Shown: positions 1 through 64,000 of the stretch, piece by piece | Numbering within the stretch: the stretch's first letter is position 1 | How the letters are laid out: each line of letters opens with the position of its first letter | Source of the DNA: Chloroflexota bacterium | Lineage (GTDB): Bacteria; Chloroflexota; Chloroflexia; Chloroflexales; Herpetosiphonaceae | NCBI GenBank assembly: GCA_020161265.1 | Contig: JAIUOC010000001.1 | Coordinates: 620,001-684,000, forward strand | Direction: 5' to 3' | Length of the DNA: 64,000 nucleotides | Notes under the pieces: model-generated | The model's input: the letters and a program-made list of their open reading frames with translations, nothing else | Told to the model about the DNA's origin: nothing | Databases searched by the model: none | Position numbers and translations under genes: made by a program

Positions 1-511
1 TATTGCGATTTTCCTGATCAATTGGATAGAGATGAAACTCATCTAGCACTAAGTAACTGCTAATTACAGCCGCCGGATTGATATTCGCGTTTTTGCTGCC
101 AATACCATAGGGAATACCTAAAAAGCTGGCAAGCAATTGGTCGATAGTACAAAATGTAAGTGCCGATTCAAAATGAGGGTCATTAGGCTGATCACCGGTT
201 TGTTTGGCAATTGGCTCACGTTGAAATTCGGCAAATTGCTGACGCAGTTTTTGAGCATAATTGCGATCAATTCGTTGGGCCAAATCGGCATACTCAACAA
301 AAAATTGTTCGGTTAACACGCGGGTTGGGACAGTGTAAATACAACGCAGCGGAAAATCTACCGCTAATTGGCCTGCCAGTTTTTGCACATAAGCCGCCAA
401 AGCTGCCCGAGTTTTCCCAGCACCAGTTGGAGCTTGTAAAATGACATTTTGTTGTTGAGTTAAGCGATTGAAGACACGCTGTTGAAATTGGCGTAAATAG
501 CTTTGCATCAT
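1..511 (-). CDS. cas3: CRISPR-associated helicase Cas3, N-terminal part (runs off left edge)
   Basis: About 170 codons are open from an ATG ATG pair at 511/508 to the window edge. The protein starts directly with the helicase core: a Walker A motif APTGAGKT near residue 33 and a DEAD-box variant LVLDEFHLYP near residue 158, separated by IYTVPTRVL and TFCTIDQLLASFLG, all typical of Cas3 SF2 helicases that unwind and degrade target DNA recruited by Cascade. No HD nuclease domain precedes the helicase, so this is a Cas3' form or carries HD further on. GGAG sits about 8 nt before the start, inside the end of the WYL gene; the WYL stop touches this ATG (TAAATGATG), so the two are translationally coupled. 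Type I is certain if the identification holds; subtype I-D is suggested by the HD-less start and the WYL neighbour (inference). Confidence 0.85.
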   Translation of the reverse strand, partial: MMQSYLRQFQQRVFNRLTQQQNVILQAPTGAGKTRAALAAYVQKLAGQLAVDFPLRCIYTVPTRVLTEQFFVEYADLAQRIDRNYAQKLRQQFAEFQREPIAKQTGDQPNDPHFESALTFCTIDQLLASFLGIPYGIGSKNANINPAAVISSYLVLDEFHLYPIDQENRN

Positions 512-1573
512 TTATTCTCCAAATAATGTGCGGAGAACATCATCATTCGGCATGGCACTTGGACGATTGCCCGATAATTTATAGAGTGTTCGTGCTCGTT
601 CTAGATTGGTAATAATTGCTTGGCGTAATTCACTTGGTTCAAGGACTTCACAATCCGCCCCCCAACCTCGAATCCAAGGGACAATCGGAGTCCAATCATC
701 AATCATAGCTTGCCAAATAAGATTGCCATAATCATCTTCTTGAATTGTTTGTGAAGGGTGCCAACGAGTTTCATAAACACGTTGACGAACCGACTGCTGG
801 AATTTTATAACAATCTTAATTGGCTGATCATCTTGGGAAAACCAAATACCCCAAGCCCCCTCAAATAATTGAATTGGATCAAAGGTTGGATGAATTTCAA
901 AAAGCTCATCTTCAACGACTGGAATCGAAATAATACGTTCAATTTTTCGAGCCCGCAACGCTTGGGCTTGCTCGGAAAATCCCACCACATAGGTTGAGCC
1001 ACCAAGGGCAATCGGCTCAATCATATAAGGATGAAATACTTCATTAAAAGCTTGCGATCCGCGTAGTGGTTGATAACGCCAACTTATTTTGTGCCCTGAT
1101 AGCCAAGCCTCACCAATTTTTTCTAATGCCCGTTGGGGACTGCTTTTGGCTATTGTTAATTCGGCTCGTTGGTGTGCGGTTTGTTGCAGAATATGCTCAC
1201 CTGCAAGTTTAGCAACTCCTCGACTCAGCGTAAGTCCCAGCTTATGCATCACCTCAAGTCCATGCAAGTTCGATTGTTGAAGGTGTTGTTGCATCAAACG
1301 TAGGGCAATCATGGTAATTAGGCTTTCATCACGCGATAGCCGCAGATAGGTCAAATAACTATTATGATCAATATAGATTTGGCGATCATCAGTTTGGCAA
1401 ATTGGAACCCCATCAAGGTCTAATTCCCTTAACCATCGTCGAATGGTAGCCCGATCACAATTAAATATTGCCGCTAATTCTGATTGGCGTATGGGAGTCC
1501 GACGCTCAAGCAGGAATCGCTCTAGCTTACGAACTCCCTCGATCTTGGTATAATCATGGATTTTCTTGGGCAT
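512..1573 (-). CDS. WYL-domain transcriptional regulator of the Cas locus
   Basis: A 353-aa protein with an N-terminal winged helix (about residues 10-60, core QSELAAIFNCDRATIRRWLR) that matches the HTH_11/DeoR type. A WYL domain follows at about 165-235, with GHKISWRYQPLRG, HPYMIEPIAL and STYVVGF, and then a C-terminal WCX-like extension. WYL domains bind nucleotides or nucleic acids and often control CRISPR-Cas and other defence genes. Start ATG 1573 has AGGAG about 9 nt upstream. The stop codon abuts the cas3 start, which makes it part of the Cas operon. In Synechocystis 6803 the WYL protein Sll7009 beside a type I-D locus acts as a negative regulator (established knowledge); a similar role here is inferred. 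Confidence 0.9.
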   Translation of the reverse strand: MPKKIHDYTKIEGVRKLERFLLERRTPIRQSELAAIFNCDRATIRRWLRELDLDGVPICQTDDRQIYIDHNSYLTYLRLSRDESLITMIALRLMQQHLQQSNLHGLEVMHKLGLTLSRGVAKLAGEHILQQTAHQRAELTIAKSSPQRALEKIGEAWLSGHKISWRYQPLRGSQAFNEVFHPYMIEPIALGGSTYVVGFSEQAQALRARKIERIISIPVVEDELFEIHPTFDPIQLFEGAWGIWFSQDDQPIKIVIKFQQSVRQRVYETRWHPSQTIQEDDYGNLIWQAMIDDWTPIVPWIRGWGADCEVLEPSELRQAIITNLERARTLYKLSGNRPSAMPNDDVLRTLFGE

Positions 1574-1634
1574 TTGTTTGATCTCCTGATACGACGGCTA
1601 TAGCTTAGCATGGGCATGGAGAAAAAACAGTAAT

Positions 1635-1853
1635 TTAATGAGGAGCAATTTTAAAAATTGCTAAACGATTGCGTTCATCCTGCCAAAGATAGATCCCATG
1701 ATCTTCAAGGCGTTGTAAATCTTCCATAACCATTTTTGCTGGATAGTTGAGTATGCGGGCAATATCGGCTTGTGTTAGGCCATTGGGTGATTGCTTGAGT
1801 AGCGTGATAATCGCCGTTTCGCGGGTTTTAGAATCGGGGTAGCGTCGAAACAT
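1635..1853 (-). CDS. Small winged-helix DNA-binding protein, first gene of the Cas operon
   Basis: A 72-aa protein consisting only of a winged helix: helix 2/helix 3 region LTQADIARILNYPAKMVMED, then a wing ending NRLAIFKIAPH. It resembles the HTH half of DeoR/WYL-type regulators but has no ligand domain. ATG at 1853 has AGGAG about 9 nt upstream. The WYL gene follows after 61 bp on the same strand, so they are likely co-transcribed. It could be an autorepressor, an anti-activator that heterodimerises with the WYL protein, or a degenerate regulator; nothing in the sequence decides this. The frame has no disruption, and its downstream gap to the WYL gene does not encode a continuation. Confidence 0.7.
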   Translation of the reverse strand: MFRRYPDSKTRETAIITLLKQSPNGLTQADIARILNYPAKMVMEDLQRLEDHGIYLWQDERNRLAIFKIAPH

Positions 1854-1904
1854 TGGTTGTTACTCCTGAAATCATGATTATTTATCGATGACTTCAGGAT
1901 ATCG

Positions 1905-1935
1905 ATGTAATGTTGCAAAACCTGCAACATTACAT
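1905..1935. promoter_or_regulatory. Perfect 13-bp inverted repeat, putative operator of the Cas regulators
   Basis: Left arm ATGTAATGTTGCA (1905-1917), spacer AAACC, right arm TGCAACATTACAT (1923-1935). The arms are exactly complementary. The repeat lies 52 bp upstream of the 72-aa winged-helix gene, in its only possible promoter region. There is no T-run and no gene end here, so it is more like a dimeric regulator site than a terminator. A direct repeat TATCGATG (1883-1890, 1900-1907) and a TCCTGAA/TTCAGGA pair (1864-1870, 1893-1899) lie between it and the start codon. Confidence 0.7.
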
Positions 1936-1985
1936 TACCCAAAAAGTTTTATCTATTTAATATATCCAAAGGGGAATTAAATAAT

Positions 1986-2018
1986 AACGCCGCAGCTTTG
2001 GGGGTTAGCTGCGGCGTT
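1986..2018 (-). terminator. Hairpin downstream of the GH5 gene
   Basis: Stem arms AACGCCGCAGC (1986-1996) and GCTGCGGCGTT (2008-2018) pair perfectly around an 11-nt loop, 8 bp past the GH5 stop. On the minus strand an AT-rich tract follows, but not a long T-run. Confidence 0.7.
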
Positions 2019-2025
2019 GATACAG

Positions 2026-3105
2026 TTATTGATTCAAACCGAGGGCTTCGACCGTCAGCGCATCAATTTCACGCTGACCAGTCAGTTGGTTGACCACGCT
2101 AAATCCACCTGCATAATCCCACATCGTCCAGCCAATGTTAAATTCTTCAAGCACGCTGCGTAGATCATGCAACCACGCCGCTCGATCTTCGGGCTTGCTT
2201 TTGAAGCGATAAACCCCAAATTCGTTGCAGGTCAAACGTACCTGATGCTGTTCGGCCCAAGTCGCCGCTTGGCCAACCCACTCGCGCAGCGTATCAATGT
2301 TCCAGCGCTCGTTACCATAGTTAATTGCAGCATCACGCGCAACGTCGTCATCAATCGTCGCCACAATCGGGGCTAAAACTTCGGGACTCGATGGATAGGG
2401 CAAATATTCGAGATACGGCCAGTAGGGTGCGCCCCAAGTTGCCGCCTGATGGGTAAAGGTATGCGGATCATAACAGTGGAAATTGTAGATAATATTCGGA
2501 TCAGCCAATGGCTCAAGCTCTAACAACTCGGCAATGCTCGACCATTTATGACCAGTTGCAATCAGGGTGTGGTTGGGTGCGCCAGCCCGCATCGCCGCCA
2601 ACAATTCGGCTTGCACAAAGGCCCATTGCTGAGCATCGGTTACAACTGGCTCGTTTAACACTTCTAAAAAGAGCATTTCTGGATCACGCTGGGCCAAGTG
2701 AGTAGCTAAACTTTGCCAAAAGCTAGCAAAGGTTTTGACTAAGCTTGGCGAGCTAAATAAACGTTGCTTAAAATCATCCTCAGGGTGTAAATCGACAATT
2801 ACCGCCAAATCATGAGCCAACATCAAATCGATCACCCGATCAACTTCGGCCAAATAGCTGGGATTCAATTCGGTTGGATTGCTCTCATTCAAGAGTACAA
2901 CGGGGTTAAGCGTGAAGCGCAGATGACTACAACCAAGTTTGGCCAGCAGCGCAATATCGACCTCGGTATTGTACGTGCGCAAATGCTCCAAACTATATTG
3001 GTTGGTATAATCTTGGGCAAACCAATGGCTTAAATTGATGCCACGGGCTAACTTGGCAAACCGTGCATCACTAATCGCCGTTTTTGGGTTCGACAACGTT
3101 GTCAT
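2026..3105 (-). CDS. Glycoside hydrolase family 5 (endo-beta-glucanase/mannanase type)
   Basis: A 359-aa (beta/alpha)8-barrel hydrolase. The GH5 signature is visible: RFTLNP near residue 80, IVDLHPE near 120, LEVLNEPVV with the acid/base Glu near 167, YNFHCYDPHTF near 225, and TCNEFGVYRF with the nucleophile Glu near 300, then WTMWDYAGGF with the substrate-stacking Trp. No signal peptide is visible, so the enzyme is probably cytoplasmic and would act on imported oligosaccharides. ATG 3105 follows GAGGAA at suitable spacing. It is the last gene after the dipeptide-type importer on the same strand, separated from it by a terminator at 3123-3151, so it may have its own promoter. Exact specificity (cellulose, glucomannan, mannan) cannot be read from sequence. 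Confidence 0.88.
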   Translation of the reverse strand: MTTLSNPKTAISDARFAKLARGINLSHWFAQDYTNQYSLEHLRTYNTEVDIALLAKLGCSHLRFTLNPVVLLNESNPTELNPSYLAEVDRVIDLMLAHDLAVIVDLHPEDDFKQRLFSSPSLVKTFASFWQSLATHLAQRDPEMLFLEVLNEPVVTDAQQWAFVQAELLAAMRAGAPNHTLIATGHKWSSIAELLELEPLADPNIIYNFHCYDPHTFTHQAATWGAPYWPYLEYLPYPSSPEVLAPIVATIDDDVARDAAINYGNERWNIDTLREWVGQAATWAEQHQVRLTCNEFGVYRFKSKPEDRAAWLHDLRSVLEEFNIGWTMWDYAGGFSVVNQLTGQREIDALTVEALGLNQ

Positions 3106-3122
3106 GATTATTCCTCACACAA

Positions 3123-3151
3123 AAACACGAAGCAACTAAGGCTTCGTGTTT
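3123..3151 (-). terminator. Intrinsic terminator of the oligosaccharide/peptide importer operon
   Basis: AAACACGAAGC (3123-3133) pairs with GCTTCGTGTTT (3141-3151) around a 7-nt loop. On the minus strand the stem is followed by TTTTTG. It lies 14 bp past the stop of the last ATPase gene. Confidence 0.85.
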
Positions 3152-3165
3152 GCTCAATTAATCAA

Positions 3166-4020
3166 TTAGGCTCCTGCTGCATCTTCGTTCAGGCGCGGGC
3201 GTTTGAAACGCAAGCTATCGGAACGGGGAATTTTCGGCACACTATCGATCAAATTACGGGTATATTCCTGCTTGGGCGCACGGAAAATTTCCTCAACCGT
3301 ATCATATTCGACGACTTTGCCATGGTACATCACAGCAATTTGGTCGCTCATATGCTCGACAACCGCCAAATTATGCGAAATAAACAAATAGGCTAGACCC
3401 AGTTGTTTTTGCAAATCTTGCAGCAAGCGCAAAATCTGCGCCTGAATCGACACATCAAGCGCACTCACGGCTTCATCACAAATCAACAATTTAGGGTTCA
3501 AGGCCAAGGCGCGGGCAATGCCAATCCGCTGTTGCTGACCGCCCGAAAATTCAAATGGAAAAGCATTGGCAGCACCAACATCAAGCCCGACCAACTCCAA
3601 TAATTCATGGACGCGCTTGGTGCGTTCGCGGGCCGTGCCAACATTGTGAATCAACATTGGATCTTCAATGGCACTATGCACGGTCATCATCGGGTTGAGG
3701 CTCGCCAGCGGATCTTGGAAAATCATCTGAATATCGCGGCGTTTGAGTCGTAAAGCTTTGTTGGACAACCCGGTAAAATCAATGCCATCGAAGAAAATTC
3801 GGCCTTTTTCGGGGTCGTACAAGCGAATGATACAGCGCGAAAGTGTCGATTTGCCCGACCCCGATTCACCGACAATCCCCAAGGTTTCGCCAGCATTGAG
3901 CGTAACCGAAACATCTTCGACAGCGGCAAAGCGGCTTTTATCGCGCATAAAATATTTGGAAACGCCCTCGACTTTGAGCAAGGGCTGGCCTGAATTAGGC
4001 GTGGATTGATTGAGCGACAT
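3166..4020 (-). CDS. Peptide/oligosaccharide ABC transporter ATP-binding protein (DppF/OppF type)
   Basis: A 284-aa ABC ATPase that energises import with its DppD-type partner. Walker [10 protein letters not shown] is near residue 52, Q-loop IFQDPLASLNP near 110, signature FSGGQQQRIGIARAL near 160, Walker B LLICDEAVSALDVS near 180 and H-loop FISHNLAVV near 212. The C-terminus is short and lacks the Cys-rich extension seen in its partner. ATG 4020 has an almost perfect Shine-Dalgarno GGAGGTGATG and overlaps the end of the dppD-type gene by 26 nt, so translation is coupled. It is the last gene of a five-gene operon. Confidence 0.93.
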   Translation of the reverse strand: MSLNQSTPNSGQPLLKVEGVSKYFMRDKSRFAAVEDVSVTLNAGETLGIVGESGSGKSTLSRCIIRLYDPEKGRIFFDGIDFTGLSNKALRLKRRDIQMIFQDPLASLNPMMTVHSAIEDPMLIHNVGTARERTKRVHELLELVGLDVGAANAFPFEFSGGQQQRIGIARALALNPKLLICDEAVSALDVSIQAQILRLLQDLQKQLGLAYLFISHNLAVVEHMSDQIAVMYHGKVVEYDTVEEIFRAPKQEYTRNLIDSVPKIPRSDSLRFKRPRLNEDAAGA

Positions 4021-5038
4021 TGAGCATCACCTCCGCTGCTGCATCATCACCTTGTTGGGCAGCCTTGACCACGGTATCAGCGTGGAAACAAGCCACCAGG
4101 TGATTGGGTTCGACCGTAGTTAATTCGGGCTTGCGTTCTTGGCAAACGCTGCTTTTGAAACGGCAGCGTGGCGCAAATGGGCAAGCTTTATGCACTTTTA
4201 AGGCACTTGGCGGGTTACCAGGAATCGGCTGGATGGCAGTTTTGCCGTGGCCAATTTCCATGGTGCTGTTGAGCAAACCCAAAGCATAGGGATGCGCTGT
4301 GTGCTCAACCAAACGATCAACACTGGTCATTTCGACAATTTCGCCAGCATACATCACCGCCAAATTATCGCAATAGTTGGTGGCCACGCCCAAATCGTGG
4401 GTAATAATAATCATGGCCATGCCCGTTTCGTCCTGCAACGATTCGAGTAGATCAAGCACTTGAGCTTGCACCGTTACGTCAAGTGCGGTGGTTGGCTCAT
4501 CGGCAATCAGCAATTTGGGTTTGAGCGCCAGCGCCAGTGCAATCATCACCCGTTGGCGCATGCCACCAGAAAATTGATAGGGATAATCGTTGAGCCGCTT
4601 GGCAGGCTGGGGAATCCCAACCCGATCAAGCAACTCAATCGCCCGTTCTTTGGCTTCGGCTGCCGAGTAAATTTTGCGCATGCGCATACTTTCGGTAATC
4701 TGCGCCCCAATTTTCATAATTGGGTTGAGGCTGGTCATGGGGTCTTGAAAGATCACCGCAATATCACGACCGCGCACATCTTGCAGCTCACGCGGAGCCA
4801 TTTTGACCAAATCAACCCCGTTGAAGACTGCCGAGCCACCGACTACGCGGCCAGTCCGGCCAATCAAACCAAGCAACGAAAGCATCGTCACCGATTTGCC
4901 CGAGCCAGATTCACCGACGATCCCGAGGCTTTGGCCTGCTTCAAGCGTAAAATTAACCCCGTTGACTGCATGCACCACGCCACCAGGCCGCTTGAACTCG
5001 ACTTTGAGATCCTTGACTTCCAATAATGGCGCACCCAT
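3995..5038 (-). CDS. Peptide/oligosaccharide ABC transporter ATP-binding protein (DppD/OppD type)
   Basis: A 347-aa ABC ATPase. It has Walker [10 protein letters not shown] near residue 46, Q-loop [11 protein letters not shown], signature [15 protein letters not shown], Walker [15 protein letters not shown] and H-loop IITHDLGV. The C-terminal oligopeptide extension carries four cysteines in CPFAPRC-x4-SVC-x22-C spacing, the position where Opp/Dpp ATPases bind a 4Fe-4S cluster. I take ATG 5038 (MGAPLLEV) as start: it overlaps the stop of the upstream permease by one base (TAATG), while the longer upstream reading would sit inside that gene. Confidence 0.93.
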
Positions 5039-5931
5039 TAGCGTTCCCCTTTCGTGTTGAAGATTTCTTGCAAGCCATCGCCAAACCAAGTAAAGGCTAA
5101 TAGCGTGATGCTAAACAAAAGGGTTGGCCAAACGGCTAAGTGCGGGAAGCCGCGCATTTTGCTAATCCCCAAGTTAATCAAGTTGCCCCACGATGGCTCT
5201 GGTGGTCGAATCCCAACCCCAATTACCGAAAGCCCAGCCTCGGCAACCATGGCATAGGGAATCCCAAAGCTCAGCGCCACCGCGATTGGGCCAAGAATGT
5301 TGGGCAACACATATTTGGTAATAATGTGCCATTCGCTTGCCCCCAGCGTGCGGGCAGCTTGCACATATTCCTGATTTTTCAACGAAAGCACTTGGCCGCG
5401 AATCAACCGCGCATAGCCCGCCCAGTTGGTAATCGCCAAAGCAATCACAATCGTGGTTACTTTTTGGCCGAGCGTCGTTGCCAAAATAATCGCTAACAAG
5501 GTCGAAGGAAACGAATTGAAAATCTCAACTAAGCGCATCAAAAAGGTGTCGGTTAAGCCACCGCGCATCCCTGAGACCGAGCCAATTGCTGCTCCGATAA
5601 TTAAGGATAGAATCGATGTACCCAAACCAACGATTGCCGCAGTTCGCACCGCATAAATAATTCGACTCAACTGATCACGGCCAACATCATCAGTTCCAAA
5701 CCAATGGGCGCTGGAAGGCTTTTGCCATGTTTCGGCCAAATTCTGATCGTTATAGTGATACGGTGCAATCACAGGGGCAAAGATGGCTAGGATGACAAAG
5801 ATGATGACCAAAACTAAGCCAACCAAGGCCATTGCATTACGGCGATAGCGCCGCCAAAACACCTTGAGCAGCGATTCCGCCACCGGAAGCTCCTCTTGGG
5901 CTGTAGGTTGTGAAAGCTGATTAACTGCCAT
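5038..5931 (-). CDS. Peptide/oligosaccharide ABC transporter permease (DppC type)
   Basis: A 297-aa inner-membrane permease. It has an N-terminal OppC_N segment with one membrane span (about 32-54, ALVGLVLVIIFVILAIFAPV), the WFGTDDVGRDQLSR motif that precedes the core, five further spans, and the EAA loop EYVQAARTLGASEWHIITKYVLPNILG near residues 185-212 that docks onto the ATPases. ATG 5931 has AAGGAG about 11 nt upstream. It forms the translocation channel with the DppB-type permease encoded 42 bp upstream. Confidence 0.93.
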   Translation of the reverse strand: MAVNQLSQPTAQEELPVAESLLKVFWRRYRRNAMALVGLVLVIIFVILAIFAPVIAPYHYNDQNLAETWQKPSSAHWFGTDDVGRDQLSRIIYAVRTAAIVGLGTSILSLIIGAAIGSVSGMRGGLTDTFLMRLVEIFNSFPSTLLAIILATTLGQKVTTIVIALAITNWAGYARLIRGQVLSLKNQEYVQAARTLGASEWHIITKYVLPNILGPIAVALSFGIPYAMVAEAGLSVIGVGIRPPEPSWGNLINLGISKMRGFPHLAVWPTLLFSITLLAFTWFGDGLQEIFNTKGER

Positions 5932-5973
5932 GATACAAGCTCTCCTTTGAGACTAGAGCGTGGAACAACCAAA

Positions 5974-6960
5974 TTAGGCTTCGAGCTTAATCCGCGGATC
6001 AAGGATGCTATAGAGGATGTCGGCTAATAAGTTGGCCAACATAACCCCAAGGGCCAAAATAACCGTGCTGGTGATTACCAAGGGGTAATCGCGTGCGCCC
6101 AGCGCGGTGGCAAACAATTGGCCAATCCCTGGAATCCGAAAAATATTTTCAATCCAGACTGAGCCGACCAAGGCATAGGCAATTTGCGGCGCAGTGGTTG
6201 TTACCACAGGAATCAAGGAGTTACGAAGGGCATGGCGCATAATCACCAAGCGTTCGGAGATGCCTTTTGAGCGAGCAGTACGAATAAATTCTTGGCTCAT
6301 GGTTTCGGCAACTTGGTTGCGAGTAAAGCGGGCAATCCCAGCAATTGGCCCTAGTGCCAAGGTTAGCACTGGCAAAATTAATTGCTTGAAGGTTGGCACG
6401 GGTGTGGCCCAACCACCATTTGGCAGTACATTCCAAACTTGCCCAGCAAAAATCAGAATCAGCACAATTGCCAAAACATATACGGGCACAACTTGGCCGA
6501 TCATCGAAAAGCCGGTCACGATATAGTCAATCCAAGTATTGCGGCGAAAACCAGCAATTACCCCGAGCGGAATACCTACAATCAAGGCGAGGCCAATCCC
6601 GAGGAAGACGATTAACAAGGTTCGCGGCAAACGTTCGCGTACCATATCTTGAATTAAGATGCTTGGGCTTTGAAACGAGGGGCCAAAATCGAAGGTAACC
6701 GCATTTTTGGTGTAGGTCCAAATTTGCATATACAGTGGTTTATCGAGGCCATAGCGTTCATCGAAGAGCGCCTTTTGAATTTTGAAGGTCTCGCTGTTGC
6801 TATTTGCCAGCGTGGTCATTGCGGCCACCGCTCGCTGGACATCCATAAAATTGCCTGGAGCTTTGGCAAGCAGCGTATAGGAGATGGCAATAATCACCAC
6901 CAGCGAAACTGCCATCATCGCCAAGCGTTTGATTAAGAAGAAGATAAAATTGACGCGCAT
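5974..6960 (-). CDS. Peptide/oligosaccharide ABC transporter permease (DppB type)
   Basis: A 328-aa permease with a first span near residues 7-30. A long extracytoplasmic loop contains RYGLDKPLYMQIWTYTKNA, and the EAA loop EFIRTARSKGISERLVIMRHALRNSL is near 225-250. It ends DILYSILDPRIKLEA, typical of DppB (DPR motif). I prefer ATG 6960 (MRVNFIFFLIKR) with GGTAGGG just upstream over a TTG nine codons earlier. A 148-bp gap with a strong palindrome separates it from the binding-protein gene, so receptor and permease levels may differ. Confidence 0.92.
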   Translation of the reverse strand: MRVNFIFFLIKRLAMMAVSLVVIIAISYTLLAKAPGNFMDVQRAVAAMTTLANSNSETFKIQKALFDERYGLDKPLYMQIWTYTKNAVTFDFGPSFQSPSILIQDMVRERLPRTLLIVFLGIGLALIVGIPLGVIAGFRRNTWIDYIVTGFSMIGQVVPVYVLAIVLILIFAGQVWNVLPNGGWATPVPTFKQLILPVLTLALGPIAGIARFTRNQVAETMSQEFIRTARSKGISERLVIMRHALRNSLIPVVTTTAPQIAYALVGSVWIENIFRIPGIGQLFATALGARDYPLVITSTVILALGVMLANLLADILYSILDPRIKLEA

Positions 6961-7072
6961 AACGACCCTACCATTACTAAATGACAAGTATCAACAGTGC
7001 ATTCCATCATGGCAGAGCCGGCGATCAAAGCGTGCAGCCGTATGTCAGTCAGAATGCGGGCAGTGGGGCAAC

Positions 7073-7098
7073 TGGCGGGCGTTGATCAACGCCCGCCA
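7073..7098 (-). terminator. Strong palindromic hairpin between binding protein and permease genes
   Basis: TGGCGGGC (7073-7080), GTTGATCAAC, GCCCGCCA (7091-7098) forms one continuous 26-bp perfect palindrome 10 bp past the binding-protein stop. No T-run follows on the minus strand, so it more likely stabilises the upstream mRNA or terminates partially than stops all transcription. Confidence 0.6.
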
Positions 7099-7108
7099 CT
7101 GGCCAAAC

Positions 7109-9181
7109 TTATTCAGTCCACTGTAAGTATTGATATTGGAAGATCCCGCCCCACGAGAGTTTGTTGATCACAATGCCTGAGAGTCGTGGATCGGTAGCGT
7201 AGTACAACTTGTCGTAGTAGATGGGGATCATCCAAGCTGAGTCGATTGCCAATTGTTGAATTTCGGGCAAGGTTTGCCAAGCGTCGTCGAGCGTTTGGCC
7301 AGCCAGTTTGATCATCAAGCGTTGGGCTTGTTTGTTTTCTTCGGTACGATAATCATACCACGTTGCGTCTTGTTCTTCTTTCAAGACCAACAACAAGCCA
7401 TCTTTGTAGGCAGTCAGCTTTTCAGCGTCATCTTTAGCTGCGGTAAAGCGTTCGTTGATGGCATCCCATTGATCTTTGAAGCTGGGAGCTTCAGGAGCTT
7501 TAGCCGAGATTTTGGCCATTTCTGGCTCTTCAATTTTACTGATAGCTTGGCGCTTAGTCCAAGCAGCTTCAGCACGAGCGGTCAAATCAGCCCAATCGCC
7601 AACGGCTTCGGTGCTGCTGACAGCATCGATTTGGGTTTGATATTCAGCGAACTTAGCCATCCCGCCTTCTTTGAAATCCATGAAGTACCAAATATGGTTG
7701 GTAGCCAAGGTCAAGTCGAGTGGTTGGAACCAGTTCATTGGGCCGCCGAGAGTGGCAAAGCCTGGTTGAATATCTTTGTTGTAGTTCGACCATTGGATAT
7801 TTGAGTAAACTGGACCCTCGTTGTTTTGGATCACAACCTTCACGCCCAAGTTATCTTGCCACATCTTGACGACGGCTTCGATCCAAGGCATTTGTGGGTC
7901 GTTTGATGGTGGCGCGTAGAAGGTCAATTCAGGGAAGCCAGCGCCATCGGGATAGCCAGCTTCGGCCAGCAATTGCTTGGCTTTGGCAACATCGAAGGTC
8001 AAGCTCTTAACTTTATCCTTGACCCGCACATCGCTGTTGAAGGTATCGGTTGGGACTGCCAAGCCCTTCAAAATTTGGTCGGTGATCGCTTTTTTGTCGA
8101 TTGACAAGGCGAAGGCTTGGCGCACCCGCACATCTTGCAATGGGCCAGCATTCAATGAACGATTGTATTGAATACCCTTCCAAACGATTGGGTTTTCTTC
8201 GCTCTTGATGTTGTCTTTGATGTCGGGGTTGCCTTGAGCGTAGGCCAATTGGCTAGCATCTTCAAGGAAGGTGAATTGAATTTCTTGGTTTTCAAAGGCT
8301 TGCAAGCGAGCATTAGCATCGGCGTAAGGCCGCAAAACGATCGTGCCAACGTTGCCAGTGCCTTCGCCAACATAATTGGGGTTGCGCTTGAGCACGATGT
8401 CGCCGCCGCTGACCCATGATTCAACAATGTATGGGCCGTTGTAGACAGCATTCTTGGGGTCGAACCAATCGCTAGGATTGGCTTCCAAGCTCTTAGCATT
8501 GATTGGCATGGCGTTCATAACTGGCAAGAAGTTGATAAAAGCAGCGTTTGGTTGGCTCAAGGTCACTTCGATCGTGTAATCGTCGATCAATTTGAAGCCG
8601 ACTTCATCGACACCAACTGCACCAGCCTTGAAGGCATAGCCATTTTTGACATAGCCCATCATCCCTGCCCACATTGGAGCATCTTTTAATTCTGGGCCAG
8701 CTGCTCGAACCCAAGCAGCATAGAAATCTTTAGCGGTAACTGGGTCGCCATTCGACCATTTTTTATCTTTGCGCAGTTTGATCGTCCAAACGAGGTTGTC
8801 GGCTGAAGGAGTAGCGCTTTCGGCGATTTTTGGCACGATGTTCAATTGTTGATCGTAGCCATACAAGCCTTCGAACACAACGCCTTGTGAGACAAACAAT
8901 TGAGCTGACCAGTAGGCATGGTCAAGACTGGTAATGCCACCTTGTTGGAATGGCAAGGTTACCGTCACATCTTTAACATCTGTACTGCCAGTTGTCGGCT
9001 GGGAATCAGTGCCGGCGGTTGGTGCCGTGGTTGGAGCGGTAGCATCGCTAGCAGTGGTTGGTTGGGTTGAGTCGGTCGCGGTGGTTGCAGTTGAGGCGGC
9101 ATCGCCACAGGCTGCTAAGAGTGGCAAAACGAGAATCAGGAGCGCAATCAAGCTCCACAGGGTTTTTGGCTTCTTTACCAT
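7109..9181 (-). CDS. Extracytoplasmic solute-binding lipoprotein, SBP_bac_5 (cluster C) family
   Basis: A 690-aa receptor. The signal peptide ends in lipobox LAAC with lipidated Cys25, followed by a Thr/Ala/Pro-rich linker (about 26-66) and then the family core. This includes the signature VWTIKLRKDKKWSNGDPVTAKDF near 125-150 and the segment KGIQYNRSLNAGPLQDVRVRQAFALSID. ATG 9181 (MVKKPK) follows GAGGAAATTCCC. The protein is well over 100 residues longer than usual SBP_bac_5 proteins. An Ala/Glu/Lys-rich helical insertion at about 545-640 sits before the C-terminal WMIPIYYDK block. This family carries peptides, nickel or oligosaccharides; the adjoining GH5 favours beta-linked oligosaccharides (inference). 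Confidence 0.9.
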   Translation of the reverse strand: MVKKPKTLWSLIALLILVLPLLAACGDAASTATTATDSTQPTTASDATAPTTAPTAGTDSQPTTGSTDVKDVTVTLPFQQGGITSLDHAYWSAQLFVSQGVVFEGLYGYDQQLNIVPKIAESATPSADNLVWTIKLRKDKKWSNGDPVTAKDFYAAWVRAAGPELKDAPMWAGMMGYVKNGYAFKAGAVGVDEVGFKLIDDYTIEVTLSQPNAAFINFLPVMNAMPINAKSLEANPSDWFDPKNAVYNGPYIVESWVSGGDIVLKRNPNYVGEGTGNVGTIVLRPYADANARLQAFENQEIQFTFLEDASQLAYAQGNPDIKDNIKSEENPIVWKGIQYNRSLNAGPLQDVRVRQAFALSIDKKAITDQILKGLAVPTDTFNSDVRVKDKVKSLTFDVAKAKQLLAEAGYPDGAGFPELTFYAPPSNDPQMPWIEAVVKMWQDNLGVKVVIQNNEGPVYSNIQWSNYNKDIQPGFATLGGPMNWFQPLDLTLATNHIWYFMDFKEGGMAKFAEYQTQIDAVSSTEAVGDWADLTARAEAAWTKRQAISKIEEPEMAKISAKAPEAPSFKDQWDAINERFTAAKDDAEKLTAYKDGLLLVLKEEQDATWYDYRTEENKQAQRLMIKLAGQTLDDAWQTLPEIQQLAIDSAWMIPIYYDKLYYATDPRLSGIVINKLSWGGIFQYQYLQWTE

Positions 9182-9761
9182 GGGAATTTCCTCTTCTTTG
9201 AGCAAATTGAATCCAAAACGACGTACTACAATGTCAAGCGTTTGGGTTACGATTTGATCGTCGATGAGCCTCCTTAGCTAGAGACAATCAAGCTTGATCA
9301 TCCTCACAAGCCTGCCCAACCGAGAAGCTAGCTAGATAGTTGCTTCTGATGCCGTTGTCGAAGCAAGCCGGTGCATGTTGGGTGTTACATGCCGAACATT
9401 TGGGAGATTAATTACTTTTTTTAGTAAAGAAAATAAGTTCCCTGGAGGCTATTGCAGTTCTATTGCTAGCGATAGACCGGTCTCTCACCCCGATAAACGC
9501 CGATTTAGCACTGCCATAGTCGCTAAATGTCCCGCAAACTTGAAATTCACTGAAGAATTATTGAAATTTGTGCTTATTATAGAAGAATCCTACTAAATGT
9601 CAAGTATGTTTTTTACTAAAATCTTTAGAAAAATATTTGAAACAAATTCTTTAGATTCAATTAATCCCTTAATGACGGCATGCCACCTGATCAACCTTTG
9701 GTTCGTACCATTTAACAGCTATAGCGATAATCAATAGTTGTTTAATTAGAAGGTATTTCCA
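9182..9761. other. 580-bp divergent intergenic region
   Basis: It separates the importer operon (minus) from a membrane protein gene (plus). A minus-strand TTGACA lies at 9232-9237 without a convincing -10, and AAGGAGG occurs at about 9268-9274 on the minus strand with no ATG behind it. The 9590-9680 part is very AT-rich. A 73-codon plus-strand frame inside it has no start context and is not called. No riboswitch fold was recognised. Confidence 0.4.
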
Positions 9762-10520
9762 ATGAAGCCATTCATCAAGCCGCTGCGTGAGCATACAATT
9801 CCAGAAATAATTGGTGGTGGTGGGGTAATCTTAGGTATAGGGGTTGTGCTTTTATGCATCGTTTTTGGGGTTGATATTAATACATGGAGAATTCAGTGGC
9901 AGCCACGCCCACTCTATCCTCATCGGATTGGGCAAGTAACGCTGATTGATACATCAAAACAGCATCAGGCAATTTTCACCAGCGCAAGCGATATTTACGA
10001 AACATTCGCATGGTACGATCGAACCTTGGCAGAACAATTATTTCATAAAAATATAAACATCGACACACCCGCCATACAAGAGAAAACCTATTATATGTGT
10101 ACCGGAATGAAGATAACTGTGCGCGGTGAAGCAGCGACGAATACATTTACAATCACGATGCGCAAAGGGTTTCCTATGCGCTCTCCACCATCGTGTAGCG
10201 AACTCATATTTAAAAATCAATCAATTCCAGTCTATCTCCATCACGAATCGCCAATCGTCGCTCAAGGGGTTGATACAATCATGTTTACTAGTAGCAGATC
10301 CATTACCGAAACACTTGAATGGTATGATCAAACGCTTAAAAGCCAAGCATTTCAAATTGACACGAATACAAAAAACCTAGCCCACACGCAAATTACCTAT
10401 CATCTTTGTAATGGAATTAATATTACAATCATTGCCAAAATCAAAACGAATCTATTTCAGGTTTCTAAACACCAAGCCTTATCGGATCACAATCAATCGG
10501 CGTGTAATAGCAGACAGTAA
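9762..10520 (+). CDS. Membrane-anchored protein with two tandem copies of an unknown domain
   Basis: A 252-aa protein with a short cytoplasmic N-terminus and one membrane span near residues 18-40 (GGGVILGIGVVLLCIVFGV). An extracytoplasmic part follows, made of two related copies of about 85 residues. Copy 1 (about 64-140) has AIFTSASDIYETFAWYDRTL and YYMCTGMKITV; copy 2 (about 168-245) has IMFTSSRSITETLEWYDQTL and YHLCNGINITI. Matching positions include FTS, ET-x-WYD-x-TL, a Y-x-(M/L)-C and a following I/V-rich strand. I do not recognise the domain. ATG 9762 has AAGG 9 nt upstream. A two-copy architecture suggests a small-molecule or peptide sensor or a lid domain, but no function can be assigned. 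Confidence 0.7.
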   Translation: MKPFIKPLREHTIPEIIGGGGVILGIGVVLLCIVFGVDINTWRIQWQPRPLYPHRIGQVTLIDTSKQHQAIFTSASDIYETFAWYDRTLAEQLFHKNINIDTPAIQEKTYYMCTGMKITVRGEAATNTFTITMRKGFPMRSPPSCSELIFKNQSIPVYLHHESPIVAQGVDTIMFTSSRSITETLEWYDQTLKSQAFQIDTNTKNLAHTQITYHLCNGINITIIAKIKTNLFQVSKHQALSDHNQSACNSRQ

Positions 10521-10547
10521 AAATCTTAGTATTACAAAAATAATGGA

Positions 10548-10595
10548 TCTATCTTCAAGCTTGGGCTTGTTGAGAGCCAAAAGCTTGAAAATAGA
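10548..10595. terminator. Bidirectional hairpin between convergent genes
   Basis: TCTATCTTCAAGCTT (10548-10562) pairs with AAGCTTGAAAATAGA (10581-10595) with one mismatch around an 18-nt loop. It sits between stops at 10520 (plus) and 10606 (minus). Confidence 0.7.
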
Positions 10596-10605
10596 CCCAT
10601 ACAGT

Positions 10606-11235
10606 TTAAGCAGCTTGCGCCAAAATTGCCTGGGCTTCAGCCACGGTCAAAACTCGTCCATGGCCTGCTAACAGTCCGGTTCCAGTCGAAAATAAACGCC
10701 CGCCCTCAATCAAACCGCCCAAATCCATGGCGGTCGCCCCCAAGGCTTCAATTAATCCAATCACAACCTGTTTTGCTGCTTGATCGTCGCCCGCCACAAA
10801 TAAGGCTTTGGGTGTTGGCGGCTCATTCAAATGGGCCAAATCAGCAAACGGCTGATGATTAAAGGCCTTAACTAACCGGGCTTGTGGCAATAGTTCAGCC
10901 ACGATTTCGCTTGACCCACGCCCGCTTAAATCGTAAAAATCACTAGGTTTTGGGCCAAAGCGATTATTGATTACGTCAATGACAATCCCATTGTAATTGG
11001 CCAATCGCTCTAAGGCAGCGGGAATATGCTGCCAACGAACCACCAAGATGATCATTTCAGCCTGTTGCAACTCGGCTGATTCAACTGCCGTGACCTGCGG
11101 GCCAAGTTGAGCAACCAGCGTTTGCAACGAGGCTGGGCCACGCGAATTTGCCAACAATACTTGATGCCCACGCTCAACCAACAATTCGCAAAACATTTGA
11201 CCAACCCGACCAGCCCCTAAAACACCAATTAACAT
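10606..11235 (-). CDS. NADP-dependent oxidoreductase of the F420/ProC-like Rossmann family
   Basis: A 209-aa protein. The N-terminal Rossmann loop is MLIGVLGAGRVGQMF (GxGxxG at residues 7-12). Then come LLANSRGP near 36, an EMIILVVRWQHIP strand where NADP reductases have the catalytic crevice, and a C-terminal helical part VIGLIEALGATAMDLGGLIEGG. This matches the F420-dependent NADP oxidoreductase family (PF03807), where non-F420 members are common. I start at ATG 11235, because the longer frame upstream has no start signal and encodes unrelated residues. The substrate is unknown. It is convergent to the duplicated-domain protein. Confidence 0.8.
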   Translation of the reverse strand: MLIGVLGAGRVGQMFCELLVERGHQVLLANSRGPASLQTLVAQLGPQVTAVESAELQQAEMIILVVRWQHIPAALERLANYNGIVIDVINNRFGPKPSDFYDLSGRGSSEIVAELLPQARLVKAFNHQPFADLAHLNEPPTPKALFVAGDDQAAKQVVIGLIEALGATAMDLGGLIEGGRLFSTGTGLLAGHGRVLTVAEAQAILAQAA

Positions 11236-11607
11236 CGTTGCCTCCAACCAAACACAATTGCTGCAACAACTATAGCGTGATAAGCACTGCAATCGTTCAC
11301 TATTTGGATGGAGTGCGATCCTGTCCATTGGCACAGGTGGCACAGCTCTAAGCATGCTCCAATGCACAACCTATGGGGATACAATGATTGGCTTTGGATC
11401 CAATACACTCTTGGAAGTGCCCAATCTCGCCCGCTACTACTGGTCTTAGCTCAGCTATCCTCGATCTTCTGCCAAGCCTGAGGGGTCAAGGATTCGGAGT
11501 GTTTTTGGAGCATTTTTGGACTCAATTTGAAGTAGATTACCAACTTCTCGGAAGACTTGACGCATAGACTAACGAGCATTGTAACTGACTATTACGAAGG
11601 AGAACTC
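11236..11607. other. 372-bp divergent intergenic region
   Basis: Promoters for both the oxidoreductase (minus) and the RCC1 protein (plus) must lie here. A short plus-strand segment at about 11309-11350 reads VRSCPLAQVAQL then stop, faintly like the N-terminus of HxlR regulators that often sit opposite such oxidoreductases. It is too short to call. Nothing else was recognised. Confidence 0.3.
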
Positions 11608-13851
11608 ATGCGTCATAGCCTGTTTTGTGCACTTTTATTAATCGGACTAACACTTCTGCCCCAAGCTTCGATAGCAACCGCAGACGAATTGAGCCAAGCG
11701 GTTACTACCCGTCAAATTAGCGGCGGCGAGAATTTCTCGTGTGGTATTTTTGATGGTGCGGCCTATTGTTGGGGTAATAACGCTGATGGAAGGCTTGGAA
11801 TTGGGGTTGACTTTAACCGCACATGGTATGTTAAAACCGCTGCACCAGTCGTTGGGCTTGGCAGTAATATGCTGCAAGTTGCCACCGGAAGTCGGGCAGC
11901 ATGTGGCCTCTTAAGCAATGGAACAGTCAAATGTTGGGGTGATAATAGCTACGGGCAACTTGGCAATGGAACCACTAACGACTCACTTGTGCCCGTGGCT
12001 GTGGTTGGCTTGAGCAACGTTAAAAGCCTAGCAGTTGGCACGGCCTATGATCATATGTGTGCTGTGAAACAGTCAGGGCAGGTCGTTTGCTGGGGGTTCA
12101 ATGATCGGGGCCAATTAGGCAATGGCACAACAAATCATTCGAGCACTCCAGTTAATGTCACTGGATTAAACGCTAATGTTGAAACCGTGTTTGTCGGTAG
12201 CAATACCAGCTGCGCGATTGTGGCGGGGGCGGCTAAATGTTGGGGCAATGGTGGCTCTGGCCAGCTTGGCAATGGTGGTTTTAATAGTTCAAGTATTCCG
12301 GTTCAAGTGAGTGGCCTAACCAGTGGCGTAACTGATATGGCGCTTGGTAGCACCTCAACTTGCGCGATTGTGGCGGGGGCGGCCAAATGTTGGGGCAGTG
12401 GTGACTCTGGCCGGCTTGGCAATGGAACGCTTAATACTTCACCCTTGCCAGTTCAAGTATATGGCTTGACTGCCAACGTTAAAAATATCATGAGCGGTTA
12501 TAACCATGCTTGCGCAATTGTTAATACCAGCATTGGTACACGTGGCAATGAAGTACTATGTTGGGGTAATAATGATTTTCATCAAGTAGGCTCAACCAAT
12601 AACTATGAAATGCTTCCTTTTACCGTGGCAAGCACCAATGGCTCAACCAAACTTGGCAGTGGGCGTAACCATTCATGTACCATCATCATGGCTTCAGTGA
12701 TCCGTTGTTGGGGTTTGAATGGTGATGCCCAGCTTGGAATTGGCACCCAAGAACCAGAAGTCGCCACTCCTACTGATGTTATTCGGCCAATGGCTCAAGT
12801 AGTAGCGATGGATTTAGGGGCGGTCCATAGTTGTGTCACGCTTGCCAACAGTCTCAATCGCTGTTGGGGTGATAACCAAAGCTATCAGATCGGCACTGGA
12901 ACAAGTACGATCTATCCCAATCCAACCTATCCTCAAGGGCTTCCCGCAGCTGGCCTCGATATCGCCGCAGGTGGAGCAGGATGTGTGGTTTCAACCGATG
13001 CTCGACTGTTCTGTTGGGGAAGGAATATTTTGGGAGAAGTCGGGAACGGCACGACCAATATCGTTGCAACCCCCACCCATATCTCTATTCCTGGCGGGGT
13101 AAAACAGGTGGACTCGACTGGGGCAACGACCTGTGCGCTCAATATGACCAATCAGGTCTATTGTTGGGGCTATAACGAGGATGGTCAAGTTGGCAATGGG
13201 ACAACTACCAATCAACTTACGCCACAATTGATTAACATTGATGGTCAGGCAACCAGCATCAGCCTTGGTACAAGGCATACCTGTGCGTTGATGACGACAG
13301 GATACATCAAATGTTGGGGCAGTAATAGCTATGGCCAGCTTGGCCTCGGTTCGACCACCAATTACCCAACTCCACAGTTCGTTCATAATGCCAGCAACGG
13401 AAATGCGATCGAATTGAAGACCAATGGTCATCATACCTGCGTGGTGATGGCAACCACGGAAATTCGTTGCTGGGGATATAACGCCTCTGGGCAAATTGGG
13501 ATCGGGAATACCACGAATGCCTTGGTTCCCTTCAGTGTTATTACTGGGGTCAAATCAATGGGGCTTGGCCTCAATCACACCTGTGCGGTTATGCTTGATG
13601 GCACGCTTAAGTGTTGGGGGAGCAATAGTGATGGACAGTTGGGGAATGGAACGACGACTGGCAGTCTTTCCCCAATGACCATCACTGGTATCACCAACCT
13701 CTATCGGGTCAGTGGCGGGATGTTTCATACATGTGCCGCTCAATCGACCCCGACAATCTACTGCTGGGGTGATAATAGCTATGGCCAGCTTGGTAATGGC
13801 AGCACCACCGACTCGCTTGTTCCAGTGCTGACTACAACTATTGTTCAATAA
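11608..13851 (+). CDS. Secreted RCC1-repeat beta-propeller protein
   Basis: A 747-aa protein. The signal peptide is MRHSLFCALLLIGLTLLPQA (cleavage near TADE). ATG 11608 has AAGGAGAACTC directly before it, and is preferred to an earlier in-frame ATG. The mature protein is made of RCC1 (Regulator of Chromosome Condensation) repeats of about 50 residues, each ending near CWGxNxxGQLGNGTT with a conserved HTCAL-type strand. I count 14 CWG units, equal to about two seven-bladed propellers. Each repeat has two cysteines (HxC and CWG), which may form disulfides outside the cell. In bacteria such proteins are thought to mediate surface or protein binding; no catalytic residue set is visible. It ends at a shared hairpin with the next, convergent propeller gene. 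Confidence 0.92.
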   Translation: MRHSLFCALLLIGLTLLPQASIATADELSQAVTTRQISGGENFSCGIFDGAAYCWGNNADGRLGIGVDFNRTWYVKTAAPVVGLGSNMLQVATGSRAACGLLSNGTVKCWGDNSYGQLGNGTTNDSLVPVAVVGLSNVKSLAVGTAYDHMCAVKQSGQVVCWGFNDRGQLGNGTTNHSSTPVNVTGLNANVETVFVGSNTSCAIVAGAAKCWGNGGSGQLGNGGFNSSSIPVQVSGLTSGVTDMALGSTSTCAIVAGAAKCWGSGDSGRLGNGTLNTSPLPVQVYGLTANVKNIMSGYNHACAIVNTSIGTRGNEVLCWGNNDFHQVGSTNNYEMLPFTVASTNGSTKLGSGRNHSCTIIMASVIRCWGLNGDAQLGIGTQEPEVATPTDVIRPMAQVVAMDLGAVHSCVTLANSLNRCWGDNQSYQIGTGTSTIYPNPTYPQGLPAAGLDIAAGGAGCVVSTDARLFCWGRNILGEVGNGTTNIVATPTHISIPGGVKQVDSTGATTCALNMTNQVYCWGYNEDGQVGNGTTTNQLTPQLINIDGQATSISLGTRHTCALMTTGYIKCWGSNSYGQLGLGSTTNYPTPQFVHNASNGNAIELKTNGHHTCVVMATTEIRCWGYNASGQIGIGNTTNALVPFSVITGVKSMGLGLNHTCAVMLDGTLKCWGSNSDGQLGNGTTTGSLSPMTITGITNLYRVSGGMFHTCAAQSTPTIYCWGDNSYGQLGNGSTTDSLVPVLTTTIVQ

Positions 13852-13902
13852 TCTGGGCAATCGCTGATTCAGCCAGCCTACACCAATCGCCGTGTAAGTC
13901 AC

Positions 13903-13934
13903 GTGGCTCAGGTTTGAATCCAAACCTGAGCCAC
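13903..13934. terminator. Bidirectional terminator between two propeller genes
   Basis: GTGGCTCAGGTTTG (13903-13916) and CAAACCTGAGCCAC (13921-13934) form a perfect 14-bp stem with a 4-nt loop, between stops at 13851 (plus) and 13945 (minus). Confidence 0.85.
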
Positions 13935-13944
13935 GCCAATAAAC

Positions 13945-16035
13945 TTATTTGCGGGCAAATGGAAGATAGATGGTATGGGTAGTTGTGGGCTGCCAGATCG
14001 CCAAACCAAGCGCGGTGTTGCGACCAACTTGATTGAACAAGCCATAAACGAATAAACGATCATCGGCTAATGCAAGATCCAAAACTCGCCCATTCGTACC
14101 ATCACCAACCGCAGACCACGCTTTCCCATTCCAATAGCCAAGGTTGTAGCAGACGCAATCGCCAAGTTGGCTAAACCAACCACCAACATACACCCCAGTT
14201 GCGGTCGCCTCAATCGCCTCAATCCTCACGTTGGACGAGGCAATTCCATTAAACTGATCGCCATCCCAATTGATCAATTCGTAATCCTCTCCAGCGTGCT
14301 CAAACTGCCCGATGACATACAACCCATCAGCATTCACAGCAAACTCGGAGACAGTGCCGGTAAGCGGTGTCGTTGGTTCGACCCAAGCACTGCCATTCCA
14401 GCGATGGATAATGTTGGTCGTGTCGCCGCCGCTCGATGTTTCAACCATGGCATAGAGCGACTGACGGTAGCTAAAGAGCTGAATGTTGAGATTTGCGGTA
14501 TTCGGCGGAAAACCAAGATTATCCCAACCACTGCCATTCCAGCGATGGAGGCCAGTATTAGCAACAACAACTGGCGTTTGGCCATCAATAATCGACAGCG
14601 TATACAGGTGGTCGGCTTGAAATGCTGGCAGAATGCTTACCGCACTCGCTCCATGCACATAGCGATAAACTTGGTAGCTCATGGTTGGGTGATGTCTGGC
14701 GATGATATACAGCGATTGATCATCAGCAGCCTGCCAATCCTGCACAATCGGATGACTCGTTGGCAGCGCAACCGTTTTCCAGCGCTGCTCTTCCCAACTC
14801 AATAATTGATCATGAAGCAGATAGGCCACCTGCGCTCCAGCCTGCAAGCGCAAACTTGGCGAATGATACACCGGAACTTCTTGCCATTGATTATTGGCAT
14901 AAACCGACAACGCCGGTTCATCTGTAGGTGTAAAGGCTGGTGCCGATGAATTGATAAAGAGCTGATTATGCGCTAAATACAAGCTATGTTTATCGGTACA
15001 TTCACAAGCAGGCAAGGGGTTTAAGCTGTTCGCAGCATAACTATACACTTGAATCTCCAAACCATTGAGGGTTGAGAGATAGGTCTGATCTGCATCAAGT
15101 GCATACGCTGCCAGCATACCAGGCACAGCATCAACGATTGGGATCCATGTCGTGCCATTCCAGCGCATTAAGGCCGAGGTTTGATTAGTATAATGTTTGA
15201 TTCCATAGATCTGATCATTAAAGGCTTTGATCGAAGCAACCTCAACATCGAGCGGCAGAGTATGAAAACTCGTGCCATCCCAATGATAAAGCATGCTAAG
15301 CGTTTCATACTCCTCATGCACCAAACCACTAATATAGATACCACTTGATGTTGTATTCATCGTGAGCTTGTCATCAAGTGTTATGGTCATGGGAGTGGTA
15401 ACAGATCCATCCCAGCGCACAAGACCATCGGCTGGTACACCATTAAAGCTACTAAAGTCCCCTAAGATATACAATTCATTATCATACTGAGTAATATGCT
15501 CCACCCAACCCCATTGACTAGCCCCGCTCCCAGTTGATTGCCAGGTTGCACCATCCCAACGAATAAGGCTGTGTTTCGGTAGATTACCAAGAATAGGCTT
15601 ACTTCCCCCAACAAACAGATTATTCTGAAAAAAGGTCATTGATTGATAGCCCGGAGCTGAAAGCCTCCAATCAAATTGATCCGCAGCCACTCCCGACCAG
15701 CTGGTTCCATCCCAGCGCACAAGGCCGTACACGTTAACCCCTGCAACTTGGTTGAAATAACCACCAAGGTACAAATCGCCATCAGGGCCAATCGTCGCAC
15801 TATCGATCCGACCATAATCCGGTTGGAGATCGGCAACCTCAGTTTGCCATGTTCCGGTTAATCCTTGGGTGTTGACGAATTGGGTTGGAGAAAGAGTCGT
15901 CGTTGGCTTTTGAGACCGATCCCATTGTTGATTAATATTTTGGGGTTGCGCTGACGAATTATTCGCTGGAACGCCAAGCCAAACGACCACCACGATTAAT
16001 AACCAGGCTCGCCATTGAGTGATTAAGTGAATCAT
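13945..16035 (-). CDS. Secreted beta-propeller protein with WDG-W repeats
   Basis: A 696-aa protein. The signal peptide is LLIVVVVWLGVPANNSSA (residues 12-29). Multiple blades carry the recurrent motif LVRWDGTSW / LIRWDGATW / HRWNGSAW, each paired with a strand such as DLYLGGYFNQVAGV or VYVGGWFSQLG, as in delta-60 and kelch-like repeat proteins. At least twelve W(D/N)G(T/S) units are visible. Two CxC/CVC sites (ACEC and DCVC) occur in the second half. ATG 16035 has AGGAG about 9 nt upstream. No catalytic domain was seen; a surface or extracellular binding role is plausible. Confidence 0.85.
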   Translation of the reverse strand: MIHLITQWRAWLLIVVVVWLGVPANNSSAQPQNINQQWDRSQKPTTTLSPTQFVNTQGLTGTWQTEVADLQPDYGRIDSATIGPDGDLYLGGYFNQVAGVNVYGLVRWDGTSWSGVAADQFDWRLSAPGYQSMTFFQNNLFVGGSKPILGNLPKHSLIRWDGATWQSTGSGASQWGWVEHITQYDNELYILGDFSSFNGVPADGLVRWDGSVTTPMTITLDDKLTMNTTSSGIYISGLVHEEYETLSMLYHWDGTSFHTLPLDVEVASIKAFNDQIYGIKHYTNQTSALMRWNGTTWIPIVDAVPGMLAAYALDADQTYLSTLNGLEIQVYSYAANSLNPLPACECTDKHSLYLAHNQLFINSSAPAFTPTDEPALSVYANNQWQEVPVYHSPSLRLQAGAQVAYLLHDQLLSWEEQRWKTVALPTSHPIVQDWQAADDQSLYIIARHHPTMSYQVYRYVHGASAVSILPAFQADHLYTLSIIDGQTPVVVANTGLHRWNGSGWDNLGFPPNTANLNIQLFSYRQSLYAMVETSSGGDTTNIIHRWNGSAWVEPTTPLTGTVSEFAVNADGLYVIGQFEHAGEDYELINWDGDQFNGIASSNVRIEAIEATATGVYVGGWFSQLGDCVCYNLGYWNGKAWSAVGDGTNGRVLDLALADDRLFVYGLFNQVGRNTALGLAIWQPTTTHTIYLPFARK

Positions 16036-16343
16036 ACAGAATTACTCCTAGCCTAAAATACCGCTAGACAACCGATAACTTCATAGAGAATTACAAATCT
16101 CTACATAACTAGAGACGGTATCATAGCACATTCAAGCGCCGTTGGGAATTATTGGCAATCGTAGGCCGCTGCTTTTATCAAAAGCAAACACCAGCCGAAG
16201 CAGTTGTTGGGGTTGGTACAATCATTTAGGTATTGAGGTGAAATATCCATTTTCTGTACACAGGATCGATCAATCCGCCCCATTAGTTCGTTGATAAGGG
16301 CGGATTGATTGTGGCTGATTGGATATTTATAGCGAAGAGGCGC
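16036..16343. other. 308-bp intergenic region with terminator of the sugar ABC operon
   Basis: A minus-strand terminator-like hairpin, TCAATCCGCCC (16270-16280) and GGGCGGATTGA (16298-16308) with a 17-nt loop, lies 36 bp past the yjfF-type stop. The 16050-16200 part is likely the promoter of the propeller gene in the other direction of reading. No coding frame was recognised. Confidence 0.6.
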
Positions 16344-17324
16344 TTACAGATCTTTTTTGCGTCGAGCGAAGATGCTTTGGATACCAATAAAGATCAGCGT
16401 TAGCACGCCGACGCAAATCCGTGTCCACCACGAACTCAGCGTGCCATTGTACTGAAGGATGGAGATAATCGTTCCTTCGATCAGAATGCCAAACAATGTG
16501 CCGATTACATTGCCAACCCCGCCAGTGAGCAGCGTACCACCCATCACCACCGCCGCGATGACATCCAATTCAACCCCAGTCGCGAACTGCCCGTAGCCAG
16601 CGAGCAGCGAGATACTAAATACGATTCCGGCGAGAGCTGAGCAAAAGCCGCTGAAGGCATAAACCATGATTTTGGTACGGCCAACCGGAAAACCCATCAG
16701 GCCAGCCGACTGCTCGTTGTTGCCGATGGCATACATAATGCGGCCAAAACGGGTAAAGTAGGCAAGATGGATCGCCACAAGCAGCAGCAGCGGACCGACA
16801 AGGGTGGGAATGTAGACATAGGCTTTAGCAAAAAACGGAATATGGATTGGGGTAAGGGCAAGATATTTGTAAAATGGGTCGGTGATAGTGACCGATGTGA
16901 GGCTGATGATGTAGGCAAGGCCACGGGCAAAAAACAGACCCATCAGGGTAACGATGAACGGCTGCACTTTGAAAAAATGGATAATGCTGCCCAGTCCAAG
17001 CCCAATCGCTGTGCCCATGACCAGCATCAGCGGTATAACGACAGCTGCACTGACCCCCAATTTGAGCAGCGCAGCCGATGCCGCCGTCGTCAGTGCCAAG
17101 ACCCCACCCACCGAAAGGTCAATCCCTCCAGTGATAATCACAAAGGTCATACCGATCCCAACGATCAGCAGGAAGCCATTATTTATAAACAGGTTGAAAA
17201 ATGCCTGAGGCCGTTGCATAGCAGGATACAGTTGGGAACCAATGATATAGGCCATCAGAAAAATCGTAATTGTTGTCAGTAGCGGGCCATGCCGCAGGAC
17301 GGAAAGCTTCAGGCGTTGTGTCAT
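16344..17324 (-). CDS. yjfF: Sugar ABC transporter permease (YjfF type, galactofuranose-like)
   Basis: A 326-aa BPD_transp_2 permease with about nine membrane spans. The family motif IGMTFVIITGGIDLSVGGVLAL is near residues 57-78, and AVVMGGTLLTGGVGNVIGTLFG is near 235-256. The C-terminal GTLSSWWTRICVGVLTLIFIGIQ is a close match to what I know of E. coli YjfF (TLSSWWTKI). It pairs with the YtfT-type permease encoded 41 bp upstream to form the channel for a furanose or related sugar. Last gene of the operon; the hairpin at 16270-16308 follows. Confidence 0.9.
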   Translation of the reverse strand: MTQRLKLSVLRHGPLLTTITIFLMAYIIGSQLYPAMQRPQAFFNLFINNGFLLIVGIGMTFVIITGGIDLSVGGVLALTTAASAALLKLGVSAAVVIPLMLVMGTAIGLGLGSIIHFFKVQPFIVTLMGLFFARGLAYIISLTSVTITDPFYKYLALTPIHIPFFAKAYVYIPTLVGPLLLLVAIHLAYFTRFGRIMYAIGNNEQSAGLMGFPVGRTKIMVYAFSGFCSALAGIVFSISLLAGYGQFATGVELDVIAAVVMGGTLLTGGVGNVIGTLFGILIEGTIISILQYNGTLSSWWTRICVGVLTLIFIGIQSIFARRKKDL

Positions 17325-17365
17325 GGTGAATCCCTTTCAAAGCGGTGACTCGTAGCGATCCGCCG

Positions 17366-18472
17366 CTATGGGCGCGGGAGATCCAGTTTCTCGTCTGATG
17401 TCATCACATCCGGCTTGTTCTGATGATCCGCGCTCTTGCTACGGCGTTTGATCAGCCGACGATCGGAATAGAGCAGGATTACCAGCAGAACTAGCACTGC
17501 CCGTCCAGCGAGCAAGGCGTTTGCTGGCACTCCCAGCGCATACATCGAAAGCGTGAATGTCCAGATGACCATCGCGCCGATCACGCTCGCTAGGAGCGAA
17601 AAACGCCCACCAGACAACATCGTCCCACCCATCACAACGGCCAGAATTGCGTCCAGCTCATAGTTAAGGCCATTGTTGTTACCATCGGCACTATGCACGT
17701 AGGAGCTAAGGATCAATCCAGCGAGAGCGCTGCAAAAACCGCTAAACGTGTAGGCCAGCAACTGAATATTCTTGGCACTGATCCCACTATAATAGGTGGC
17801 TTTTGGATTAATCCCCACGGCCTCGATGAACAATCCGATCGGGGTTTTGCGCACACCAATCCAGGTGATGATTGCCACCGCTGCAACAATATAGATCGAT
17901 ACAGGCAGACCCAAGATGTAGCCGTTGCCAAACCAAAAGTAGGGCGTGTAGTAGATTGTGATAATCTGACCGTTGGTAATCAGCTGGGCAATACCCCGAC
18001 CAGCAACCATTAATATCAAGGTTGCCACCAGTGGCTGGATCTTAGCTCGCGAAACCAGCAGACCATTCCAAAGGCCGCACAACATCCCCGCCGCCAACGT
18101 TGCTAGCACGATGATTGCCAGCGGCGTATTGGTAGCGTTTCTGGTCAGGATCTCATTTGAGACCAACTTATCGGTCGGTGCGGGGTTGATCAGAACAGCA
18201 CCCATAGCTGCTGAGATCGCCATAACAGCTCCAACCGAAAGATCGATACCGCCAGTAGCAATCACCAGCGTCATCCCGATCGCCACCAGCATGAGCGGTG
18301 CACCATTATTCAGCACATCAATCAGATTGCCATAGAGATGACCATCTTGGATATTGATGCGAAAAAATTCGGGGATAAATAGCGCATTAAATCCAAGGAT
18401 AACCGCCCACGCGGTAAGCACCCAGAACAGGCGGCTTTCGCGAATCCGCTTGAAAGAAGCCTTGTAGTTCAT
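17366..18472 (-). CDS. ytfT: Sugar ABC transporter permease (YtfT type)
   Basis: A 368-aa BPD_transp_2 permease. It has the motif VAIGMTLVIATGGIDLSVGAVMAISAAMGA near 60-90, then GLLVSRAKIQPLVATLILMVAGRGIAQ near 140-165 and ILAVVMGGTMLSGGRFSLLASVIGA near 285-310. The last 40 residues are charged (RRSKSADHQNKP) and probably cytoplasmic. ATG 18472 overlaps the ATPase stop in an ATGA junction. It carries a periplasmic-side insertion around DKLVSNEILTRNATN, longer than in the partner permease. Confidence 0.9.
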   Translation of the reverse strand: MNYKASFKRIRESRLFWVLTAWAVILGFNALFIPEFFRINIQDGHLYGNLIDVLNNGAPLMLVAIGMTLVIATGGIDLSVGAVMAISAAMGAVLINPAPTDKLVSNEILTRNATNTPLAIIVLATLAAGMLCGLWNGLLVSRAKIQPLVATLILMVAGRGIAQLITNGQIITIYYTPYFWFGNGYILGLPVSIYIVAAVAIITWIGVRKTPIGLFIEAVGINPKATYYSGISAKNIQLLAYTFSGFCSALAGLILSSYVHSADGNNNGLNYELDAILAVVMGGTMLSGGRFSLLASVIGAMVIWTFTLSMYALGVPANALLAGRAVLVLLVILLYSDRRLIKRRSKSADHQNKPDVMTSDEKLDLPRP

Positions 18473-19983
18473 GCCTCACCTGCCATCGTTTGCATAAGAG
18501 TTCGATCACTGACTGAATGGTCGTACTCGGCCACTTTGGCGCGGTCGCGCAAGACTAGGATACGATCGCTGATCCGCACCACCTCTTCCAACTCGGAGGA
18601 AATAAACACGATTGACATGCCATCCTTAACTAATTCCAGCACCAACTTTTGAATCTCGGCCTTGGCACCTACATCAATGCCCCGCGTCGGTTCATCGAGA
18701 ATCAGCAGGCGTGGCTGGGTAACAAGCCAGCGAGCAAGAATAACCTTCTGTTGGTTGCCGCCGCTTAAGTTTTTAACCAACTGGTCGGGCGATGGCGTGC
18801 GAATACCAAGCAGTTTGATGTATTTCTCGGCAATCTCATATTGCTGCTGTTTGCCAATGAACCTGAACCAGCCATAACGTCCTTGCAAGCCAAGGATAAT
18901 ATTTTCACGAATGCTGAGATCGCCCACAATTCCCTCGGCCTTGCGATCCTCAGGACATAGCGCAACTCCACGCTTGATCGATTCTCGCGGAGAAAACCGC
19001 GCAACCGACTGCCCATCGACCAGCAATGTGCCACTATCAGGAGTCGCAATGCCAAAAAGCAGGCTTGCCAACTCGGTACGACCAGAGCCGAGCAGCCCTG
19101 CAATTCCAAGCACTTCACCAGCATTCATGGTCAGATCGAGTGGTTCCAGCATGCCGCTCAAGCCAAGACCGCTTGCATCGATCAATCGTCCCTGATCGGG
19201 CTGGCGCTCGACCTGCGTTTTGTCATGAGCCAGTGCCTGCAATTCGCCGACCACTCGCCCAAGCATTTTAGCCACTAGTTCAACCCGTGGGAGAGCTGCA
19301 ATATCGAAGCTGCCAACGAAGCTCCCATTGCGCAGAATAGTCACCCGATCAACGATTTCGTACACTTGATCTAAGAAATGCGTGACAAACACAACCCCGA
19401 TGCCCGCCTGCTTGAGCGCCCGCATGACCGCAAAAAGCCGCGCAGTTTCGTTAGCATCCAAGCTTGAGGTTGGTTCATCCAAGATTAGCACTTTGGCCGA
19501 GGCTATCTCAAGAGCGCGGGTGATCGCAACCATCTGTTGGATCGCGATCGAGTAGATGCCGAGCGGCTGCGTTACATCCAACTCGATACCAAGTCGTGCT
19601 AGGGCTTGGCGGGCCAATTCGTTCAGCTTTTTCCAGTAGATACCGCCAAAGCGCCGTGGCTCATGGCCGAGCATAATATTTTCGGCGACAGAAATATTCG
19701 TGCAAAGATTAATCTCTTGATACACCGTGCTGATGCCAAGCTCCTGCGCATGCTGCGGAGATTTGATGCGGATAGCCTTGTTTTCTAGCTCAATGCTGCC
19801 TGTGTCGGGCTGCTCCACCCCAGTAAGAATTTTGATCAGGGTAGATTTACCAGCACCGTTCTCGCCCATCAGGGCATGGATCTCGCCTTTTCGCAGCGTA
19901 AAATCGACACCTTCGAGGGCGACAACCCCGGGAAATGCTTTGGAAATACCTTTGACGGTGATAAGATTCTGCGGATCAGCCAT
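18469..19983 (-). CDS. ytfR: Sugar ABC transporter ATP-binding protein, two ABC domains (YtfR type)
   Basis: A 504-aa tandem ABC ATPase of the CUT2 class. The N-terminal domain has Walker A GENGAGKST near residue 39, VYQEINLC, Walker B VLILDEPTSSLD and VTHFLDQV. The C-terminal domain has a degenerate Walker A (LLGSGRTEL), CPEDRKAEGIVGD, signature LSGGNQQKVILARWL and Walker B LLILDEPTRGIDVGAK. Degeneracy of the second P-loop is normal for this class. ATG 19983 (MADPQNLITVKG) is chosen over an in-frame start 24 codons earlier that lacks homology. It is followed by ytfT with a 4-nt overlap. Confidence 0.93.
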   Translation of the reverse strand: MADPQNLITVKGISKAFPGVVALEGVDFTLRKGEIHALMGENGAGKSTLIKILTGVEQPDTGSIELENKAIRIKSPQHAQELGISTVYQEINLCTNISVAENIMLGHEPRRFGGIYWKKLNELARQALARLGIELDVTQPLGIYSIAIQQMVAITRALEIASAKVLILDEPTSSLDANETARLFAVMRALKQAGIGVVFVTHFLDQVYEIVDRVTILRNGSFVGSFDIAALPRVELVAKMLGRVVGELQALAHDKTQVERQPDQGRLIDASGLGLSGMLEPLDLTMNAGEVLGIAGLLGSGRTELASLLFGIATPDSGTLLVDGQSVARFSPRESIKRGVALCPEDRKAEGIVGDLSIRENIILGLQGRYGWFRFIGKQQQYEIAEKYIKLLGIRTPSPDQLVKNLSGGNQQKVILARWLVTQPRLLILDEPTRGIDVGAKAEIQKLVLELVKDGMSIVFISSELEEVVRISDRILVLRDRAKVAEYDHSVSDRTLMQTMAGEA

Positions 19984-20061
19984 AATGATCACTCGCCTTT
20001 CCCATATCGCCGATTGACCCCGCTGGGAGAGATGCGATATCTCCCCCAGCAGCATTGGCGG

Positions 20062-21063
20062 CTAGTATTTGCGCGTCGGCAACAGCTCTGCGGCGTTCTC
20101 TGGATAGTAGACCGTTTCATTGGTGATCACTTCTGGCTCAACTGGCTGACCGTTCATAAGCTTCAGCGCCAGTTCGAACACCTGTGGGCCAAGCAGTGGG
20201 TTACATTCAACATCGGCTTGAAACCAGCCATCAACCATAGCTTGGAAGCCACCGCGTGTGCCGTCTACCGACACAATCTTGAGATCGCCTGGTTGGACAC
20301 CAGCTGCCTTGAGGACTTCGATTGCGCCGATGCCCATATCGTCGTTGTGGATAAATAAACCTTGGAAATCTTTGCCAGGCGTGTATTTTTTCAGCAGCGC
20401 CTGCATCACAGGGACGGCCTCAGCCCGAGTGAAATTACCAGTTTGCGAGTCGAGGATAGTGATATTGGAGTTGAGTTTGTTGCGCAAACCCTTGGCTCGC
20501 CCGACTGCTGCACCGGAGCCAGTGGTTCCTGAGAGTTCGAGAATCACGCCGCCGTTTGGCATCATCTTGTTGAACTCTGCGGCAGCTCGCTCGCCTTCCA
20601 ACACCATATTGGAACCGATGTGGGTGCTATACAGGGATTTATCGGCGCTCACGCTGCGGTCAACAATAATCACTGGAATTCCAGCATTCTTAGCCTCGGT
20701 CAGAACAGCATCCCAGCCATCCTCAACCACTGGTGGCAGGGCAATCACATCCACGCCCTGCTGGATACAGGCACGCACGGCGGAAATTTGATTTTCTTGT
20801 TTCTGTTGGGCATCAGAGAAGACGAGTTGTTTAATTCCAAGAGTTGCCGCTGTTTCTTTGATCGAGGCGGTATTGGCGGTACGCCAGTCGCTTTCAGCTC
20901 CAAGCTGCGGATAGCACAGCACCATGTCGCTGTAGGTTTTCGCTCCCGCCGCTGGCGCGTTCGCCGATGGTGCAGTGGTAGCTTCCGAGGCACCGCAACC
21001 GGCCAAGCCGATGATAACCAGTAGCGCCAACAGACGCGTCGCGAATGATCGTGAAATACTCAT
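20062..21063 (-). CDS. ytfQ: Sugar-binding lipoprotein 1 (YtfQ type)
   Basis: A 333-aa Peripla_BP_4 receptor with lipobox LAGC (Cys23). The family core begins with KTYSDMVLCYPQLGAESDWRTANTASIKETA, and the ligand-contact segments GVDVIALPPVVEDGWD, NDDMGIGAIEVLKAAG and VDGTRGGFQAM are present. It ends ELLPTRKY. E. coli YtfQ binds galactofuranose and galactopyranose; the sugar here is unproven. A sister gene of identical length lies 182 bp upstream on the same strand. Confidence 0.92.
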   Translation of the reverse strand: MSISRSFATRLLALLVIIGLAGCGASEATTAPSANAPAAGAKTYSDMVLCYPQLGAESDWRTANTASIKETAATLGIKQLVFSDAQQKQENQISAVRACIQQGVDVIALPPVVEDGWDAVLTEAKNAGIPVIIVDRSVSADKSLYSTHIGSNMVLEGERAAAEFNKMMPNGGVILELSGTTGSGAAVGRAKGLRNKLNSNITILDSQTGNFTRAEAVPVMQALLKKYTPGKDFQGLFIHNDDMGIGAIEVLKAAGVQPGDLKIVSVDGTRGGFQAMVDGWFQADVECNPLLGPQVFELALKLMNGQPVEPEVITNETVYYPENAAELLPTRKY

Positions 21064-21245
21064 GGAACGTCCTCCTTAGAGAATAGAAAATCTGGCCAGC
21101 AAACCATTGTTCGCGATGAGAAATTTTTGCGTAGCTCTTCGCCAGGCACGGCGTGATACGCGGCACGCAACCTGTGCGAACCTAAGAATGATTAGTCACG
21201 CGGACTTCATAGCTCAAAAGGGTTTCAACAGTGGGAGGAAATTAC

Positions 21246-22247
21246 CTAATATTTGCGCCTAGGCAATTCCTGTGCGGCGGTATCCTGTCGGTATACGCCC
21301 TCGATCGGCTTGATCCATTTTTCGACTGGTGTGTCATTGGCCAAGTTCAGCGCCGTCTCGAAGAACAGTGGACCAAGCAGCGGGTTACACTCGATGGTAG
21401 CGTTCAGCTTGCCAGCGATCATCGCTTCGAAGGCGGCTCGTACCGCATCAATCGAAACAATCTTGATATCAATGCCAGGCCGTAGCCCATACTCCTCGAT
21501 CGCCTCGATCGCACCAAGCGCCATGTCATCGTTCTGAGCAAACACGCCGTCGATGCTGCTGCCATGCGTTTGCAGTAAGGCTGCCATTTCTTCTTTGCCA
21601 CGGGCGCGAATGAAATCGCCGGACTGGATGTCGATCACCTGCAGACCAGGATGTTCGCGCAGGCATTCCTGAAAGCCAGTGCCTCGTCCGATCATCGGTG
21701 CTGATCCTTGGGTTCCTTCCAAGATGATGATCGATCCTTGACCATCGAGCAGGCGGGCCATCTCGCCACAGGCCCGCCGACCCTCTTCAACAAAGTCCGA
21801 GCCGATTCGCACGCTATAGAGATCGTCGGGCACAGCGGCGTTGCGATCGAGCAGGATTAGCGGGATGCCGGCCTGTTTCACCTCGGCAAAAACCTCGTCC
21901 CAGCCCGTCTCAACCACTGGCGAAACTCCGATAACATCGACACCTTGGGCAATAAATGAACGGATGGCCTTGATCTGGTTTTCCTGCTGTTGCTGGGCAT
22001 CGGAAAGATCCAATTCGACCCCGAGCAGGTTCGCCGTATCTTGGATCGAGCGCGTGTTGGCGGTGCGCCACTCGCTTTCGGCTCCGATTTGGGCAAACCC
22101 GACAACCAACTCAGGATAGGTTTTGGTCTGAACATCGAGTGGGGATGCTGTTGCTCCGCTGGTACTAGGCGAGGAGCCGCCGCACGCCGCCAGAGTCAAC
22201 ACCATAGACAGTGCGATGACGCGGCGGTAGAGTGCAAGGGCTTTCAT
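21246..22247 (-). CDS. Sugar-binding lipoprotein 2 (YtfQ type), tandem paralogue
   Basis: A 333-aa paralogue with lipobox LAAC (Cys22). It has the same block order as its neighbour: GFAQIGAESEWRTANTRSI, GVDVIGVSPVVETGWDEV, NDDMALGAIEAIEEYG, IDAVRAAFEAM, and ending ELPRRKY. Diverged residues in the hinge and pocket segments (for example PLILLDRNAAVPDDLYSVRIGSDF against PVIIVDRSVSADKSLYSTHIGSNM) fit different sugar preferences, which is inference. It is the first gene of the operon, with a promoter at 22323-22350 and three direct repeats further upstream. Confidence 0.92.
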   Translation of the reverse strand: MKALALYRRVIALSMVLTLAACGGSSPSTSGATASPLDVQTKTYPELVVGFAQIGAESEWRTANTRSIQDTANLLGVELDLSDAQQQQENQIKAIRSFIAQGVDVIGVSPVVETGWDEVFAEVKQAGIPLILLDRNAAVPDDLYSVRIGSDFVEEGRRACGEMARLLDGQGSIIILEGTQGSAPMIGRGTGFQECLREHPGLQVIDIQSGDFIRARGKEEMAALLQTHGSSIDGVFAQNDDMALGAIEAIEEYGLRPGIDIKIVSIDAVRAAFEAMIAGKLNATIECNPLLGPLFFETALNLANDTPVEKWIKPIEGVYRQDTAAQELPRRKY

Positions 22248-22322
22248 TGGGGAGCGCCTCCTTTGGCGATTTCCAGACCAGACGTGGTCGGTAGATCAAC
22301 TGATCGATGGGCTACTGTGGTT

Positions 22323-22350
22323 AGTATAGCAGTTGGCCGGGAGCGAACAA
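22323..22350 (-). promoter_or_regulatory. Predicted sigma-70 promoter of the sugar ABC operon
   Basis: On the minus strand TTGTTC (22345-22350) and TATACT (22323-22328) are separated by 16 bp, about 75 bp before the first ytfQ-type start. Confidence 0.6.
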
Positions 22351-22385
22351 GCGTTATTCCTACGCAGAATATCCGCTATTTTAAC

Positions 22386-22438
22386 GATTTTTTACCGATC
22401 GCAGTGTATGATTTTTTAGCCTGGTGTTCGATTTTTTA
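22386..22438. repeat. Three direct repeats GATTTTTTA upstream of the sugar operon promoter
   Basis: Identical 9-mers at 22386-22394, 22410-22418 and 22430-22438 (TAAAAAATC on the operon's sense strand), with start-to-start spacing of 24 and 20 bp. They begin 36 bp upstream of the predicted -35, a typical place for an activator. The nearby YesN-type regulator is a candidate binder (inference). Confidence 0.6.
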
Positions 22439-22622
22439 CGATTATAAGGTATGACCCACAACCAATGGGTCGCATACCCTTGATCATAATTCTTGTCACG
22501 ATCACGCCAACCCACACGGGACGACCCTCGATGAGGTACTGGTGCTCCATCCTAAACTCTACTTTTCGGAGCATGTCACAGACCATTTCCGCTGTGTCCC
22601 GTTTTCAAGCCAAGCATACGTC
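22439..22622. other. 184-bp gap between sugar operon and SDR gene
   Basis: An imperfect inverted repeat, GGTATGACCCA (22449-22459) against TGGGTCGCATACC (22467-22479), could terminate the SDR transcript. A minus-strand 56-codon open frame ending near 22421 has no recognised match and no start signal, so it is not called. Confidence 0.3.
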
Positions 22623-23420
22623 TCACCGATCCTCGATTAGGCTGGATTTTGCCAAATCGTTGGCGATGGACTTATTCACCTGCTTCAGGATAAAAGTCGG
22701 TGCAAAACGGCTCATCAGCTTCATGATGTTGCTCATGCCTGGCCGAATTTCGGTGGTGTCGTGTTCGAGTTGCTCCAGAGCTACGCGCACCATCTTATCA
22801 ACATTCATCACGATTGGACTCTTACTATTGAGGGTGTCGGAACCCAAGTTCTCCAGTAATGGGGTGATGGTGGCAGGCGGAGCCAGTTCAACTACCGTAA
22901 CACTCGTATCGTGCAGCTGGATGCGGAGGGATTGGGTATAGGAATGCAAGCCAGCCTTTGCAGCGCTGTAAATAGGAGAACTGGCCAAAGGTACAAAGGC
23001 CAGCAATGACGAGGTATTAATGATGGTGGCATGGGGCTTTGTTTTGAGAAACGGCAAGAATTGCTCGATCATGCGCACTGGTCCAAGCAGATCGACCTCA
23101 ATCTCACGGCCAATGTCCTGTAATCCAATCCGCCCGTTCAGCCGCAGCGTTCGCATCACACCAGCGTTATTGATCAGCATATTCAGATCAGGAAACTCGT
23201 TCGTCACGCGTTCATAGAGTGCGGCAATTGCCGCCGGATCACTAACATCGCTTTGATAGGTCTGTACCCCTGGAATATGTTCGTGGATGGCTCGGAGTTT
23301 ATTGGGGTCTCGTCCGGTCACGAGAATGGTATTCTGTCGTTGGTGGAGTTGCTTGGCGAGTTCCAAGCCAATACCGCTCGTTCCGCCCGTGATAAGGATT
23401 GTGTTTGCTGAAAGTTTCAT
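22623..23420 (-). CDS. Short-chain dehydrogenase/reductase (DltE-like)
   Basis: A 265-aa classical SDR. It has the cofactor loop TGGTSGIG at about residues 11-18, Arg in TGRDPNKL (NADP preference), DVSD near 58, NNAG near 88, catalytic Ser in INTSSLLAF near 140 and YSAAK near 153-157. The complete Ser-Tyr-Lys set is present. Start ATG 23420 (MKLSANTIL) is preferred; the upstream extension lacks SDR homology. The type resembles the DltE-like subgroup of unspecific oxidoreductases. It sits between the sugar operon and the MarR locus, and no functional link is apparent. Confidence 0.85.
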   Translation of the reverse strand: MKLSANTILITGGTSGIGLELAKQLHQRQNTILVTGRDPNKLRAIHEHIPGVQTYQSDVSDPAAIAALYERVTNEFPDLNMLINNAGVMRTLRLNGRIGLQDIGREIEVDLLGPVRMIEQFLPFLKTKPHATIINTSSLLAFVPLASSPIYSAAKAGLHSYTQSLRIQLHDTSVTVVELAPPATITPLLENLGSDTLNSKSPIVMNVDKMVRVALEQLEHDTTEIRPGMSNIMKLMSRFAPTFILKQVNKSIANDLAKSSLIEDR

Positions 23421-23625
23421 GAGACCTTTTGCCTTTCTATCAGCAGCGATCAGGCGCAATCGCTGCAATGCATAGTTAAAGATGCAACCGCGCATTCAAA
23501 AAATCAGTCGAGAACGCATAGGCTATTATCTGAGGATGTATTGGCGTGATTGGATCGGCATGCAGATACGCACCATCCTTACCGTGATCGACTAGATTAG
23601 CCTACGCGTAACAGCGCCTTCTCAC

Positions 23626-24978
23626 TCAGGCCGCGAAGCAGGCACGAAACACCTTCATCAGCCGCAGCGAGCCGCGTAATCGTAGCTTGCGCCGGATAAG
23701 CGCCCATGCTGGGGTGCGATCGCCAGCCACGATCGCCAGCCACGTCTGACTGTCGGCAGCAATCCGCAGGTCGGCATGGCCGACGCAGCCCTCCGTGATC
23801 ATCACTCGCTTCCTCGAATCAGGCCCGTCGCCAATGCTGATGGTTGCCGCATAGTCCTCGGCACCGCTGAAAACCAGATGGTAGATCGCGTTTACCCCTT
23901 CGGCAGCCGCCGGACGGAAAACCCGCGGCAGGCTTTTGACGAAGGATTCGACTGAGGAAAAGCGGATGCCACTGCCGACCCGCTTAACCCGCTTGTGAGG
24001 AAAGCGCCGCCGCACATAGGCCGCCGTCGTTTCGGCTGATACGTAGATGGTTTCGACCTTATCTTGCAACGGCTTGACCACCTCCTTCAGAAAGCCAGCC
24101 CGATTAGTCAGAAAAGGCGCGATAACGTCATCACCAGCTGGACAGACGGCGATGCAGTAGGCCGCCTTATAAGAGGCTCCAAAGCTGAGGCTTTGCCACA
24201 TCGAGGCTGTCTCACTCGCCGAGGTGCGCTCGTAATAGGTCGGGGCATCTTTGCTTGACACGAGCGTTTCCACCCAATCGTTGAAGCCGCCCATAAACTC
24301 GCGATAATTGTGGGTAAAACAGGCTCCGAAGTCGAAGTCGCCAGATGGACTGATTGCACCAACTGGGCAGGCCGCCACGCAGAGCTTGCATTCCAGACAG
24401 GGATTGTAATCGATCGGTTTGCTCTCTTCCCCAATGACGGCATCGGTGACAATCGTACCCAGCAAGATAAAGTTGCCGAAGCGCGGGTGAATCACGTTGC
24501 GGTGAATTCCCATCTGCCCAAGTCCCGCCGCTACCGCCACCGGTTTGTGCGAGATGATCCAGCTTTTGCCAGGAAACCGCTCGACTTCCATCGGAAAGCC
24601 GCTAGCCGGATTGGCCGCACGCACGCCCTGTGCCTCTAGCGCCGCGACAATCGTATGCGCTGCCGCTTCGGCGTGATCAACCGTGTGGTGGAACTCCAGA
24701 TTGGCAACCGATCGCGCCGGGCTGCGGATCGGCTCGCGATTCATGCGGCAGACGATACTAATCAGGCTGCGTGCCCAAGGAAAATTTTCCAAGATCTCGG
24801 CTCGCTGATTGTCAAGCTCGGCCCGATCGATGGATACGAAGCCCACATCGTCTGCACCAGAGTCGAGGCAAAGCTCGCGGAGTGTCGCATCGGCCAGCCT
24901 CGGCGATTCCTCGTTTGACTGCGCAGCCCGCTCTCGTTTGAAACGCAGCACCGTCGGATGATTCTGCAAATGAGCCAT
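23626..24978 (-). CDS. 4Fe-4S reductase-like protein fused to a C-terminal SCP2-like domain
   Basis: A 450-aa protein. Residues about 25-230 resemble the epoxyqueuosine reductase/reductive dehalogenase fold (GADDVGFVSIDR, FPWARSLISIVCRMN, GLGQMGIHRNVIHPRFGNFILLGTIVTD). The ferredoxin motif CLECKLCVAACPVG follows near 240, and a second Cys group CIAVCPAG near 310. From about 350 a domain resembling SCP2 sterol-carrier proteins begins (IYHLVFSGAEDYAATISIGDG; ADSQTWLAIVAGDRTPAWALIRRKLRLRG). The combination suggests a membrane-lipid or hydrophobic-substrate redox enzyme. ATG 24978 has GGAG 8 nt upstream; a MarR-like operator is 14 nt before that, and the MarR gene lies directly upstream. Confidence 0.75.
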   Translation of the reverse strand: MAHLQNHPTVLRFKRERAAQSNEESPRLADATLRELCLDSGADDVGFVSIDRAELDNQRAEILENFPWARSLISIVCRMNREPIRSPARSVANLEFHHTVDHAEAAAHTIVAALEAQGVRAANPASGFPMEVERFPGKSWIISHKPVAVAAGLGQMGIHRNVIHPRFGNFILLGTIVTDAVIGEESKPIDYNPCLECKLCVAACPVGAISPSGDFDFGACFTHNYREFMGGFNDWVETLVSSKDAPTYYERTSASETASMWQSLSFGASYKAAYCIAVCPAGDDVIAPFLTNRAGFLKEVVKPLQDKVETIYVSAETTAAYVRRRFPHKRVKRVGSGIRFSSVESFVKSLPRVFRPAAAEGVNAIYHLVFSGAEDYAATISIGDGPDSRKRVMITEGCVGHADLRIAADSQTWLAIVAGDRTPAWALIRRKLRLRGSLRLMKVFRACFAA

Positions 24979-24991
24979 AGATACTCCAAAT

Positions 24992-25011
24992 ATAAGTGCA
25001 TATACACGTAA
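24992..25011. promoter_or_regulatory. MarR-type operator before the 4Fe-4S/SCP2 gene
   Basis: The 20-mer at 24992-25011 matches the MarR gene's own upstream site (25475-25494) at 18 of 20 positions. Its core GTGCATATACAC differs by one base from a perfect palindrome. It lies in the 46-bp gap between the MarR stop and the target start. Confidence 0.7.
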
Positions 25012-25024
25012 ATGATCAAAAAAA

Positions 25025-25459
25025 TTAGCGAACCCCATGGCGCAGCATTTTTAGCCTGTCGAGTAAATCGCCGAACTGATCGCTACCAAGCACCGCGACA
25101 ACCTGTTTTTGTGCCTGCTCCCAAAGCGGCAGCGCCTCCTCAAGCGCCACAACACCTCGAGCAGTGATCGCCACCCGGCGGCGGCGGCCATCGCCATCGG
25201 GCTGGTCTTCGACCAAGCCATCGCGCTGGAGCGCCCGAAGATTGCGGGTCAGGGTAGTCCGATCCATCCCAAGCGCCTCGGCGAGCTGTCCCATGCCACG
25301 AGGTCCGATCAGCGCCAGCGTACCCAGCAGGGTAAACTGGCTACAATGGAGGCCGGTCTCCTTGAGTGCATCGTCATATACTTGCGTCACAATCCTGGCC
25401 GTCCGCCGTAGGTTGGCGCAGGCGCAAAAACGCAATTCGGCTAACACGTTGGATTCCAT
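25025..25459 (-). CDS. MarR-family transcriptional repressor
   Basis: A 144-aa winged-helix regulator. The N-terminal helix ELRFCACANLRRTARIVTQ is the dimerisation helix. The recognition helix region is LAEALGMDRTTLTRNLRALQRDGLVE, followed by the wing DQPDGDGRRRRVAITARG. The final helix carries EEALPLWEQAQKQV. ATG 25459 has AAGGA 6 nt upstream and is preferred over upstream in-frame starts. A perfect 12-bp palindrome lies 20 bp before it, and a near copy lies before the next gene, so it likely represses itself and the 4Fe-4S/SCP2 gene and releases on a phenolic or oxidising ligand (family knowledge plus inference). Confidence 0.9.
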   Translation of the reverse strand: MESNVLAELRFCACANLRRTARIVTQVYDDALKETGLHCSQFTLLGTLALIGPRGMGQLAEALGMDRTTLTRNLRALQRDGLVEDQPDGDGRRRRVAITARGVVALEEALPLWEQAQKQVVAVLGSDQFGDLLDRLKMLRHGVR

Positions 25460-25474
25460 CGGCATTCCTTCAAG

Positions 25475-25494
25475 ATAAGTGCATATGCACATAA
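25475..25494. promoter_or_regulatory. MarR autoregulatory operator
   Basis: Perfect 12-bp palindrome GTGCATATGCAC at 25479-25490 within a 20-mer shared with 24992-25011. It overlaps the likely promoter region of the MarR gene. Confidence 0.75.
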
Positions 25495-25648
25495 CTATAC
25501 GTTATTGATAGCCCACCTGTCAAGCGTGCGGTACAAAATCAGAGCCAAGGCCGACAAGCCAGACGGGGCAGGTTGGCTTCGATCGCCCGTCGGACTTGCG
25601 GCAAATTGTGCTGCTTGATATCCATAACCCCATACCTCATTGCTCGTG

Positions 25649-27199
25649 CTAAGAAGTAGCAAGCGACAACGATGGTTGTGCGGTGCTGCCACGCTGCCGT
25701 GGGATGATCAGGACCACACATGTGCCACGCCCATGTTCGCTTTCGATCGACAGCCCATAGTCGGAGCCATAGTAGAGCTTGATCCGCTGATTGACATTGC
25801 TGATGCCGTAGCCATCCTCAACGACCTGCATAGCACCTGTCATCCAGAGGTTGCCCGCTGCCAGCAGCTCCCGCACATGGGCCAGCCGTTCTTGCGTCAT
25901 GCCAATACCGTTGTCCTCGACCTCGATTTGCAGCCGATCAGCATCGAGCCAGCGGCCACGCACCACAATAGTGCCGCCATTGCGCTTATTCTTGATTCCG
26001 TGATAGAGCGCATTTTCCACCAACGGTTGGAGGGTCAACTTGAGCATCTCGCTACTACGGGTGTCATCGGGAATGTCGATCTGGTAGTCGAGGATATCGC
26101 GGTAGCGAATCTTTTGGATCGTCAGATAACTTTCGATATGGGCAATCTCATCATGAACCGTGATCCAATCTTTACCTTTACTCAGCGTGATTCGGAAGAA
26201 ACGCGACAACGCCGCAACCAGATCGACGATCTGCGCTGTGCGCTTGGCTTCGGCCATCCAGATAATCGCATCAAGGGTGTTGTAAAGAAAATGCGGATTG
26301 ATCTGAGCCTGCAGCACTCGTAGCTCGGCCTTTTTGAGGTTCTCGTGTTCCTCAAGCTTGGCATCGAGCAATTCCTTGATCTTGCCGACCATGATGTTGA
26401 AGCTTAACCCTAGCTCGGTGATCTCATCGGCGTTATCAGCAATTACCAGCGCCTCAAGATCCTGACGAGCAATCGTTGTAGTAACGTCGTGCAGCTTCTT
26501 GATTGGAACATAGATACTTTTTGAGATTCGCCAGGCAGCAACGATTGAGAAGAGGATCGAGGTCATAATCACCGCTAGGCCACCGATCGCCCAGCGGGTC
26601 AGGTCGCTTTGCATAGCCTGATATTGTTGTTGAGTACGATTAACCTCGAAGAGCGCATACGCCTGCACATTACCCTCAATGAGCTGGGTGATGCTGCGAA
26701 TCTCTTCCATCAGCACCAAATTCTCAGCAAAAGTTTTGTTCTGGGCGATCTGAATGCCGACCTGATCGATCGAACTGCGCAGCGTTTGCAGCGTGTGCTG
26801 AATAATTCGCAGTTTGACTCGACCCTTTTCCGAGCTGGAGTTATCGATCATCTGCTCAATACGATGATCAACATCACTCAGGGTTGCATATTGAGTACCT
26901 TGGGCAAATGGTTTCTTGCCAGCGATAATTTCCCAGATCTCGGCATCAATCGATGGCTTGATATAACCGTTAATGCTATTAGCAGTGGTAATGTTCTGAA
27001 TAAGCACATCATATTGGGTTTTGTATTCTAGGCCAGGGACGATTAGGAAGATATATGGCACGCTCATCAGGATGACCACCATCAGCAATGCCAGCAGAAT
27101 TTTATCGCGGATGGAAAGTCGCAGACGTAACCGAGGAGCCACAGCTCGTTTAGCCAATGCGACTGCGATAGGCTCACGATTTGACAAATGCTCATCCAT
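25649..27199 (-). CDS. Two-component sensor histidine kinase (YesM/LytS-type)
   Basis: A 516-aa membrane kinase. Span 1 is near residues 33-54 (KILLALLMVVILMSVPYIFLIV), an extracytoplasmic sensor region covers about 55-200, and span 2 is near 207-230. A HAMP-like linker (KSIYVPIKKLHDVTTTIARQD) follows. The His_kinase box is LQAQINPHFLYNTLDAI near 300 with the phospho-His, and the ATP-binding N box (LVENALYHGIKNKR) and G box (VEDNGIGMT) come after. ATG 27199 follows AGAGGA at 8 nt. It is co-directional with the YesN-type regulator encoded 39 bp upstream. Such pairs commonly control sugar ABC operons. Confidence 0.92.
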   Translation of the reverse strand: MDEHLSNREPIAVALAKRAVAPRLRLRLSIRDKILLALLMVVILMSVPYIFLIVPGLEYKTQYDVLIQNITTANSINGYIKPSIDAEIWEIIAGKKPFAQGTQYATLSDVDHRIEQMIDNSSSEKGRVKLRIIQHTLQTLRSSIDQVGIQIAQNKTFAENLVLMEEIRSITQLIEGNVQAYALFEVNRTQQQYQAMQSDLTRWAIGGLAVIMTSILFSIVAAWRISKSIYVPIKKLHDVTTTIARQDLEALVIADNADEITELGLSFNIMVGKIKELLDAKLEEHENLKKAELRVLQAQINPHFLYNTLDAIIWMAEAKRTAQIVDLVAALSRFFRITLSKGKDWITVHDEIAHIESYLTIQKIRYRDILDYQIDIPDDTRSSEMLKLTLQPLVENALYHGIKNKRNGGTIVVRGRWLDADRLQIEVEDNGIGMTQERLAHVRELLAAGNLWMTGAMQVVEDGYGISNVNQRIKLYYGSDYGLSIESEHGRGTCVVLIIPRQRGSTAQPSLSLATS

Positions 27200-27238
27200 C
27201 ACACATATCCTCTCGCAATCTAGATGCGCTAGTTTTCG

Positions 27239-28486
27239 CTAGGAGTGTCGGCGGAATTCATTAGGTGGTTGCCCAACAACCTTACGAAACACCGAGTAGA
27301 AATAGCGCGGGTTCTGATAGCCAATGCGATAGGCGATCTCGCTGGCAGTCAGCGAGGTTGAGCGCAGAAGTTCGATAGCCTTGCGCATACGGACATGGGT
27401 CAGGTAGTCAATAAAGGTCTCGCCAACCTCGCGCCGAAAGACGGCGCTGAAATAGGTTGGGCTGAGTAACACATGAGCAGCTGCCTGGCCCAGCGACATC
27501 GCAGGATCTGCATAGTTGGCATCAATATAAGCGCGGGCTTTCATAATGATTGCACCGCCGTGGAGTTGATCGTGGTCGTATGGCTCGACTTCCACTGGGA
27601 GTTCGATTGGGTGCTCGATCTGCGCCAGCGCCTGCGAAAACGATTGGGAGATCAAGCTGAGTCGCTCGGTTGGGTCGCCGCTGCCAATCATAGCCCGACA
27701 GCCAATTTGCTCGGCCACGCGCTGGCGCAGGGCAGCAGCCAGTCCATCCGCTCGCTGGAGCACATCAACTCGGGTTGAACCCTTGATAATCAAGATCGTA
27801 TCTTCCATGCCATGCTTAAAGGCCACAACCGACCGCGATTCGCCCAGAATTGCGGCGACGATCACATCGATCTGTTGATAGACGGCATATAGCGGCGCTG
27901 TTGTGGCGCTAGGCGGCATGGCGTGCATCACCAGCACCTGATACCATGGTGCCAAAAGATCAATTTCAAGGCTACGTGCTTGCTCCATAAAGTCGGTTGT
28001 CGAGCTACTACCAGCTACAAGGTCAAGCAGACAGCGTTCGCGCAACACTGGTTGATGATTAGACATCTGCGTTTGAAGGGCATCTAGCTGTTCCCGAGCT
28101 TGGCGTTCCTGATCGATCTGACCAGCGATCTTGCGCAACGCCGCTAGCAGATCTTGGGCAACAATCGGTTTAAGTAGGTATTCAGTAACCCCGATTTGGA
28201 TTGCTTCCTGAGCGTAGCGAAACTCATCATGGCCGCTGAGGATCATGATTTTCGTCGTCGGCAGCGTCTCCTTCAAAATTCGGCAGAGCTGTAGGCCATC
28301 CATAAACGGCATTTTAATATCAGTAATCACGATATCGGGCCGTCGCTCACGGATAATTGGGAGGGCAATTTCACCATCCGAAGCCTCGCCGCAAAACTGA
28401 TAGCCCGCCGCTGCCCAGTCAATCGCGTCGCGAATCCCTTCACGGGCTATGATCTCGTCCTCGACTAAAAAAACTTTGTAGTTCAT
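27239..28486 (-). CDS. Response regulator with AraC-type DNA-binding domain (YesN type)
   Basis: A 415-aa protein. The receiver (about 1-120) has acidic pocket EDE, phospho-acceptor Asp in VITDIKMP near 55, Ser/Thr in ILSGHDE and Lys in YLLKPIV. The middle is a variable region with YesN-type linker sequence. The C-terminal AraC domain (about 315-412) has two HTHs, MSLGQAAAHVLLSPTYFSAVF and EIAYRIGYQNPRYFYSVFR. ATG 28486 (MNYKVFL) is preferred to a start 11 codons earlier. Together with the kinase it probably controls the dual-receptor sugar operon about 5 kb away on the same strand (inference). Confidence 0.92.
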   Translation of the reverse strand: MNYKVFLVEDEIIAREGIRDAIDWAAAGYQFCGEASDGEIALPIIRERRPDIVITDIKMPFMDGLQLCRILKETLPTTKIMILSGHDEFRYAQEAIQIGVTEYLLKPIVAQDLLAALRKIAGQIDQERQAREQLDALQTQMSNHQPVLRERCLLDLVAGSSSTTDFMEQARSLEIDLLAPWYQVLVMHAMPPSATTAPLYAVYQQIDVIVAAILGESRSVVAFKHGMEDTILIIKGSTRVDVLQRADGLAAALRQRVAEQIGCRAMIGSGDPTERLSLISQSFSQALAQIEHPIELPVEVEPYDHDQLHGGAIIMKARAYIDANYADPAMSLGQAAAHVLLSPTYFSAVFRREVGETFIDYLTHVRMRKAIELLRSTSLTASEIAYRIGYQNPRYFYSVFRKVVGQPPNEFRRHS

Positions 28487-28821
28487 CGTTGCGCCTCTCA
28501 TGCATCGTCGCACGATCATCGTCGTCTAGCGCCTCAGATATTTAAAAGCAAAGCATACACGAAAAATAATATTTTGGAACTAACATTGTATCTCGGCCAG
28601 CGCATGTGCCAAGTCAATGGAACCCTCACGATTCGGTAGGAGATTAATCCAAGGCTCTTCCTTTCTTTATCACGCGCTCATCACTAGTATACCAAGGGTG
28701 TCGATTGGGCATCCCATCCTAATAAATGGGGCCAACGCCTCCGTGCTTGCAATGGAATGTATAATCGTGCTAGCTTTCTCCAGTTTGGGGAAACCAACCG
28801 AGCTACGTGAAAGGATCGTGT
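28487..28821. other. 335-bp divergent intergenic region
   Basis: It separates the yesN-type gene (minus) from an SDR (plus). AT-rich near 28545-28590. No strong palindrome or coding frame was seen beyond a promoter-length gap. Confidence 0.4.
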
Positions 28822-29562
28822 GTGCCACAGGATTTTAGTGGGCAAGTTGCCTTAGTAACTGGAGCTTCGCGCGGCATTGGAGCCGAAATTAGTCGCCAGC
28901 TGGCGCAACGCGGAGCCGATATCGTGATTAATTATCGCAGCAAAGCCTCGCGAGCCGAAGCGGTTGCCAGCGAAATAACTGCGCTTGGCCGGACTGCGCT
29001 CCTGGCTCAGGCCGATTTAACCCAAATTAATGATTTGATTACGACCCAAACCCAAATTCAACAAGCCTTTGGCAAACTCGATCTATTGGTACTCAATGCT
29101 AGTGGTGGCCTTGAAAAAGATAAACCAGCTAGCTACGCCATGGATCTCAATTTAACCGCCCAAGTTCAAACCGTCGAAACAATGTTGCCATTGATGCAGG
29201 CTGGCAGTTGCATTGTTTTCGTCACCAGTCATTGGGCGCATTTCTATGGCGAACGGCCAATTATCGCTGGCTATGAGCCAGTTGCTAGCAGCAAAAAAGC
29301 TGGCGAAATGGCACTGCGTGAACGGATTGATCAATTTATCCAGCGTGGAATTCATTTTTATGTGGTTAGCGGCGATATGATCGAAGGCACGATCACGCCC
29401 AAATTGCTTGATCGTGCCCAACCTGGCTTTTTGGCCGCCCGTAAAGAACACAGCCCTGAGCCAATTCCCACAATTGAAGAATTTGCCAGCGCGATTGTAG
29501 CAACCGCCGCCGATCGCAGCCAAGCCAATGGTCACACTGTATTCGTAGGGCCGATTATTTAA
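28822..29562 (+). CDS. Atypical short-chain dehydrogenase lacking the catalytic tyrosine
   Basis: A 246-aa SDR-fold protein with cofactor loop TGASRGIG near residues 14-21, Arg for NADP in NYRSKAS, and LVLNASG in place of NNAG. The expected YxxxK is VASSK in EPVASSKKAGEMAL, so the tyrosine position is valine; a Tyr lies three residues earlier (GYEPVASSK) without a Lys at +4. The Ser strand VFVTSHWAH is followed by an insertion of a few residues. I choose GTG 28822 because AGGA lies 6 nt upstream, over GTG 28807. It may use a different residue or serve as a binding protein. Followed by a strong terminator. Confidence 0.8.
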   Translation: MPQDFSGQVALVTGASRGIGAEISRQLAQRGADIVINYRSKASRAEAVASEITALGRTALLAQADLTQINDLITTQTQIQQAFGKLDLLVLNASGGLEKDKPASYAMDLNLTAQVQTVETMLPLMQAGSCIVFVTSHWAHFYGERPIIAGYEPVASSKKAGEMALRERIDQFIQRGIHFYVVSGDMIEGTITPKLLDRAQPGFLAARKEHSPEPIPTIEEFASAIVATAADRSQANGHTVFVGPII

Positions 29563-29575
29563 TAAGCTAATTAGA

Positions 29576-29606
29576 AATAGCCCAATGGTGTACCCATTGG
29601 GCTATT
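29576..29606. terminator. Bidirectional hairpin between SDR and C39-like gene
   Basis: AATAGCCCAATGG (29576-29588) and CCATTGGGCTATT (29594-29606) form a perfect 13-bp stem with a 5-nt loop between convergent stops at 29562 and 29629. Confidence 0.85.
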
Positions 29607-29628
29607 GGATAAAGTTATATCAATGATT

Positions 29629-31677
29629 TTATTTAAAGTTACTTAGATTAACTGGTAGATACAATGGATAGAACGCTTGTTGAATCGAGTCAGGCGCACT
29701 CGGCGCTTTGGCACTAAACACCTCGGATACATTTCCTTGGCTATCACGAAAACGCACAAAGAATTCTTGATCAAACGGGACACTCACATACTGGCTATAC
29801 GGTTGCCATGCATCATTAGCATACTGATCTGTCCAAACTTGGATTGATTGGATATCACCAGCATTGCTTTGGGCAGTTAATTCAAGAATCATGTCGGTGT
29901 CAGTATTGCGATAAAGATTGACTGCCCCAACCACATTTTGCTGGGCTAATGCTAGCTTGCTAAATGTTGGTGCAGCAGGCTGATCAATGCTCGGGCTAAG
30001 CGTAGTCGCGGGAGTGCCATCGTAAATCCGCATACTTGAGGGCGTAAATCCCTGAAACAAGCGCAAACTATTTTTTAAGGTTGTGCGTGCACCATTTTTG
30101 ATCCCAGGATCATTTACAATATAGTTTCCAGGGTCAGTACCTGAACCACCAAGCACAACCAAAAAATGCAATCCACGGCTAGGATGACTGATTTCTAAAA
30201 TTACTGGAGCCTTGCGGAGTTCTTGCTCCAAGCGTTGATAGGAGAAAGCCGGCCATGCGACATATTGAATGCGATTATTACCACAAGGCAGCAGCCGTGA
30301 GCCAGCCCAAACCATCGGACATGCTTGATTGCCCATACAACTATTTAATGTACTAGGATTTTTATCAACCCCATAATATTGAAACAGCATCGCCAATGAG
30401 GTTAAGGCACAACCGACAGGCCCAATGTTGCCTCCACAGGATTGCATCGTAACGCCACTCCAACGGCTATCCCCCTGCCAAAAGTAGGGCACATTCCATT
30501 CATGTGGAAGTTGTGGATACGGCCCAGAAGGATCGGCAGGGATAATTAGTGTACTTTTTAGGTTGACCCATCCGCTAAATTCGCTACCTGCTTGACCGTC
30601 GCCTGCCTGCACCCGCCAACGATAATCACCACCACGCGGTACTGTTACTGGCCATGACGATCCAACCCAATTTGAAGCTTGGCTCCATGTGCCATCAACC
30701 CGTTCGATGACAAATTGGAAGTTTCGCGCCGGATTTGGCCCATTGTCAGGATCGCCCATATCTTGAGCTTGCAAAGTAATTTGGGCTGTGTGCAGAGTAC
30801 TTCCATTGCTTGGGCTGCTTGGTTGCGGAATATGGGGCGGCACATTGATATGATTAATTGCAATCACCCGATCAACCGTATGCCACTGCCCCGTAATCCC
30901 ACTGCGATAAGAAAGGCTAATTGTGGCATGGCCTGCAGGAATTTGCTGCGCATCAAAGGTAAAAAGATAGCCTGCATTAATAAAACGCGCATCACCAAAA
31001 TGGCCTGCAAGGTCGGGGCGAGCCTGAGGATATTGGGCAGCACCAAGAAAATTGCCATTAATGCGCACATGCACATCGGTTACTCCCGATCCGTTGAGTG
31101 AACCAAGATCAACCGCCCAGCCACGAATCGATACCATCCCACTAACAACTTGACCAGTATGTGGCTCGTCGATATTCATCCGTGGAACCGATACTTGACC
31201 AGGGCTGACAGGCGAACATGTTCCTGTACCATGGCCGGTCACCCGACAATCGGTGCGGGCGGCTCGCTCCATAAAATCGCCTTCGCTCAACAACACATCA
31301 TTCGCTGTTGCATAGATGCGAAATACCTCAGGGCTATTGGATGCAATATTGATCACCATCCGCCACCATTCAGTATTACTCGGCGAACAACCACCACTAG
31401 AGCCTGAGCGATTATAAACTTCACTCCGCCAAATGCCAACGCTTTCCGAACGCATTTGAAAATAGGGAGCATCGGAACATAAACGCAAATAAATTGCCGT
31501 TGATGTGCCTTCGCGGGCAAAAATTATCGTCATTCCATGCATCGTCGAATCAGGGCTTACAGGAATATCCACAGGTTGATCGGCAATAGTTCCAATTCCA
31601 GATGCAAAACTTGATTGAGGGATCAGCATACCAGCCAGCACGATCAGTAAACCCCAGCGATATAACAAATGTTTCAT
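29629..31677 (-). CDS. Secreted C39-like cysteine peptidase with N-terminal beta domains
   Basis: A 682-aa protein. The signal peptide ends near residue 25 (LIPQSSFASG). The N-terminal part has beta-rich segments, including GQVVSGMVSIRGWAVDLGSLNG (a carbohydrate- or adhesion-type domain) and a fibronectin-like stretch around 290-370 (HIPQPSSPSNGSTLHTAQITLQAQD). From about 385 a C39_2 peptidase fold follows: HEWNVPYFWQGDSRW, NIGPVGCALTSLAMLFQYYG with the catalytic Cys, HPSRGLHFLVVLGG with the His, and NYIVNDPG with the third residue. It probably cleaves peptides or peptidoglycan-linked substrates outside the cell. ATG 31677 starts the gene. Numerous Cys (for example SDCRVTG-type pairs) fit an exported protein. 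Confidence 0.85.
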   Translation of the reverse strand: MKHLLYRWGLLIVLAGMLIPQSSFASGIGTIADQPVDIPVSPDSTMHGMTIIFAREGTSTAIYLRLCSDAPYFQMRSESVGIWRSEVYNRSGSSGGCSPSNTEWWRMVINIASNSPEVFRIYATANDVLLSEGDFMERAARTDCRVTGHGTGTCSPVSPGQVSVPRMNIDEPHTGQVVSGMVSIRGWAVDLGSLNGSGVTDVHVRINGNFLGAAQYPQARPDLAGHFGDARFINAGYLFTFDAQQIPAGHATISLSYRSGITGQWHTVDRVIAINHINVPPHIPQPSSPSNGSTLHTAQITLQAQDMGDPDNGPNPARNFQFVIERVDGTWSQASNWVGSSWPVTVPRGGDYRWRVQAGDGQAGSEFSGWVNLKSTLIIPADPSGPYPQLPHEWNVPYFWQGDSRWSGVTMQSCGGNIGPVGCALTSLAMLFQYYGVDKNPSTLNSCMGNQACPMVWAGSRLLPCGNNRIQYVAWPAFSYQRLEQELRKAPVILEISHPSRGLHFLVVLGGSGTDPGNYIVNDPGIKNGARTTLKNSLRLFQGFTPSSMRIYDGTPATTLSPSIDQPAAPTFSKLALAQQNVVGAVNLYRNTDTDMILELTAQSNAGDIQSIQVWTDQYANDAWQPYSQYVSVPFDQEFFVRFRDSQGNVSEVFSAKAPSAPDSIQQAFYPLYLPVNLSNFK

Positions 31678-31917
31678 TCGATCAATCCTTGTTATTACTC
31701 ATTGGTTTTAGCAGACAGAAGCCAACAGGAGAATTTTCGGCGTTTGGTCTAGCTACCTTCAACGCAATGGGGTTTGTTGAAGTTATGACTGTAGGTTGAG
31801 ATATCCTTTCTGATTACAACAAATTGATTTAATTTCAAAGTAAGCTAGCCATATACATCTACGCACAACGATACATCGATCTGTGAGGATTCAGGAATAC
31901 ACGAACGTGTTAAAATG

Positions 31918-32133
31918 TTAGCAAGCGCCGCCAAATTCGGGCTTAAGCTTGAGGTCAAACACCCGTTTGATCAATTGGGTACGACTGCGCACATCGAGCT
32001 TGCTGTAAATTTCGCGCAAATAACAGCCGATGGTGTTTTCTTGCAAATGTAACAATCCAGCAATCTCGCGGTCAGTGTGGCCATCAGCAATCAAGCATAC
32101 GATCCGTAATTCCAGCGGAGTTAAGTCTGACAT
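31918..32133 (-). CDS. Solo LuxR/GerE-type HTH protein
   Basis: A 71-aa protein that is almost only a GerE domain: LTPLELRIVCLIADGHTDREIAGLL, then the recognition helix ENTIGCYLREIYSKLDVRSR. No receiver or ligand domain is present. ATG 32133 has AAGGAGG 7 nt upstream. It is divergent from the HTH/LamG-like gene, 109 bp away, and the two probably share a regulatory region. It may bind DNA as a dimer without a signal input, or act through a partner. Confidence 0.85.
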   Translation of the reverse strand: MSDLTPLELRIVCLIADGHTDREIAGLLHLQENTIGCYLREIYSKLDVRSRTQLIKRVFDLKLKPEFGGAC

Positions 32134-32242
32134 TGGTGTTCCTCCTTGCAGTCGCTATTCCATACCAAGCAGACTAGCAAAGCCGATCGGGCCGAGTTGC
32201 ATGTTTGTGCAACTCAGCCTAACGTTTGAGGAAATTCAACCA

Positions 32243-33271
32243 ATGCATAGCCCAAACTACACCTTTGCCGACTTGTTACACATCTTTTTTGCCTTACGCC
32301 CCAACCCCGATCGCATTCGCACCTACGATGATTTGGCTCAAGCAACTGGAATTTCGCGCCGTTCATTAGCCCATTGGTTTGCTGGCGATTACGCTCCCCG
32401 TACTCCAGAGCCAGTTGAACGGCTCGGCGATATGTTGGGGCTAACCGGCTTTCAAATCGATCTGATGTTGTATGCGATCAATCCACGTTGGTCACGCTAC
32501 AACACTCCAGCTGATCAACTGCAAACGGCTGAGGTCATTCGGCGGGTCGAACAACGCTTGCCAGATCCAAGCATCAGCACCAACGATCTGCCAAGCCCAA
32601 GCCAAATCGAAAGCACATGGCCGATCTTGTTTCGCGATAGCTTTGAATCGAATGCCCATCACTGGGGGCTTGGCAGTAAAGATGATGATTCAGGCCGCGT
32701 CGAACGTTCGATCAGCAATCAATGCCTCGAACTGCGGTTGAGCAATCGCTTTGTCAGCGAAATGTTTATCGGAGCCGATTCGCAATGCTTCACACCTGAT
32801 CGCTATTATTGTTCGGTTTATGGGCGCTTTGTTAGCGAGGCTGGGACTGATGATGGGTTGGCGCTTATATTTGAGGAGATCAGCGATGCCTGTCATGGCT
32901 TAATTCGCATTCGCGATCGAAGTGGCGAGTTTTCAGTTATTCAAGGGTTTCATGGGGGCGATTTTTGGAAAATTTACTTGCAACGCCGCCCAATCCACGG
33001 CTATCGTACTGGCCAATTTAATAAAATCTCCCTGTTGGTAGAGCATCAACAGCATTCACTATTTATCAACGATTACCACCAAGCAAGTTGGGAGATGCCG
33101 CGTCTGCCTGCTAGCCGAATCGATCTTGGGATTATCGCAGGTGGTCAGCAACAAGCCGAGGTGCATTTTAAAGATTTTGGGGTGCGTGTGCCCGCCGATC
33201 AGCGCCCCTTTGCCACGCTCGAAGCATTAATCGGCGGAACTTTAGCAAATTCAACCTGGCGCAATCAGTAA
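32243..33271 (+). CDS. XRE-like HTH fused to a LamG/concanavalin-like beta-sandwich
   Basis: A 342-aa protein with an N-terminal helix-turn-helix (about 10-60, DDLAQATGISRRSLAHWFAG then a GLTGFQIDLML helix). From about 130 a concanavalin-like/LamG sandwich begins with FRDSFESNAHHWGLGS, RVERSISNQCLELRL, YYCSVYGRF, LIFEEISDACHGLIRI, SLLVEHQQHSLFINDYH and FKDFGVRVP. The sandwich resembles the C-terminal domain of the J-domain protein at 51417-52760. No signal peptide or membrane span is seen, so the beta-sandwich is predicted cytoplasmic. It may sense a sugar and control genes. ATG 32243 has GAGGAAA upstream. An earlier in-frame start runs into the divergent gene and is rejected. Confidence 0.75.
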   Translation: MHSPNYTFADLLHIFFALRPNPDRIRTYDDLAQATGISRRSLAHWFAGDYAPRTPEPVERLGDMLGLTGFQIDLMLYAINPRWSRYNTPADQLQTAEVIRRVEQRLPDPSISTNDLPSPSQIESTWPILFRDSFESNAHHWGLGSKDDDSGRVERSISNQCLELRLSNRFVSEMFIGADSQCFTPDRYYCSVYGRFVSEAGTDDGLALIFEEISDACHGLIRIRDRSGEFSVIQGFHGGDFWKIYLQRRPIHGYRTGQFNKISLLVEHQQHSLFINDYHQASWEMPRLPASRIDLGIIAGGQQQAEVHFKDFGVRVPADQRPFATLEALIGGTLANSTWRNQ

Positions 33272-33287
33272 ACCCCGCAATTGCCAC

Positions 33288-33316
33288 TTGCTTTAGAGCA
33301 CACTCTAAGCTATATC
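33288..33316 (+). promoter_or_regulatory. MerR-type promoter/operator
   Basis: TTGCTT (33288-33293) and TATATC (33311-33316) are 17 bp apart; the spacer contains the inverted repeat TTAGAG-CACA-CTCTAA (33293-33308). The position inside the spacer is typical of MerR autoregulatory sites. It sits 42 bp before the MerR start. Confidence 0.6.
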
Positions 33317-33358
33317 ATGCAAGCAGCAAATGTTGACGTTTGTGCAGGAGTTGAATGT

Positions 33359-33745
33359 ATGGTAATGCAACAGGTCGTTGAACAAAGCTTAACCATCCAA
33401 CAGATGGCCGAAATTACTGGCCTCAGCGCCCACACCTTGCGCTATTACGAACGTGCAGGATTATTGCACGATTTGGTTGATCGTAATCAGCAAAATGGCT
33501 ATCGCTCCTATACCCAACGCCATATCAATTGGATTCATTTCATCAAATGCCTACGGGCTACAGGCATGCCGATTCGTGATATTCGACGCTACACCGAATT
33601 GCTGCATCAAGGCGACCATACCGTGCGCGATCGTTTGAACTTGTTAAAAGCGCATCGACTGCGGGTTGAGCAGCAACTAACTGAGGTGCAACAACATCTT
33701 GAGGCGGTTAAACGCAAAATTAGCTATTATGAAACGCTTGATTAA
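33359..33745 (+). CDS. MerR-family regulator
   Basis: A 128-aa protein. The HTH_MerR begins LTIQQMAEITGLSAHTLRYYERAGLLHDLV; the wing RNQQNGYRSYTQRHINWIHFIKCLRATGMPI follows, then a long dimerisation helix up to EAVKRKISYYETLD. No Cys/His metal-binding set is visible at the C-terminus, so it is not a metal sensor of the classical kind. ATG 33359 with AGGAG 8 nt upstream is chosen over earlier in-frame ATG/TTG codons that overlap the operator. Confidence 0.85.
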   Translation: MVMQQVVEQSLTIQQMAEITGLSAHTLRYYERAGLLHDLVDRNQQNGYRSYTQRHINWIHFIKCLRATGMPIRDIRRYTELLHQGDHTVRDRLNLLKAHRLRVEQQLTEVQQHLEAVKRKISYYETLD

Positions 33746-33813
33746 TGGGGATTAAACATTCAATTAATCGCCTAAAAAATCAGCGCTTAACCTGATCTTT
33801 CAATCCAAAGCTA

Positions 33814-33822
33814 TGGTATGAT
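33814..33822 (+). promoter_or_regulatory. Extended -10 promoter
   Basis: TGGTATGAT at 33814-33822 is a TGn-extended -10 box, 32 bp before the next gene start. No clear -35 box is present. Confidence 0.45.
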
Positions 33823-33854
33823 CGGCGTAGGTTGATCGATTTTAGGGTTTGCTT

Positions 33855-34244
33855 GTGGTTAAACTGCGCCAAATAACTAGCGTACTGGGCATTTTATGGC
33901 AGCAATTGCTCTGTTGGGCAATGGTGCTGCATCTTGGTGTGGGTTGCCCAGTCGGCTGCGTGGTTAATTGTGAAGCCCAAGCCCAACTTAAAACCCCAGT
34001 CATCGAACAACCAATCACCTTAGAATGCACTACCGAACACTCGGCTATGCCAAGTTATGCGGTTGAGCCAAGTAGCCCCGCCAACACGGTCGTGCAGTTG
34101 GTCGCTTGGTTTCCAATGGTGTTAATTCTGCCCTGCTTCAGTCGCAACCTAGCCAGCCAACGCCAACAATGGCTGATTCCATCACAACAAGCTTACCCGT
34201 ATATTGGGCAGCCAACCACACCGCCTCCTCGCCCAACAAGCTGA
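33855..34244 (+). CDS. Small membrane or secreted protein of unknown function
   Basis: A 129-aa protein with a hydrophobic N-terminal segment (LGILWQQLLCWAMVLHLGVG) and a second hydrophobic stretch near residues 83-98 (QLVAWFPMVLILPC). Cysteines occur in the CPVGCVVNC cluster just after the first span, which could bind metal or form disulfides. GTG 33855 with AGGG 7 nt upstream is preferred to TTG 33849. It precedes a DsbA-like thiol protein on the same strand, with a terminator-like hairpin between. I do not recognise it. Confidence 0.5.
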   Translation: MVKLRQITSVLGILWQQLLCWAMVLHLGVGCPVGCVVNCEAQAQLKTPVIEQPITLECTTEHSAMPSYAVEPSSPANTVVQLVAWFPMVLILPCFSRNLASQRQQWLIPSQQAYPYIGQPTTPPPRPTS

Positions 34245-34274
34245 GTCCATCCGTTCGATTCAGATCTTGTTGAT

Positions 34275-34296
34275 GCTGTAGATCTACAGCTTTTTT
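34275..34296 (+). terminator. Intrinsic terminator/attenuator before the DsbA-like gene
   Basis: GCTGTAGATCTACAGC (34275-34290) is a self-complementary hairpin immediately followed by TTTTTT (34291-34296). It ends 13 nt before the next start codon. Confidence 0.7.
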
Positions 34297-34309
34297 GAGG
34301 ATGTGCATA

Positions 34310-35059
34310 ATGAGTAGCTCAACCCGTTCAGGCAAAGGCCATCGCCGCAACCAGCCCGCCCGTTCGTTCAAAATGTTTTATCTCGCCCTTGGGTTAATTG
34401 GCATTCTTGGAATTGGCTTTGTGCTCGTTCAATCACTGAGCAAGCCCGCCAGCGTCAGCAATACTGGGCCAATGCCTAACCAAGCTGGTTTGAACGCGCC
34501 CGTTGGCAAAACTGCTGATAACTATTGGTACAAAGGCCAGCCCGATGCACCAGTTAAAGTCGAAATTTACGCCGATTATGAATGCCCAGCTTGCCGCACG
34601 CTAGAACTCGAATTAGCGCAAGCCGATTTCGATGGGTTGTATGTCGAAACTGGCAAAGCTCAAGTAATCTTCCGTGAGTTTCCGCTGAAAACAATCCATC
34701 AATCGGCCCAATTAACTGCTGAAATCGCCCGTTGTGCTGGCGATCAAAATCTATTTTGGCCAATTCATAATGCCTTGTTCAATAGCCAAACCCAATGGGC
34801 CAAAAGCCTTGGGCCAAAAACCCAAATTATGGCCGCTGTCGAGCAAGCAGGCGCTGATCGCCAAAAAATTGAAAGTTGTGTCGATGCAGGCACCTATACT
34901 GATGTGATCAACACTGCTTACGATGCAGCACTAGAACGCCAACTACAACAAACGCCCACAGTATTTGTCGATGGTCAACAAGTTAACTTTGAAACTGACT
35001 TTGCCAAAACCTTGATGGCAGCGGTCGATGCTAAATTGCCAGCCAATAGCAGCAATTAA
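34310..35059 (+). CDS. Membrane-anchored DsbA-like thiol-disulfide oxidoreductase
   Basis: A 249-aa Thioredoxin_4/DsbA-fold protein. A membrane anchor covers residues 22-42. The active site CPAC (92-95) follows strand VKVEIYADYE, and the cis-Pro loop QQTPTVFVDGQ is near 220. Two more Cys (IARCAGD and ESCVDAG) lie in the helical insert, as in other extracytoplasmic DsbA-like proteins. ATG 34310 with GAGG about 9 nt upstream is used instead of an earlier in-frame start. It probably introduces or shuffles disulfides in secreted proteins such as the RCC1 and C39-like proteins seen in this window (inference). Confidence 0.9.
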   Translation: MSSSTRSGKGHRRNQPARSFKMFYLALGLIGILGIGFVLVQSLSKPASVSNTGPMPNQAGLNAPVGKTADNYWYKGQPDAPVKVEIYADYECPACRTLELELAQADFDGLYVETGKAQVIFREFPLKTIHQSAQLTAEIARCAGDQNLFWPIHNALFNSQTQWAKSLGPKTQIMAAVEQAGADRQKIESCVDAGTYTDVINTAYDAALERQLQQTPTVFVDGQQVNFETDFAKTLMAAVDAKLPANSSN

Positions 35060-35066
35060 TCAAAAA

Positions 35067-35099
35067 GGCGAGCGATCCAAGTCGGTTGGATCGCTCGCC
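35067..35099. terminator. Bidirectional terminator
   Basis: GGCGAGCGATCCAA (35067-35080) and TTGGATCGCTCGCC (35086-35099) form a perfect 14-bp stem with a 5-nt loop between convergent stops at 35059 and 35106. Confidence 0.9.
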
Positions 35100-35105
35100 A
35101 GCATT

Positions 35106-35885
35106 TTAGGCTTGTTTGAAGAAACGAATTAGCTCGCGGGCATGATCCAGAAATTGGCCATCGGTCGAAATTTGAGCCACAGCATGTTCAATTTCACGGC
35201 TAATTTGGCGATGTGCTGCTTCGTTATTGGTGCTCAAGCTTTGCAATTCGACTTTTAATTGCTCGATACGGCGCTCTAAACGTTCAGCCTGTTTGACCTG
35301 CTCGCTGGCCCATGAATCGGCTTCTTCAAGGTTCAATTGCTCAATTTTGTATTCAAGCGTTGCTACTTTGTCTTTGAGCAACATAATATCATCACGGGGG
35401 AAACGCACTTCCTCATGAATCGTGGCTAGCCGTTGGGCCACATATTCATAGCCTCGTAAGGCTGGTCGCAACCCAGTTAGCAAAATCGCTGCCCCGGCTG
35501 CAATATAGCCGACGCTGCTAATATCGCTGGCGGCAACACCATATAAGGCCACCGCCGAAACCAGATGCAACAACACTGCCCCAACTAATGATTTTTTGGC
35601 AATCGACTTGGCATAGTGCTGTTGGCTCGCTTGGACGACAATCCCGCGTTGCTGCGAAATTTCAGCATCGGCCATCACCGTGCGAGCATCAAAATAGATA
35701 TTCCAAGGGATGACCGTAATTGCCAAGAGCCACCAAACGCTGACAATTCCCACCAGCCAATCGGTCACATCGCCAGCCGGAATATCAAACCAGCGAGTCA
35801 TAGCAAATAGCACAATCAACAAACCTGTTAGCAGGCTGCTCATCAACAAAAAGCGGCTAAAACTTGGGCGTTGAGCAGTAATCAT
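35106..35885 (-). CDS. Membrane protein with C-terminal coiled coil
   Basis: A 259-aa protein with four predicted spans in the first half: 12-36, 43-63, 98-118 and 121-141 approximately. A charged helix of about 100 residues (LKDKVATLEYKIEQLNLEE, VKQAERLERRIEQLKVELQS) follows, which is a likely coiled coil facing the cytoplasm. ATG 35885 has GGAGG 7 nt upstream; the longer frame is rejected. No enzyme motif is visible. It may scaffold membrane proteins or organise the cell envelope. A promoter lies at 35924-35951. Confidence 0.75.
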   Translation of the reverse strand: MITAQRPSFSRFLLMSSLLTGLLIVLFAMTRWFDIPAGDVTDWLVGIVSVWWLLAITVIPWNIYFDARTVMADAEISQQRGIVVQASQQHYAKSIAKKSLVGAVLLHLVSAVALYGVAASDISSVGYIAAGAAILLTGLRPALRGYEYVAQRLATIHEEVRFPRDDIMLLKDKVATLEYKIEQLNLEEADSWASEQVKQAERLERRIEQLKVELQSLSTNNEAAHRQISREIEHAVAQISTDGQFLDHARELIRFFKQA

Positions 35886-35923
35886 GGCAAACCTCCAGCG
35901 CAGCAATCAAGCGAGATACGCTC

Positions 35924-35951
35924 ATTCTAGCAGGCTGAAAGCTTGCCGCAA
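35924..35951 (-). promoter_or_regulatory. Predicted sigma-70 promoter of the coiled-coil membrane protein
   Basis: Minus strand TTGCGG (35946-35951) and TAGAAT (35924-35929) are 16 bp apart, with a TGC extension of the -10 box. It lies 39 bp before the start codon. Confidence 0.6.
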
Positions 35952-35995
35952 TGCATCATTCGATACAAATTAAGGTGCATTTGGCGGCCAACAAA

Positions 35996-36027
35996 AATCA
36001 CCAAGCAGCAGCTGATACTTGGTGATT
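35996..36027 (-). terminator. Intrinsic terminator of the MFS gene
   Basis: AATCACCAAG (35996-36005) pairs with CTTGGTGATT (36018-36027). On the minus strand the stem is followed by TTTTTGTTGG. It lies 17 bp past the MFS stop. Confidence 0.85.
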
Positions 36028-36044
36028 GGAAAAACAGCAAAGGC

Positions 36045-37232
36045 TTATGCTGCCGGTTTAAGTCGATTCAAGCCCTCAAAAATCAAGGCCATCGCCAAAG
36101 CCACCACAAACAGATAAGTTCCTAGCATTTCGAGGCCAAAGCCATCGGCCAATAAACCAAAGCTGCTGGTAATCGAAGCGCCGCCCAAGGTTGCCGCAGC
36201 AATTTGAAAACCAATCGTATTAGCCGAATGGCTTGGCCCCATGCGAGCTGGTGTCAAGGCAATAAACGAGGGGAACATCGGGGCCAGTGCTAAGCCTAGC
36301 AAGGCAATACCAATCAAAGTCAGCCACGGAGCAACATTCAGCCAGAACAAAACCACACCAATAATCGCCGCCAGCATGCTCAAACGCAGCAAACTCAAAA
36401 CACTAATCCGACCTACGATCACGCCCGAAAGCAACCGCCCAACCGTCAAGCTGCCCCAATAAACACTAACCCAAACCCCAGCAATGCCTGGCGGCATGCC
36501 ACGCGAGGTCGTGAGCAGGGTATACAACCATTGGCCCGCACAAAATTCCAAGCCCGTGTAGAGGAAAAACAGCAGAATACTTAGCCATGTCGCTGGTAAA
36601 CGCAAGGTTTGCAGCATTGTGGCGCTTGCAACCGGTTCCACAGCAGCCTCAGAATGTTGGGTTTGCCATTGTTTGCGGGTAATTGCAAAGGCACTGGCTA
36701 GCAATAGTTGCGCAATCCCGACCACCACATAGCCAACCCGCCATGATTGGTTGGCGCTAATAATGCTACTCATAATGACTGGGCCGCTAGCAGCACCCAA
36801 GCCAAACGAAGCATGTAACCAATTGAGTGTGCGTGGGTTAAAATTATCAGCAGCGTAGGTATTTAAGCCTGCATCAATCGCGCCGGCACCCAAGCCTGCT
36901 AAAATACCCAGGCTCGCCATAAAAATCCAAGTTGGCGCATAGCCATAGCCCAACAAACTTGCGGCGGTCGCTAGACAACTTAATACCAACAGCCAACCAA
37001 CGCCAATTTTGGCCAACACGCGCCCACTGCTAAAACTCGAAATCAAATAGCCAATCGTGCCGCTCGTAACTAACGCACCCAAGGCATCAAGCGATAAACC
37101 AAACTCTGCGCGAACTGATGGCCATGCAACCCCAGTTAGGCCATCGGGCAGACCTAAACTGATAAATGCTGCATAGGCCAAGCCAACTAAAAGCGTCGAA
37201 TGCCGCCGAAGTGAAGGTGTAGAATGCGCCAC
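36045..37232 (-). CDS. MFS transporter, probable sugar permease
   Basis: A 395-aa protein with 12 spans. The N-terminal half has GLPDGLTGVAWPSVRAEFGL and the motif-A-like SSGRVLAKIG in loop 2-3. Another helix pair carries GLGAGAIDAGLNTYAADNFN, which resembles fucose- and glucose-type MFS permeases. GTG 37232 starts the gene with weak GGG upstream. It is divergent from a LacI regulator, with a shared 98-bp control region that contains an inverted repeat. That pairing makes a sugar as substrate likely, though which one is unknown. Confidence 0.85.
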   Translation of the reverse strand: MAHSTPSLRRHSTLLVGLAYAAFISLGLPDGLTGVAWPSVRAEFGLSLDALGALVTSGTIGYLISSFSSGRVLAKIGVGWLLVLSCLATAASLLGYGYAPTWIFMASLGILAGLGAGAIDAGLNTYAADNFNPRTLNWLHASFGLGAASGPVIMSSIISANQSWRVGYVVVGIAQLLLASAFAITRKQWQTQHSEAAVEPVASATMLQTLRLPATWLSILLFFLYTGLEFCAGQWLYTLLTTSRGMPPGIAGVWVSVYWGSLTVGRLLSGVIVGRISVLSLLRLSMLAAIIGVVLFWLNVAPWLTLIGIALLGLALAPMFPSFIALTPARMGPSHSANTIGFQIAAATLGGASITSSFGLLADGFGLEMLGTYLFVVALAMALIFEGLNRLKPAA

Positions 37233-37249
37233 GATTCAACCCATTACCT

Positions 37250-37281
37250 TTCTGAAACGTTTTTTCTGTAACGATTCAGAA
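37250..37281. promoter_or_regulatory. LacI-type operator in the shared control region
   Basis: TTCTGAAACG (37250-37259) and CGATTCAGAA (37272-37281) are inverted repeats with one mismatch and a 12-bp spacer, just upstream of a TATAAT box at 37292-37297 for the LacI gene. It lies 18 bp from the MFS start, so it could control both. Confidence 0.6.
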
Positions 37282-37330
37282 GTATAGCATGTATAATAAG
37301 AGCTGACAATCAGTCCAAAGGAGCAGATCT

Positions 37331-38419
37331 GTGGCACATGATCACGAACCCGCCAAGCCCCATCGGATTACCATTAGCACCGTTGCCGCTGCTTTAGGGG
37401 TCGCTGTCTCGACCGTTTCCAACGCCTACAATCGACCCGACCAACTTTCAGCAGAGTTGCGTGAACGCGTGCTGGCAGTCGCTGCCGAGCTTGGCTACCC
37501 TGGGCCAAACCCAGTTGCTCGCAGTTTACGCCAACAACGGGCTGGCGCGGTCGGGGTGCTATTTGCCGAACGACTGCCCTATGCCTTTCGTGATCCGGCG
37601 GTGTTGATGGTGCTTGAGGGCATTGCGACCACCCTCGAGCAGGCTGGCCTCGGCTTATTGCTCGTGCCGGGCCGCGACGACGACACCACCACCGTTCAAC
37701 AAGCCTTGGTCGATGGCTTTATTGTCTATTCGATGATGGAAACTGATCCCCTGGTACAAGCTGCTCTGAAACGTCGGCTGCCAACGGTGCTGCTTGACCA
37801 ACCGCCACGCCCTGATGTACCATCAATTATTGTTGATGATGAGGCTGGCGCACGCATGGCCACTGAGCATCTATTAAGCCTCGGCCACCGCCAATTTGCG
37901 ATTATCACTGATCGCTTGGTCGAAACTAATCTACGACCATCGAGTGCACCAATTAACGTTCATGATCAAAGCGAACCAACCTTTTTTGTCACCCAATTAC
38001 GCTTGCAGGGCTATCGCCAACCGCTGGAAGCAGCAGGCATCGATTGGCGCAGCGTGCCAATTTACGATTGCAACGATAACAACGAGATTGATGGCGCAGC
38101 AGCCATCCAAATTTTACTCGCCCACAACCCACGGCCAACCGCCATTCTCTGTTTAACCGATCGTTTGGCTTTGGGGGCAATCTCCGGAGCACAACAAGCG
38201 GGCTATCAAGTTCCGCAACAGCTTTCAATTGTGGGCTTTGATGATATTCCTCAAGCCAGCCAAAGTGTGCCGAGCTTAACCACCATTCGCCAAGATCATC
38301 GCCAAAAAGGCTTATCAGCTGGCCAAGCCTTGATTGAACTGCTGGCGGGCCAAAGCCCAACCAGCTATCAACGGCTGGCGGTCGAGTTGGTGGTGCGCGA
38401 TTCAACCGCAGCGATTTAA
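37331..38419 (+). CDS. LacI-family transcriptional regulator
   Basis: A 362-aa protein. The N-terminal LacI HTH is ITISTVAAALGVAVSTVSNAYNRPDQLSAELRERV, and the sugar-binding domain starts at AGAVGVLFAERLPYAF. Core segments PTVLLDQPPRPDVPSIIVDDEAGARMATEHL and IVGFDDIPQAS are typical. GTG 37331 with AAGGAG 8 nt upstream is used. It is divergent from the MFS gene and probably represses it and itself until a sugar binds. Confidence 0.93.
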   Translation: MAHDHEPAKPHRITISTVAAALGVAVSTVSNAYNRPDQLSAELRERVLAVAAELGYPGPNPVARSLRQQRAGAVGVLFAERLPYAFRDPAVLMVLEGIATTLEQAGLGLLLVPGRDDDTTTVQQALVDGFIVYSMMETDPLVQAALKRRLPTVLLDQPPRPDVPSIIVDDEAGARMATEHLLSLGHRQFAIITDRLVETNLRPSSAPINVHDQSEPTFFVTQLRLQGYRQPLEAAGIDWRSVPIYDCNDNNEIDGAAAIQILLAHNPRPTAILCLTDRLALGAISGAQQAGYQVPQQLSIVGFDDIPQASQSVPSLTTIRQDHRQKGLSAGQALIELLAGQSPTSYQRLAVELVVRDSTAAI

Positions 38420-38422
38420 ACA

Positions 38423-38462
38423 AAAATCCCTGATCCTAAAGTAAATTAGGATCAGGGATTTT
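38423..38462. terminator. Bidirectional terminator
   Basis: AAAATCCCTGATCCTAA (38423-38439) pairs with TTAGGATCAGGGATTTT (38446-38462), a perfect 17-bp stem with a 6-nt loop between convergent stops at 38419 and 38479. Confidence 0.92.
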
Positions 38463-38478
38463 CAATATTATGTCAAAT

Positions 38479-39351
38479 TTATTCGAGTGGTAAGCCAGTC
38501 ATTGGGTCGAACAAGCCACGGCGTTGGCCGTCAGCAGGTCGAGCTTCGGTCGGCTTTTTACCACCTTCCGAATAGCTATCATTCTGCAATCCACTATAGG
38601 CTCGATCAATAAATGGCCGAATTAAGTCAATTGGCAATGGGAAGACCAAGGTCGAGTTCTTTTCAACCGCGATTTCGGTCAAGGTTTGCAAATAACGCAA
38701 TTGCAACGTTACTGGCTCGCGTGAAATCACATCGGCAGCTTCAGCCAAACGCTTGGAAGCTTGGAATTCACCGTCGGCGTGAATGATCTTGGCGCGTTTT
38801 TCGCGCTCGGCTTCGGCTTGTTTGGCCATCGCCCGTTGCATCGATTGAGGCAATTCGACATCTTTGACTTCAACGATATTGACCTTGATGCCCCAAGGTT
38901 CAGTTTGTTCGTCGATAATTTGTTGCAAGCGATGATTAATTTGCTCACGTTGCGAAAGCATTTCATCAAGTTCAAACTGACCGACAACCGAACGCAAGGT
39001 TGTTTGGGCAATTTGCATGGTTGCACGAATGTAATCCATCACATTCACCACGGCCTTGCCTGGATCAAGCACCAAGAAGTACAACACCGCGTTCACCCGA
39101 ATGGTCACGTTATCACGGGTAATAACTTCTTGGGCTGGTACGTCCATCGTAATCACGCGGGTGTCGATCCGAAACATACGCTCAAGCATGGGAATCACAA
39201 AGAATAAGCCAGGCCCACGCACCCCAACCAACCGACCCAAGCGAAAAATCACGCCTTTTTCATATTCTGGGATAATTTTGATTGCTGAGATCAAAAAGAA
39301 AAATAAGATCACCGCAATGAAAATTAAGGCAATTCCACCAAACTCACCCAT
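38479..39351 (-). CDS. Slipin/stomatin-type SPFH membrane protein
   Basis: A 290-aa protein. One N-terminal span covers about 4-26 ([18 protein letters not shown]). The SPFH/Band-7 domain starts [29 protein letters not shown] and includes [26 protein letters not shown] helix rich in Ala, Glu and Lys ([22 protein letters not shown]) follows. ATG 39351 with GGAGG 8 nt upstream is chosen over ATG 39357, which is only 2 nt from GGAGG. It forms an operon with the NfeD-type protease encoded 18 bp upstream, an ancient and conserved pair for membrane quality control. Confidence 0.93.
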
Positions 39352-39369
39352 TGTCATTACCTCCGCGCA

Positions 39370-40680
39370 TTAGCGCCCACTATGCGCCACTCGACGCACA
39401 ATCAAGGTTAACCCATCTAAACCAACAATTTCAGCCTGATCGCCCACGGTCAATACATCATCGGAGCGGGCTTGCCACAACGCTCCTTCAACAAATACCG
39501 TGCCTTCAGGCGCAACTGACGAACGAACTTTAGCAATTGTGCCAACCAAACGATCGCCGCTGGCTCCACGACCAACCCGCTTGCTGCGGCGGATAATCCA
39601 AATGCTTAGCCCAATCACACTTGCCAGGCCAAGGCCAAGGCCCGTAATCAAAGCGCGTGAGACGATAATTCCAGGGGCTTCGGCTGGATCAACCAGCAGC
39701 AAGGCACCAATCACGAACGAGGCTAGGCCGCCAACCGTCAAAGCTCCGTGCGCCGTCGCAAAAATATCAACCCCAAATAGCACAAAAGCCAAAATCAGCA
39801 GCACCACCCCAACCGTGTTGAGCGGCAGTACGCTGAGGCCATACAAACCCAAGCAAATTGCGATTACGCCCAAGAAACCACCAACGCCTAAACCTGGGTT
39901 GGCCGCCTCGAAGTAAATGCCTAAGCTACCGAGGCTAATCAACATCGTGGCGATCGTTGGGTCGCCCAAGAAGTGCAAAAGCCGCTCGAGCCAAGTCATT
40001 TCAATTGGTTGAAAAGCACTCGCTTGGGTTTGCAGCGTCACCTGATTGCCATTGGCCAAGGTTACTTCGCGGCCATTGAGTTGCCGCAATAAATCAGCAT
40101 CATCTTGGGCAATCAGATTAATCACGCCCAACTCAAGCGCCTCGTTGCTGCCAATCGAAACACTTTGGCGCACCGCCTGTTCAGCCCATTCAGGGTCACG
40201 ATCATTCGACGCGGCCCAAGTGGTGATCCGCGCAACGGCATCGTTGGTAATTTTATCGCGCAGATCATTATCCATATCTGAGCCACTACCACCAACCGGA
40301 TGGGCCGCGCCAATGTTGGTATTGGGCGACATTGCCGCAATATGGGCAGCATAGGTAATAAAAACTCCAGCCGAACCAGCGTTCGCGCCTTGGGGCGTAA
40401 CATAGACAATCACCGGCACTTTGGCATTGAGCACAGTCTCGCCAATTTGCCAAGTTGAGGTTGTTAGGCCACCAGGCGTATTCAATTTAATCACTAAACC
40501 TTGACATGCTTGCCGTTCAGCTTGGATCACGCTCCGTTGCAGATAATCGGCAACCGCTGGATTGATAATGCCACTGACCGAGGCGACACAGATTGCATCG
40601 TCAGTCGCAGCATAACTCAAGCTTGGTAGGGTTACCAAACTTAGCCAAAACACTAAAGCTAGAATTCGCAGCTGTCTCAT
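39370..40680 (-). CDS. nfeD: NfeD-family membrane-bound serine protease
   Basis: A 436-aa protein. The signal peptide ends near LSYAATDDA. A ClpP-like protease domain has the nucleophile Ser103 in ANAGSAG and general-base Lys143 in LRDKITNDA, matching the Ser-Lys dyad of Pyrococcus 1510-N. Four to five membrane spans (about 235-350) follow, then a C-terminal OB-fold NfeD domain (GTIAKVRSSVAPEGTVFVEGALW). ATG 40680 has GGAGG 7 nt upstream. It is predicted to cleave the C-terminus of the neighbouring slipin (family knowledge). Confidence 0.93.
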   Translation of the reverse strand: MRQLRILALVFWLSLVTLPSLSYAATDDAICVASVSGIINPAVADYLQRSVIQAERQACQGLVIKLNTPGGLTTSTWQIGETVLNAKVPVIVYVTPQGANAGSAGVFITYAAHIAAMSPNTNIGAAHPVGGSGSDMDNDLRDKITNDAVARITTWAASNDRDPEWAEQAVRQSVSIGSNEALELGVINLIAQDDADLLRQLNGREVTLANGNQVTLQTQASAFQPIEMTWLERLLHFLGDPTIATMLISLGSLGIYFEAANPGLGVGGFLGVIAICLGLYGLSVLPLNTVGVVLLILAFVLFGVDIFATAHGALTVGGLASFVIGALLLVDPAEAPGIIVSRALITGLGLGLASVIGLSIWIIRRSKRVGRGASGDRLVGTIAKVRSSVAPEGTVFVEGALWQARSDDVLTVGDQAEIVGLDGLTLIVRRVAHSGR

Positions 40681-40751
40681 CGTACCTCCCTTGGCGATGC
40701 CACACAGCCTATACGGGGCAACATTCAAAATGATGCAGATTGCTTAATCCT

Positions 40752-40760
40752 ATTGTAGCA
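40752..40760 (-). promoter_or_regulatory. Extended -10 promoter of the nfeD-slipin operon
   Basis: Minus strand TGCTACAAT, a TGn-extended -10 box, 71 bp before the start codon. No -35 box fits well. Confidence 0.45.
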
Positions 40761-40943
40761 GGCTTCGCAAGGGCTAGACCACCTCAAGCGAGATTAACTC
40801 GATTTAAGAATTCTCACAAAATGTTCATTTTAAACAGCGAACTCTCGCTATCCGCGAAACCTGAACCTGCGGTATACTTAGTGGGTTCTCTGTGTGCTGG
40901 TTAGCCGAATCGTTCAAATTATATTATCAAGCTACATGCATCA

Positions 40944-42434
40944 ATGAAAAAAGCTTTTTTGCTCTTTTGGGTGATGATGCTGGCAGTTCTTGGCTGTGGA
41001 ATAGCGATTTACTATCTCCCAGCAAGCGCGGCAGTCACTCCCTCCAATTCACATCTTGAACGCACTGCTGCTGTTACTTCCGAGGCTGATGCTCCACCGT
41101 TGGTTTCCTCGATGCCACCAGGCGTATGGTTTTTTCCTGAACGCGCCAAAATTGGTAGTGTTGAAATTGGCGGTATGAGCGAGGATGAAGCCTTAGCCGC
41201 TTTGCAAGCAGCCTATCCCAACCCCACCTTAACCTTGACCAGTCCCGTTTTGCTTGAACCAATCAAACTCGATGGTCAACAACTTGGCTATCAACTTGAT
41301 TTTGACCAAGCCTTGCGCGATGCCCGCGATCTGGCCGAAAAGCAAATTCCAATTCGCTTAGCAGTCAATGCCTCGTTCGATCAGCAATTGCTCAATCAAA
41401 CGCTTGGCGAAATTGAGCAGGCGATAGCTATCTCGCCCACAATTGGCTACGATCGGGCGGTCTATGCCTTTGTGCTGACTCCTGGCTTGACACTTGATCG
41501 TCCAGCGTTGGTAGCCGAAATTACCCAAACCTTGCAACTGAGTCAAACTGATCCGCTGTTGATTCCAACGAGTCCAGTCACGGCGAATTTGCAAGCGAGC
41601 ACTGAACAACTAACAACAGCCTTGGCCGATCGCGAGGCTGAGTGGGATGGCGTGGTTGGCATCTCAGTTTACGATATGAAGACCGAGCAATGGTTCGATT
41701 ATCAAGCCAATACGGTTTTTTCGGGCATGAGCGTGCTGAAAATTCCAATTTTGCTGCAATCATTTCTTAGTCGCGAAAGCTTCACCAAAAATCAATATGC
41801 CATGATCGATCTGATGATTGGTGATAGCGATAACGAAGCTTCCAACGATCTGCTAGCCATGATCGGCGATGGCGATAGCTTAGAAGGCGCATATATCCTT
41901 GATCAAACTTTAACTGATATTCTAGGTCTAGAATATACAACTTTAGCTGCCCCATTTGAGTCGATCGATTATCTTTCAAATGTCCAGGGCGTAGAAATTC
42001 CCCAACGAGGTCAAGAAGGCGCTCGGCCCTACACCGACGCTGATCCCTACGTGCGTTCGTCGCCGCGCGAAATGGCCCAAGTCGTTTTGGCGATTGTCGA
42101 GTGTAGCCAAGGCCAAGGGGTTTTGCTAGCAATCAAAGATAGTTTGCTCAGCCCTGAACGCTGCGCTGAAATGTTGGAAATCTTAAGTCGGAATAAAGAT
42201 ACCAACAAAATTGTGGCGGGTGTCGCTGAAGGCAGTTTTGTGGCCCATAAAAGCGGCTGGATCGATGATGCGCGGGCCGATGCAGGCTATGTGCGCGATC
42301 CCAACGGTGATGAATATATTGTGGCCATGTGGATTTGGCAAGACACCGACTATATTGATACACCAGTTTCTGATCCACTACTCGCCGATCTTTCGCGGAT
42401 CATCTATACTGCACGCCATCCACAAATTCGCTAG
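40944..42434 (+). CDS. Class A beta-lactamase-fold serine hydrolase with N-terminal YoaR-like domain
   Basis: A 496-aa protein with an N-terminal membrane anchor or lipoprotein-like segment (LAVLGCG near residue 18). A peptidoglycan-binding YoaR/VanW-type repeat region covers about 65-215 (VEIGGMSEDEALAALQAAYP). The hydrolase domain follows with the nucleophile motif SVLK (263-266), SDN (295-297) and KSG (436-438). No clear Omega-loop ExxLN is visible, so a true beta-lactamase activity is not certain; a peptidoglycan carboxypeptidase or a penicillin-binding-like role is also possible. The domain sits outside the cell. Confidence 0.85.
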   Translation: MKKAFLLFWVMMLAVLGCGIAIYYLPASAAVTPSNSHLERTAAVTSEADAPPLVSSMPPGVWFFPERAKIGSVEIGGMSEDEALAALQAAYPNPTLTLTSPVLLEPIKLDGQQLGYQLDFDQALRDARDLAEKQIPIRLAVNASFDQQLLNQTLGEIEQAIAISPTIGYDRAVYAFVLTPGLTLDRPALVAEITQTLQLSQTDPLLIPTSPVTANLQASTEQLTTALADREAEWDGVVGISVYDMKTEQWFDYQANTVFSGMSVLKIPILLQSFLSRESFTKNQYAMIDLMIGDSDNEASNDLLAMIGDGDSLEGAYILDQTLTDILGLEYTTLAAPFESIDYLSNVQGVEIPQRGQEGARPYTDADPYVRSSPREMAQVVLAIVECSQGQGVLLAIKDSLLSPERCAEMLEILSRNKDTNKIVAGVAEGSFVAHKSGWIDDARADAGYVRDPNGDEYIVAMWIWQDTDYIDTPVSDPLLADLSRIIYTARHPQIR

Positions 42435-42459
42435 TCGTCGTTTGGAAAGGGCTACTGGG

Positions 42460-42693
42460 ATGATTGGAACAGAACCGCTTTACATTGAACAGTTGAAGGT
42501 TGAAGCCGAACGCTTGCAACGCCGTTTTGAGCAAGCAACCGATGTTGATGAATTTATTCGCGTTAGCCAAGAAGCTAGCCGCCGAATTGCTGTGCTTGCC
42601 CCGATTGCCAGCATTATTCAGCGCTATATGCTGATTTCCGAGCTGGCCCATCGCGAGTACGAAGCCCACAAGCCCCAACCTAGCGAAGCGTAG
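42460..42693 (+). CDS. Small helical protein of unknown function
   Basis: A 77-aa charged helical protein (YIEQLKVEAERLQRRFEQATD; EFIRVSQEASRRIAVLAPIASIIQRYML). ATG 42460 with AAAGG 9 nt upstream gives a plausible start; it lies 25 bp past the previous gene. It is convergent to the HD-GYP gene, and the two coding regions overlap by 14 nt at their ends. The length and amphipathic pattern suggest a small coiled-coil or structural protein. I do not recognise a family. Confidence 0.6.
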   Translation: MIGTEPLYIEQLKVEAERLQRRFEQATDVDEFIRVSQEASRRIAVLAPIASIIQRYMLISELAHREYEAHKPQPSEA

Positions 42694-43717
42694 CTGGGGC
42701 ATACTGTTGCAACAATACGGGCTGCGGCGCTTCTTCAACTAATTGTAAAAACAGTGGCACTAAGGCTGGATCAAAATGGCTGCCCGCCAACCCAGCAATA
42801 TGTTCACGAATTTGTTCGACCGGCCAGCCTGCACGGTATGGTCGGTCGGACCGCAAGGCATCCCACACATCAGCCAAAGCAAAAATTCGCGCCGCCAAAG
42901 GAATTTCTTCAGCTTGCAAGCCACGCGGGTAGCCGCTGCCATCCCATTTTTCGTGGTGACAATAGGGAATATCTAAAGCTGGCTCTAAATAATGGATTGG
43001 CCGCAGCAACTCGTAGGCGTAGGTTGGGTGTTTTTGCATCACAACCCATTCTTCGGCAGTCAATGGGCCAGGTTTATGTAAAATTGCATCGGGAATACCC
43101 ATTTTACCGATGTCGTGCAGCAACGCACCACGCCAAATTTGGGTTAGATCGTCGCCAGTAATCCCCAAGGCCTCGGCGATGCGCACCGTCATTTCAGTCA
43201 CGCGCTTGCTATGGCCCTCAGTTTCTTTATCGCGCAGATCCAAGGCTCGCGACCAAGCCTCAATGCCCGCATTATAGGCATCGATAATTTCTTGATTCAG
43301 GCGCTCGACTTGGCGACGCTCATCTTGCAAACGCCGATAACGATTCAGGCGAGTGATCGTTTGCAAGCGGGTTTTTAGTTCAAGGCTATCAATTGGTTTG
43401 CTCAGAAAGTCGTCGGCTCCAGCGCGTAAGCCTTGCAAGCGCGATTCACGATCATCCAAGGCGGTCACCATAACCACCGGAATTTCGGCGAGCAACGGGT
43501 TAGCGCGAATTTGGCGACAAACTTCAAAACCATCCATATCCGGCATCATTACGTCAAGTAAAATAGTATCTGGCAATAATTCGAGGGCTTGGGCAATCCC
43601 CGATAGGCCATTTTCAGCAAAAACTAAGTGATAACCCTCACCTTGAAGCACAGCATTCATACTAGCGCGTGCAACTGCGAGATCGTCAATGATGAGGATT
43701 GTTGCAGGATTATTCAC
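42680..43717 (-). CDS. Response regulator with HD-GYP domain
   Basis: A 345-aa protein. The receiver domain (about 5-120) has ILIIDDLAVARAS, phospho-Asp in ILLDVMMPDMDGFE, TALDD and FLSKPIDS. The HD-GYP domain (about 150-335) has HSKRVTEMTVRIAEALG, LLHDIGKMGIPDAIL and HHEKWDGSGYPRGLQAEEIPLAARIFALADVWDAL. Such proteins hydrolyse cyclic di-GMP. GTG 43717 with AAGGAG 8 nt upstream is chosen. The gene overlaps the end of the hybrid kinase by 8 nt, so the two are translationally coupled and probably form one pathway. Confidence 0.93.
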   Translation of the reverse strand: MNNPATILIIDDLAVARASMNAVLQGEGYHLVFAENGLSGIAQALELLPDTILLDVMMPDMDGFEVCRQIRANPLLAEIPVVMVTALDDRESRLQGLRAGADDFLSKPIDSLELKTRLQTITRLNRYRRLQDERRQVERLNQEIIDAYNAGIEAWSRALDLRDKETEGHSKRVTEMTVRIAEALGITGDDLTQIWRGALLHDIGKMGIPDAILHKPGPLTAEEWVVMQKHPTYAYELLRPIHYLEPALDIPYCHHEKWDGSGYPRGLQAEEIPLAARIFALADVWDALRSDRPYRAGWPVEQIREHIAGLAGSHFDPALVPLFLQLVEEAPQPVLLQQYAPATLR

Positions 43718-46700
43718 GATCAAGACTCCTTTGTTGGTTGCACAGGGTATTAATTAATCGTTCAAGTTCAACTAAATTAAGTGGCTTATATAAAACTGTA
43801 TCAGCTTGCTCGGCAAGCTGTGGTTGATCAAGAATTGCTAAAGCGCTTAAAGCTATAATCGGCAGATCATAATAACGTTTATGTCGCCGAATTGTATTAA
43901 CCATCTGGAGTGCATCACCGCCAGCTAATTGTAAATCGAGCATCAATAAATCAATTGGTTGATTGGCAATCGCTTCATAGATATCGTGTTGGTTGTAGAC
44001 TAAGTTTACATTCCAGCCAAATTCACTTAAGAAATCGCGAATCAATAAGCTGTTAGCCAAATTATCGGCAGCAAATAAAATCTGCTTGGTTTGATTAATT
44101 GGCCATTTTTGCAGCAGCTGATAGCGCGAATCGATATATTGCAGTGCATTTAACAAACGTGCTTGATTCAACGGCTGATACATACAATGCCAATGCGCAG
44201 GAATCGTCAGATCAAGCTTAAAATCTTGATCACAGAATAAAATGACTGGATGTTCGGCAGTTTGGCGGCGCAGTTGCTCAAAAAGCTGTTGTGACAAGCT
44301 TGTTTGGCGCAAGTCGTAGATCATCGTTTGGTTAGGCTGTTGCAAATAGCCTTCTAAATCAAAATATGGTTTGCAAAAACGTATTGCCAAGCCTAATTGT
44401 TCAGCATAGGCCGCCAATTGCATATTCAGTATGCGATCTTCGGTCACCGCCAACAGCATCGATTGCTCGGTTGACTCAACAATTTCAGCATTGCCATACC
44501 ACGGTAGCACCAAGCGGAACTGACTACCAATTCCAACCTCACTTTGCAATTCAACTCGTCCGCCATGCAAATTGGCCATATGATACACTAAGGCCAAACC
44601 TAAGCCAGTGCCTGCATATTGGCGTGAAAGTTTGCTGTCAAGCTGCGAAAATGGCCGAAATAATTTTGGAATATCCTGAGTATTGATGCCAATTCCAGTA
44701 TCCCAAACGGTTAATTCAACCTGATGTAATTGGCTATCCAACTTGACTGATAAACCAATTCGACCACCTGCTGGCGTAAACTTCACCGCATTGCTTAATA
44801 AATTGACCAACATTTGTTTTAGGCGGCGTGAATCGGCACAAAGCATCGCATCGGCGGCACATGGTTCATACAATAATTCAAGTTGTTTATTCTGGGCTAA
44901 TTTTTGCACCATACGAATGCTGGCTTGGCAAATTTCATCAATCAGCATTGTTTGATGATTAATCGTTAGTTTACCAGCCTCAATTTTGGAAAGATCAAGA
45001 ATATCGTTGATCAAATCGAGCAAATGGCGGCTATTTTCATCAATTTGTTGCAATGCTTGCGCTTGAGCTTGGTTTAATGCTCCATATTGGTCGTAGCGCA
45101 AAGCTTCGGTAAAGGCTAAGATTCCAGTTAAGGGTGTGCGTAGTTCATGGCTCATACTAGCCAAAAATTCATCTTTGAGCCGTGCTGCTTTGGCTAGCTC
45201 GGCATTGGCAATACTTAATTCATCAGTTTGCTGCTGTAAGGTTTGTTCAATCCGCTTGCGCTCAGTAATATTGCGAATCACCATCACGACCTCATCGTTA
45301 GCACTTGGCGCAATCCGTGCCTCAAATACGGTATTACCCTTGGGCAAGGTCAATTCATACTCAACATTTTGGGTGCTATTGGTCGCAATCGCCCGTTGGG
45401 TAGCACTCAGAATATTCACAACTTGCGGTTGAGGCAGTTGATTCTGGGCTTTTGCCCCAATCATTGCTTCTTGGGGCAAAAAGAGATCCGAGGGATCATT
45501 GGTGTGATAATCTAAAATTTCGCCTTGAGCCGTAAAGCGAATCATCAAATCGGGCATCGCCGCCAGTAGCGCTCGATTTTTGGCTTCGCTCTGGCGCAGT
45601 TGCATTTCGGCATGCTTGCGTTGAAACAGCGTACCTAACTGAGTTGCAATCACGGAAATCAAATTAGTGGTGCGTTCGTGATCAACCCCGCGACTACTAC
45701 GGAAAAACTCCAAAATTGCCACAACTTGATCATTGGCCAAAATTGGCACAGCAACCGCCGATTGAAGCCCAACTTGCTGGGCTAATTCATAGCCACGTTG
45801 ATTAAGATTGCCTTCAGTCCAATGATCGTGCTCAAGCGCGTAGCTGGCCGAGTGTTTGGTTTGCCAGACCCGCCCAGCCAAACCAGCGCCTTGCGGCAAT
45901 TCCAAACTTTGAAGGTACTGATAAAAATGCTGAAAACGTTCGTTGCTGCTCCAGCGAATCGGGGCTAGCGCCAAAAAATCTTGGTTGGCACTCGGAACCC
46001 AGGCTACACTCAAATCCCAGCCAATTGCTGCACAGATGTTGCGCAACACCACTTCGAGCGCACTATTAAAATCAGCAGCCTCACTAACCGAGCGGGTTGT
46101 GCGATAGAGTAAATGAAATTCTTCTTCGGTGCGTTTGCGAGCAGCAATATTATTACCAATCAGCAAAAAGCCTTCGAGCACATCGGCATGCAACAACGGC
46201 GTGATGGTTAATTCAAGCGGAAAGCGTGAGCCAGAACGATGGATGGCTTGCCATTCGTGAGGCTCAGCTACGCCACGCCGCGCCTCGGCCAGCAAAATAT
46301 CCAAATCGGAATAGAACAAGCCACGATTGCGATGTTGCTCGGTCTCCCAGCGATACCTCAAATCGGAGCGATCAAATAATTTAGTCGGGAAGGGACGGCC
46401 TAATAATTCAGTTTCTTGATAGCCAAACTCAAATTCAGCCGCACGATTAAAGCCACGCACCACGCCGCCAGCATCAAGCGAAATAATAATTGAAGGTGCA
46501 TGTTGAATCATAGTGCGCTGAAACCGATACGATTGAGCTAACTCTTGGGTTCGTTCGACAACACGTTGTTCAAGCTGCTCGTTCAATTGCCGAATTTGCT
46601 GCTCTTGTAATTTACGTTCAGTAATATCGCTCGCCACGCCCAATAATTGTGAAACTGTACCATCAGCATCGATTACAAAAGGGGTCATACGTAGAGCAAA

Positions 46701-47852
46701 ATAGCGATAGATGCCTTCTGGTGAGCGTAAGCGACATTCAAAATCAATAATTAATTGGGGATCACTGCTAGTAACTGTACGTCCTTGCAAGGTCTTTCGG
46801 ATGATAGCATGATCGTCAGGGTGGAAGAGGGGCCGAATGGTGTTCATATCACTAGGATCAATGTTTAAGCTTTTGAACCATTGACGACTCACTTCGTTGG
46901 TATAGATCAACGAGGCCGAAGCACGATCGTAAATAAATAGTTGCGATGGCAAGGTGTCGGCAATTTTTTGAATAAAATGCTGCTTGGCTTGGGCCGCAGT
47001 TTCAGCTTTTTTCAAGGCACTGAGATCATCGGTGATGCCAACAAAGCCACACAGAACGCCAGCCTCAATCACTGGCGAAATGCGCAAACGTAACCAAATT
47101 AATTGGTTTAGCTTGGTATGCAAACGCACCGTTTGATCAAACAAAATGCTAGGAATCGGCTGTTGATTGACCGAAAGCGCCAAATCGTGCCAGAAACTAT
47201 CGCTACCAGAGGCATCTTTGGGATGTAAAAACTCCATCCAAGCATCGCCCAACACATCTTCGAGCTTAACTTCGAGCATATGCAAAAGCGCAGTATTGGC
47301 ATAGACACATTGGCCTTGGGTATCGCAGAAAAAGACCCCATACGGAGCAGCCTCGTTAATTGCCCGATAGCGTGCTTCGCTGCTGCGCAACATCACTTCG
47401 GCCAAACGGCGGCTGCTAATATCGCGGCCCGAAATATTAACTCCCTGCACCACTCGCTGTTCATCGAGAATTGGCGCAAAGTGAAATTCATAGTAACGAG
47501 TGGCTCCAGCATAGTGATGCACAAATTCTTGGGCAAACGCCTCACCTTGCAAAGCGCGGCGATAGGCTTCATTCCACGGCTTAGCAATTGGTTTGGGTAA
47601 TTGCAACATACTCATTGGCTGGCCTAGCTCAATATGTTGGTCGTACCATTGATGCAAATAATCGTGAAAGGTGCGGTTGCTCATAATTAAATGTTGGCTA
47701 CTATCAATCGACCAAATCAGGCTCTCAGTATGGTCAATCAAGGCTTGGAGTTTGGCAGTATGGCTGCGAACATGCTGAAGTTCGGTTTCAAGCAGGCTGA
47801 CTTGTTGCTTTAATTGGAGTTCCAGCAGCGATTCATTGGCATAACAGGTCAT
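43710..47852 (-). CDS. Large hybrid sensor histidine kinase with several PAS domains and a GAF domain
   Basis: A 1380-aa soluble kinase. Domains in order, from visible motifs: PAS-like (about 40-150); PAS (about 155-275, AINEAAPYGVFFCDTQGQ); PAS (about 285-420, LPSQLFIYDRASASLIYTN); PAS (about 435-570, IQHAPSIIISLDAGG); GAF (about 585-740, TTRSVSEAADFNSALEVV); PAS (about 760-870, LLAAMPDLMIRFTAQGE); HisKA (MSHELRTPLTGI, about 900); HATPase (NLLSNAVKFTPAGG, DTGIGINTQDIPKLF, GTGLGLALVYHMA); a receiver-like region (about 1140-1250) without a clear Asp; and a terminal receiver (about 1260-1375, LLMLDLQLAGGD). No membrane span is visible. ATG 47852 has GAGGA 10 nt upstream. It is coupled to the HD-GYP gene. 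Confidence 0.92.
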   Translation of the reverse strand: MTCYANESLLELQLKQQVSLLETELQHVRSHTAKLQALIDHTESLIWSIDSSQHLIMSNRTFHDYLHQWYDQHIELGQPMSMLQLPKPIAKPWNEAYRRALQGEAFAQEFVHHYAGATRYYEFHFAPILDEQRVVQGVNISGRDISSRRLAEVMLRSSEARYRAINEAAPYGVFFCDTQGQCVYANTALLHMLEVKLEDVLGDAWMEFLHPKDASGSDSFWHDLALSVNQQPIPSILFDQTVRLHTKLNQLIWLRLRISPVIEAGVLCGFVGITDDLSALKKAETAAQAKQHFIQKIADTLPSQLFIYDRASASLIYTNEVSRQWFKSLNIDPSDMNTIRPLFHPDDHAIIRKTLQGRTVTSSDPQLIIDFECRLRSPEGIYRYFALRMTPFVIDADGTVSQLLGVASDITERKLQEQQIRQLNEQLEQRVVERTQELAQSYRFQRTMIQHAPSIIISLDAGGVVRGFNRAAEFEFGYQETELLGRPFPTKLFDRSDLRYRWETEQHRNRGLFYSDLDILLAEARRGVAEPHEWQAIHRSGSRFPLELTITPLLHADVLEGFLLIGNNIAARKRTEEEFHLLYRTTRSVSEAADFNSALEVVLRNICAAIGWDLSVAWVPSANQDFLALAPIRWSSNERFQHFYQYLQSLELPQGAGLAGRVWQTKHSASYALEHDHWTEGNLNQRGYELAQQVGLQSAVAVPILANDQVVAILEFFRSSRGVDHERTTNLISVIATQLGTLFQRKHAEMQLRQSEAKNRALLAAMPDLMIRFTAQGEILDYHTNDPSDLFLPQEAMIGAKAQNQLPQPQVVNILSATQRAIATNSTQNVEYELTLPKGNTVFEARIAPSANDEVVMVIRNITERKRIEQTLQQQTDELSIANAELAKAARLKDEFLASMSHELRTPLTGILAFTEALRYDQYGALNQAQAQALQQIDENSRHLLDLINDILDLSKIEAGKLTINHQTMLIDEICQASIRMVQKLAQNKQLELLYEPCAADAMLCADSRRLKQMLVNLLSNAVKFTPAGGRIGLSVKLDSQLHQVELTVWDTGIGINTQDIPKLFRPFSQLDSKLSRQYAGTGLGLALVYHMANLHGGRVELQSEVGIGSQFRLVLPWYGNAEIVESTEQSMLLAVTEDRILNMQLAAYAEQLGLAIRFCKPYFDLEGYLQQPNQTMIYDLRQTSLSQQLFEQLRRQTAEHPVILFCDQDFKLDLTIPAHWHCMYQPLNQARLLNALQYIDSRYQLLQKWPINQTKQILFAADNLANSLLIRDFLSEFGWNVNLVYNQHDIYEAIANQPIDLLMLDLQLAGGDALQMVNTIRRHKRYYDLPIIALSALAILDQPQLAEQADTVLYKPLNLVELERLINTLCNQQRSLDRE

Positions 47853-48064
47853 GACAGCAATTCCTCTACAAGCTCTTGATGTCAGTTTCTCAGGCCACAA
47901 TCAAGCAAACTTCCATTTCTATCGCTAGAGTACGTTTGTAAACCAACGGAGAACCTTACGAATACACATTGATGAAAACGATTTCAGTCCTATTATGGCT
48001 AGTGCTAAATGGGTAGAACATGGTACAACCATGGGTGACGTTCAATGCCAATTCAGCTTGGCTC

Positions 48065-48073
48065 TGGTATAAT
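48065..48073 (+). promoter_or_regulatory. Extended -10 promoter
   Basis: TGGTATAAT at 48065-48073 is a perfect TGn-extended -10 box 33 bp before the chosen start codon at 48107. It rules out the earlier in-frame ATG at 48020. Confidence 0.65.
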
Positions 48074-48106
48074 CGCGCAGTTATTTTGGAAATCGAGGCA
48101 CACTAC

Positions 48107-50191
48107 ATGGGGCGGCGTGTTGCAAGTTGGGTCTGGGTTTTAGGGCTGTATAGCATTTTAGCGATCGGTTTAACCTGGCCGTTGATCACGGTTTGGGATA
48201 GCCAGATTCCAGGTCAAGCCCATAAAGACGGCTTAGAAGATGCCTATCAGAATATTTGGAACCTGTGGTGGATGCGTCAGGCGATCAGTCAGCCCACGAA
48301 TCCATTAATAACCGATCGATTTTTTCACCCTGAAACTCCCAATTTGTACTATCACACCCTCTCACCGATCAATACCCTGTTGGCTACCCCGATTACGGCG
48401 ATCTGGGGGCCAATTGCCGGGTTTAACAGTTTAGTACTACTATCGTTCATCGTTGGGGCATTTGGTGCTTGGAAGTTGGCCTATGATCGGGTTGGTTCTG
48501 CTTGGCTCGCCCTCCCAGCGGGGGTGATCTTTGCTTGGAATCCTTTTCATGTAGCCTCGGTGGTTGAAGATGGTCAGCTGCAAATTTTTTGTTTGCAATG
48601 GATTCCGTTTTATCTTTTGTATGCTTGGCGCTTGGCTGAACGTGGTGATCGGCGTTCGTTAGGTTTGGCGGGGCTTTTTCTCGGCCTTACCATTTGGACT
48701 GATTGGTATTTTAGTTTGTTTTTATTGCTTTGGACGCTGGGCTTTGGGCTTTGGCAGTTTTGGCGTAGCGAATGGCCACAACGCAAACGCTTATTCATAC
48801 AATTTGGACTGCTGGGAATAATTGGGATGCTCACGGCGCTGCCGTTATTAGTGCCAATGTTGATCGAGGCCAGTCGTGCCGATTATATGCAGCTCTATCC
48901 CGAAAATGATCCGGTGCGGCTTTCAGCAGATTTGGCGGCGTTTGTGGTTCCAGCCCGCTTACATAGCCTTTGGGGCCGCTTCTTCAGCGACTTGCCGAGC
49001 GCAATCAATCGACGCTTATATTTGGGGGTTGTGCCACTTGGCTTGGCAATCGTAGCAACTTGGAAAACAGCCAAAGCCCGACCTTGGCTGATTATGACGT
49101 TAATTCTGGCAATTTTAGCCTTGGGGCCGACGCTCAAACTTGCAGGTACAACCACCACGATTCCGCTACCGTATCGTTTAATCCAGCAGCTACCATTCAT
49201 CAGTTTGGCTCGTCAACCTGATCGCTTTATGGTGCTAGGAATGCTAACCTTAGCAATCGCCAGCAGCTATGGCTTGGTTTGGCTCAGCAGCAAATTAGCC
49301 TGGCAACGTTCATTGGCGCTGGTGATCGTCGTTATAATTGGGATTGAATATCTGCCAACGCCCTTTGACATGCGCCAGCCGCCAATGCCCCCAAGCTTGG
49401 CCCAATTGCCTAAAACCGACGATGCCGCCCTGCTTGAATTGCCGTTTCATGAGGATTTACCCTATCGTGATGCTGAGCGCATGTTGTTTCAAACCGTGCA
49501 TGGCCGCCCAATCAGCGGTGGCTATCACTCGCGGCTGTATCCTCAGCCACAATACCAAATGCCAGTGCTCCGCGATTTAGCCACGCTGAGCCAGCACCCA
49601 GAAATTGTGCAAACCGCAGGCGATTGGCAACAACAATTAGCGACATTGAATTTTGGCTATATCGTGGGCTACAAGCAACAGCCAAACGGGCCACGCAACT
49701 ATAGCCTCGCACAAATTGCCGAGTTTAAACAATTTGTCGAGGCCAATTTAGGGGTGACCCAACCACTGGCCGAAGATGATTTTATGGTGATCTATCAAGT
49801 ACCACAGGCTCAAGGCGTGCCGATTATCAATCTGCGTGATGGTTGGGGCAATTTAGAGCCAAGTACAACTGGCAATTATCGCTGGATGGGCCAGGTGGCC
49901 AGTTTGGGCTTGATCGTGCCTGAGGCTGGTTTTTATCGCTTGCGTTGGCAGGCAACCCCGGCTGCAACTGCCCGAACCCTACAACTTTCTTGGCACAATA
50001 ATCAATTGAGCATCCCTATCAGCCTTGAGCCACGCCAGTACGAAGTGTTGATTGAGCTGCCTGCGGGCCAAACCATTGTGCAATTACAAGCACTTGAACC
50101 AGCGACAACCGGCGATGCAATTGCCAACAACGGCGATCAACGGCCAATTAGCCTGCAATTTAGTAATATGCAACTGATCAGTACTCAATAA
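48107..50191 (+). CDS. Polytopic membrane protein, GT-C-like
   Basis: A 694-aa protein with many membrane spans in the first 430 residues (for example WVLGLYSILAIGLTWPLITVW, GFNSLVLLSFIVGAFGAWKLAY, IGMLTALPLLVPMLIE, PWLIMTLILAILALGPTLKLAG) and a C-terminal beta-rich extracytoplasmic part. The loop after span 1 (AHKDGLEDAYQNIWNLWWMRQA) holds an Asp-rich stretch of the kind seen in lipid-linked sugar glycosyltransferases of the GT-C fold, but the exact family cannot be decided. ATG 48107 fits the promoter at 48065. It ends 1 nt before the next, convergent stop. Confidence 0.7.
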   Translation: MGRRVASWVWVLGLYSILAIGLTWPLITVWDSQIPGQAHKDGLEDAYQNIWNLWWMRQAISQPTNPLITDRFFHPETPNLYYHTLSPINTLLATPITAIWGPIAGFNSLVLLSFIVGAFGAWKLAYDRVGSAWLALPAGVIFAWNPFHVASVVEDGQLQIFCLQWIPFYLLYAWRLAERGDRRSLGLAGLFLGLTIWTDWYFSLFLLLWTLGFGLWQFWRSEWPQRKRLFIQFGLLGIIGMLTALPLLVPMLIEASRADYMQLYPENDPVRLSADLAAFVVPARLHSLWGRFFSDLPSAINRRLYLGVVPLGLAIVATWKTAKARPWLIMTLILAILALGPTLKLAGTTTTIPLPYRLIQQLPFISLARQPDRFMVLGMLTLAIASSYGLVWLSSKLAWQRSLALVIVVIIGIEYLPTPFDMRQPPMPPSLAQLPKTDDAALLELPFHEDLPYRDAERMLFQTVHGRPISGGYHSRLYPQPQYQMPVLRDLATLSQHPEIVQTAGDWQQQLATLNFGYIVGYKQQPNGPRNYSLAQIAEFKQFVEANLGVTQPLAEDDFMVIYQVPQAQGVPIINLRDGWGNLEPSTTGNYRWMGQVASLGLIVPEAGFYRLRWQATPAATARTLQLSWHNNQLSIPISLEPRQYEVLIELPAGQTIVQLQALEPATTGDAIANNGDQRPISLQFSNMQLISTQ

Positions 50192-50650
50192 TTATGGTAA
50201 GTTCTTTTTAATCATGTCATAGATTGCAGGTTGGAGCTGTGGGCGAGCTTGTTCGAGCAGCCAGCGCTCAAAAACATGGTTCGGATCGTTCAAATAGTGG
50301 GTTGAAGCGCCTTGTTCTACGGCAATAACTTCGCCAAAAACCGTCAATCGCAGCGGCATGCCAGTGCTCATAAGCTCTAGATACATACCGCTATAGCCTA
50401 AACCTGGTGGTTCAGGGTGGGTGGTAGCTGGCGTAGCGGTTTGCAGTACCTGTTGAATCGCATCAACAGCATTCGCATTCAAGAGCCAACTTGGATTAGG
50501 CATACCTGAAAATATTTGAATATGGCCTGTGCCAGCGGTAATTGCCGATAAATCACCAAAAGCAGTTGGCGTTGGTTGATCAGGGATTTGGCCGGCACAA
50601 CTTAGCAGGATAATGCTCAAACAGCTCAATAATCCAAAACGCCAGCGCAT
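50192..50650 (-). CDS. Small lipoprotein of unknown function
   Basis: A 152-aa protein with lipobox LLSC (Cys18). The rest has no recognised domain, with segments such as GTGHIQIFSGMPNPSW and a C-terminal helical part FERWLLEQARPQLQPAIYDMI. The stop is adjacent to the preceding convergent gene's stop (50191/50192). ATG 50650 is the first in-frame start after the upstream gap. Confidence 0.65.
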   Translation of the reverse strand: MRWRFGLLSCLSIILLSCAGQIPDQPTPTAFGDLSAITAGTGHIQIFSGMPNPSWLLNANAVDAIQQVLQTATPATTHPEPPGLGYSGMYLELMSTGMPLRLTVFGEVIAVEQGASTHYLNDPNHVFERWLLEQARPQLQPAIYDMIKKNLP

Positions 50651-50727
50651 CGTTAATCCTCACAACGTGATTAATTCAGCTAAGCCTACCAGAATCACAT
50701 GAGTTCATAATTAACGCAGGGCAACAA

Positions 50728-50758
50728 AAAACCTCTCGCACATGCTGCGAGAGGTTTT
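50728..50758 (-). terminator. Intrinsic terminator of the plsC-type gene
   Basis: AAAACCTCTCGCA (50728-50740) and TGCGAGAGGTTTT (50746-50758) form a 13-bp perfect stem with a 5-nt loop; on the minus strand TTTTTTG follows. It starts 4 bp past the stop. Confidence 0.92.
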
Positions 50759-50761
50759 GAT

Positions 50762-51397
50762 TTAGACGCTCAAAGCTTGTTTGTAGAAACCTTGCATGGT
50801 TGGCGGCAGCATCGAGGCAATTTGATGCATGGTCGTATCCAAGGCGAGTTGGCGGCCTTCGTGGCCCTTGATTTTCCGATCAACCACAATTGGCGCAGCA
50901 TAACGCACAATCACCGTCGAGCGTCGCCATGGCCAACCAAGCGTTTTAGTGCCAATCACAGCGGCGGGCACAATCGGCACATTCGCCAGTTGGGCCATAG
51001 CAATAATGCCATGTTTGCCTTCTAAAAGCTCGCCAGAACGCGAACGCGTACCTTCAGGCAAAATAATTAATGGTTGACCAGATTGCAAGACGGCTTTACA
51101 ACGGGCTAAAGCCTCGCGATCAGCCTCGCCCCGCCGCACGGGAATGCCGCCAACCGCCGTGGCAATTCGCCCAAGAATCGGCAATTCAAACAATTCTTGC
51201 TTGCCGAGTGCTCCAATCAGATGGCCAGGCGAACCCAAGGAAAGTGCCACAGGGTCCCAATTGCTCACATGATTCGAGGCCAAAATATAGCCACCAGTCG
51301 CCGGAAGATGCTCTTGACCTTCGACAACGAGACGAGCACGCATCCCCAACAGCACACGGCAAACAAACCGTACAATTTGATAAATTAATGGCACCAC
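50762..51397 (-). CDS. 1-acyl-sn-glycerol-3-phosphate acyltransferase (PlsC-type)
   Basis: A 211-aa acyltransferase. The HX4D motif NHVSNWD has His43 and Asp48, and the glycerol-phosphate motif PEGTRSR starts at residue 114. GGIPVRRGEADREAL lies between. It transfers an acyl group onto lysophosphatidic acid in membrane lipid synthesis. Start GTG 51397 has AAGG about 8 nt upstream. It follows the J-domain gene by 19 bp on the same strand, so they may be co-transcribed. Confidence 0.92.
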   Translation of the reverse strand: MVPLIYQIVRFVCRVLLGMRARLVVEGQEHLPATGGYILASNHVSNWDPVALSLGSPGHLIGALGKQELFELPILGRIATAVGGIPVRRGEADREALARCKAVLQSGQPLIILPEGTRSRSGELLEGKHGIIAMAQLANVPIVPAAVIGTKTLGWPWRRSTVIVRYAAPIVVDRKIKGHEGRQLALDTTMHQIASMLPPTMQGFYKQALSV

Positions 51398-51416
51398 AGC
51401 GCAAACCTTCTAGCAG

Positions 51417-52760
51417 CTAGGGCAAAGCACGAAGTCGTAAGTTATCAAAGTAGACATCGGCACTACTGTTGCCAGCTAACACAAAACCATACGCTCCACC
51501 CGGGAACGCTGGCAAAACAACTTCTCCAAGATAGGTATCATTCCAATAGAGATGGGTCACCGCACCACGCTGGGCAATCACCAAGCGACCAGGGCCGAGG
51601 CCTGAACCAGAAGCCAAGAGCGTGGTCTGAGCTGCAAAGCGTTGTTGAAAAGCCCATGTTCCATCGGCGGCAATAATAAAGCGATAGTAATTATTGCCAT
51701 CGATAAAGCCCATCATCAAGCCGCCACTGCCACTGACCGCCTCAACATCAGCAGCCAAAACGACATTTTGGGCAGGTAAAGCTGGGCCAAACGACCAAAC
51801 CGAGCCAACCCCCGCAACCATCGTCATATGGTAGCGGCCATTGATAAATTCAAAATTCCAGTTGCCACCATTGCCAATTGGCCATGTCCCGCCATCCAAA
51901 TTATCAGTGACAAGAATCGGCCCACTCAGATCGTCTGGTAAGGGAGCAGGCGTATTGCTTGGCGCAGCAGTTGGTTCGCTGGTTGGGCTGGGTTCGAGGG
52001 TTGGCTCAATAGTCGGCTCGCTGGTCGGGCTGGGTTCGAGGGTTGGCTCAATAGTCGGCTCGCTGGTCGCCTCAAGCGTTGGCTCAAACGTTGGTTCAAC
52101 CACAACCCCTTCATCACTTGTTGCAGTTGGGTTGCTGGCAACCTCGCCCTCAACCGTGATAGTTGGTAGCTCAGCAGCGATTAATGCAGTTGCTGTCGCA
52201 TTGGGGTTGGTTGCGTTGGTATTTGAACCACCAAAAAACCAAACAGCCCCAACCAAGGCCGCAACGCCAACACTACCGCCAATAATCGCCACGGCCTTTT
52301 TGTTGACTGGGCGTTTGGCTTTGGCAGGTTGGTTGCGTTTTAATGCAAATTCAGCGCGATAGAGCAAATCGGCGCTATCACGATAAAAAGGATCAGCATT
52401 TTGAATTTGACGAAAAATATTAGCAGCACCAGCAAAATCATTGGCGCTCAGCAAACTACGGCCATGTTCGTAAAGCTGAGCCAACCGCTCAGGATTACCA
52501 ACTGGCTCAGGAGTTGCCGCTGCGCTCGGAGTTGCCCGCCGAACAGGCTTGTCTTTTTGGGTCAAACTATAGGCTTCGGTAATCGCTGAAGCTCGTTTGC
52601 GGGCATATTCTTGTTCGTTGGGGCTGGCACTGCTCCAACGATCAGGGTGATATTTAGCAATTTCTTGGCGATACGCCCGTTTGATTTCCTCTGGCGGAGC
52701 ACTTCGCGTCACGCCAAGCAGTTCATAGGAGTCAAGCTGTTCAAAATCGTACACGAGCAC
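51417..52760 (-). CDS. Membrane J-domain protein with external LamG-like domain
   Basis: A 447-aa protein. The J domain (about 9-70) has the HPD motif at residues 38-40 (KYHPDRW). A TPR-like helical stretch follows (about 85-135, LAQLYEHGRSLLSANDFAGAANIFRQI), then one membrane span near 153-175. A linker rich in Glu, Pro, Thr and Ser has two 14-residue repeats (EPTIEPTLEPSPTS). The C-terminal concanavalin/LamG-like domain (about 275-447) includes GNWNFEFINGRYHMTMV, NNYYRFIIAADGTW and HLYWNDTYLGEVVLPAFPGG. The J domain is predicted inside and the LamG-like domain outside. GTG 52760 starts it (GTG 52754 possible). Confidence 0.85.
   Translation of the reverse strand: MLVYDFEQLDSYELLGVTRSAPPEEIKRAYRQEIAKYHPDRWSSASPNEQEYARKRASAITEAYSLTQKDKPVRRATPSAAATPEPVGNPERLAQLYEHGRSLLSANDFAGAANIFRQIQNADPFYRDSADLLYRAEFALKRNQPAKAKRPVNKKAVAIIGGSVGVAALVGAVWFFGGSNTNATNPNATATALIAAELPTITVEGEVASNPTATSDEGVVVEPTFEPTLEATSEPTIEPTLEPSPTSEPTIEPTLEPSPTSEPTAAPSNTPAPLPDDLSGPILVTDNLDGGTWPIGNGGNWNFEFINGRYHMTMVAGVGSVWSFGPALPAQNVVLAADVEAVSGSGGLMMGFIDGNNYYRFIIAADGTWAFQQRFAAQTTLLASGSGLGPGRLVIAQRGAVTHLYWNDTYLGEVVLPAFPGGAYGFVLAGNSSADVYFDNLRLRALP
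51973..52068. repeat. 42-bp tandem repeat in the Pro/Thr linker
   Basis: Two near-identical 42-bp copies (51973-52014 and 52015-52056) and a 12-bp partial third copy encode the repeats EPTIEPTLEPSPTS. They may vary in number between strains. Confidence 0.8.
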
Positions 52761-52789
52761 TATCCTCTGTTCGCTGGTGGTTCTCGGCG

Positions 52790-52798
52790 ATTATACCA
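52790..52798 (-). promoter_or_regulatory. Extended -10 promoter of the J-domain gene
   Basis: Minus strand TGGTATAAT, a perfect TGn-extended -10 box, 29 bp before the GTG start at 52760. Confidence 0.65.
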
Positions 52799-52921
52799 TG
52801 CCGATCAAGATCATTGTGAAAATTTGGGCAATGAACTTAAATCAGTGTTACAGTTTAAGCGCAATGCCTCAATTCCCTAAGCCCTAGCATAGCACATCTG
52901 GTGCTGATTAAGTAGGAATAT

Positions 52922-53623
52922 ATGCCAAAAATATTAATTAATCTTGACCATGTTACAAAATCGTTTCAAGAAGCGGGCCAAGCGCGGCTGGTGCTGCGCG
53001 ATATCAACGCTCAAATTCAGCAGGGCGAAGTGATTGCCTTGCTTGGGCGTTCTGGTTCGGGTAAATCGACCTTGCTGAATATTTTAAGTGGCATCGATGC
53101 GCCAAGTTCAGGCCGAATTACGATTAACGACATTGAGCTAGGCCAGCTCAACGAGCATCAGCGCACGCTATTTCGACGGCAAAACATTGGCTTCGTCTTC
53201 CAATTTTTCAATTTGATTCCAACCCTCAGCGTCGAAGAAAATGTGCTGCTACCGCTGGAATTAGCAGGTCGATTAACTGCTGCTCAACGTGAACGCGCCT
53301 ATGAATTGCTGCGCCGCGTGCATCTCTTTGATCGTCGCCATGTTTACCCCGATAAGCTTTCGGGCGGCGAACAACAACGAATTGCGATTGCCCGTGCATT
53401 GGCTCACGACCCACTGCTGATTCTCGCCGACGAACCAACTGGTAATTTGGATGCCACAACCGGCCAAGAAGTGCTGAATTTGCTTGATGAGATGAGCCGC
53501 CAAGCTGGCAAAACCCTGTTGATGGTCACCCACTCGCTCGAAGTGGCTCGTCGCGCCGATCGGGTATTGAGCATGGTCGATGGGCAGTTGGTCGAACATA
53601 GCTTGGCTGAGGTCGAACTATGA
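52922..53623 (+). CDS. ABC transporter ATP-binding protein (LolD/MacB type)
   Basis: A 233-aa ABC ATPase. Walker [10 protein letters not shown] is near residue 42, the Q-loop region [22 protein letters not shown] near 100, signature [15 protein letters not shown] near 145, Walker [14 protein letters not shown] near 165 and [12 protein letters not shown] near 202. The LSGGEQQR and [10 protein letters not shown] blocks are typical of LolD/MacB-type exporters. ATG 52922 starts it, and the permease start overlaps its stop (ATGA). It drives a FtsX-type mechanotransmitter that moves lipoproteins, peptides or drugs across or out of the membrane. Confidence 0.93.
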
Positions 53624-56169
53624 AGTTGCTCTATCGCAGTAGTTTGCGTTATTTACTACGCCACCCCGCCCAGGTTTTGCTGGCAATTTTAGGTGTGGCC
53701 TTAGGCGTGGCGGTGGTGATCGCGATTGATTTAGCCAATGGCAGTGCCCAACGCGCCTTTATGCTTTCCACCGAGAGCGTCACTGGCAAAACCACCGATC
53801 AAATTCTGGCTGGGCAAAATGGCTTACCCAGCGATTTATACGCTCAGTTGCGCACTGAATTAGGCTTATCAGCGGTCGCGCCAGTGGTTGATCGCACAAT
53901 CAGTCTGCCCAATCAGCCAGGCCGTTCATTTCGTTTATTCGGCATCGACCCATTTGCCGAACAGCCGTTTCGACCCTATTTGGCAACGCTCTTCAATAAC
54001 CAGACCGATCTGCAAGCGCTGCTGACTGAGCCAAATACTGGCTTGATTTCGGCGCAAACTGCCCAAACTCTTGCTTTGACCGTCGGCCAAACCCTTGAAA
54101 CGCGGATCGACGGCCAGCGCCGCAACATTACGATTATTGGGTTGATCGCTGGAGGCGATCAATTAAGTCAAGAAGCCTTGGCCGATTTGATTTTAGTTGA
54201 TATTGCGACCGCGCAGGAGTTAGTTGGACAGCCGGATCGGATTAGTCGCATCGATTTGATTTTGCCCGAAGAGCAACGCAGCGCAATCCTTGAGCAAATC
54301 AAGCCGTTGTTGCCTGTTGATGCGACCCTGACGACTCCCGCCGCCCGCAGCGAAACCCTGCAACAGATGACCCGCGCCTTTGAACTCAATTTACAAGCGC
54401 TCAGTTTATTGGCCTTGATCGTCGGGGTTTTCCTGATTTACAACACCATGACTTTTTCGGTGGTGCAGCGGCGTGGTTTATTTGGCATTTTGCGCTCGTT
54501 GGGCGTGACACGGCGCGAACTATTCAGCCAAATTCTGATCGAGGCCGCCGTGATTGGCACCATCGGGGCAATTCTCGGGGTGCTATTGGGCATTGTGCTT
54601 GGTCGTGGTTTGGTGCGGCTGGTCACTCAAACGATCAACGATCTCTATTTCAGTGTCAATGTGCAAAATATAGCGATTGACAACATCCAATTAATCAAAG
54701 GCTTTGGGCTGGGTTTAGGTGCAACCTTGATTGCCGCCAGCATTCCAGCGCTTGAAGCCATGTTCTCGCCGCCGCGCACGGTGCTGCGACGTTCCTCAAT
54801 CGAAGAACGAATTCAACGGATTGTGCCCCGCTTGACCTTGGCAGGTTTAGGTTTAGCAGGTTTGGGCGTGGCTTTGCTGCAAATTCCATCGCGCAGCTTG
54901 TTCCTCAGTTTTTCAGCCATGTTTGGGGTGATCATTGGCTGTGCCTTGTTCACGCCATTTGTCACTTTGCAGATGATGCGGCTATTGCAAATTCCACTCA
55001 ATCGCATGTTTGGCTTGCTTGGTAAGATGGCTGCCCGTGATGTGGTTGCCGCCTTGAGCCGCACAGGCGTGGCAATTGCCGCCTTGATGGTTGCGGTTTC
55101 AGTCACGGTTGGCGCTGGCACGATGATTGGCTCGTTTCGGACAACGGTCGTGCGCTGGCTTGATCAATCGTTGCAGGCCGATGTGTTTGTGTCGGCTCCG
55201 AGTTTGAGCGCTAATCGTGCTGACACCCCGATTGATCTGCGCTTAGTAGAACAAATCGATCAACTACCCAGCGTTGCCTCGATGACAACCTTGCTGAACT
55301 TACGAGTCGAAAGTGAGCTTGGGCCAGTTCAATTAGCCGTCGCCAATTATCAAGATTCAAGTTTGAGTCGGCGGGCTTTGAGCTTTATCACCGATGCTGA
55401 GCAGGCTTGGCAAGGCTTCGCCGAGCAAGGCCAAGTTTGGGTTTCCGAGCCATTTAGCTATCGCTATGGCCGAGGGCTGGGCGATAACATCACCTTACAA
55501 ACCGAACGCGGCCCACAGCAATTTACGATCGCCGGCGTGTACTACGATTATGCCTCGGATCAAGGCTACATCTCCATGAATCGGCGTGATTTTGCCAAAT
55601 ATTGGGATGTTGATACGGTGCATTCTATCACAATTTGGCTGGCTGAGAACGCTGATAGTGCCACGACGATCAGTCAAATTCAGGCCTTAGCTGCGCCAAT
55701 TCAAGATTTAAAGGTGCAATCGAACCAAGCTTTACGCCAAAGCACCTTGGAGATTTTCGACCGCACCTTTGCGATCACAGCGGTTTTGCAGTTATTGGCC
55801 ACAATTGTTGCCTTTATCGGCATTTTAAGCGCCTTAATGGCCTTACAATTAGAACGAAGCCGCGAACTTGGAGTTTTACGCGCCAATGGCATGACCCCAC
55901 GCCAATTGTGGTTGAGTGTGCTCAGCCAAACTGGTTTAATGGGGCTAACCGCTGGATTATTGGCCTTGCCAGTCGGCTTGATTTTAGCAGTCGTGCTGGT
56001 GTATGTGATCAATAAACGATCATTTGGCTGGACGATGCAGCTGATTCTCGATCCCAACTTATTGCTGCAAGCCTTGATTGTAGCAGTTGTGGCAGCACTG
56101 TTGGCAGGTTTGTATCCAGCGTGGAAAATGGGGCGTACCTCGCCAGCGTTGGCGTTGCGGGAAGAATAG
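53620..56169 (+). CDS. FtsX-family ABC transporter permease
   Basis: An 849-aa permease with two FtsX-type halves. Span 1 is near residues 16-38 ([21 protein letters not shown]), followed by a MacB-like periplasmic domain (about 40-250). Spans 2-4 cover about 260-370, then a central span pair near 405-445 follows a fold duplication. A second extracytoplasmic domain covers about 500-700, and the last three spans about 720-840. It works with the LolD-type ATPase encoded just before. The substrate is not evident; in monoderm-like bacteria such pairs handle peptides, lipids or antibiotics. Confidence 0.92.
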
Positions 56170-56202
56170 CATTCGAGCACAGCCGTGCTCAAAAGGAGGC
56201 CA

Positions 56203-57666
56203 ATGAGCACAGAAAGCATCTTTGTAATTGCCGGAAGTTTGGTGCTGATTAGCATTGTGGTCAGCACCTTATCGGATCGCTGGGGGATTCCGGCCTTGGT
56301 GCTGTTTATGGGCATTGGAATGCTTGCTGGCTCTGACGGCCCTGGCGATATCAATTTCGATAATGCGGCAGTTGCTCAAGTTGTTGGGATTGTGGCGCTG
56401 ATTTATATTTTGTTCTCGGGTGGCCTTGAAACCCATTGGCATCGGATTCGGGCGGTTATTGGCCCAGGCTTATTGCTCGCCAACATTGGAGTAGTGATTA
56501 GCGCCAGTATGGTGGCGGCAATCGCGGTTTGGCTGTTTGATTTGCCGCCAGTTGTTGGCTTATTGTTGGGAGCAATTATTTCCTCAACCGATGCCGCAGC
56601 CGTGTTCAATGTACTTCGCACGCGGGGAGTACGCCTACCTGAGCCAGTTGAATCGCTGATCGAGCTAGAATCGGGCAGCAATGATCCAATCGCCGTGTTT
56701 TTAACGATTGGTCTGACGAGTTATCTGACCAGTAGCGGCCATTCGGTGGGCGCGTTGGCCATCGAATTTGTGCTCGAAATGGTTTTAGGGGTGGTGATTG
56801 GCGGTTTAGGTGGCTACCTAATCACATGGCTGATCAATCGGCTGCGCCTGCAAGATGGGCTTTATCCAGTTTTGACCTTATCGATGACGATTATGGTGTA
56901 TGGGGCGGCCATGTTGGTGCATGGCAATGGCTTCTTGGCGGTGTATGTGGCAGGTTTGGTGGTGGGCAATCGGCCAATTATCCACCGCCGTAGCTTAATT
57001 CGCTTTCACGAGGGGATTGCTTGGCTCATGCAAATTGCCATGTTCTTAACGTTGGGATTATTGGTTTACCCATCACAACTTGTTCCATTAATTGGCAAAG
57101 GCCTGTTGCTGGCAATCTTTTTGATGTTTATTGCACGACCAATCAGCGTGATTGTGGCACTCGGCTGGACACGCTTCAAGTTGCGCGAACGCTTGATGAT
57201 TAGTTGGGCGGGCTTACGCGGGGCTGTGCCAATTGTATTGGCAACATTTCCATTGATAGCGGGAGTGCCCCAAGCCAATGATATGTTTCATTTGATTTTC
57301 TTCGTCGTGCTGGCCTCAGTCACGGTGCAGGGAATCAGCATTGGCTGGGTAGCTGATCGGCTAAAACTCAATTCGCATGAGATTCAAATCAACAGCATGC
57401 CTTTGGATTTTATTCCTGAGATCAGCCCTGAGAGTACTGTTTACGAGGTGGTTGTGCCTGATGATGCTCGTTTAGCTGGACGCAACATTATGGAATTGCA
57501 ACTGCCACGCGGCGCGTTAGTCGTGTTGATTCGGCGTGGGCGCGAGACGATTGTGCCCAGCGGTAATACCCGCGTCCAAGCCAACGACAAAATTCTGATG
57601 TTGGCCGATCAACAGGCGCTTGAGGTGATTAACCAACGCCTAAATATTGCCAACCAAACTGCTTAA
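56203..57666 (+). CDS. K+/H+ antiporter of the CPA1 (NhaP2/CvrA) type with TrkA-C domain
   Basis: A 487-aa antiporter with 12-13 spans. The core motif GAIISSTDAAAVFNVLRTRGVRLPEPVESLIELESGSNDPIAVF (about 125-170) holds the ion-binding Asp residues (SSTDAAAV and SGSNDP). The C-terminal RCK_C/TrkA-C domain (about 410-480) has VYEVVVPDDARLAGRNIMELQLPRGALVVLIRRG. ATG 56203 with AGGAGG upstream is preferred to an in-frame start six codons earlier. It probably exports K+ or Na+ for volume and pH control. It lies 33 bp past the FtsX gene, in the same direction. Confidence 0.93.
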   Translation: MSTESIFVIAGSLVLISIVVSTLSDRWGIPALVLFMGIGMLAGSDGPGDINFDNAAVAQVVGIVALIYILFSGGLETHWHRIRAVIGPGLLLANIGVVISASMVAAIAVWLFDLPPVVGLLLGAIISSTDAAAVFNVLRTRGVRLPEPVESLIELESGSNDPIAVFLTIGLTSYLTSSGHSVGALAIEFVLEMVLGVVIGGLGGYLITWLINRLRLQDGLYPVLTLSMTIMVYGAAMLVHGNGFLAVYVAGLVVGNRPIIHRRSLIRFHEGIAWLMQIAMFLTLGLLVYPSQLVPLIGKGLLLAIFLMFIARPISVIVALGWTRFKLRERLMISWAGLRGAVPIVLATFPLIAGVPQANDMFHLIFFVVLASVTVQGISIGWVADRLKLNSHEIQINSMPLDFIPEISPESTVYEVVVPDDARLAGRNIMELQLPRGALVVLIRRGRETIVPSGNTRVQANDKILMLADQQALEVINQRLNIANQTA

Positions 57667-57677
57667 TGCCAAACACA

Positions 57678-57709
57678 GACCCCTTGCTCAACCATGTGGG
57701 CAAGGGGTC
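57678..57709. terminator. Bidirectional terminator
   Basis: GACCCCTTGC (57678-57687) pairs with GCAAGGGGTC (57700-57709) around a 12-nt loop, between convergent stops at 57666 and 57717. Confidence 0.8.
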
Positions 57710-57716
57710 AAATCGG

Positions 57717-58223
57717 CTATTGTTCGATGACGGTAATCGCTTCGGCAGGCGTTTTCTCGCCATACATCACCATCATCAAGCCCGGGAAATAGCGATTCAT
57801 CAAGTGAACCGATGGATAAATCGCGTTACGAATCCAAATAAAGGTCAGGGTTTCATCTTCAAAATCAAGGCTGCTCTTGAAGCGAACTTCACCATCGCTA
57901 AAATCAAGCTCGAAATTCCCAATATGTAAGCCATAGTTAGCACGAATCAAATATTCGGCTACCAACTGGCGCTTATCTTCAGGAACTTTCATCGGAGCGT
58001 AGGCATAAATTAATAATTGTTCTTGTTCAAGCTTAATTTGGGCCAAACAACGAATATCAACATTTGCGCCTTGATAATGCATGCGATAGGCTGGACGATC
58101 TTCGACACGTTGCGGAAACCAGCCATCTTCTTCAAGAAACAGCCCTAAAGTGCTGAAACCACGCCAGCCAGCGGCCTGTTCATGTTCTGGGTCAAGTTCA
58201 GGAGTGTATTCTGGTTCTTCCAT
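57717..58223 (-). CDS. YbjN-domain protein
   Basis: A 168-aa protein with a YbjN/sensory-regulator-like fold: FLEEDGWFPQRVEDRPAYRMHYQG, LLIYAYAPMKVPEDKRQLVAEYLIRANYGLHIGNFELDFSDGEVRFKSSLD. In YbjN proteins these blocks form a T3SS-chaperone-like fold with a proposed regulatory role. ATG 58223 with GAGGTGG upstream is chosen; the longer frame is rejected. A consensus promoter lies at 58283-58311. Its exact role in this organism is unknown. Confidence 0.8.
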   Translation of the reverse strand: MEEPEYTPELDPEHEQAAGWRGFSTLGLFLEEDGWFPQRVEDRPAYRMHYQGANVDIRCLAQIKLEQEQLLIYAYAPMKVPEDKRQLVAEYLIRANYGLHIGNFELDFSDGEVRFKSSLDFEDETLTFIWIRNAIYPSVHLMNRYFPGLMMVMYGEKTPAEAITVIEQ

Positions 58224-58282
58224 GAGCCACCTCGCATTGAGCATAACACACAGCAACGCTGTGCTACACCGGTTTCTTGCTT

Positions 58283-58311
58283 ATTATACCTGAGCAGATC
58301 GTGCATGTCAT
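58283..58311 (-). promoter_or_regulatory. Consensus sigma-70 promoter of the YbjN gene
   Basis: Minus strand ATGACA (58306-58311) and TATAAT (58283-58288) are separated by exactly 17 bp, 60 bp before the start codon. It is the best promoter in the window. Confidence 0.8.
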
Positions 58312-58440
58312 TGGTCTTTCTGCTGATACTCTAATGCCTGGCTGTGTCAAGGGCTGTCGCAGCACATTAGCACAAATAACCTAGAACAAGCACTGAAATC
58401 GCCAAGATCACAAAACATTAAAATTATATAGAGATTTTTA

Positions 58441-59037
58441 ATGATCGTCTATCAATCTACACTCCAACAAATTCGTTCAATTATCAAACACCAAGCAAAT
58501 TTTGATATTATCGATTTAATTCGAATTCAGAATATTGAATTAGCAGCAATTGATGCTATCCATCTGCCAATTATCCGCCAAATAATGCAAGACTATAGTA
58601 TCAACTTAAATGGATTATATTTATTCAAGCCAATTCATTTATTCACTAACAATTCAAATCTCGCCACACTAGCAGAATCAAGCCTGCTTGATCAACCGAT
58701 CAATCGGCCAAATACGATCATCGATAAACAAGACAGCGATTATACAATCTGGCTTGAATCTGAAGCTAGTACTGAAGAGTTTCGCGATCAATTTAATACC
58801 ACGCTTGATGCCATTAATCTGAGTGTAACGTTTGCCGATGGCGATGAGTTTGCATTTACGGTTGAAACGTTTGATTTCTTCTATCTTCAATTGAATAATG
58901 CTGATGAAAGAGACCTGTTTGAGTTTCCCGATATGTTGATCAGCAGTCTTGATCGGCCAACCATCGAACTGATGATTGCCGATATGATCGAGCAGCAGCA
59001 ATTCGATGATCGATTTTTAATCGTCAATCCTGAGTGA
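58441..59037 (+). CDS. Hypothetical protein, no recognised domain
   Basis: A 198-aa acidic, AT-rich-encoded protein. Predicted secondary structure alternates helices (LQQIRSIIKHQANFDIIDLI; EFRDQFNTTLDAINL) and strands (LSVTFADGDEFAFTVETFDFFYLQLN). A long acidic C-terminal helix (IELMIADMIEQQQFDDRF) follows. No signal peptide, membrane span or catalytic motif is seen. ATG 58441 has only a weak GAGAT upstream. It is convergent to a SUKH protein, with 12 bp between their stops. It could be an immunity or toxin-related protein by neighbourhood, but this is weak inference. Confidence 0.65.
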   Translation: MIVYQSTLQQIRSIIKHQANFDIIDLIRIQNIELAAIDAIHLPIIRQIMQDYSINLNGLYLFKPIHLFTNNSNLATLAESSLLDQPINRPNTIIDKQDSDYTIWLESEASTEEFRDQFNTTLDAINLSVTFADGDEFAFTVETFDFFYLQLNNADERDLFEFPDMLISSLDRPTIELMIADMIEQQQFDDRFLIVNPE

Positions 59038-59049
59038 ACCACTCGTTGT

Positions 59050-60534
59050 CTACTCAGAGCCAATGCCATATGGTCGCCATGCCGCAGGCCACGTATCACG
59101 TTCATAGAGATCATAGCCCTGAGGTAGATTGACCTGCGGATCGTAGCGTTGGCGAAGCAATTCAAGTTGTTGTTGATCGCAACGCCACCAGCCTGTTACT
59201 GAGTCAATCGCAATAACTCCTGTTTGATACGCGGCAAGCCAGATCCTAACCATTGCAGTGATCGAAGAATACTCCCGTTCCATCGATGGATCTTGCACAA
59301 AATGCAGCAGCACGAGGGTTTGATCGGTTGGTTGATCGGCGAGCGGAATATAACGTGTATCGTTGCCTTGACCAATTGGAAACCAAACCGCGCACCAAGT
59401 AAATTCGACTCCAAGGAGTAGCGCATCACGATAGGCCGCAAGAGCTTCTTCCAGTGGCAGGAAATCAGGGTCACCAAATAATTCCATCCCATTTGCAGTT
59501 CCATTATGCCAGCGATAGAGCGTCGCTACATCATCGGGCAGTTGTAACGGCGCAAGTAGCACATTTAATCGATCAATTTGGTCTTCGGTAACGCCAGGCC
59601 GAAGTTGGCCATAAAGATCAGGGGCATGCTGTTCCAAAAATGTATCAAGCTCAGCAAGCAGTTGCATAAGCGGTTGTTGATCAGTTGATACACGCCGATT
59701 TGGCGCTGGGCGTATAGGAGTATCTGCGGAAAGATCGGTTACTGCTGCACTCCGCTGACCCCAATAAATTCGCCAGTTTTCGATACTGCGGCGAAGTTCA
59801 GCACTGCCCCGCTCATAGAGCAATGCTTGAAGCGTTAGGTCTGTTACAGTGGAACTCATCCAAAAGGCCGGGCGTGAAGAATAATCAACCTGGGTAAAAT
59901 GCGGGTAATCAAGTAAATACGCTGGGCAGGTAGTCAGGGCATGATGTTGGACTAACCAAAGATCCGATTTGGGATCAGCTGTACGAAAAAAGAGTAATAC
60001 AAAGCACATTTGTGCTTTAAAAGGTTGCGGGATAATCTGAATTCCGTCAACTCTAAAACGATGATACACATGGGGCAAAGTCAAGATCGCCGCATAAAGC
60101 CGCTCTGCCTCAATCGCATTACGCGGAACTTCCAAGGGGAACAAAAAAGCCCACTCAACCTGCTCCAATAAACCATCATCAAAGGTGCGAAGCTGAATCA
60201 GCGTATCAAGATAGACCAGCGGAATGAGGAGCGTTGCTATCGTTGTAAATAATCCAGCGATCATGGCTTGTTCATTCCGTGAGGGAGCCTGTTTAAGCAA
60301 ATCAGACAGATATGTATCCAGCTCAGGCAGCCAAATAGGCACATCCGATAGGGGCAAATTTTTCAAAATATGGCGATTAATTTTTGCCATCAATCGGGGA
60401 TTGAGGCTCCATTTAGCTTCTATCGTGGTAACGATCAGTCGTCGTTCGGTTGGACTGATCGCCAATCCTACCCGATTCCAATCATCAAGAATCTGATCAA
60501 TGAACGGGACGAGGGCTGGTGGTAGCTCAAACAT
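59050..60534 (-). CDS. Protein with C-terminal SUKH (SMI1/KNR4) domain
   Basis: A 494-aa protein. The N-terminal 270 residues are helical (for example FIDQILDDWNRVGLAISPTERRL; PLVYLDTLIQLRTFDDGLLEQVEWAFLFPLEVP) and have no family I recognise. The C-terminal part (about 285-480) is a SMI1/KNR4 domain: LRPGVTEDQIDRLNVLLAPLQLPDDVATLYRWHNGT, FLPLEEALAAYRD, WFPIGQGNDTRYIPL, VLLHFVQDPSMEREYSSI. SUKH domains frequently act as immunity proteins against secreted nuclease toxins, but a long N-terminal fusion is uncommon. ATG 60534 has AGGAG 7 nt upstream. Confidence 0.85.
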   Translation of the reverse strand: MFELPPALVPFIDQILDDWNRVGLAISPTERRLIVTTIEAKWSLNPRLMAKINRHILKNLPLSDVPIWLPELDTYLSDLLKQAPSRNEQAMIAGLFTTIATLLIPLVYLDTLIQLRTFDDGLLEQVEWAFLFPLEVPRNAIEAERLYAAILTLPHVYHRFRVDGIQIIPQPFKAQMCFVLLFFRTADPKSDLWLVQHHALTTCPAYLLDYPHFTQVDYSSRPAFWMSSTVTDLTLQALLYERGSAELRRSIENWRIYWGQRSAAVTDLSADTPIRPAPNRRVSTDQQPLMQLLAELDTFLEQHAPDLYGQLRPGVTEDQIDRLNVLLAPLQLPDDVATLYRWHNGTANGMELFGDPDFLPLEEALAAYRDALLLGVEFTWCAVWFPIGQGNDTRYIPLADQPTDQTLVLLHFVQDPSMEREYSSITAMVRIWLAAYQTGVIAIDSVTGWWRCDQQQLELLRQRYDPQVNLPQGYDLYERDTWPAAWRPYGIGSE

Positions 60535-60607
60535 TTTGCTTCTCCTAGAAATTAGAACATCTCTCAATAACTGATAATTGTGGGCACAGATGTTTCACAT
60601 CAAATAA

Positions 60608-61918
60608 TTATGTAAATACTGCGAATAAAGGCTGATCTGGCTCCAAAACAATACGCGGCTTGAAACTAACTGGTGTTTGATCAACTAAACTTGGGGTTCC
60701 AATTTGCAACACGGTTTGCATTACCGTCGTGATCTGCTGAAGCGCGAGATGCATACCAATACATTGGTGCGAGCCAATTCCAAACGGCAAGTAACTCAAG
60801 CGTGGGCGGGTAGCAATGGCATCTGGATCGAAACGCGCAGGGTCGAAATTTGTTGGATTAGGATACCAGCGGGGGTTACGCTGAATTACAAATGGACTGA
60901 AGCCAAGGCTTAATCCAGCTGGCAGTGTGCCTAGTTGCGGCAAATCAATCGGCGCAATAACGCGGCGGGTAAAAACATAGGCCGGGGGATACAATCGTAA
61001 CACTTCTGAAATGGTTTGGGTTAGCAAGGCTGGCGGTGTACCATCAGGTGATTGGCGCATGCTTGTCTGTAACTGCTGCGTTAGTTTAGGCTGAGTCGCC
61101 AGAGCATACCAAACCCATGTCAAAGCGGCGGCGAGTGATTCGTGCCCAGCCACAAAAAATCCAAGCACATGATCACGAATTTGGGCATCAGTTAATTGAA
61201 TGCCATCGTTATCAGCAGCGGCAAGCACATGGGAAATAATGTCATGGGGTGTAGGTTCGCGGCGACGCAACTGAATTAATGGCAGCAGTGCCGCTTCAAG
61301 AGTACGGCAAGCTGCCTGAAATCGATGATTGCGCAGCGTAGGAACCCATAATGGTGGCGTAACAATCTGGGTCATTCCATGATTGATCATCGCCGTCACC
61401 GTTGCCCAAGCCGCCAAGATCGCAGGTTGCACAACTTGATCACTGCCAAACAGCAAACGATGATTAAGCCGCAATGATAAGCCCTGCATCTGCGAATAGA
61501 GATCATGGGGGCGCGATGCCAATTGCTCAAGCCATTGTTGCGTTTCAGCATAAATCATAGCCGTGTGAGCGGCAACTGTGCGCGGCTGAAACACAGGAGC
61601 CAATAAGCGCCTTTGAGCACGATGGTCGTCACCCTCAAGCGTTAGCAGACTATTACCAACCACCGTTTGAAAGAGCTTACGCAGGCGATTGGTTTTTTGT
61701 AAAGCTGCGCCATGATCGACCAATAGCGCATGGATTAATTCCGGATCTGCGACCATCAGCACTGGTTTGGAACCAAAATAAAATAACCCAACTTCGCCGC
61801 ATGTTTCAAAAACTGCTTGAAAGAAGGCTAGACGATCACGACGTAACGCACCTACATTTCCAAAGACTGGATGATGGGGCATGGTAGGTAACGTTGCGAG
61901 CACGGTGGTTGGGGACAT
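60608..61918 (-). CDS. Cytochrome P450
   Basis: A 436-aa P450. The heme motif FGIGSHQCIG has the proximal Cys386. The K-helix EVLR (Glu305, Arg308) and the I-helix motif AGHES (257-261) are present; in most P450s the last residue is Thr, here it is Ser261. The C-helix segment DDHRAQRRLL supplies the heme-propionate contacts. No N-terminal membrane anchor is present, so it is soluble, as usual in bacteria. ATG 61918 with GGGAG 8 nt upstream is chosen over GTG 61933. No ferredoxin or reductase gene is adjacent, so the redox partner is elsewhere. The substrate is unknown. Confidence 0.92.
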   Translation of the reverse strand: MSPTTVLATLPTMPHHPVFGNVGALRRDRLAFFQAVFETCGEVGLFYFGSKPVLMVADPELIHALLVDHGAALQKTNRLRKLFQTVVGNSLLTLEGDDHRAQRRLLAPVFQPRTVAAHTAMIYAETQQWLEQLASRPHDLYSQMQGLSLRLNHRLLFGSDQVVQPAILAAWATVTAMINHGMTQIVTPPLWVPTLRNHRFQAACRTLEAALLPLIQLRRREPTPHDIISHVLAAADNDGIQLTDAQIRDHVLGFFVAGHESLAAALTWVWYALATQPKLTQQLQTSMRQSPDGTPPALLTQTISEVLRLYPPAYVFTRRVIAPIDLPQLGTLPAGLSLGFSPFVIQRNPRWYPNPTNFDPARFDPDAIATRPRLSYLPFGIGSHQCIGMHLALQQITTVMQTVLQIGTPSLVDQTPVSFKPRIVLEPDQPLFAVFT

Positions 61919-61947
61919 TCCTCTAGCTCCCACTCAAATATAAACCA

Positions 61948-61979
61948 TTGCGTGGTAGCAGCCAAGCACTACCACGCAA
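61948..61979. terminator. Hairpin between P450 and NTF2-like genes
   Basis: TTGCGTGGTAG (61948-61958) and CTACCACGCAA (61969-61979) form a perfect 11-bp stem with a 10-nt loop, 18 bp past the NTF2-like stop on the minus strand. Confidence 0.75.
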
Positions 61980-61997
61980 GCACTTGATTATAACAAC

Positions 61998-62402
61998 TTA
62001 GCGATGCAGTTCCTGATCATGATAGGCCCACAGCACATTAACCACTGTCCATTGATCGTTGATTTTAACCAGATGCATATAATCGATCCAATCGTCAGCG
62101 GTAAGTTTCACGCTGGCAACGCTCGATTGAACATCTAAAATTTCAACCGTTTTGCGCGGCGTTGCGGGAAATTTATCGCCGTCTCGATTATAACTTTCAG
62201 CCAGCAAAATCATTTCCTCGGCGCTCGCTTCACGCAAATATTGTTTGCCAGTGCCCCGATGCGTCCAGAATGTGCGTTTGACCATGCGTGGATGAATGCT
62301 GCGCTGCATTTGCGCAGGATCGAGGTTGTGCTGAGATTCCAGATAATCTAAGGCTGCTTGCTGAATCGCTGCGATATCGTCATTGGTTGAGCTGTGGTGC
62401 AT
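61998..62402 (-). CDS. NTF2-fold protein (putative lumazine-binding type)
   Basis: A 134-aa protein of the SnoaL/NTF2-like superfamily: an N-terminal helix IAAIQQAALDYLESQHNLD, RSIHPRMVKRTFW, LAESYNRDGDKFPATPRKTVEIL, strands SSVASVKLTADDWIDYMHLVKINDQWTVVNVLW. It matches the family annotated as putative lumazine-binding (PF12893), whose ligand is not well known. ATG 62402 begins it. It is expressed separately from the P450 because of the intervening hairpin. Confidence 0.8.
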   Translation of the reverse strand: MHHSSTNDDIAAIQQAALDYLESQHNLDPAQMQRSIHPRMVKRTFWTHRGTGKQYLREASAEEMILLAESYNRDGDKFPATPRKTVEILDVQSSVASVKLTADDWIDYMHLVKINDQWTVVNVLWAYHDQELHR

Positions 62403-62515
62403 TCCATACTCCGCTTGTTCAGAAACACTAATGCTTCACCCATGAAGCGTTGTTAGTGTAGTAGCCCAACCAAGTGCATGTCAATCGGTCGTTGGCATGA
62501 TTGCATTTAAAGCAA

Positions 62516-62546
62516 AAGCCAGCGATCAACAATTGATCGCTGGCTT
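62516..62546. terminator. Intrinsic terminator of the sigma/anti-sigma operon
   Basis: AAGCCAGCGATCAA (62516-62529) and TTGATCGCTGGCTT (62533-62546) form a perfect 14-bp stem with a 3-nt loop; on the minus strand TTGC follows. It lies 12 bp past the anti-sigma-partner stop. Confidence 0.85.
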
Positions 62547-62558
62547 AAGGCTGAATAC

Positions 62559-63437
62559 TTATTCGGTAACGTCGATTGGAGCGCCTGCTGGTGGGGCGAA
62601 GAAGTCGGCAGGATACGAACCATTGACTTCGAACACGCTGTATTCCGATTCAACGAACAAGTCGCCGTTGGGCATGAAGTATTCCGATTTCAACACCACA
62701 AACAACTCATCGTCGATCCAGAATTTGAGCCGAGTATTGGCTTGGTCGCTATCGCCACCAATCACACATTCGATCACTAAAGCATCGCGGCCCAGCAAGC
62801 TTTCTTGACCAACCGTTGAAAGTTGATCGCCTGGTTGGGCGCATAAACCTTCGTTTTGGCCATATGAATCGACTGAAGCAGTTGGGTTGGGAATCACATA
62901 CAGCGCTCCATCCAACTCGCTGGCAGCAAATTGCGAGACTGTACCATCAACCACGTTGGGCTGGCCAGCTGGCGAGATCCAGGCCCAAGCATCGTCGCCA
63001 TTCATAATTTGGGTTTCGTATTGCTCAGGCATCGTGTTGCCGCTTGGCCAAATAATTTCTTTGCGCAATTTGTTTGGCTGTTGTACCCAAATTTTTTCGC
63101 TGACTACGCTACCAGTTTCGGGCACATGGGTTTCGAGCACGCCATGCAGCGAATCAATCCCCGTCAAACCAAAAGCGGTTACCTGTTCGGCACGGCGCAA
63201 GGCCTCTTGGGCACTGACTTGGTTGACTTGGCTGGGCAGTAAACCAAAACCAACCGCTGCCAAGGCTACCCCACACGCAGCGATCATGGCTGGGCGCAAC
63301 CAACCAACCCGCCGCGTTGCTTGGGGCTTGAGCACAACCTGGGCTTGAATTGGCTTGAGCAAATTGAGCGAACCTTCAGGCACTTCATGCTCAGCGATGC
63401 TGGCGAGTACTTGTGAAATATGTTTATCGTTATGCAT
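62559..63437 (-). CDS. Membrane-anchored LolA/RseB-like partner of the ECF sigma factor
   Basis: A 292-aa protein. A short cytoplasmic N-terminus (1-47) carries no zinc motif (HxxxCxxC absent). One membrane span covers about 48-67 (RPAMIAACGVALAAVGFGLL), then an extracytoplasmic beta-rich domain resembling the LolA/RseB fold follows (ETHVPETGSVVSEKIWVQQPNKLRKEI; RLKFWIDDELFVVLKSEYFMPNGDLFVESEY). Placed 14 bp after the sigma gene, it is likely an anti-sigma partner or an envelope sensor (inference). ATG 63437 starts it. Confidence 0.75.
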   Translation of the reverse strand: MHNDKHISQVLASIAEHEVPEGSLNLLKPIQAQVVLKPQATRRVGWLRPAMIAACGVALAAVGFGLLPSQVNQVSAQEALRRAEQVTAFGLTGIDSLHGVLETHVPETGSVVSEKIWVQQPNKLRKEIIWPSGNTMPEQYETQIMNGDDAWAWISPAGQPNVVDGTVSQFAASELDGALYVIPNPTASVDSYGQNEGLCAQPGDQLSTVGQESLLGRDALVIECVIGGDSDQANTRLKFWIDDELFVVLKSEYFMPNGDLFVESEYSVFEVNGSYPADFFAPPAGAPIDVTE

Positions 63438-63451
63438 TGCAGACTCCTCGA

Positions 63452-64000
63452 CTACACAGATTCATTAATAATTGGGGCTAAGAGCCGACGTAAACGTTCG
63501 CGAGCGCCGAACAAGCGTTGTTTGATTGCGCCTGCGCTGGTGGCGGCATCATCGGCCATCTCGGCCTCGCTCATTCCAAGGTAATAGCGTTGCACAATCG
63601 CTGCCCGTTGCAACGGTGTTAGTTGGTTCAAGGCTTGCATGACGCTTTCACGCAGTGCATCTTGCTCCAGCAAGGCCTCTGGTTGGGGTTCGTTGCTCAT
63701 TAATTCTTCGAACAACGCCAAGCCAGCAGCGTTTGATTGATCAAGTGAGCGTTGGCGTTCACGGCGTTGGGCATCTTTGAGTGCATCGTTCAACACAATT
63801 TTCATAAACCACGGGCCGAAGGCGCGTTGGCTATCAAATTGTTGGATGCGCTGCACCACCCGCAGAAAAGCCGATTGAACAATATCTTCGGCAGCAGCCC
63901 GATCGCGGACAACCAAGATTGCTGCGCGGACAGCCTGATATTGATAGTGGTGAACAAGGGGGGCTAGCCCAGCGATATCACCTTGTTTGAGTCGAGCTAT
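63452..64000 (-). CDS. ECF-type RNA polymerase sigma factor (runs off right edge)
   Basis: At least 182 residues of an ECF sigma-70 factor. The reading frame stays open from 64000 (ARLKQGDIAGLAPLVHHYQY), so the start lies beyond the window; the internal TTG at 63916 is not the start. Sigma region 2 has AAAEDIVQSAFLRVVQRIQQF and GPWFMKIVLNDALKDAQRR. Region 4 has LTPLQRAAIVQRYYLGMSEAEMADDAATSAGAIKQRLFGARERLRRLL with the HTH. It is co-transcribed with the membrane-anchored partner that follows, as in typical ECF pairs. Confidence 0.92.
   Translation of the reverse strand: MARLKQGDIAGLAPLVHHYQYQAVRAAILVVRDRAAAEDIVQSAFLRVVQRIQQFDSQRAFGPWFMKIVLNDALKDAQRRERQRSLDQSNAAGLALFEELMSNEPQPEALLEQDALRESVMQALNQLTPLQRAAIVQRYYLGMSEAEMADDAATSAGAIKQRLFGARERLRRLLAPIINESV

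Follow-up and report, generated by a model that had tools for sequence, protein, structure and literature searches.

A cross-phylum palindromic operator marks an apparently mobile cassette pairing a MosR-like MarR regulator with a QueG/RdhA-like 4Fe-4S protein fused to SCP2

The DNA analysed here, a 64-kb stretch from a Chloroflexota genome (hereafter the window), carries a gene for a QueG/RdhA-like 4Fe-4S protein fused to an SCP2 domain, a MarR-family gene ahead of it, and a palindromic operator in front of each of the two genes. Judged by its phylogenetic footprint, this operator is a real regulatory element. Together with a short-chain dehydrogenase gene, both genes lie in an inserted cassette (Table 1). 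We tentatively explain the whole, with a confidence that stops a little short of even, as a mobile and self-regulated redox-detoxification cassette, its substrate class left broad and its cofactor probably cobalamin.

Table 1. Features of the cassette and its surroundings, in window coordinates
Feature	Position	Strand	Basis and remarks
Operator 1	25475..25494	-	Palindromic, core GTGCATATGCAC, ahead of marR; cross-phylum footprint
Operator 2	24992..25011	-	Core GTGTATATGCAC on the - strand, in the marR-enzyme gap; equivalent site in relatives
Putative marR promoter, TTGACA - 18 - TATAGT	25494..25523	-	Consensus match, 11/12 to sigma-70
MarR-family repressor, 144 aa, MosR-like	25025..25459	-	Cys12-Ala-Cys14 at the start of helix 1; Pfam MarR_2
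QueG/RdhA-like 4Fe-4S protein fused to SCP2, 450 aa	23626..24978	-	Family alignment and fold
N-terminal core, residues about 21-339, class III cobalamin-enzyme fold	23962..24918	-	VIA-align on core model
First ferredoxin motif, C194-x2-C197-x2-C200-x3-C204-P	24367..24399	-	37-member alignment
Second ferredoxin motif, A272-A-Y-C275-x3-C279-P	24142..24165	-	Lacks, at position 272, the cysteine present in the GCDxC of QueG
SCP2 domain, residues about 340-450	23629..23961	-	Pfam SCP2 in relatives, and fold
Short-chain dehydrogenase/reductase, 265 aa, third cassette gene	22623..23420	-	Pfam adh_short 2e-41
Inserted cassette, approximate borders	22446..25648	.	Present here, absent at the same place in five other Herpetosiphon genomes

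Operators and their phylogenetic footprint

The two operator 20-mers, ATAAGTGCATATGCACATAA for operator 1 and ATAAGTGCATATACACGTAA for operator 2, differ at 2 of 20 positions, which confirms the 18 identities reported in an earlier note on this DNA, as well as their placement ahead of marR and of the enzyme gene. Both are near-palindromes, and they are the sole matches at up to three mismatches in the window, shuffled sequences giving 0.00. The -10 box of the marR promoter abuts operator 1, the promoter coming before the operator when the minus strand is read. Since the enzyme coding sequence starts at 24978, operator 2 falls within the 46 bp that separate marR from the enzyme gene, 14-33 bp ahead of the enzyme start codon; no clear -35/-10 pair was found upstream of this gene. 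The start is given by the family alignment, which begins at MAxLxxHPTV, and a Shine-Dalgarno-like TTTGGAG lies upstream of it. The longer reading from 25038, a 470-aa ORF, was rejected because homology begins at 24978.

Our comparison covers 39 non-redundant loci with a gene for a relative of the enzyme; 22 of them have a nearby homologue of the window MarR and 17 do not. We counted as a site any sequence with at least 9/10 matches to TGTATATACA. The MarR loci (114 kb) contain 38 such sites, against a single one in the loci without MarR (98 kb), giving a Fisher p of 6e-8 for events that are not independent, the loci sharing ancestry. Shuffled MarR loci yield 0-2 sites in total. Nearly all the sites (37/38, including that of L045 at a marR start) lie where marR, the enzyme gene or the operon containing it begins, and this pattern extends over Chloroflexota, Acidobacteriota, Methylomirabilota, Pseudomonadota, Cyanobacteriota and Planctomycetota. 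Tandem loci across several phyla display two sites each, at the marR and enzyme or operon starts, and in three loci the second operator stands before an operon led by another gene, thioredoxin (L003) or a short-chain dehydrogenase (L013, L046). A chance origin of the operators is ruled out by the shuffles together with the cross-locus footprint. Note that our search of open-licence papers found no operator TGTATATACA linked to a MarR.

These data support the view that two matching operators serve the MarR and that it has a single main target gene, and the 'regulon of one' proposed in the earlier note proves nearly literal: the genome-wide scan of H. aurantiacus DSM 785 returned only two RTGTATATRCAY sites, both at the cassette locus. 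With a broader pattern, the window's own genome holds three further sites, all within ORFs, and a wide regulon in Herpetosiphon was discarded on these two results. Further such sites are present in Dictyobacter and in Chloroflexi AL-N1, not at obvious related gene starts. The claim that did not hold is that the enzyme is the only neighbour of marR, as a co-directional short-chain dehydrogenase gene lies within the same insert and, in two of the relatives, directly follows the second operator.

A MosR-like regulator with a cysteine pair on helix 1

The window MarR scores 38.9 bits with Pfam MarR_2 (cutoff 27); this winged-helix domain and the palindromic operator near its own promoter place it in the MarR family, and its start is best read as 25459. 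By sequence match to the PDB, the closest solved structure is 4fx0/4fx4 (E 5e-24), that is, MosR with its Cys10-Cys12 disulfide (PMC5823404). In M. tuberculosis, MosR uses this disulfide to sense oxidation, responding to H2O2, and controls the short-chain dehydrogenase Rv1050 (PMC11351531). The Cys12-Ala-Cys14 of the window protein, located at the start of helix 1 as in MosR, aligns with the CAC of 4fx0 at positions 6-8 of the chain as deposited, which we infer to be Cys10-Cys12 with an offset in numbering. The likeness to MosR (Rv1049) also extends to the regulation of an oxidoreductase; the main target here, however, is a QueG-like/SCP2 fusion.

Among cassette MarRs, the first cysteine is present in 23/23 and the CxC pair in 14/23. 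The other 9/23 have the first cysteine only, which excludes a CxC disulfide as a switch common to all. The kinship with MosR and the conserved CxC point to thiol oxidation, rather than a lipid-like, phenolic or quinone ligand, as the inducing signal, and by analogy with MosR we consider it probable that this MarR represses and is released through its thiols.

At about a fifth of the loci, a TetR takes the place of MarR. The TetR-bearing loci without MarR (L005, L008, L009, L017, L039, L041, L052, L062) have no TGTATATACA sites save one 9/10 match in L041. At another locus, L016, the same TetR N-terminal sequence occurs twice, in 194-aa ORFs at 281-862 and 4877-5458 that flank the enzyme gene, itself split between two frames.

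Core fold, cysteine pattern and cofactor

The earlier description of a QueG-like 4Fe-4S protein fused to SCP2 is supported by both family alignment and fold. In the VIA-align search with the core model, the top 22 rows are all NpRdhA, QueG, PceA or the menaquinol RDH complex (Z 11.8-14.6), followed by the B12 chaperones CblC/CblD and then by flavin nitroreductases (Z about 7). One of the top matches, level with QueG and the best of those to NpRdhA, falls on the vestigial half of that protein (residues 70-233), which binds no cobalamin, and thus the fold alone does not prove cobalamin. The structure models are of moderate quality (mean pLDDT 66 and 62, below 50 in the Fe-S region), hence we drew no conclusions on ligand geometry from them. 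A sequence motif for cobalamin does not exist in class III enzymes (PMC4646009).

The protein combines a nitroreductase-type cobalamin-binding core, by fold, with a ferredoxin domain (Fer4 families in 13/13), and it retains seven of the eight cysteines that two [4Fe-4S] clusters require. In an alignment of 37 family members with 5 QueG-like paralogues, C194, C197 and C204 occur in 37/37 members and C200 in 36/37; with C220, C275 and C279 they make up the cysteines kept by the family. The eighth position, 272, is Ala or Ser in 36/37 and Cys solely in L060, the most divergent member. Its QueG equivalent is a ligand of the cobalamin-adjacent cluster according to the ligand assignment in PMC4646009. 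The catalytic residues and proton donors of QueG, Tyr101 and Asp130 in S. thermophilus numbering (PMC4646009), are likewise not retained, an invariant Phe96 (37/37) occupying the Tyr101 position and no conserved Asp matching Asp130. New invariant residues, H223-N224-Y225, K271 and Y274, surround the lost cysteine. The L060 protein (1495-2820, minus strand), with its eighth cysteine kept and SCP2 not detectable, may be near the ancestral form.

With QueG (TIGR00276), the enzyme shares the core fold (Z 14.4), the first ferredoxin motif, C220, C275, C279 and the His of DYH; it differs by the change of DYH to EFH, by the absence of the catalytic Asp and of one proximal-cluster Cys, and by a C-terminal domain that is SCP2. 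It scores 48.3 bits with the QueG model, against a cutoff of 200 (L002 reaches 53.5 bits), and a separate QueG-like paralogue is present in the same genome at L020. With RdhA (TIGR02486; PceA, NpRdhA, JtRdhA), it shares the core fold (Z 12-14.6) and differs by the SCP2 domain that replaces the duplicated core. Given the lost proximal-cluster Cys and the missing Tyr and Asp, the enzyme counts, by the curated models, as neither a QueG nor a dehalogenase. Its architecture is that of a class III enzyme, and so may be its mode of action, but it lies outside both named families. Its fold makes cobalamin a likely cofactor.

The first alternative is a core devoid of cobalamin, i.e. an electron-transfer or flavin-type protein in which an incomplete, site-differentiated Fe-S cluster would serve as catalytic centre. 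The near-invariant loss of the proximal-cluster Cys, the new invariant residues around it and the weaker fold match to flavin nitroreductases would fit such a protein. We hold this to be rather unlikely, as all the top fold matches are class III cobalamin enzymes, well above the flavin enzymes, and 7/8 cysteines are kept. The second alternative, a catabolic reductive dehalogenase for hydrophobic organohalides with the MarR relieved by a halogenated ligand instead of oxidation, draws on a core fold that ties with NpRdhA and PceA, on a TIGR02486 match at 5.9e-11, on the reductase fused to one member, as in self-sufficient catabolic RdhA (see below), and on the co-occurrence of MarR and reductive dehalogenase in many papers, as listed by a literature search. 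This match, however, amounts to 42.8 bits against a curated cutoff of 160.35, the proton-donor Tyr common to QueG and RdhA is absent from every one of the aligned members, and no halogen-related genes were seen among the neighbours, which makes a dehalogenase distinctly unlikely.

The SCP2 domain and the nature of the substrate

The SCP2 assignment proposed in the earlier note stands by way of the family: the window protein taken alone falls below the Pfam SCP2 cutoff (18.9 vs 21.3 bits), whereas the domain is found in 13/13 aligned members (best 1.6e-9), relatives score well above the cutoff, for example 42.7 bits, and a Priestia plasmid copy matches at 7.7e-11. The fold agrees with this profile evidence from relatives in placing the domain in the SCP2 superfamily. 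Over residues 340-450, Z ranges from 12 to 15, the predicted C-terminal domain reaching Z 14.1 to human MFE-2 SCP-2L (1ikt) and Z 15 to alkylsulfatase C-terminal domains. Unlike these known systems, the present SCP2 is joined to a 4Fe-4S redox core. The novelty claimed for the fusion is borne out in so far as our search of open-licence papers found none that pairs SCP2 with QueG or a reductive dehalogenase, nor any on the fusion, its regulator, its operator or the cassette. NCBI names the family proteins 'SCP2 sterol-binding domain-containing protein', after the SCP2 domain alone, and no NCBI equivalog for the enzyme was found. The sequence family is thus already on record at NCBI, with no description of fusion, regulator or cassette found in the papers searched.

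By analogy with other SCP2 proteins, the domain may bind a lipid or an acyl chain, which is consistent with the redox work on hydrophobic ligands suggested earlier. That SCP2 is merely a structural or oligomerisation module, the substrate being small and soluble, would agree with its C-terminal position in alkylsulfatases too and with its apparent absence from L039 and, by Pfam scan, from L058 and L060, but seems quite improbable given a full-length SCP2 in nearly all members scanned and closest folds (MFE-2 SCP-2L, alkylsulfatase C-terminal domains) that come from enzymes acting on alkyl chains. In two other Chloroflexota genomes (L038, L039), the members end before SCP2, and L038 also has an in-frame TAG. 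On the Priestia megaterium plasmids L041 and L042, the enzyme gene is accompanied by TetR, an ABC permease, a short-chain dehydrogenase, FabF and MaoC, neighbours that hint at a fatty-acyl substrate.

Electron supply and a possible mechanism

A Sulfitobacter member (L009:2995-5460, 822 aa) consists of the QueG-like core and SCP2 followed by FAD_binding_6, NAD_binding_1 and Fer2 (plant-type [2Fe-2S]) domains; self-sufficient reductive dehalogenases carry a fused reductase by the same logic (PMC10463259). In L003, the thioredoxin gene lies between the operator and the enzyme gene. The fused reductase and the thioredoxin argue for a reductive chemistry fed from NAD(P)H.

Within the cassette explanation that we favour, the MosR-like MarR dimer would bind the two near-identical palindromes, one at its own -10 box and the other ahead of the enzyme gene, and repress both genes; oxidation or modification of the CxC cysteines at helix 1 would, as in MosR, release it. 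The induced enzyme would then take electrons from a general donor through its ferredoxin-like clusters, the donor being the fused FAD/NAD(P)H-[2Fe-2S] reductase in one relative and possibly the thioredoxin encoded behind the operator in another. The electrons would reach a QueG/RdhA-like active site, which by fold probably holds cobalamin, and there reduce a hydrophobic substrate that the C-terminal SCP2 binds or presents; the short-chain dehydrogenase would perform a carbonyl/alcohol step in the same route. We lean slightly towards reductive catalysis on a hydrophobic substrate. As substrate class, lipid-like compounds that are oxidised or electrophilic (epoxide, hydroperoxide, quinone or organohalide) would be the likeliest, and that the substrate is both oxidised and lipid-like is a speculative proposal, somewhat on the unlikely side.

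A more specific version would see in this family cross-phylum cobalamin-dependent class III reductases, induced by thiol oxidation, in which SCP2 delivers the hydrophobic substrate to the corrin and a three-cysteine proximal cluster alters the redox chemistry, for the repair or detoxification of oxidised lipids. We know of no such reaction for B12 enzymes and regard this version with considerable doubt.

The authors of the QueG structure noted that further B12 and 4Fe-4S families may exist that a cobalamin sequence motif cannot find (PMC4646009). The present family is a concrete candidate, with SCP2 as a built-in clue to the substrate, with a natural NAD(P)H-reductase fusion (L009) suited to assays, and with a dedicated regulator that allows inducers to be screened. 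Both the recurrence of the operator across phyla and the mobility of the three genes as a cassette show that the parts are held together by selection.

A three-gene cassette that moves as one unit

The window segments 21008-22445 and 25649-28587, on either side of the cassette, are directly adjacent in five Herpetosiphon genomes (L090-L094), where the genes bordering the insert, encoding a YtfQ-like binding protein and a histidine kinase, are neighbours. In DSM 785, the same three genes are found about 180 kb off, window positions 22616-25525 aligning at 88.6%, and the site that they occupy there is empty in the window's genome. These reciprocal empty sites between two Herpetosiphon species indicate that marR, the enzyme gene and the short-chain dehydrogenase gene move as one 3-kb unit. 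We looked for terminal repeats at the insertion and found none, and there is no transposase ORF inside. Short-chain dehydrogenases adjoin the enzyme in 13/39 loci, as compared with none of about 18 unrelated 3-kb loci at E<1e-20 (one reaches 2e-18). As this background set is small and has shorter flanks, the enrichment can serve only as an indication, and the case for a unit rests more firmly on the reciprocal empty sites.

Full-length relatives of the enzyme, about 42-93% identical to the window protein, occur in about 1-3% of the genomes sampled in Chloroflexota, Acidobacteriota, Cyanobacteriota and Alphaproteobacteria, with single finds elsewhere; the viral contigs searched contained none. 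Plasmid copies are present in Priestia and Nostoc, and the family tree mixes phyla, MarR having been exchanged for TetR several times. Together with the presence of the cassette in 2/6 Herpetosiphon genomes searched, this low frequency, the plasmid copies, the mixed tree and the regulator swaps point to the horizontal spread of a useful but dispensable function.

The cassette splits a gene group that is contiguous in the other Herpetosiphon genomes. In the window (16344-22247 and 25649-28519), this group comprises two tandem YtfQ-like sugar-binding proteins before a galactofuranose-type ABC transporter, adjoining a two-component system made of a kinase and an AraC-type response regulator.
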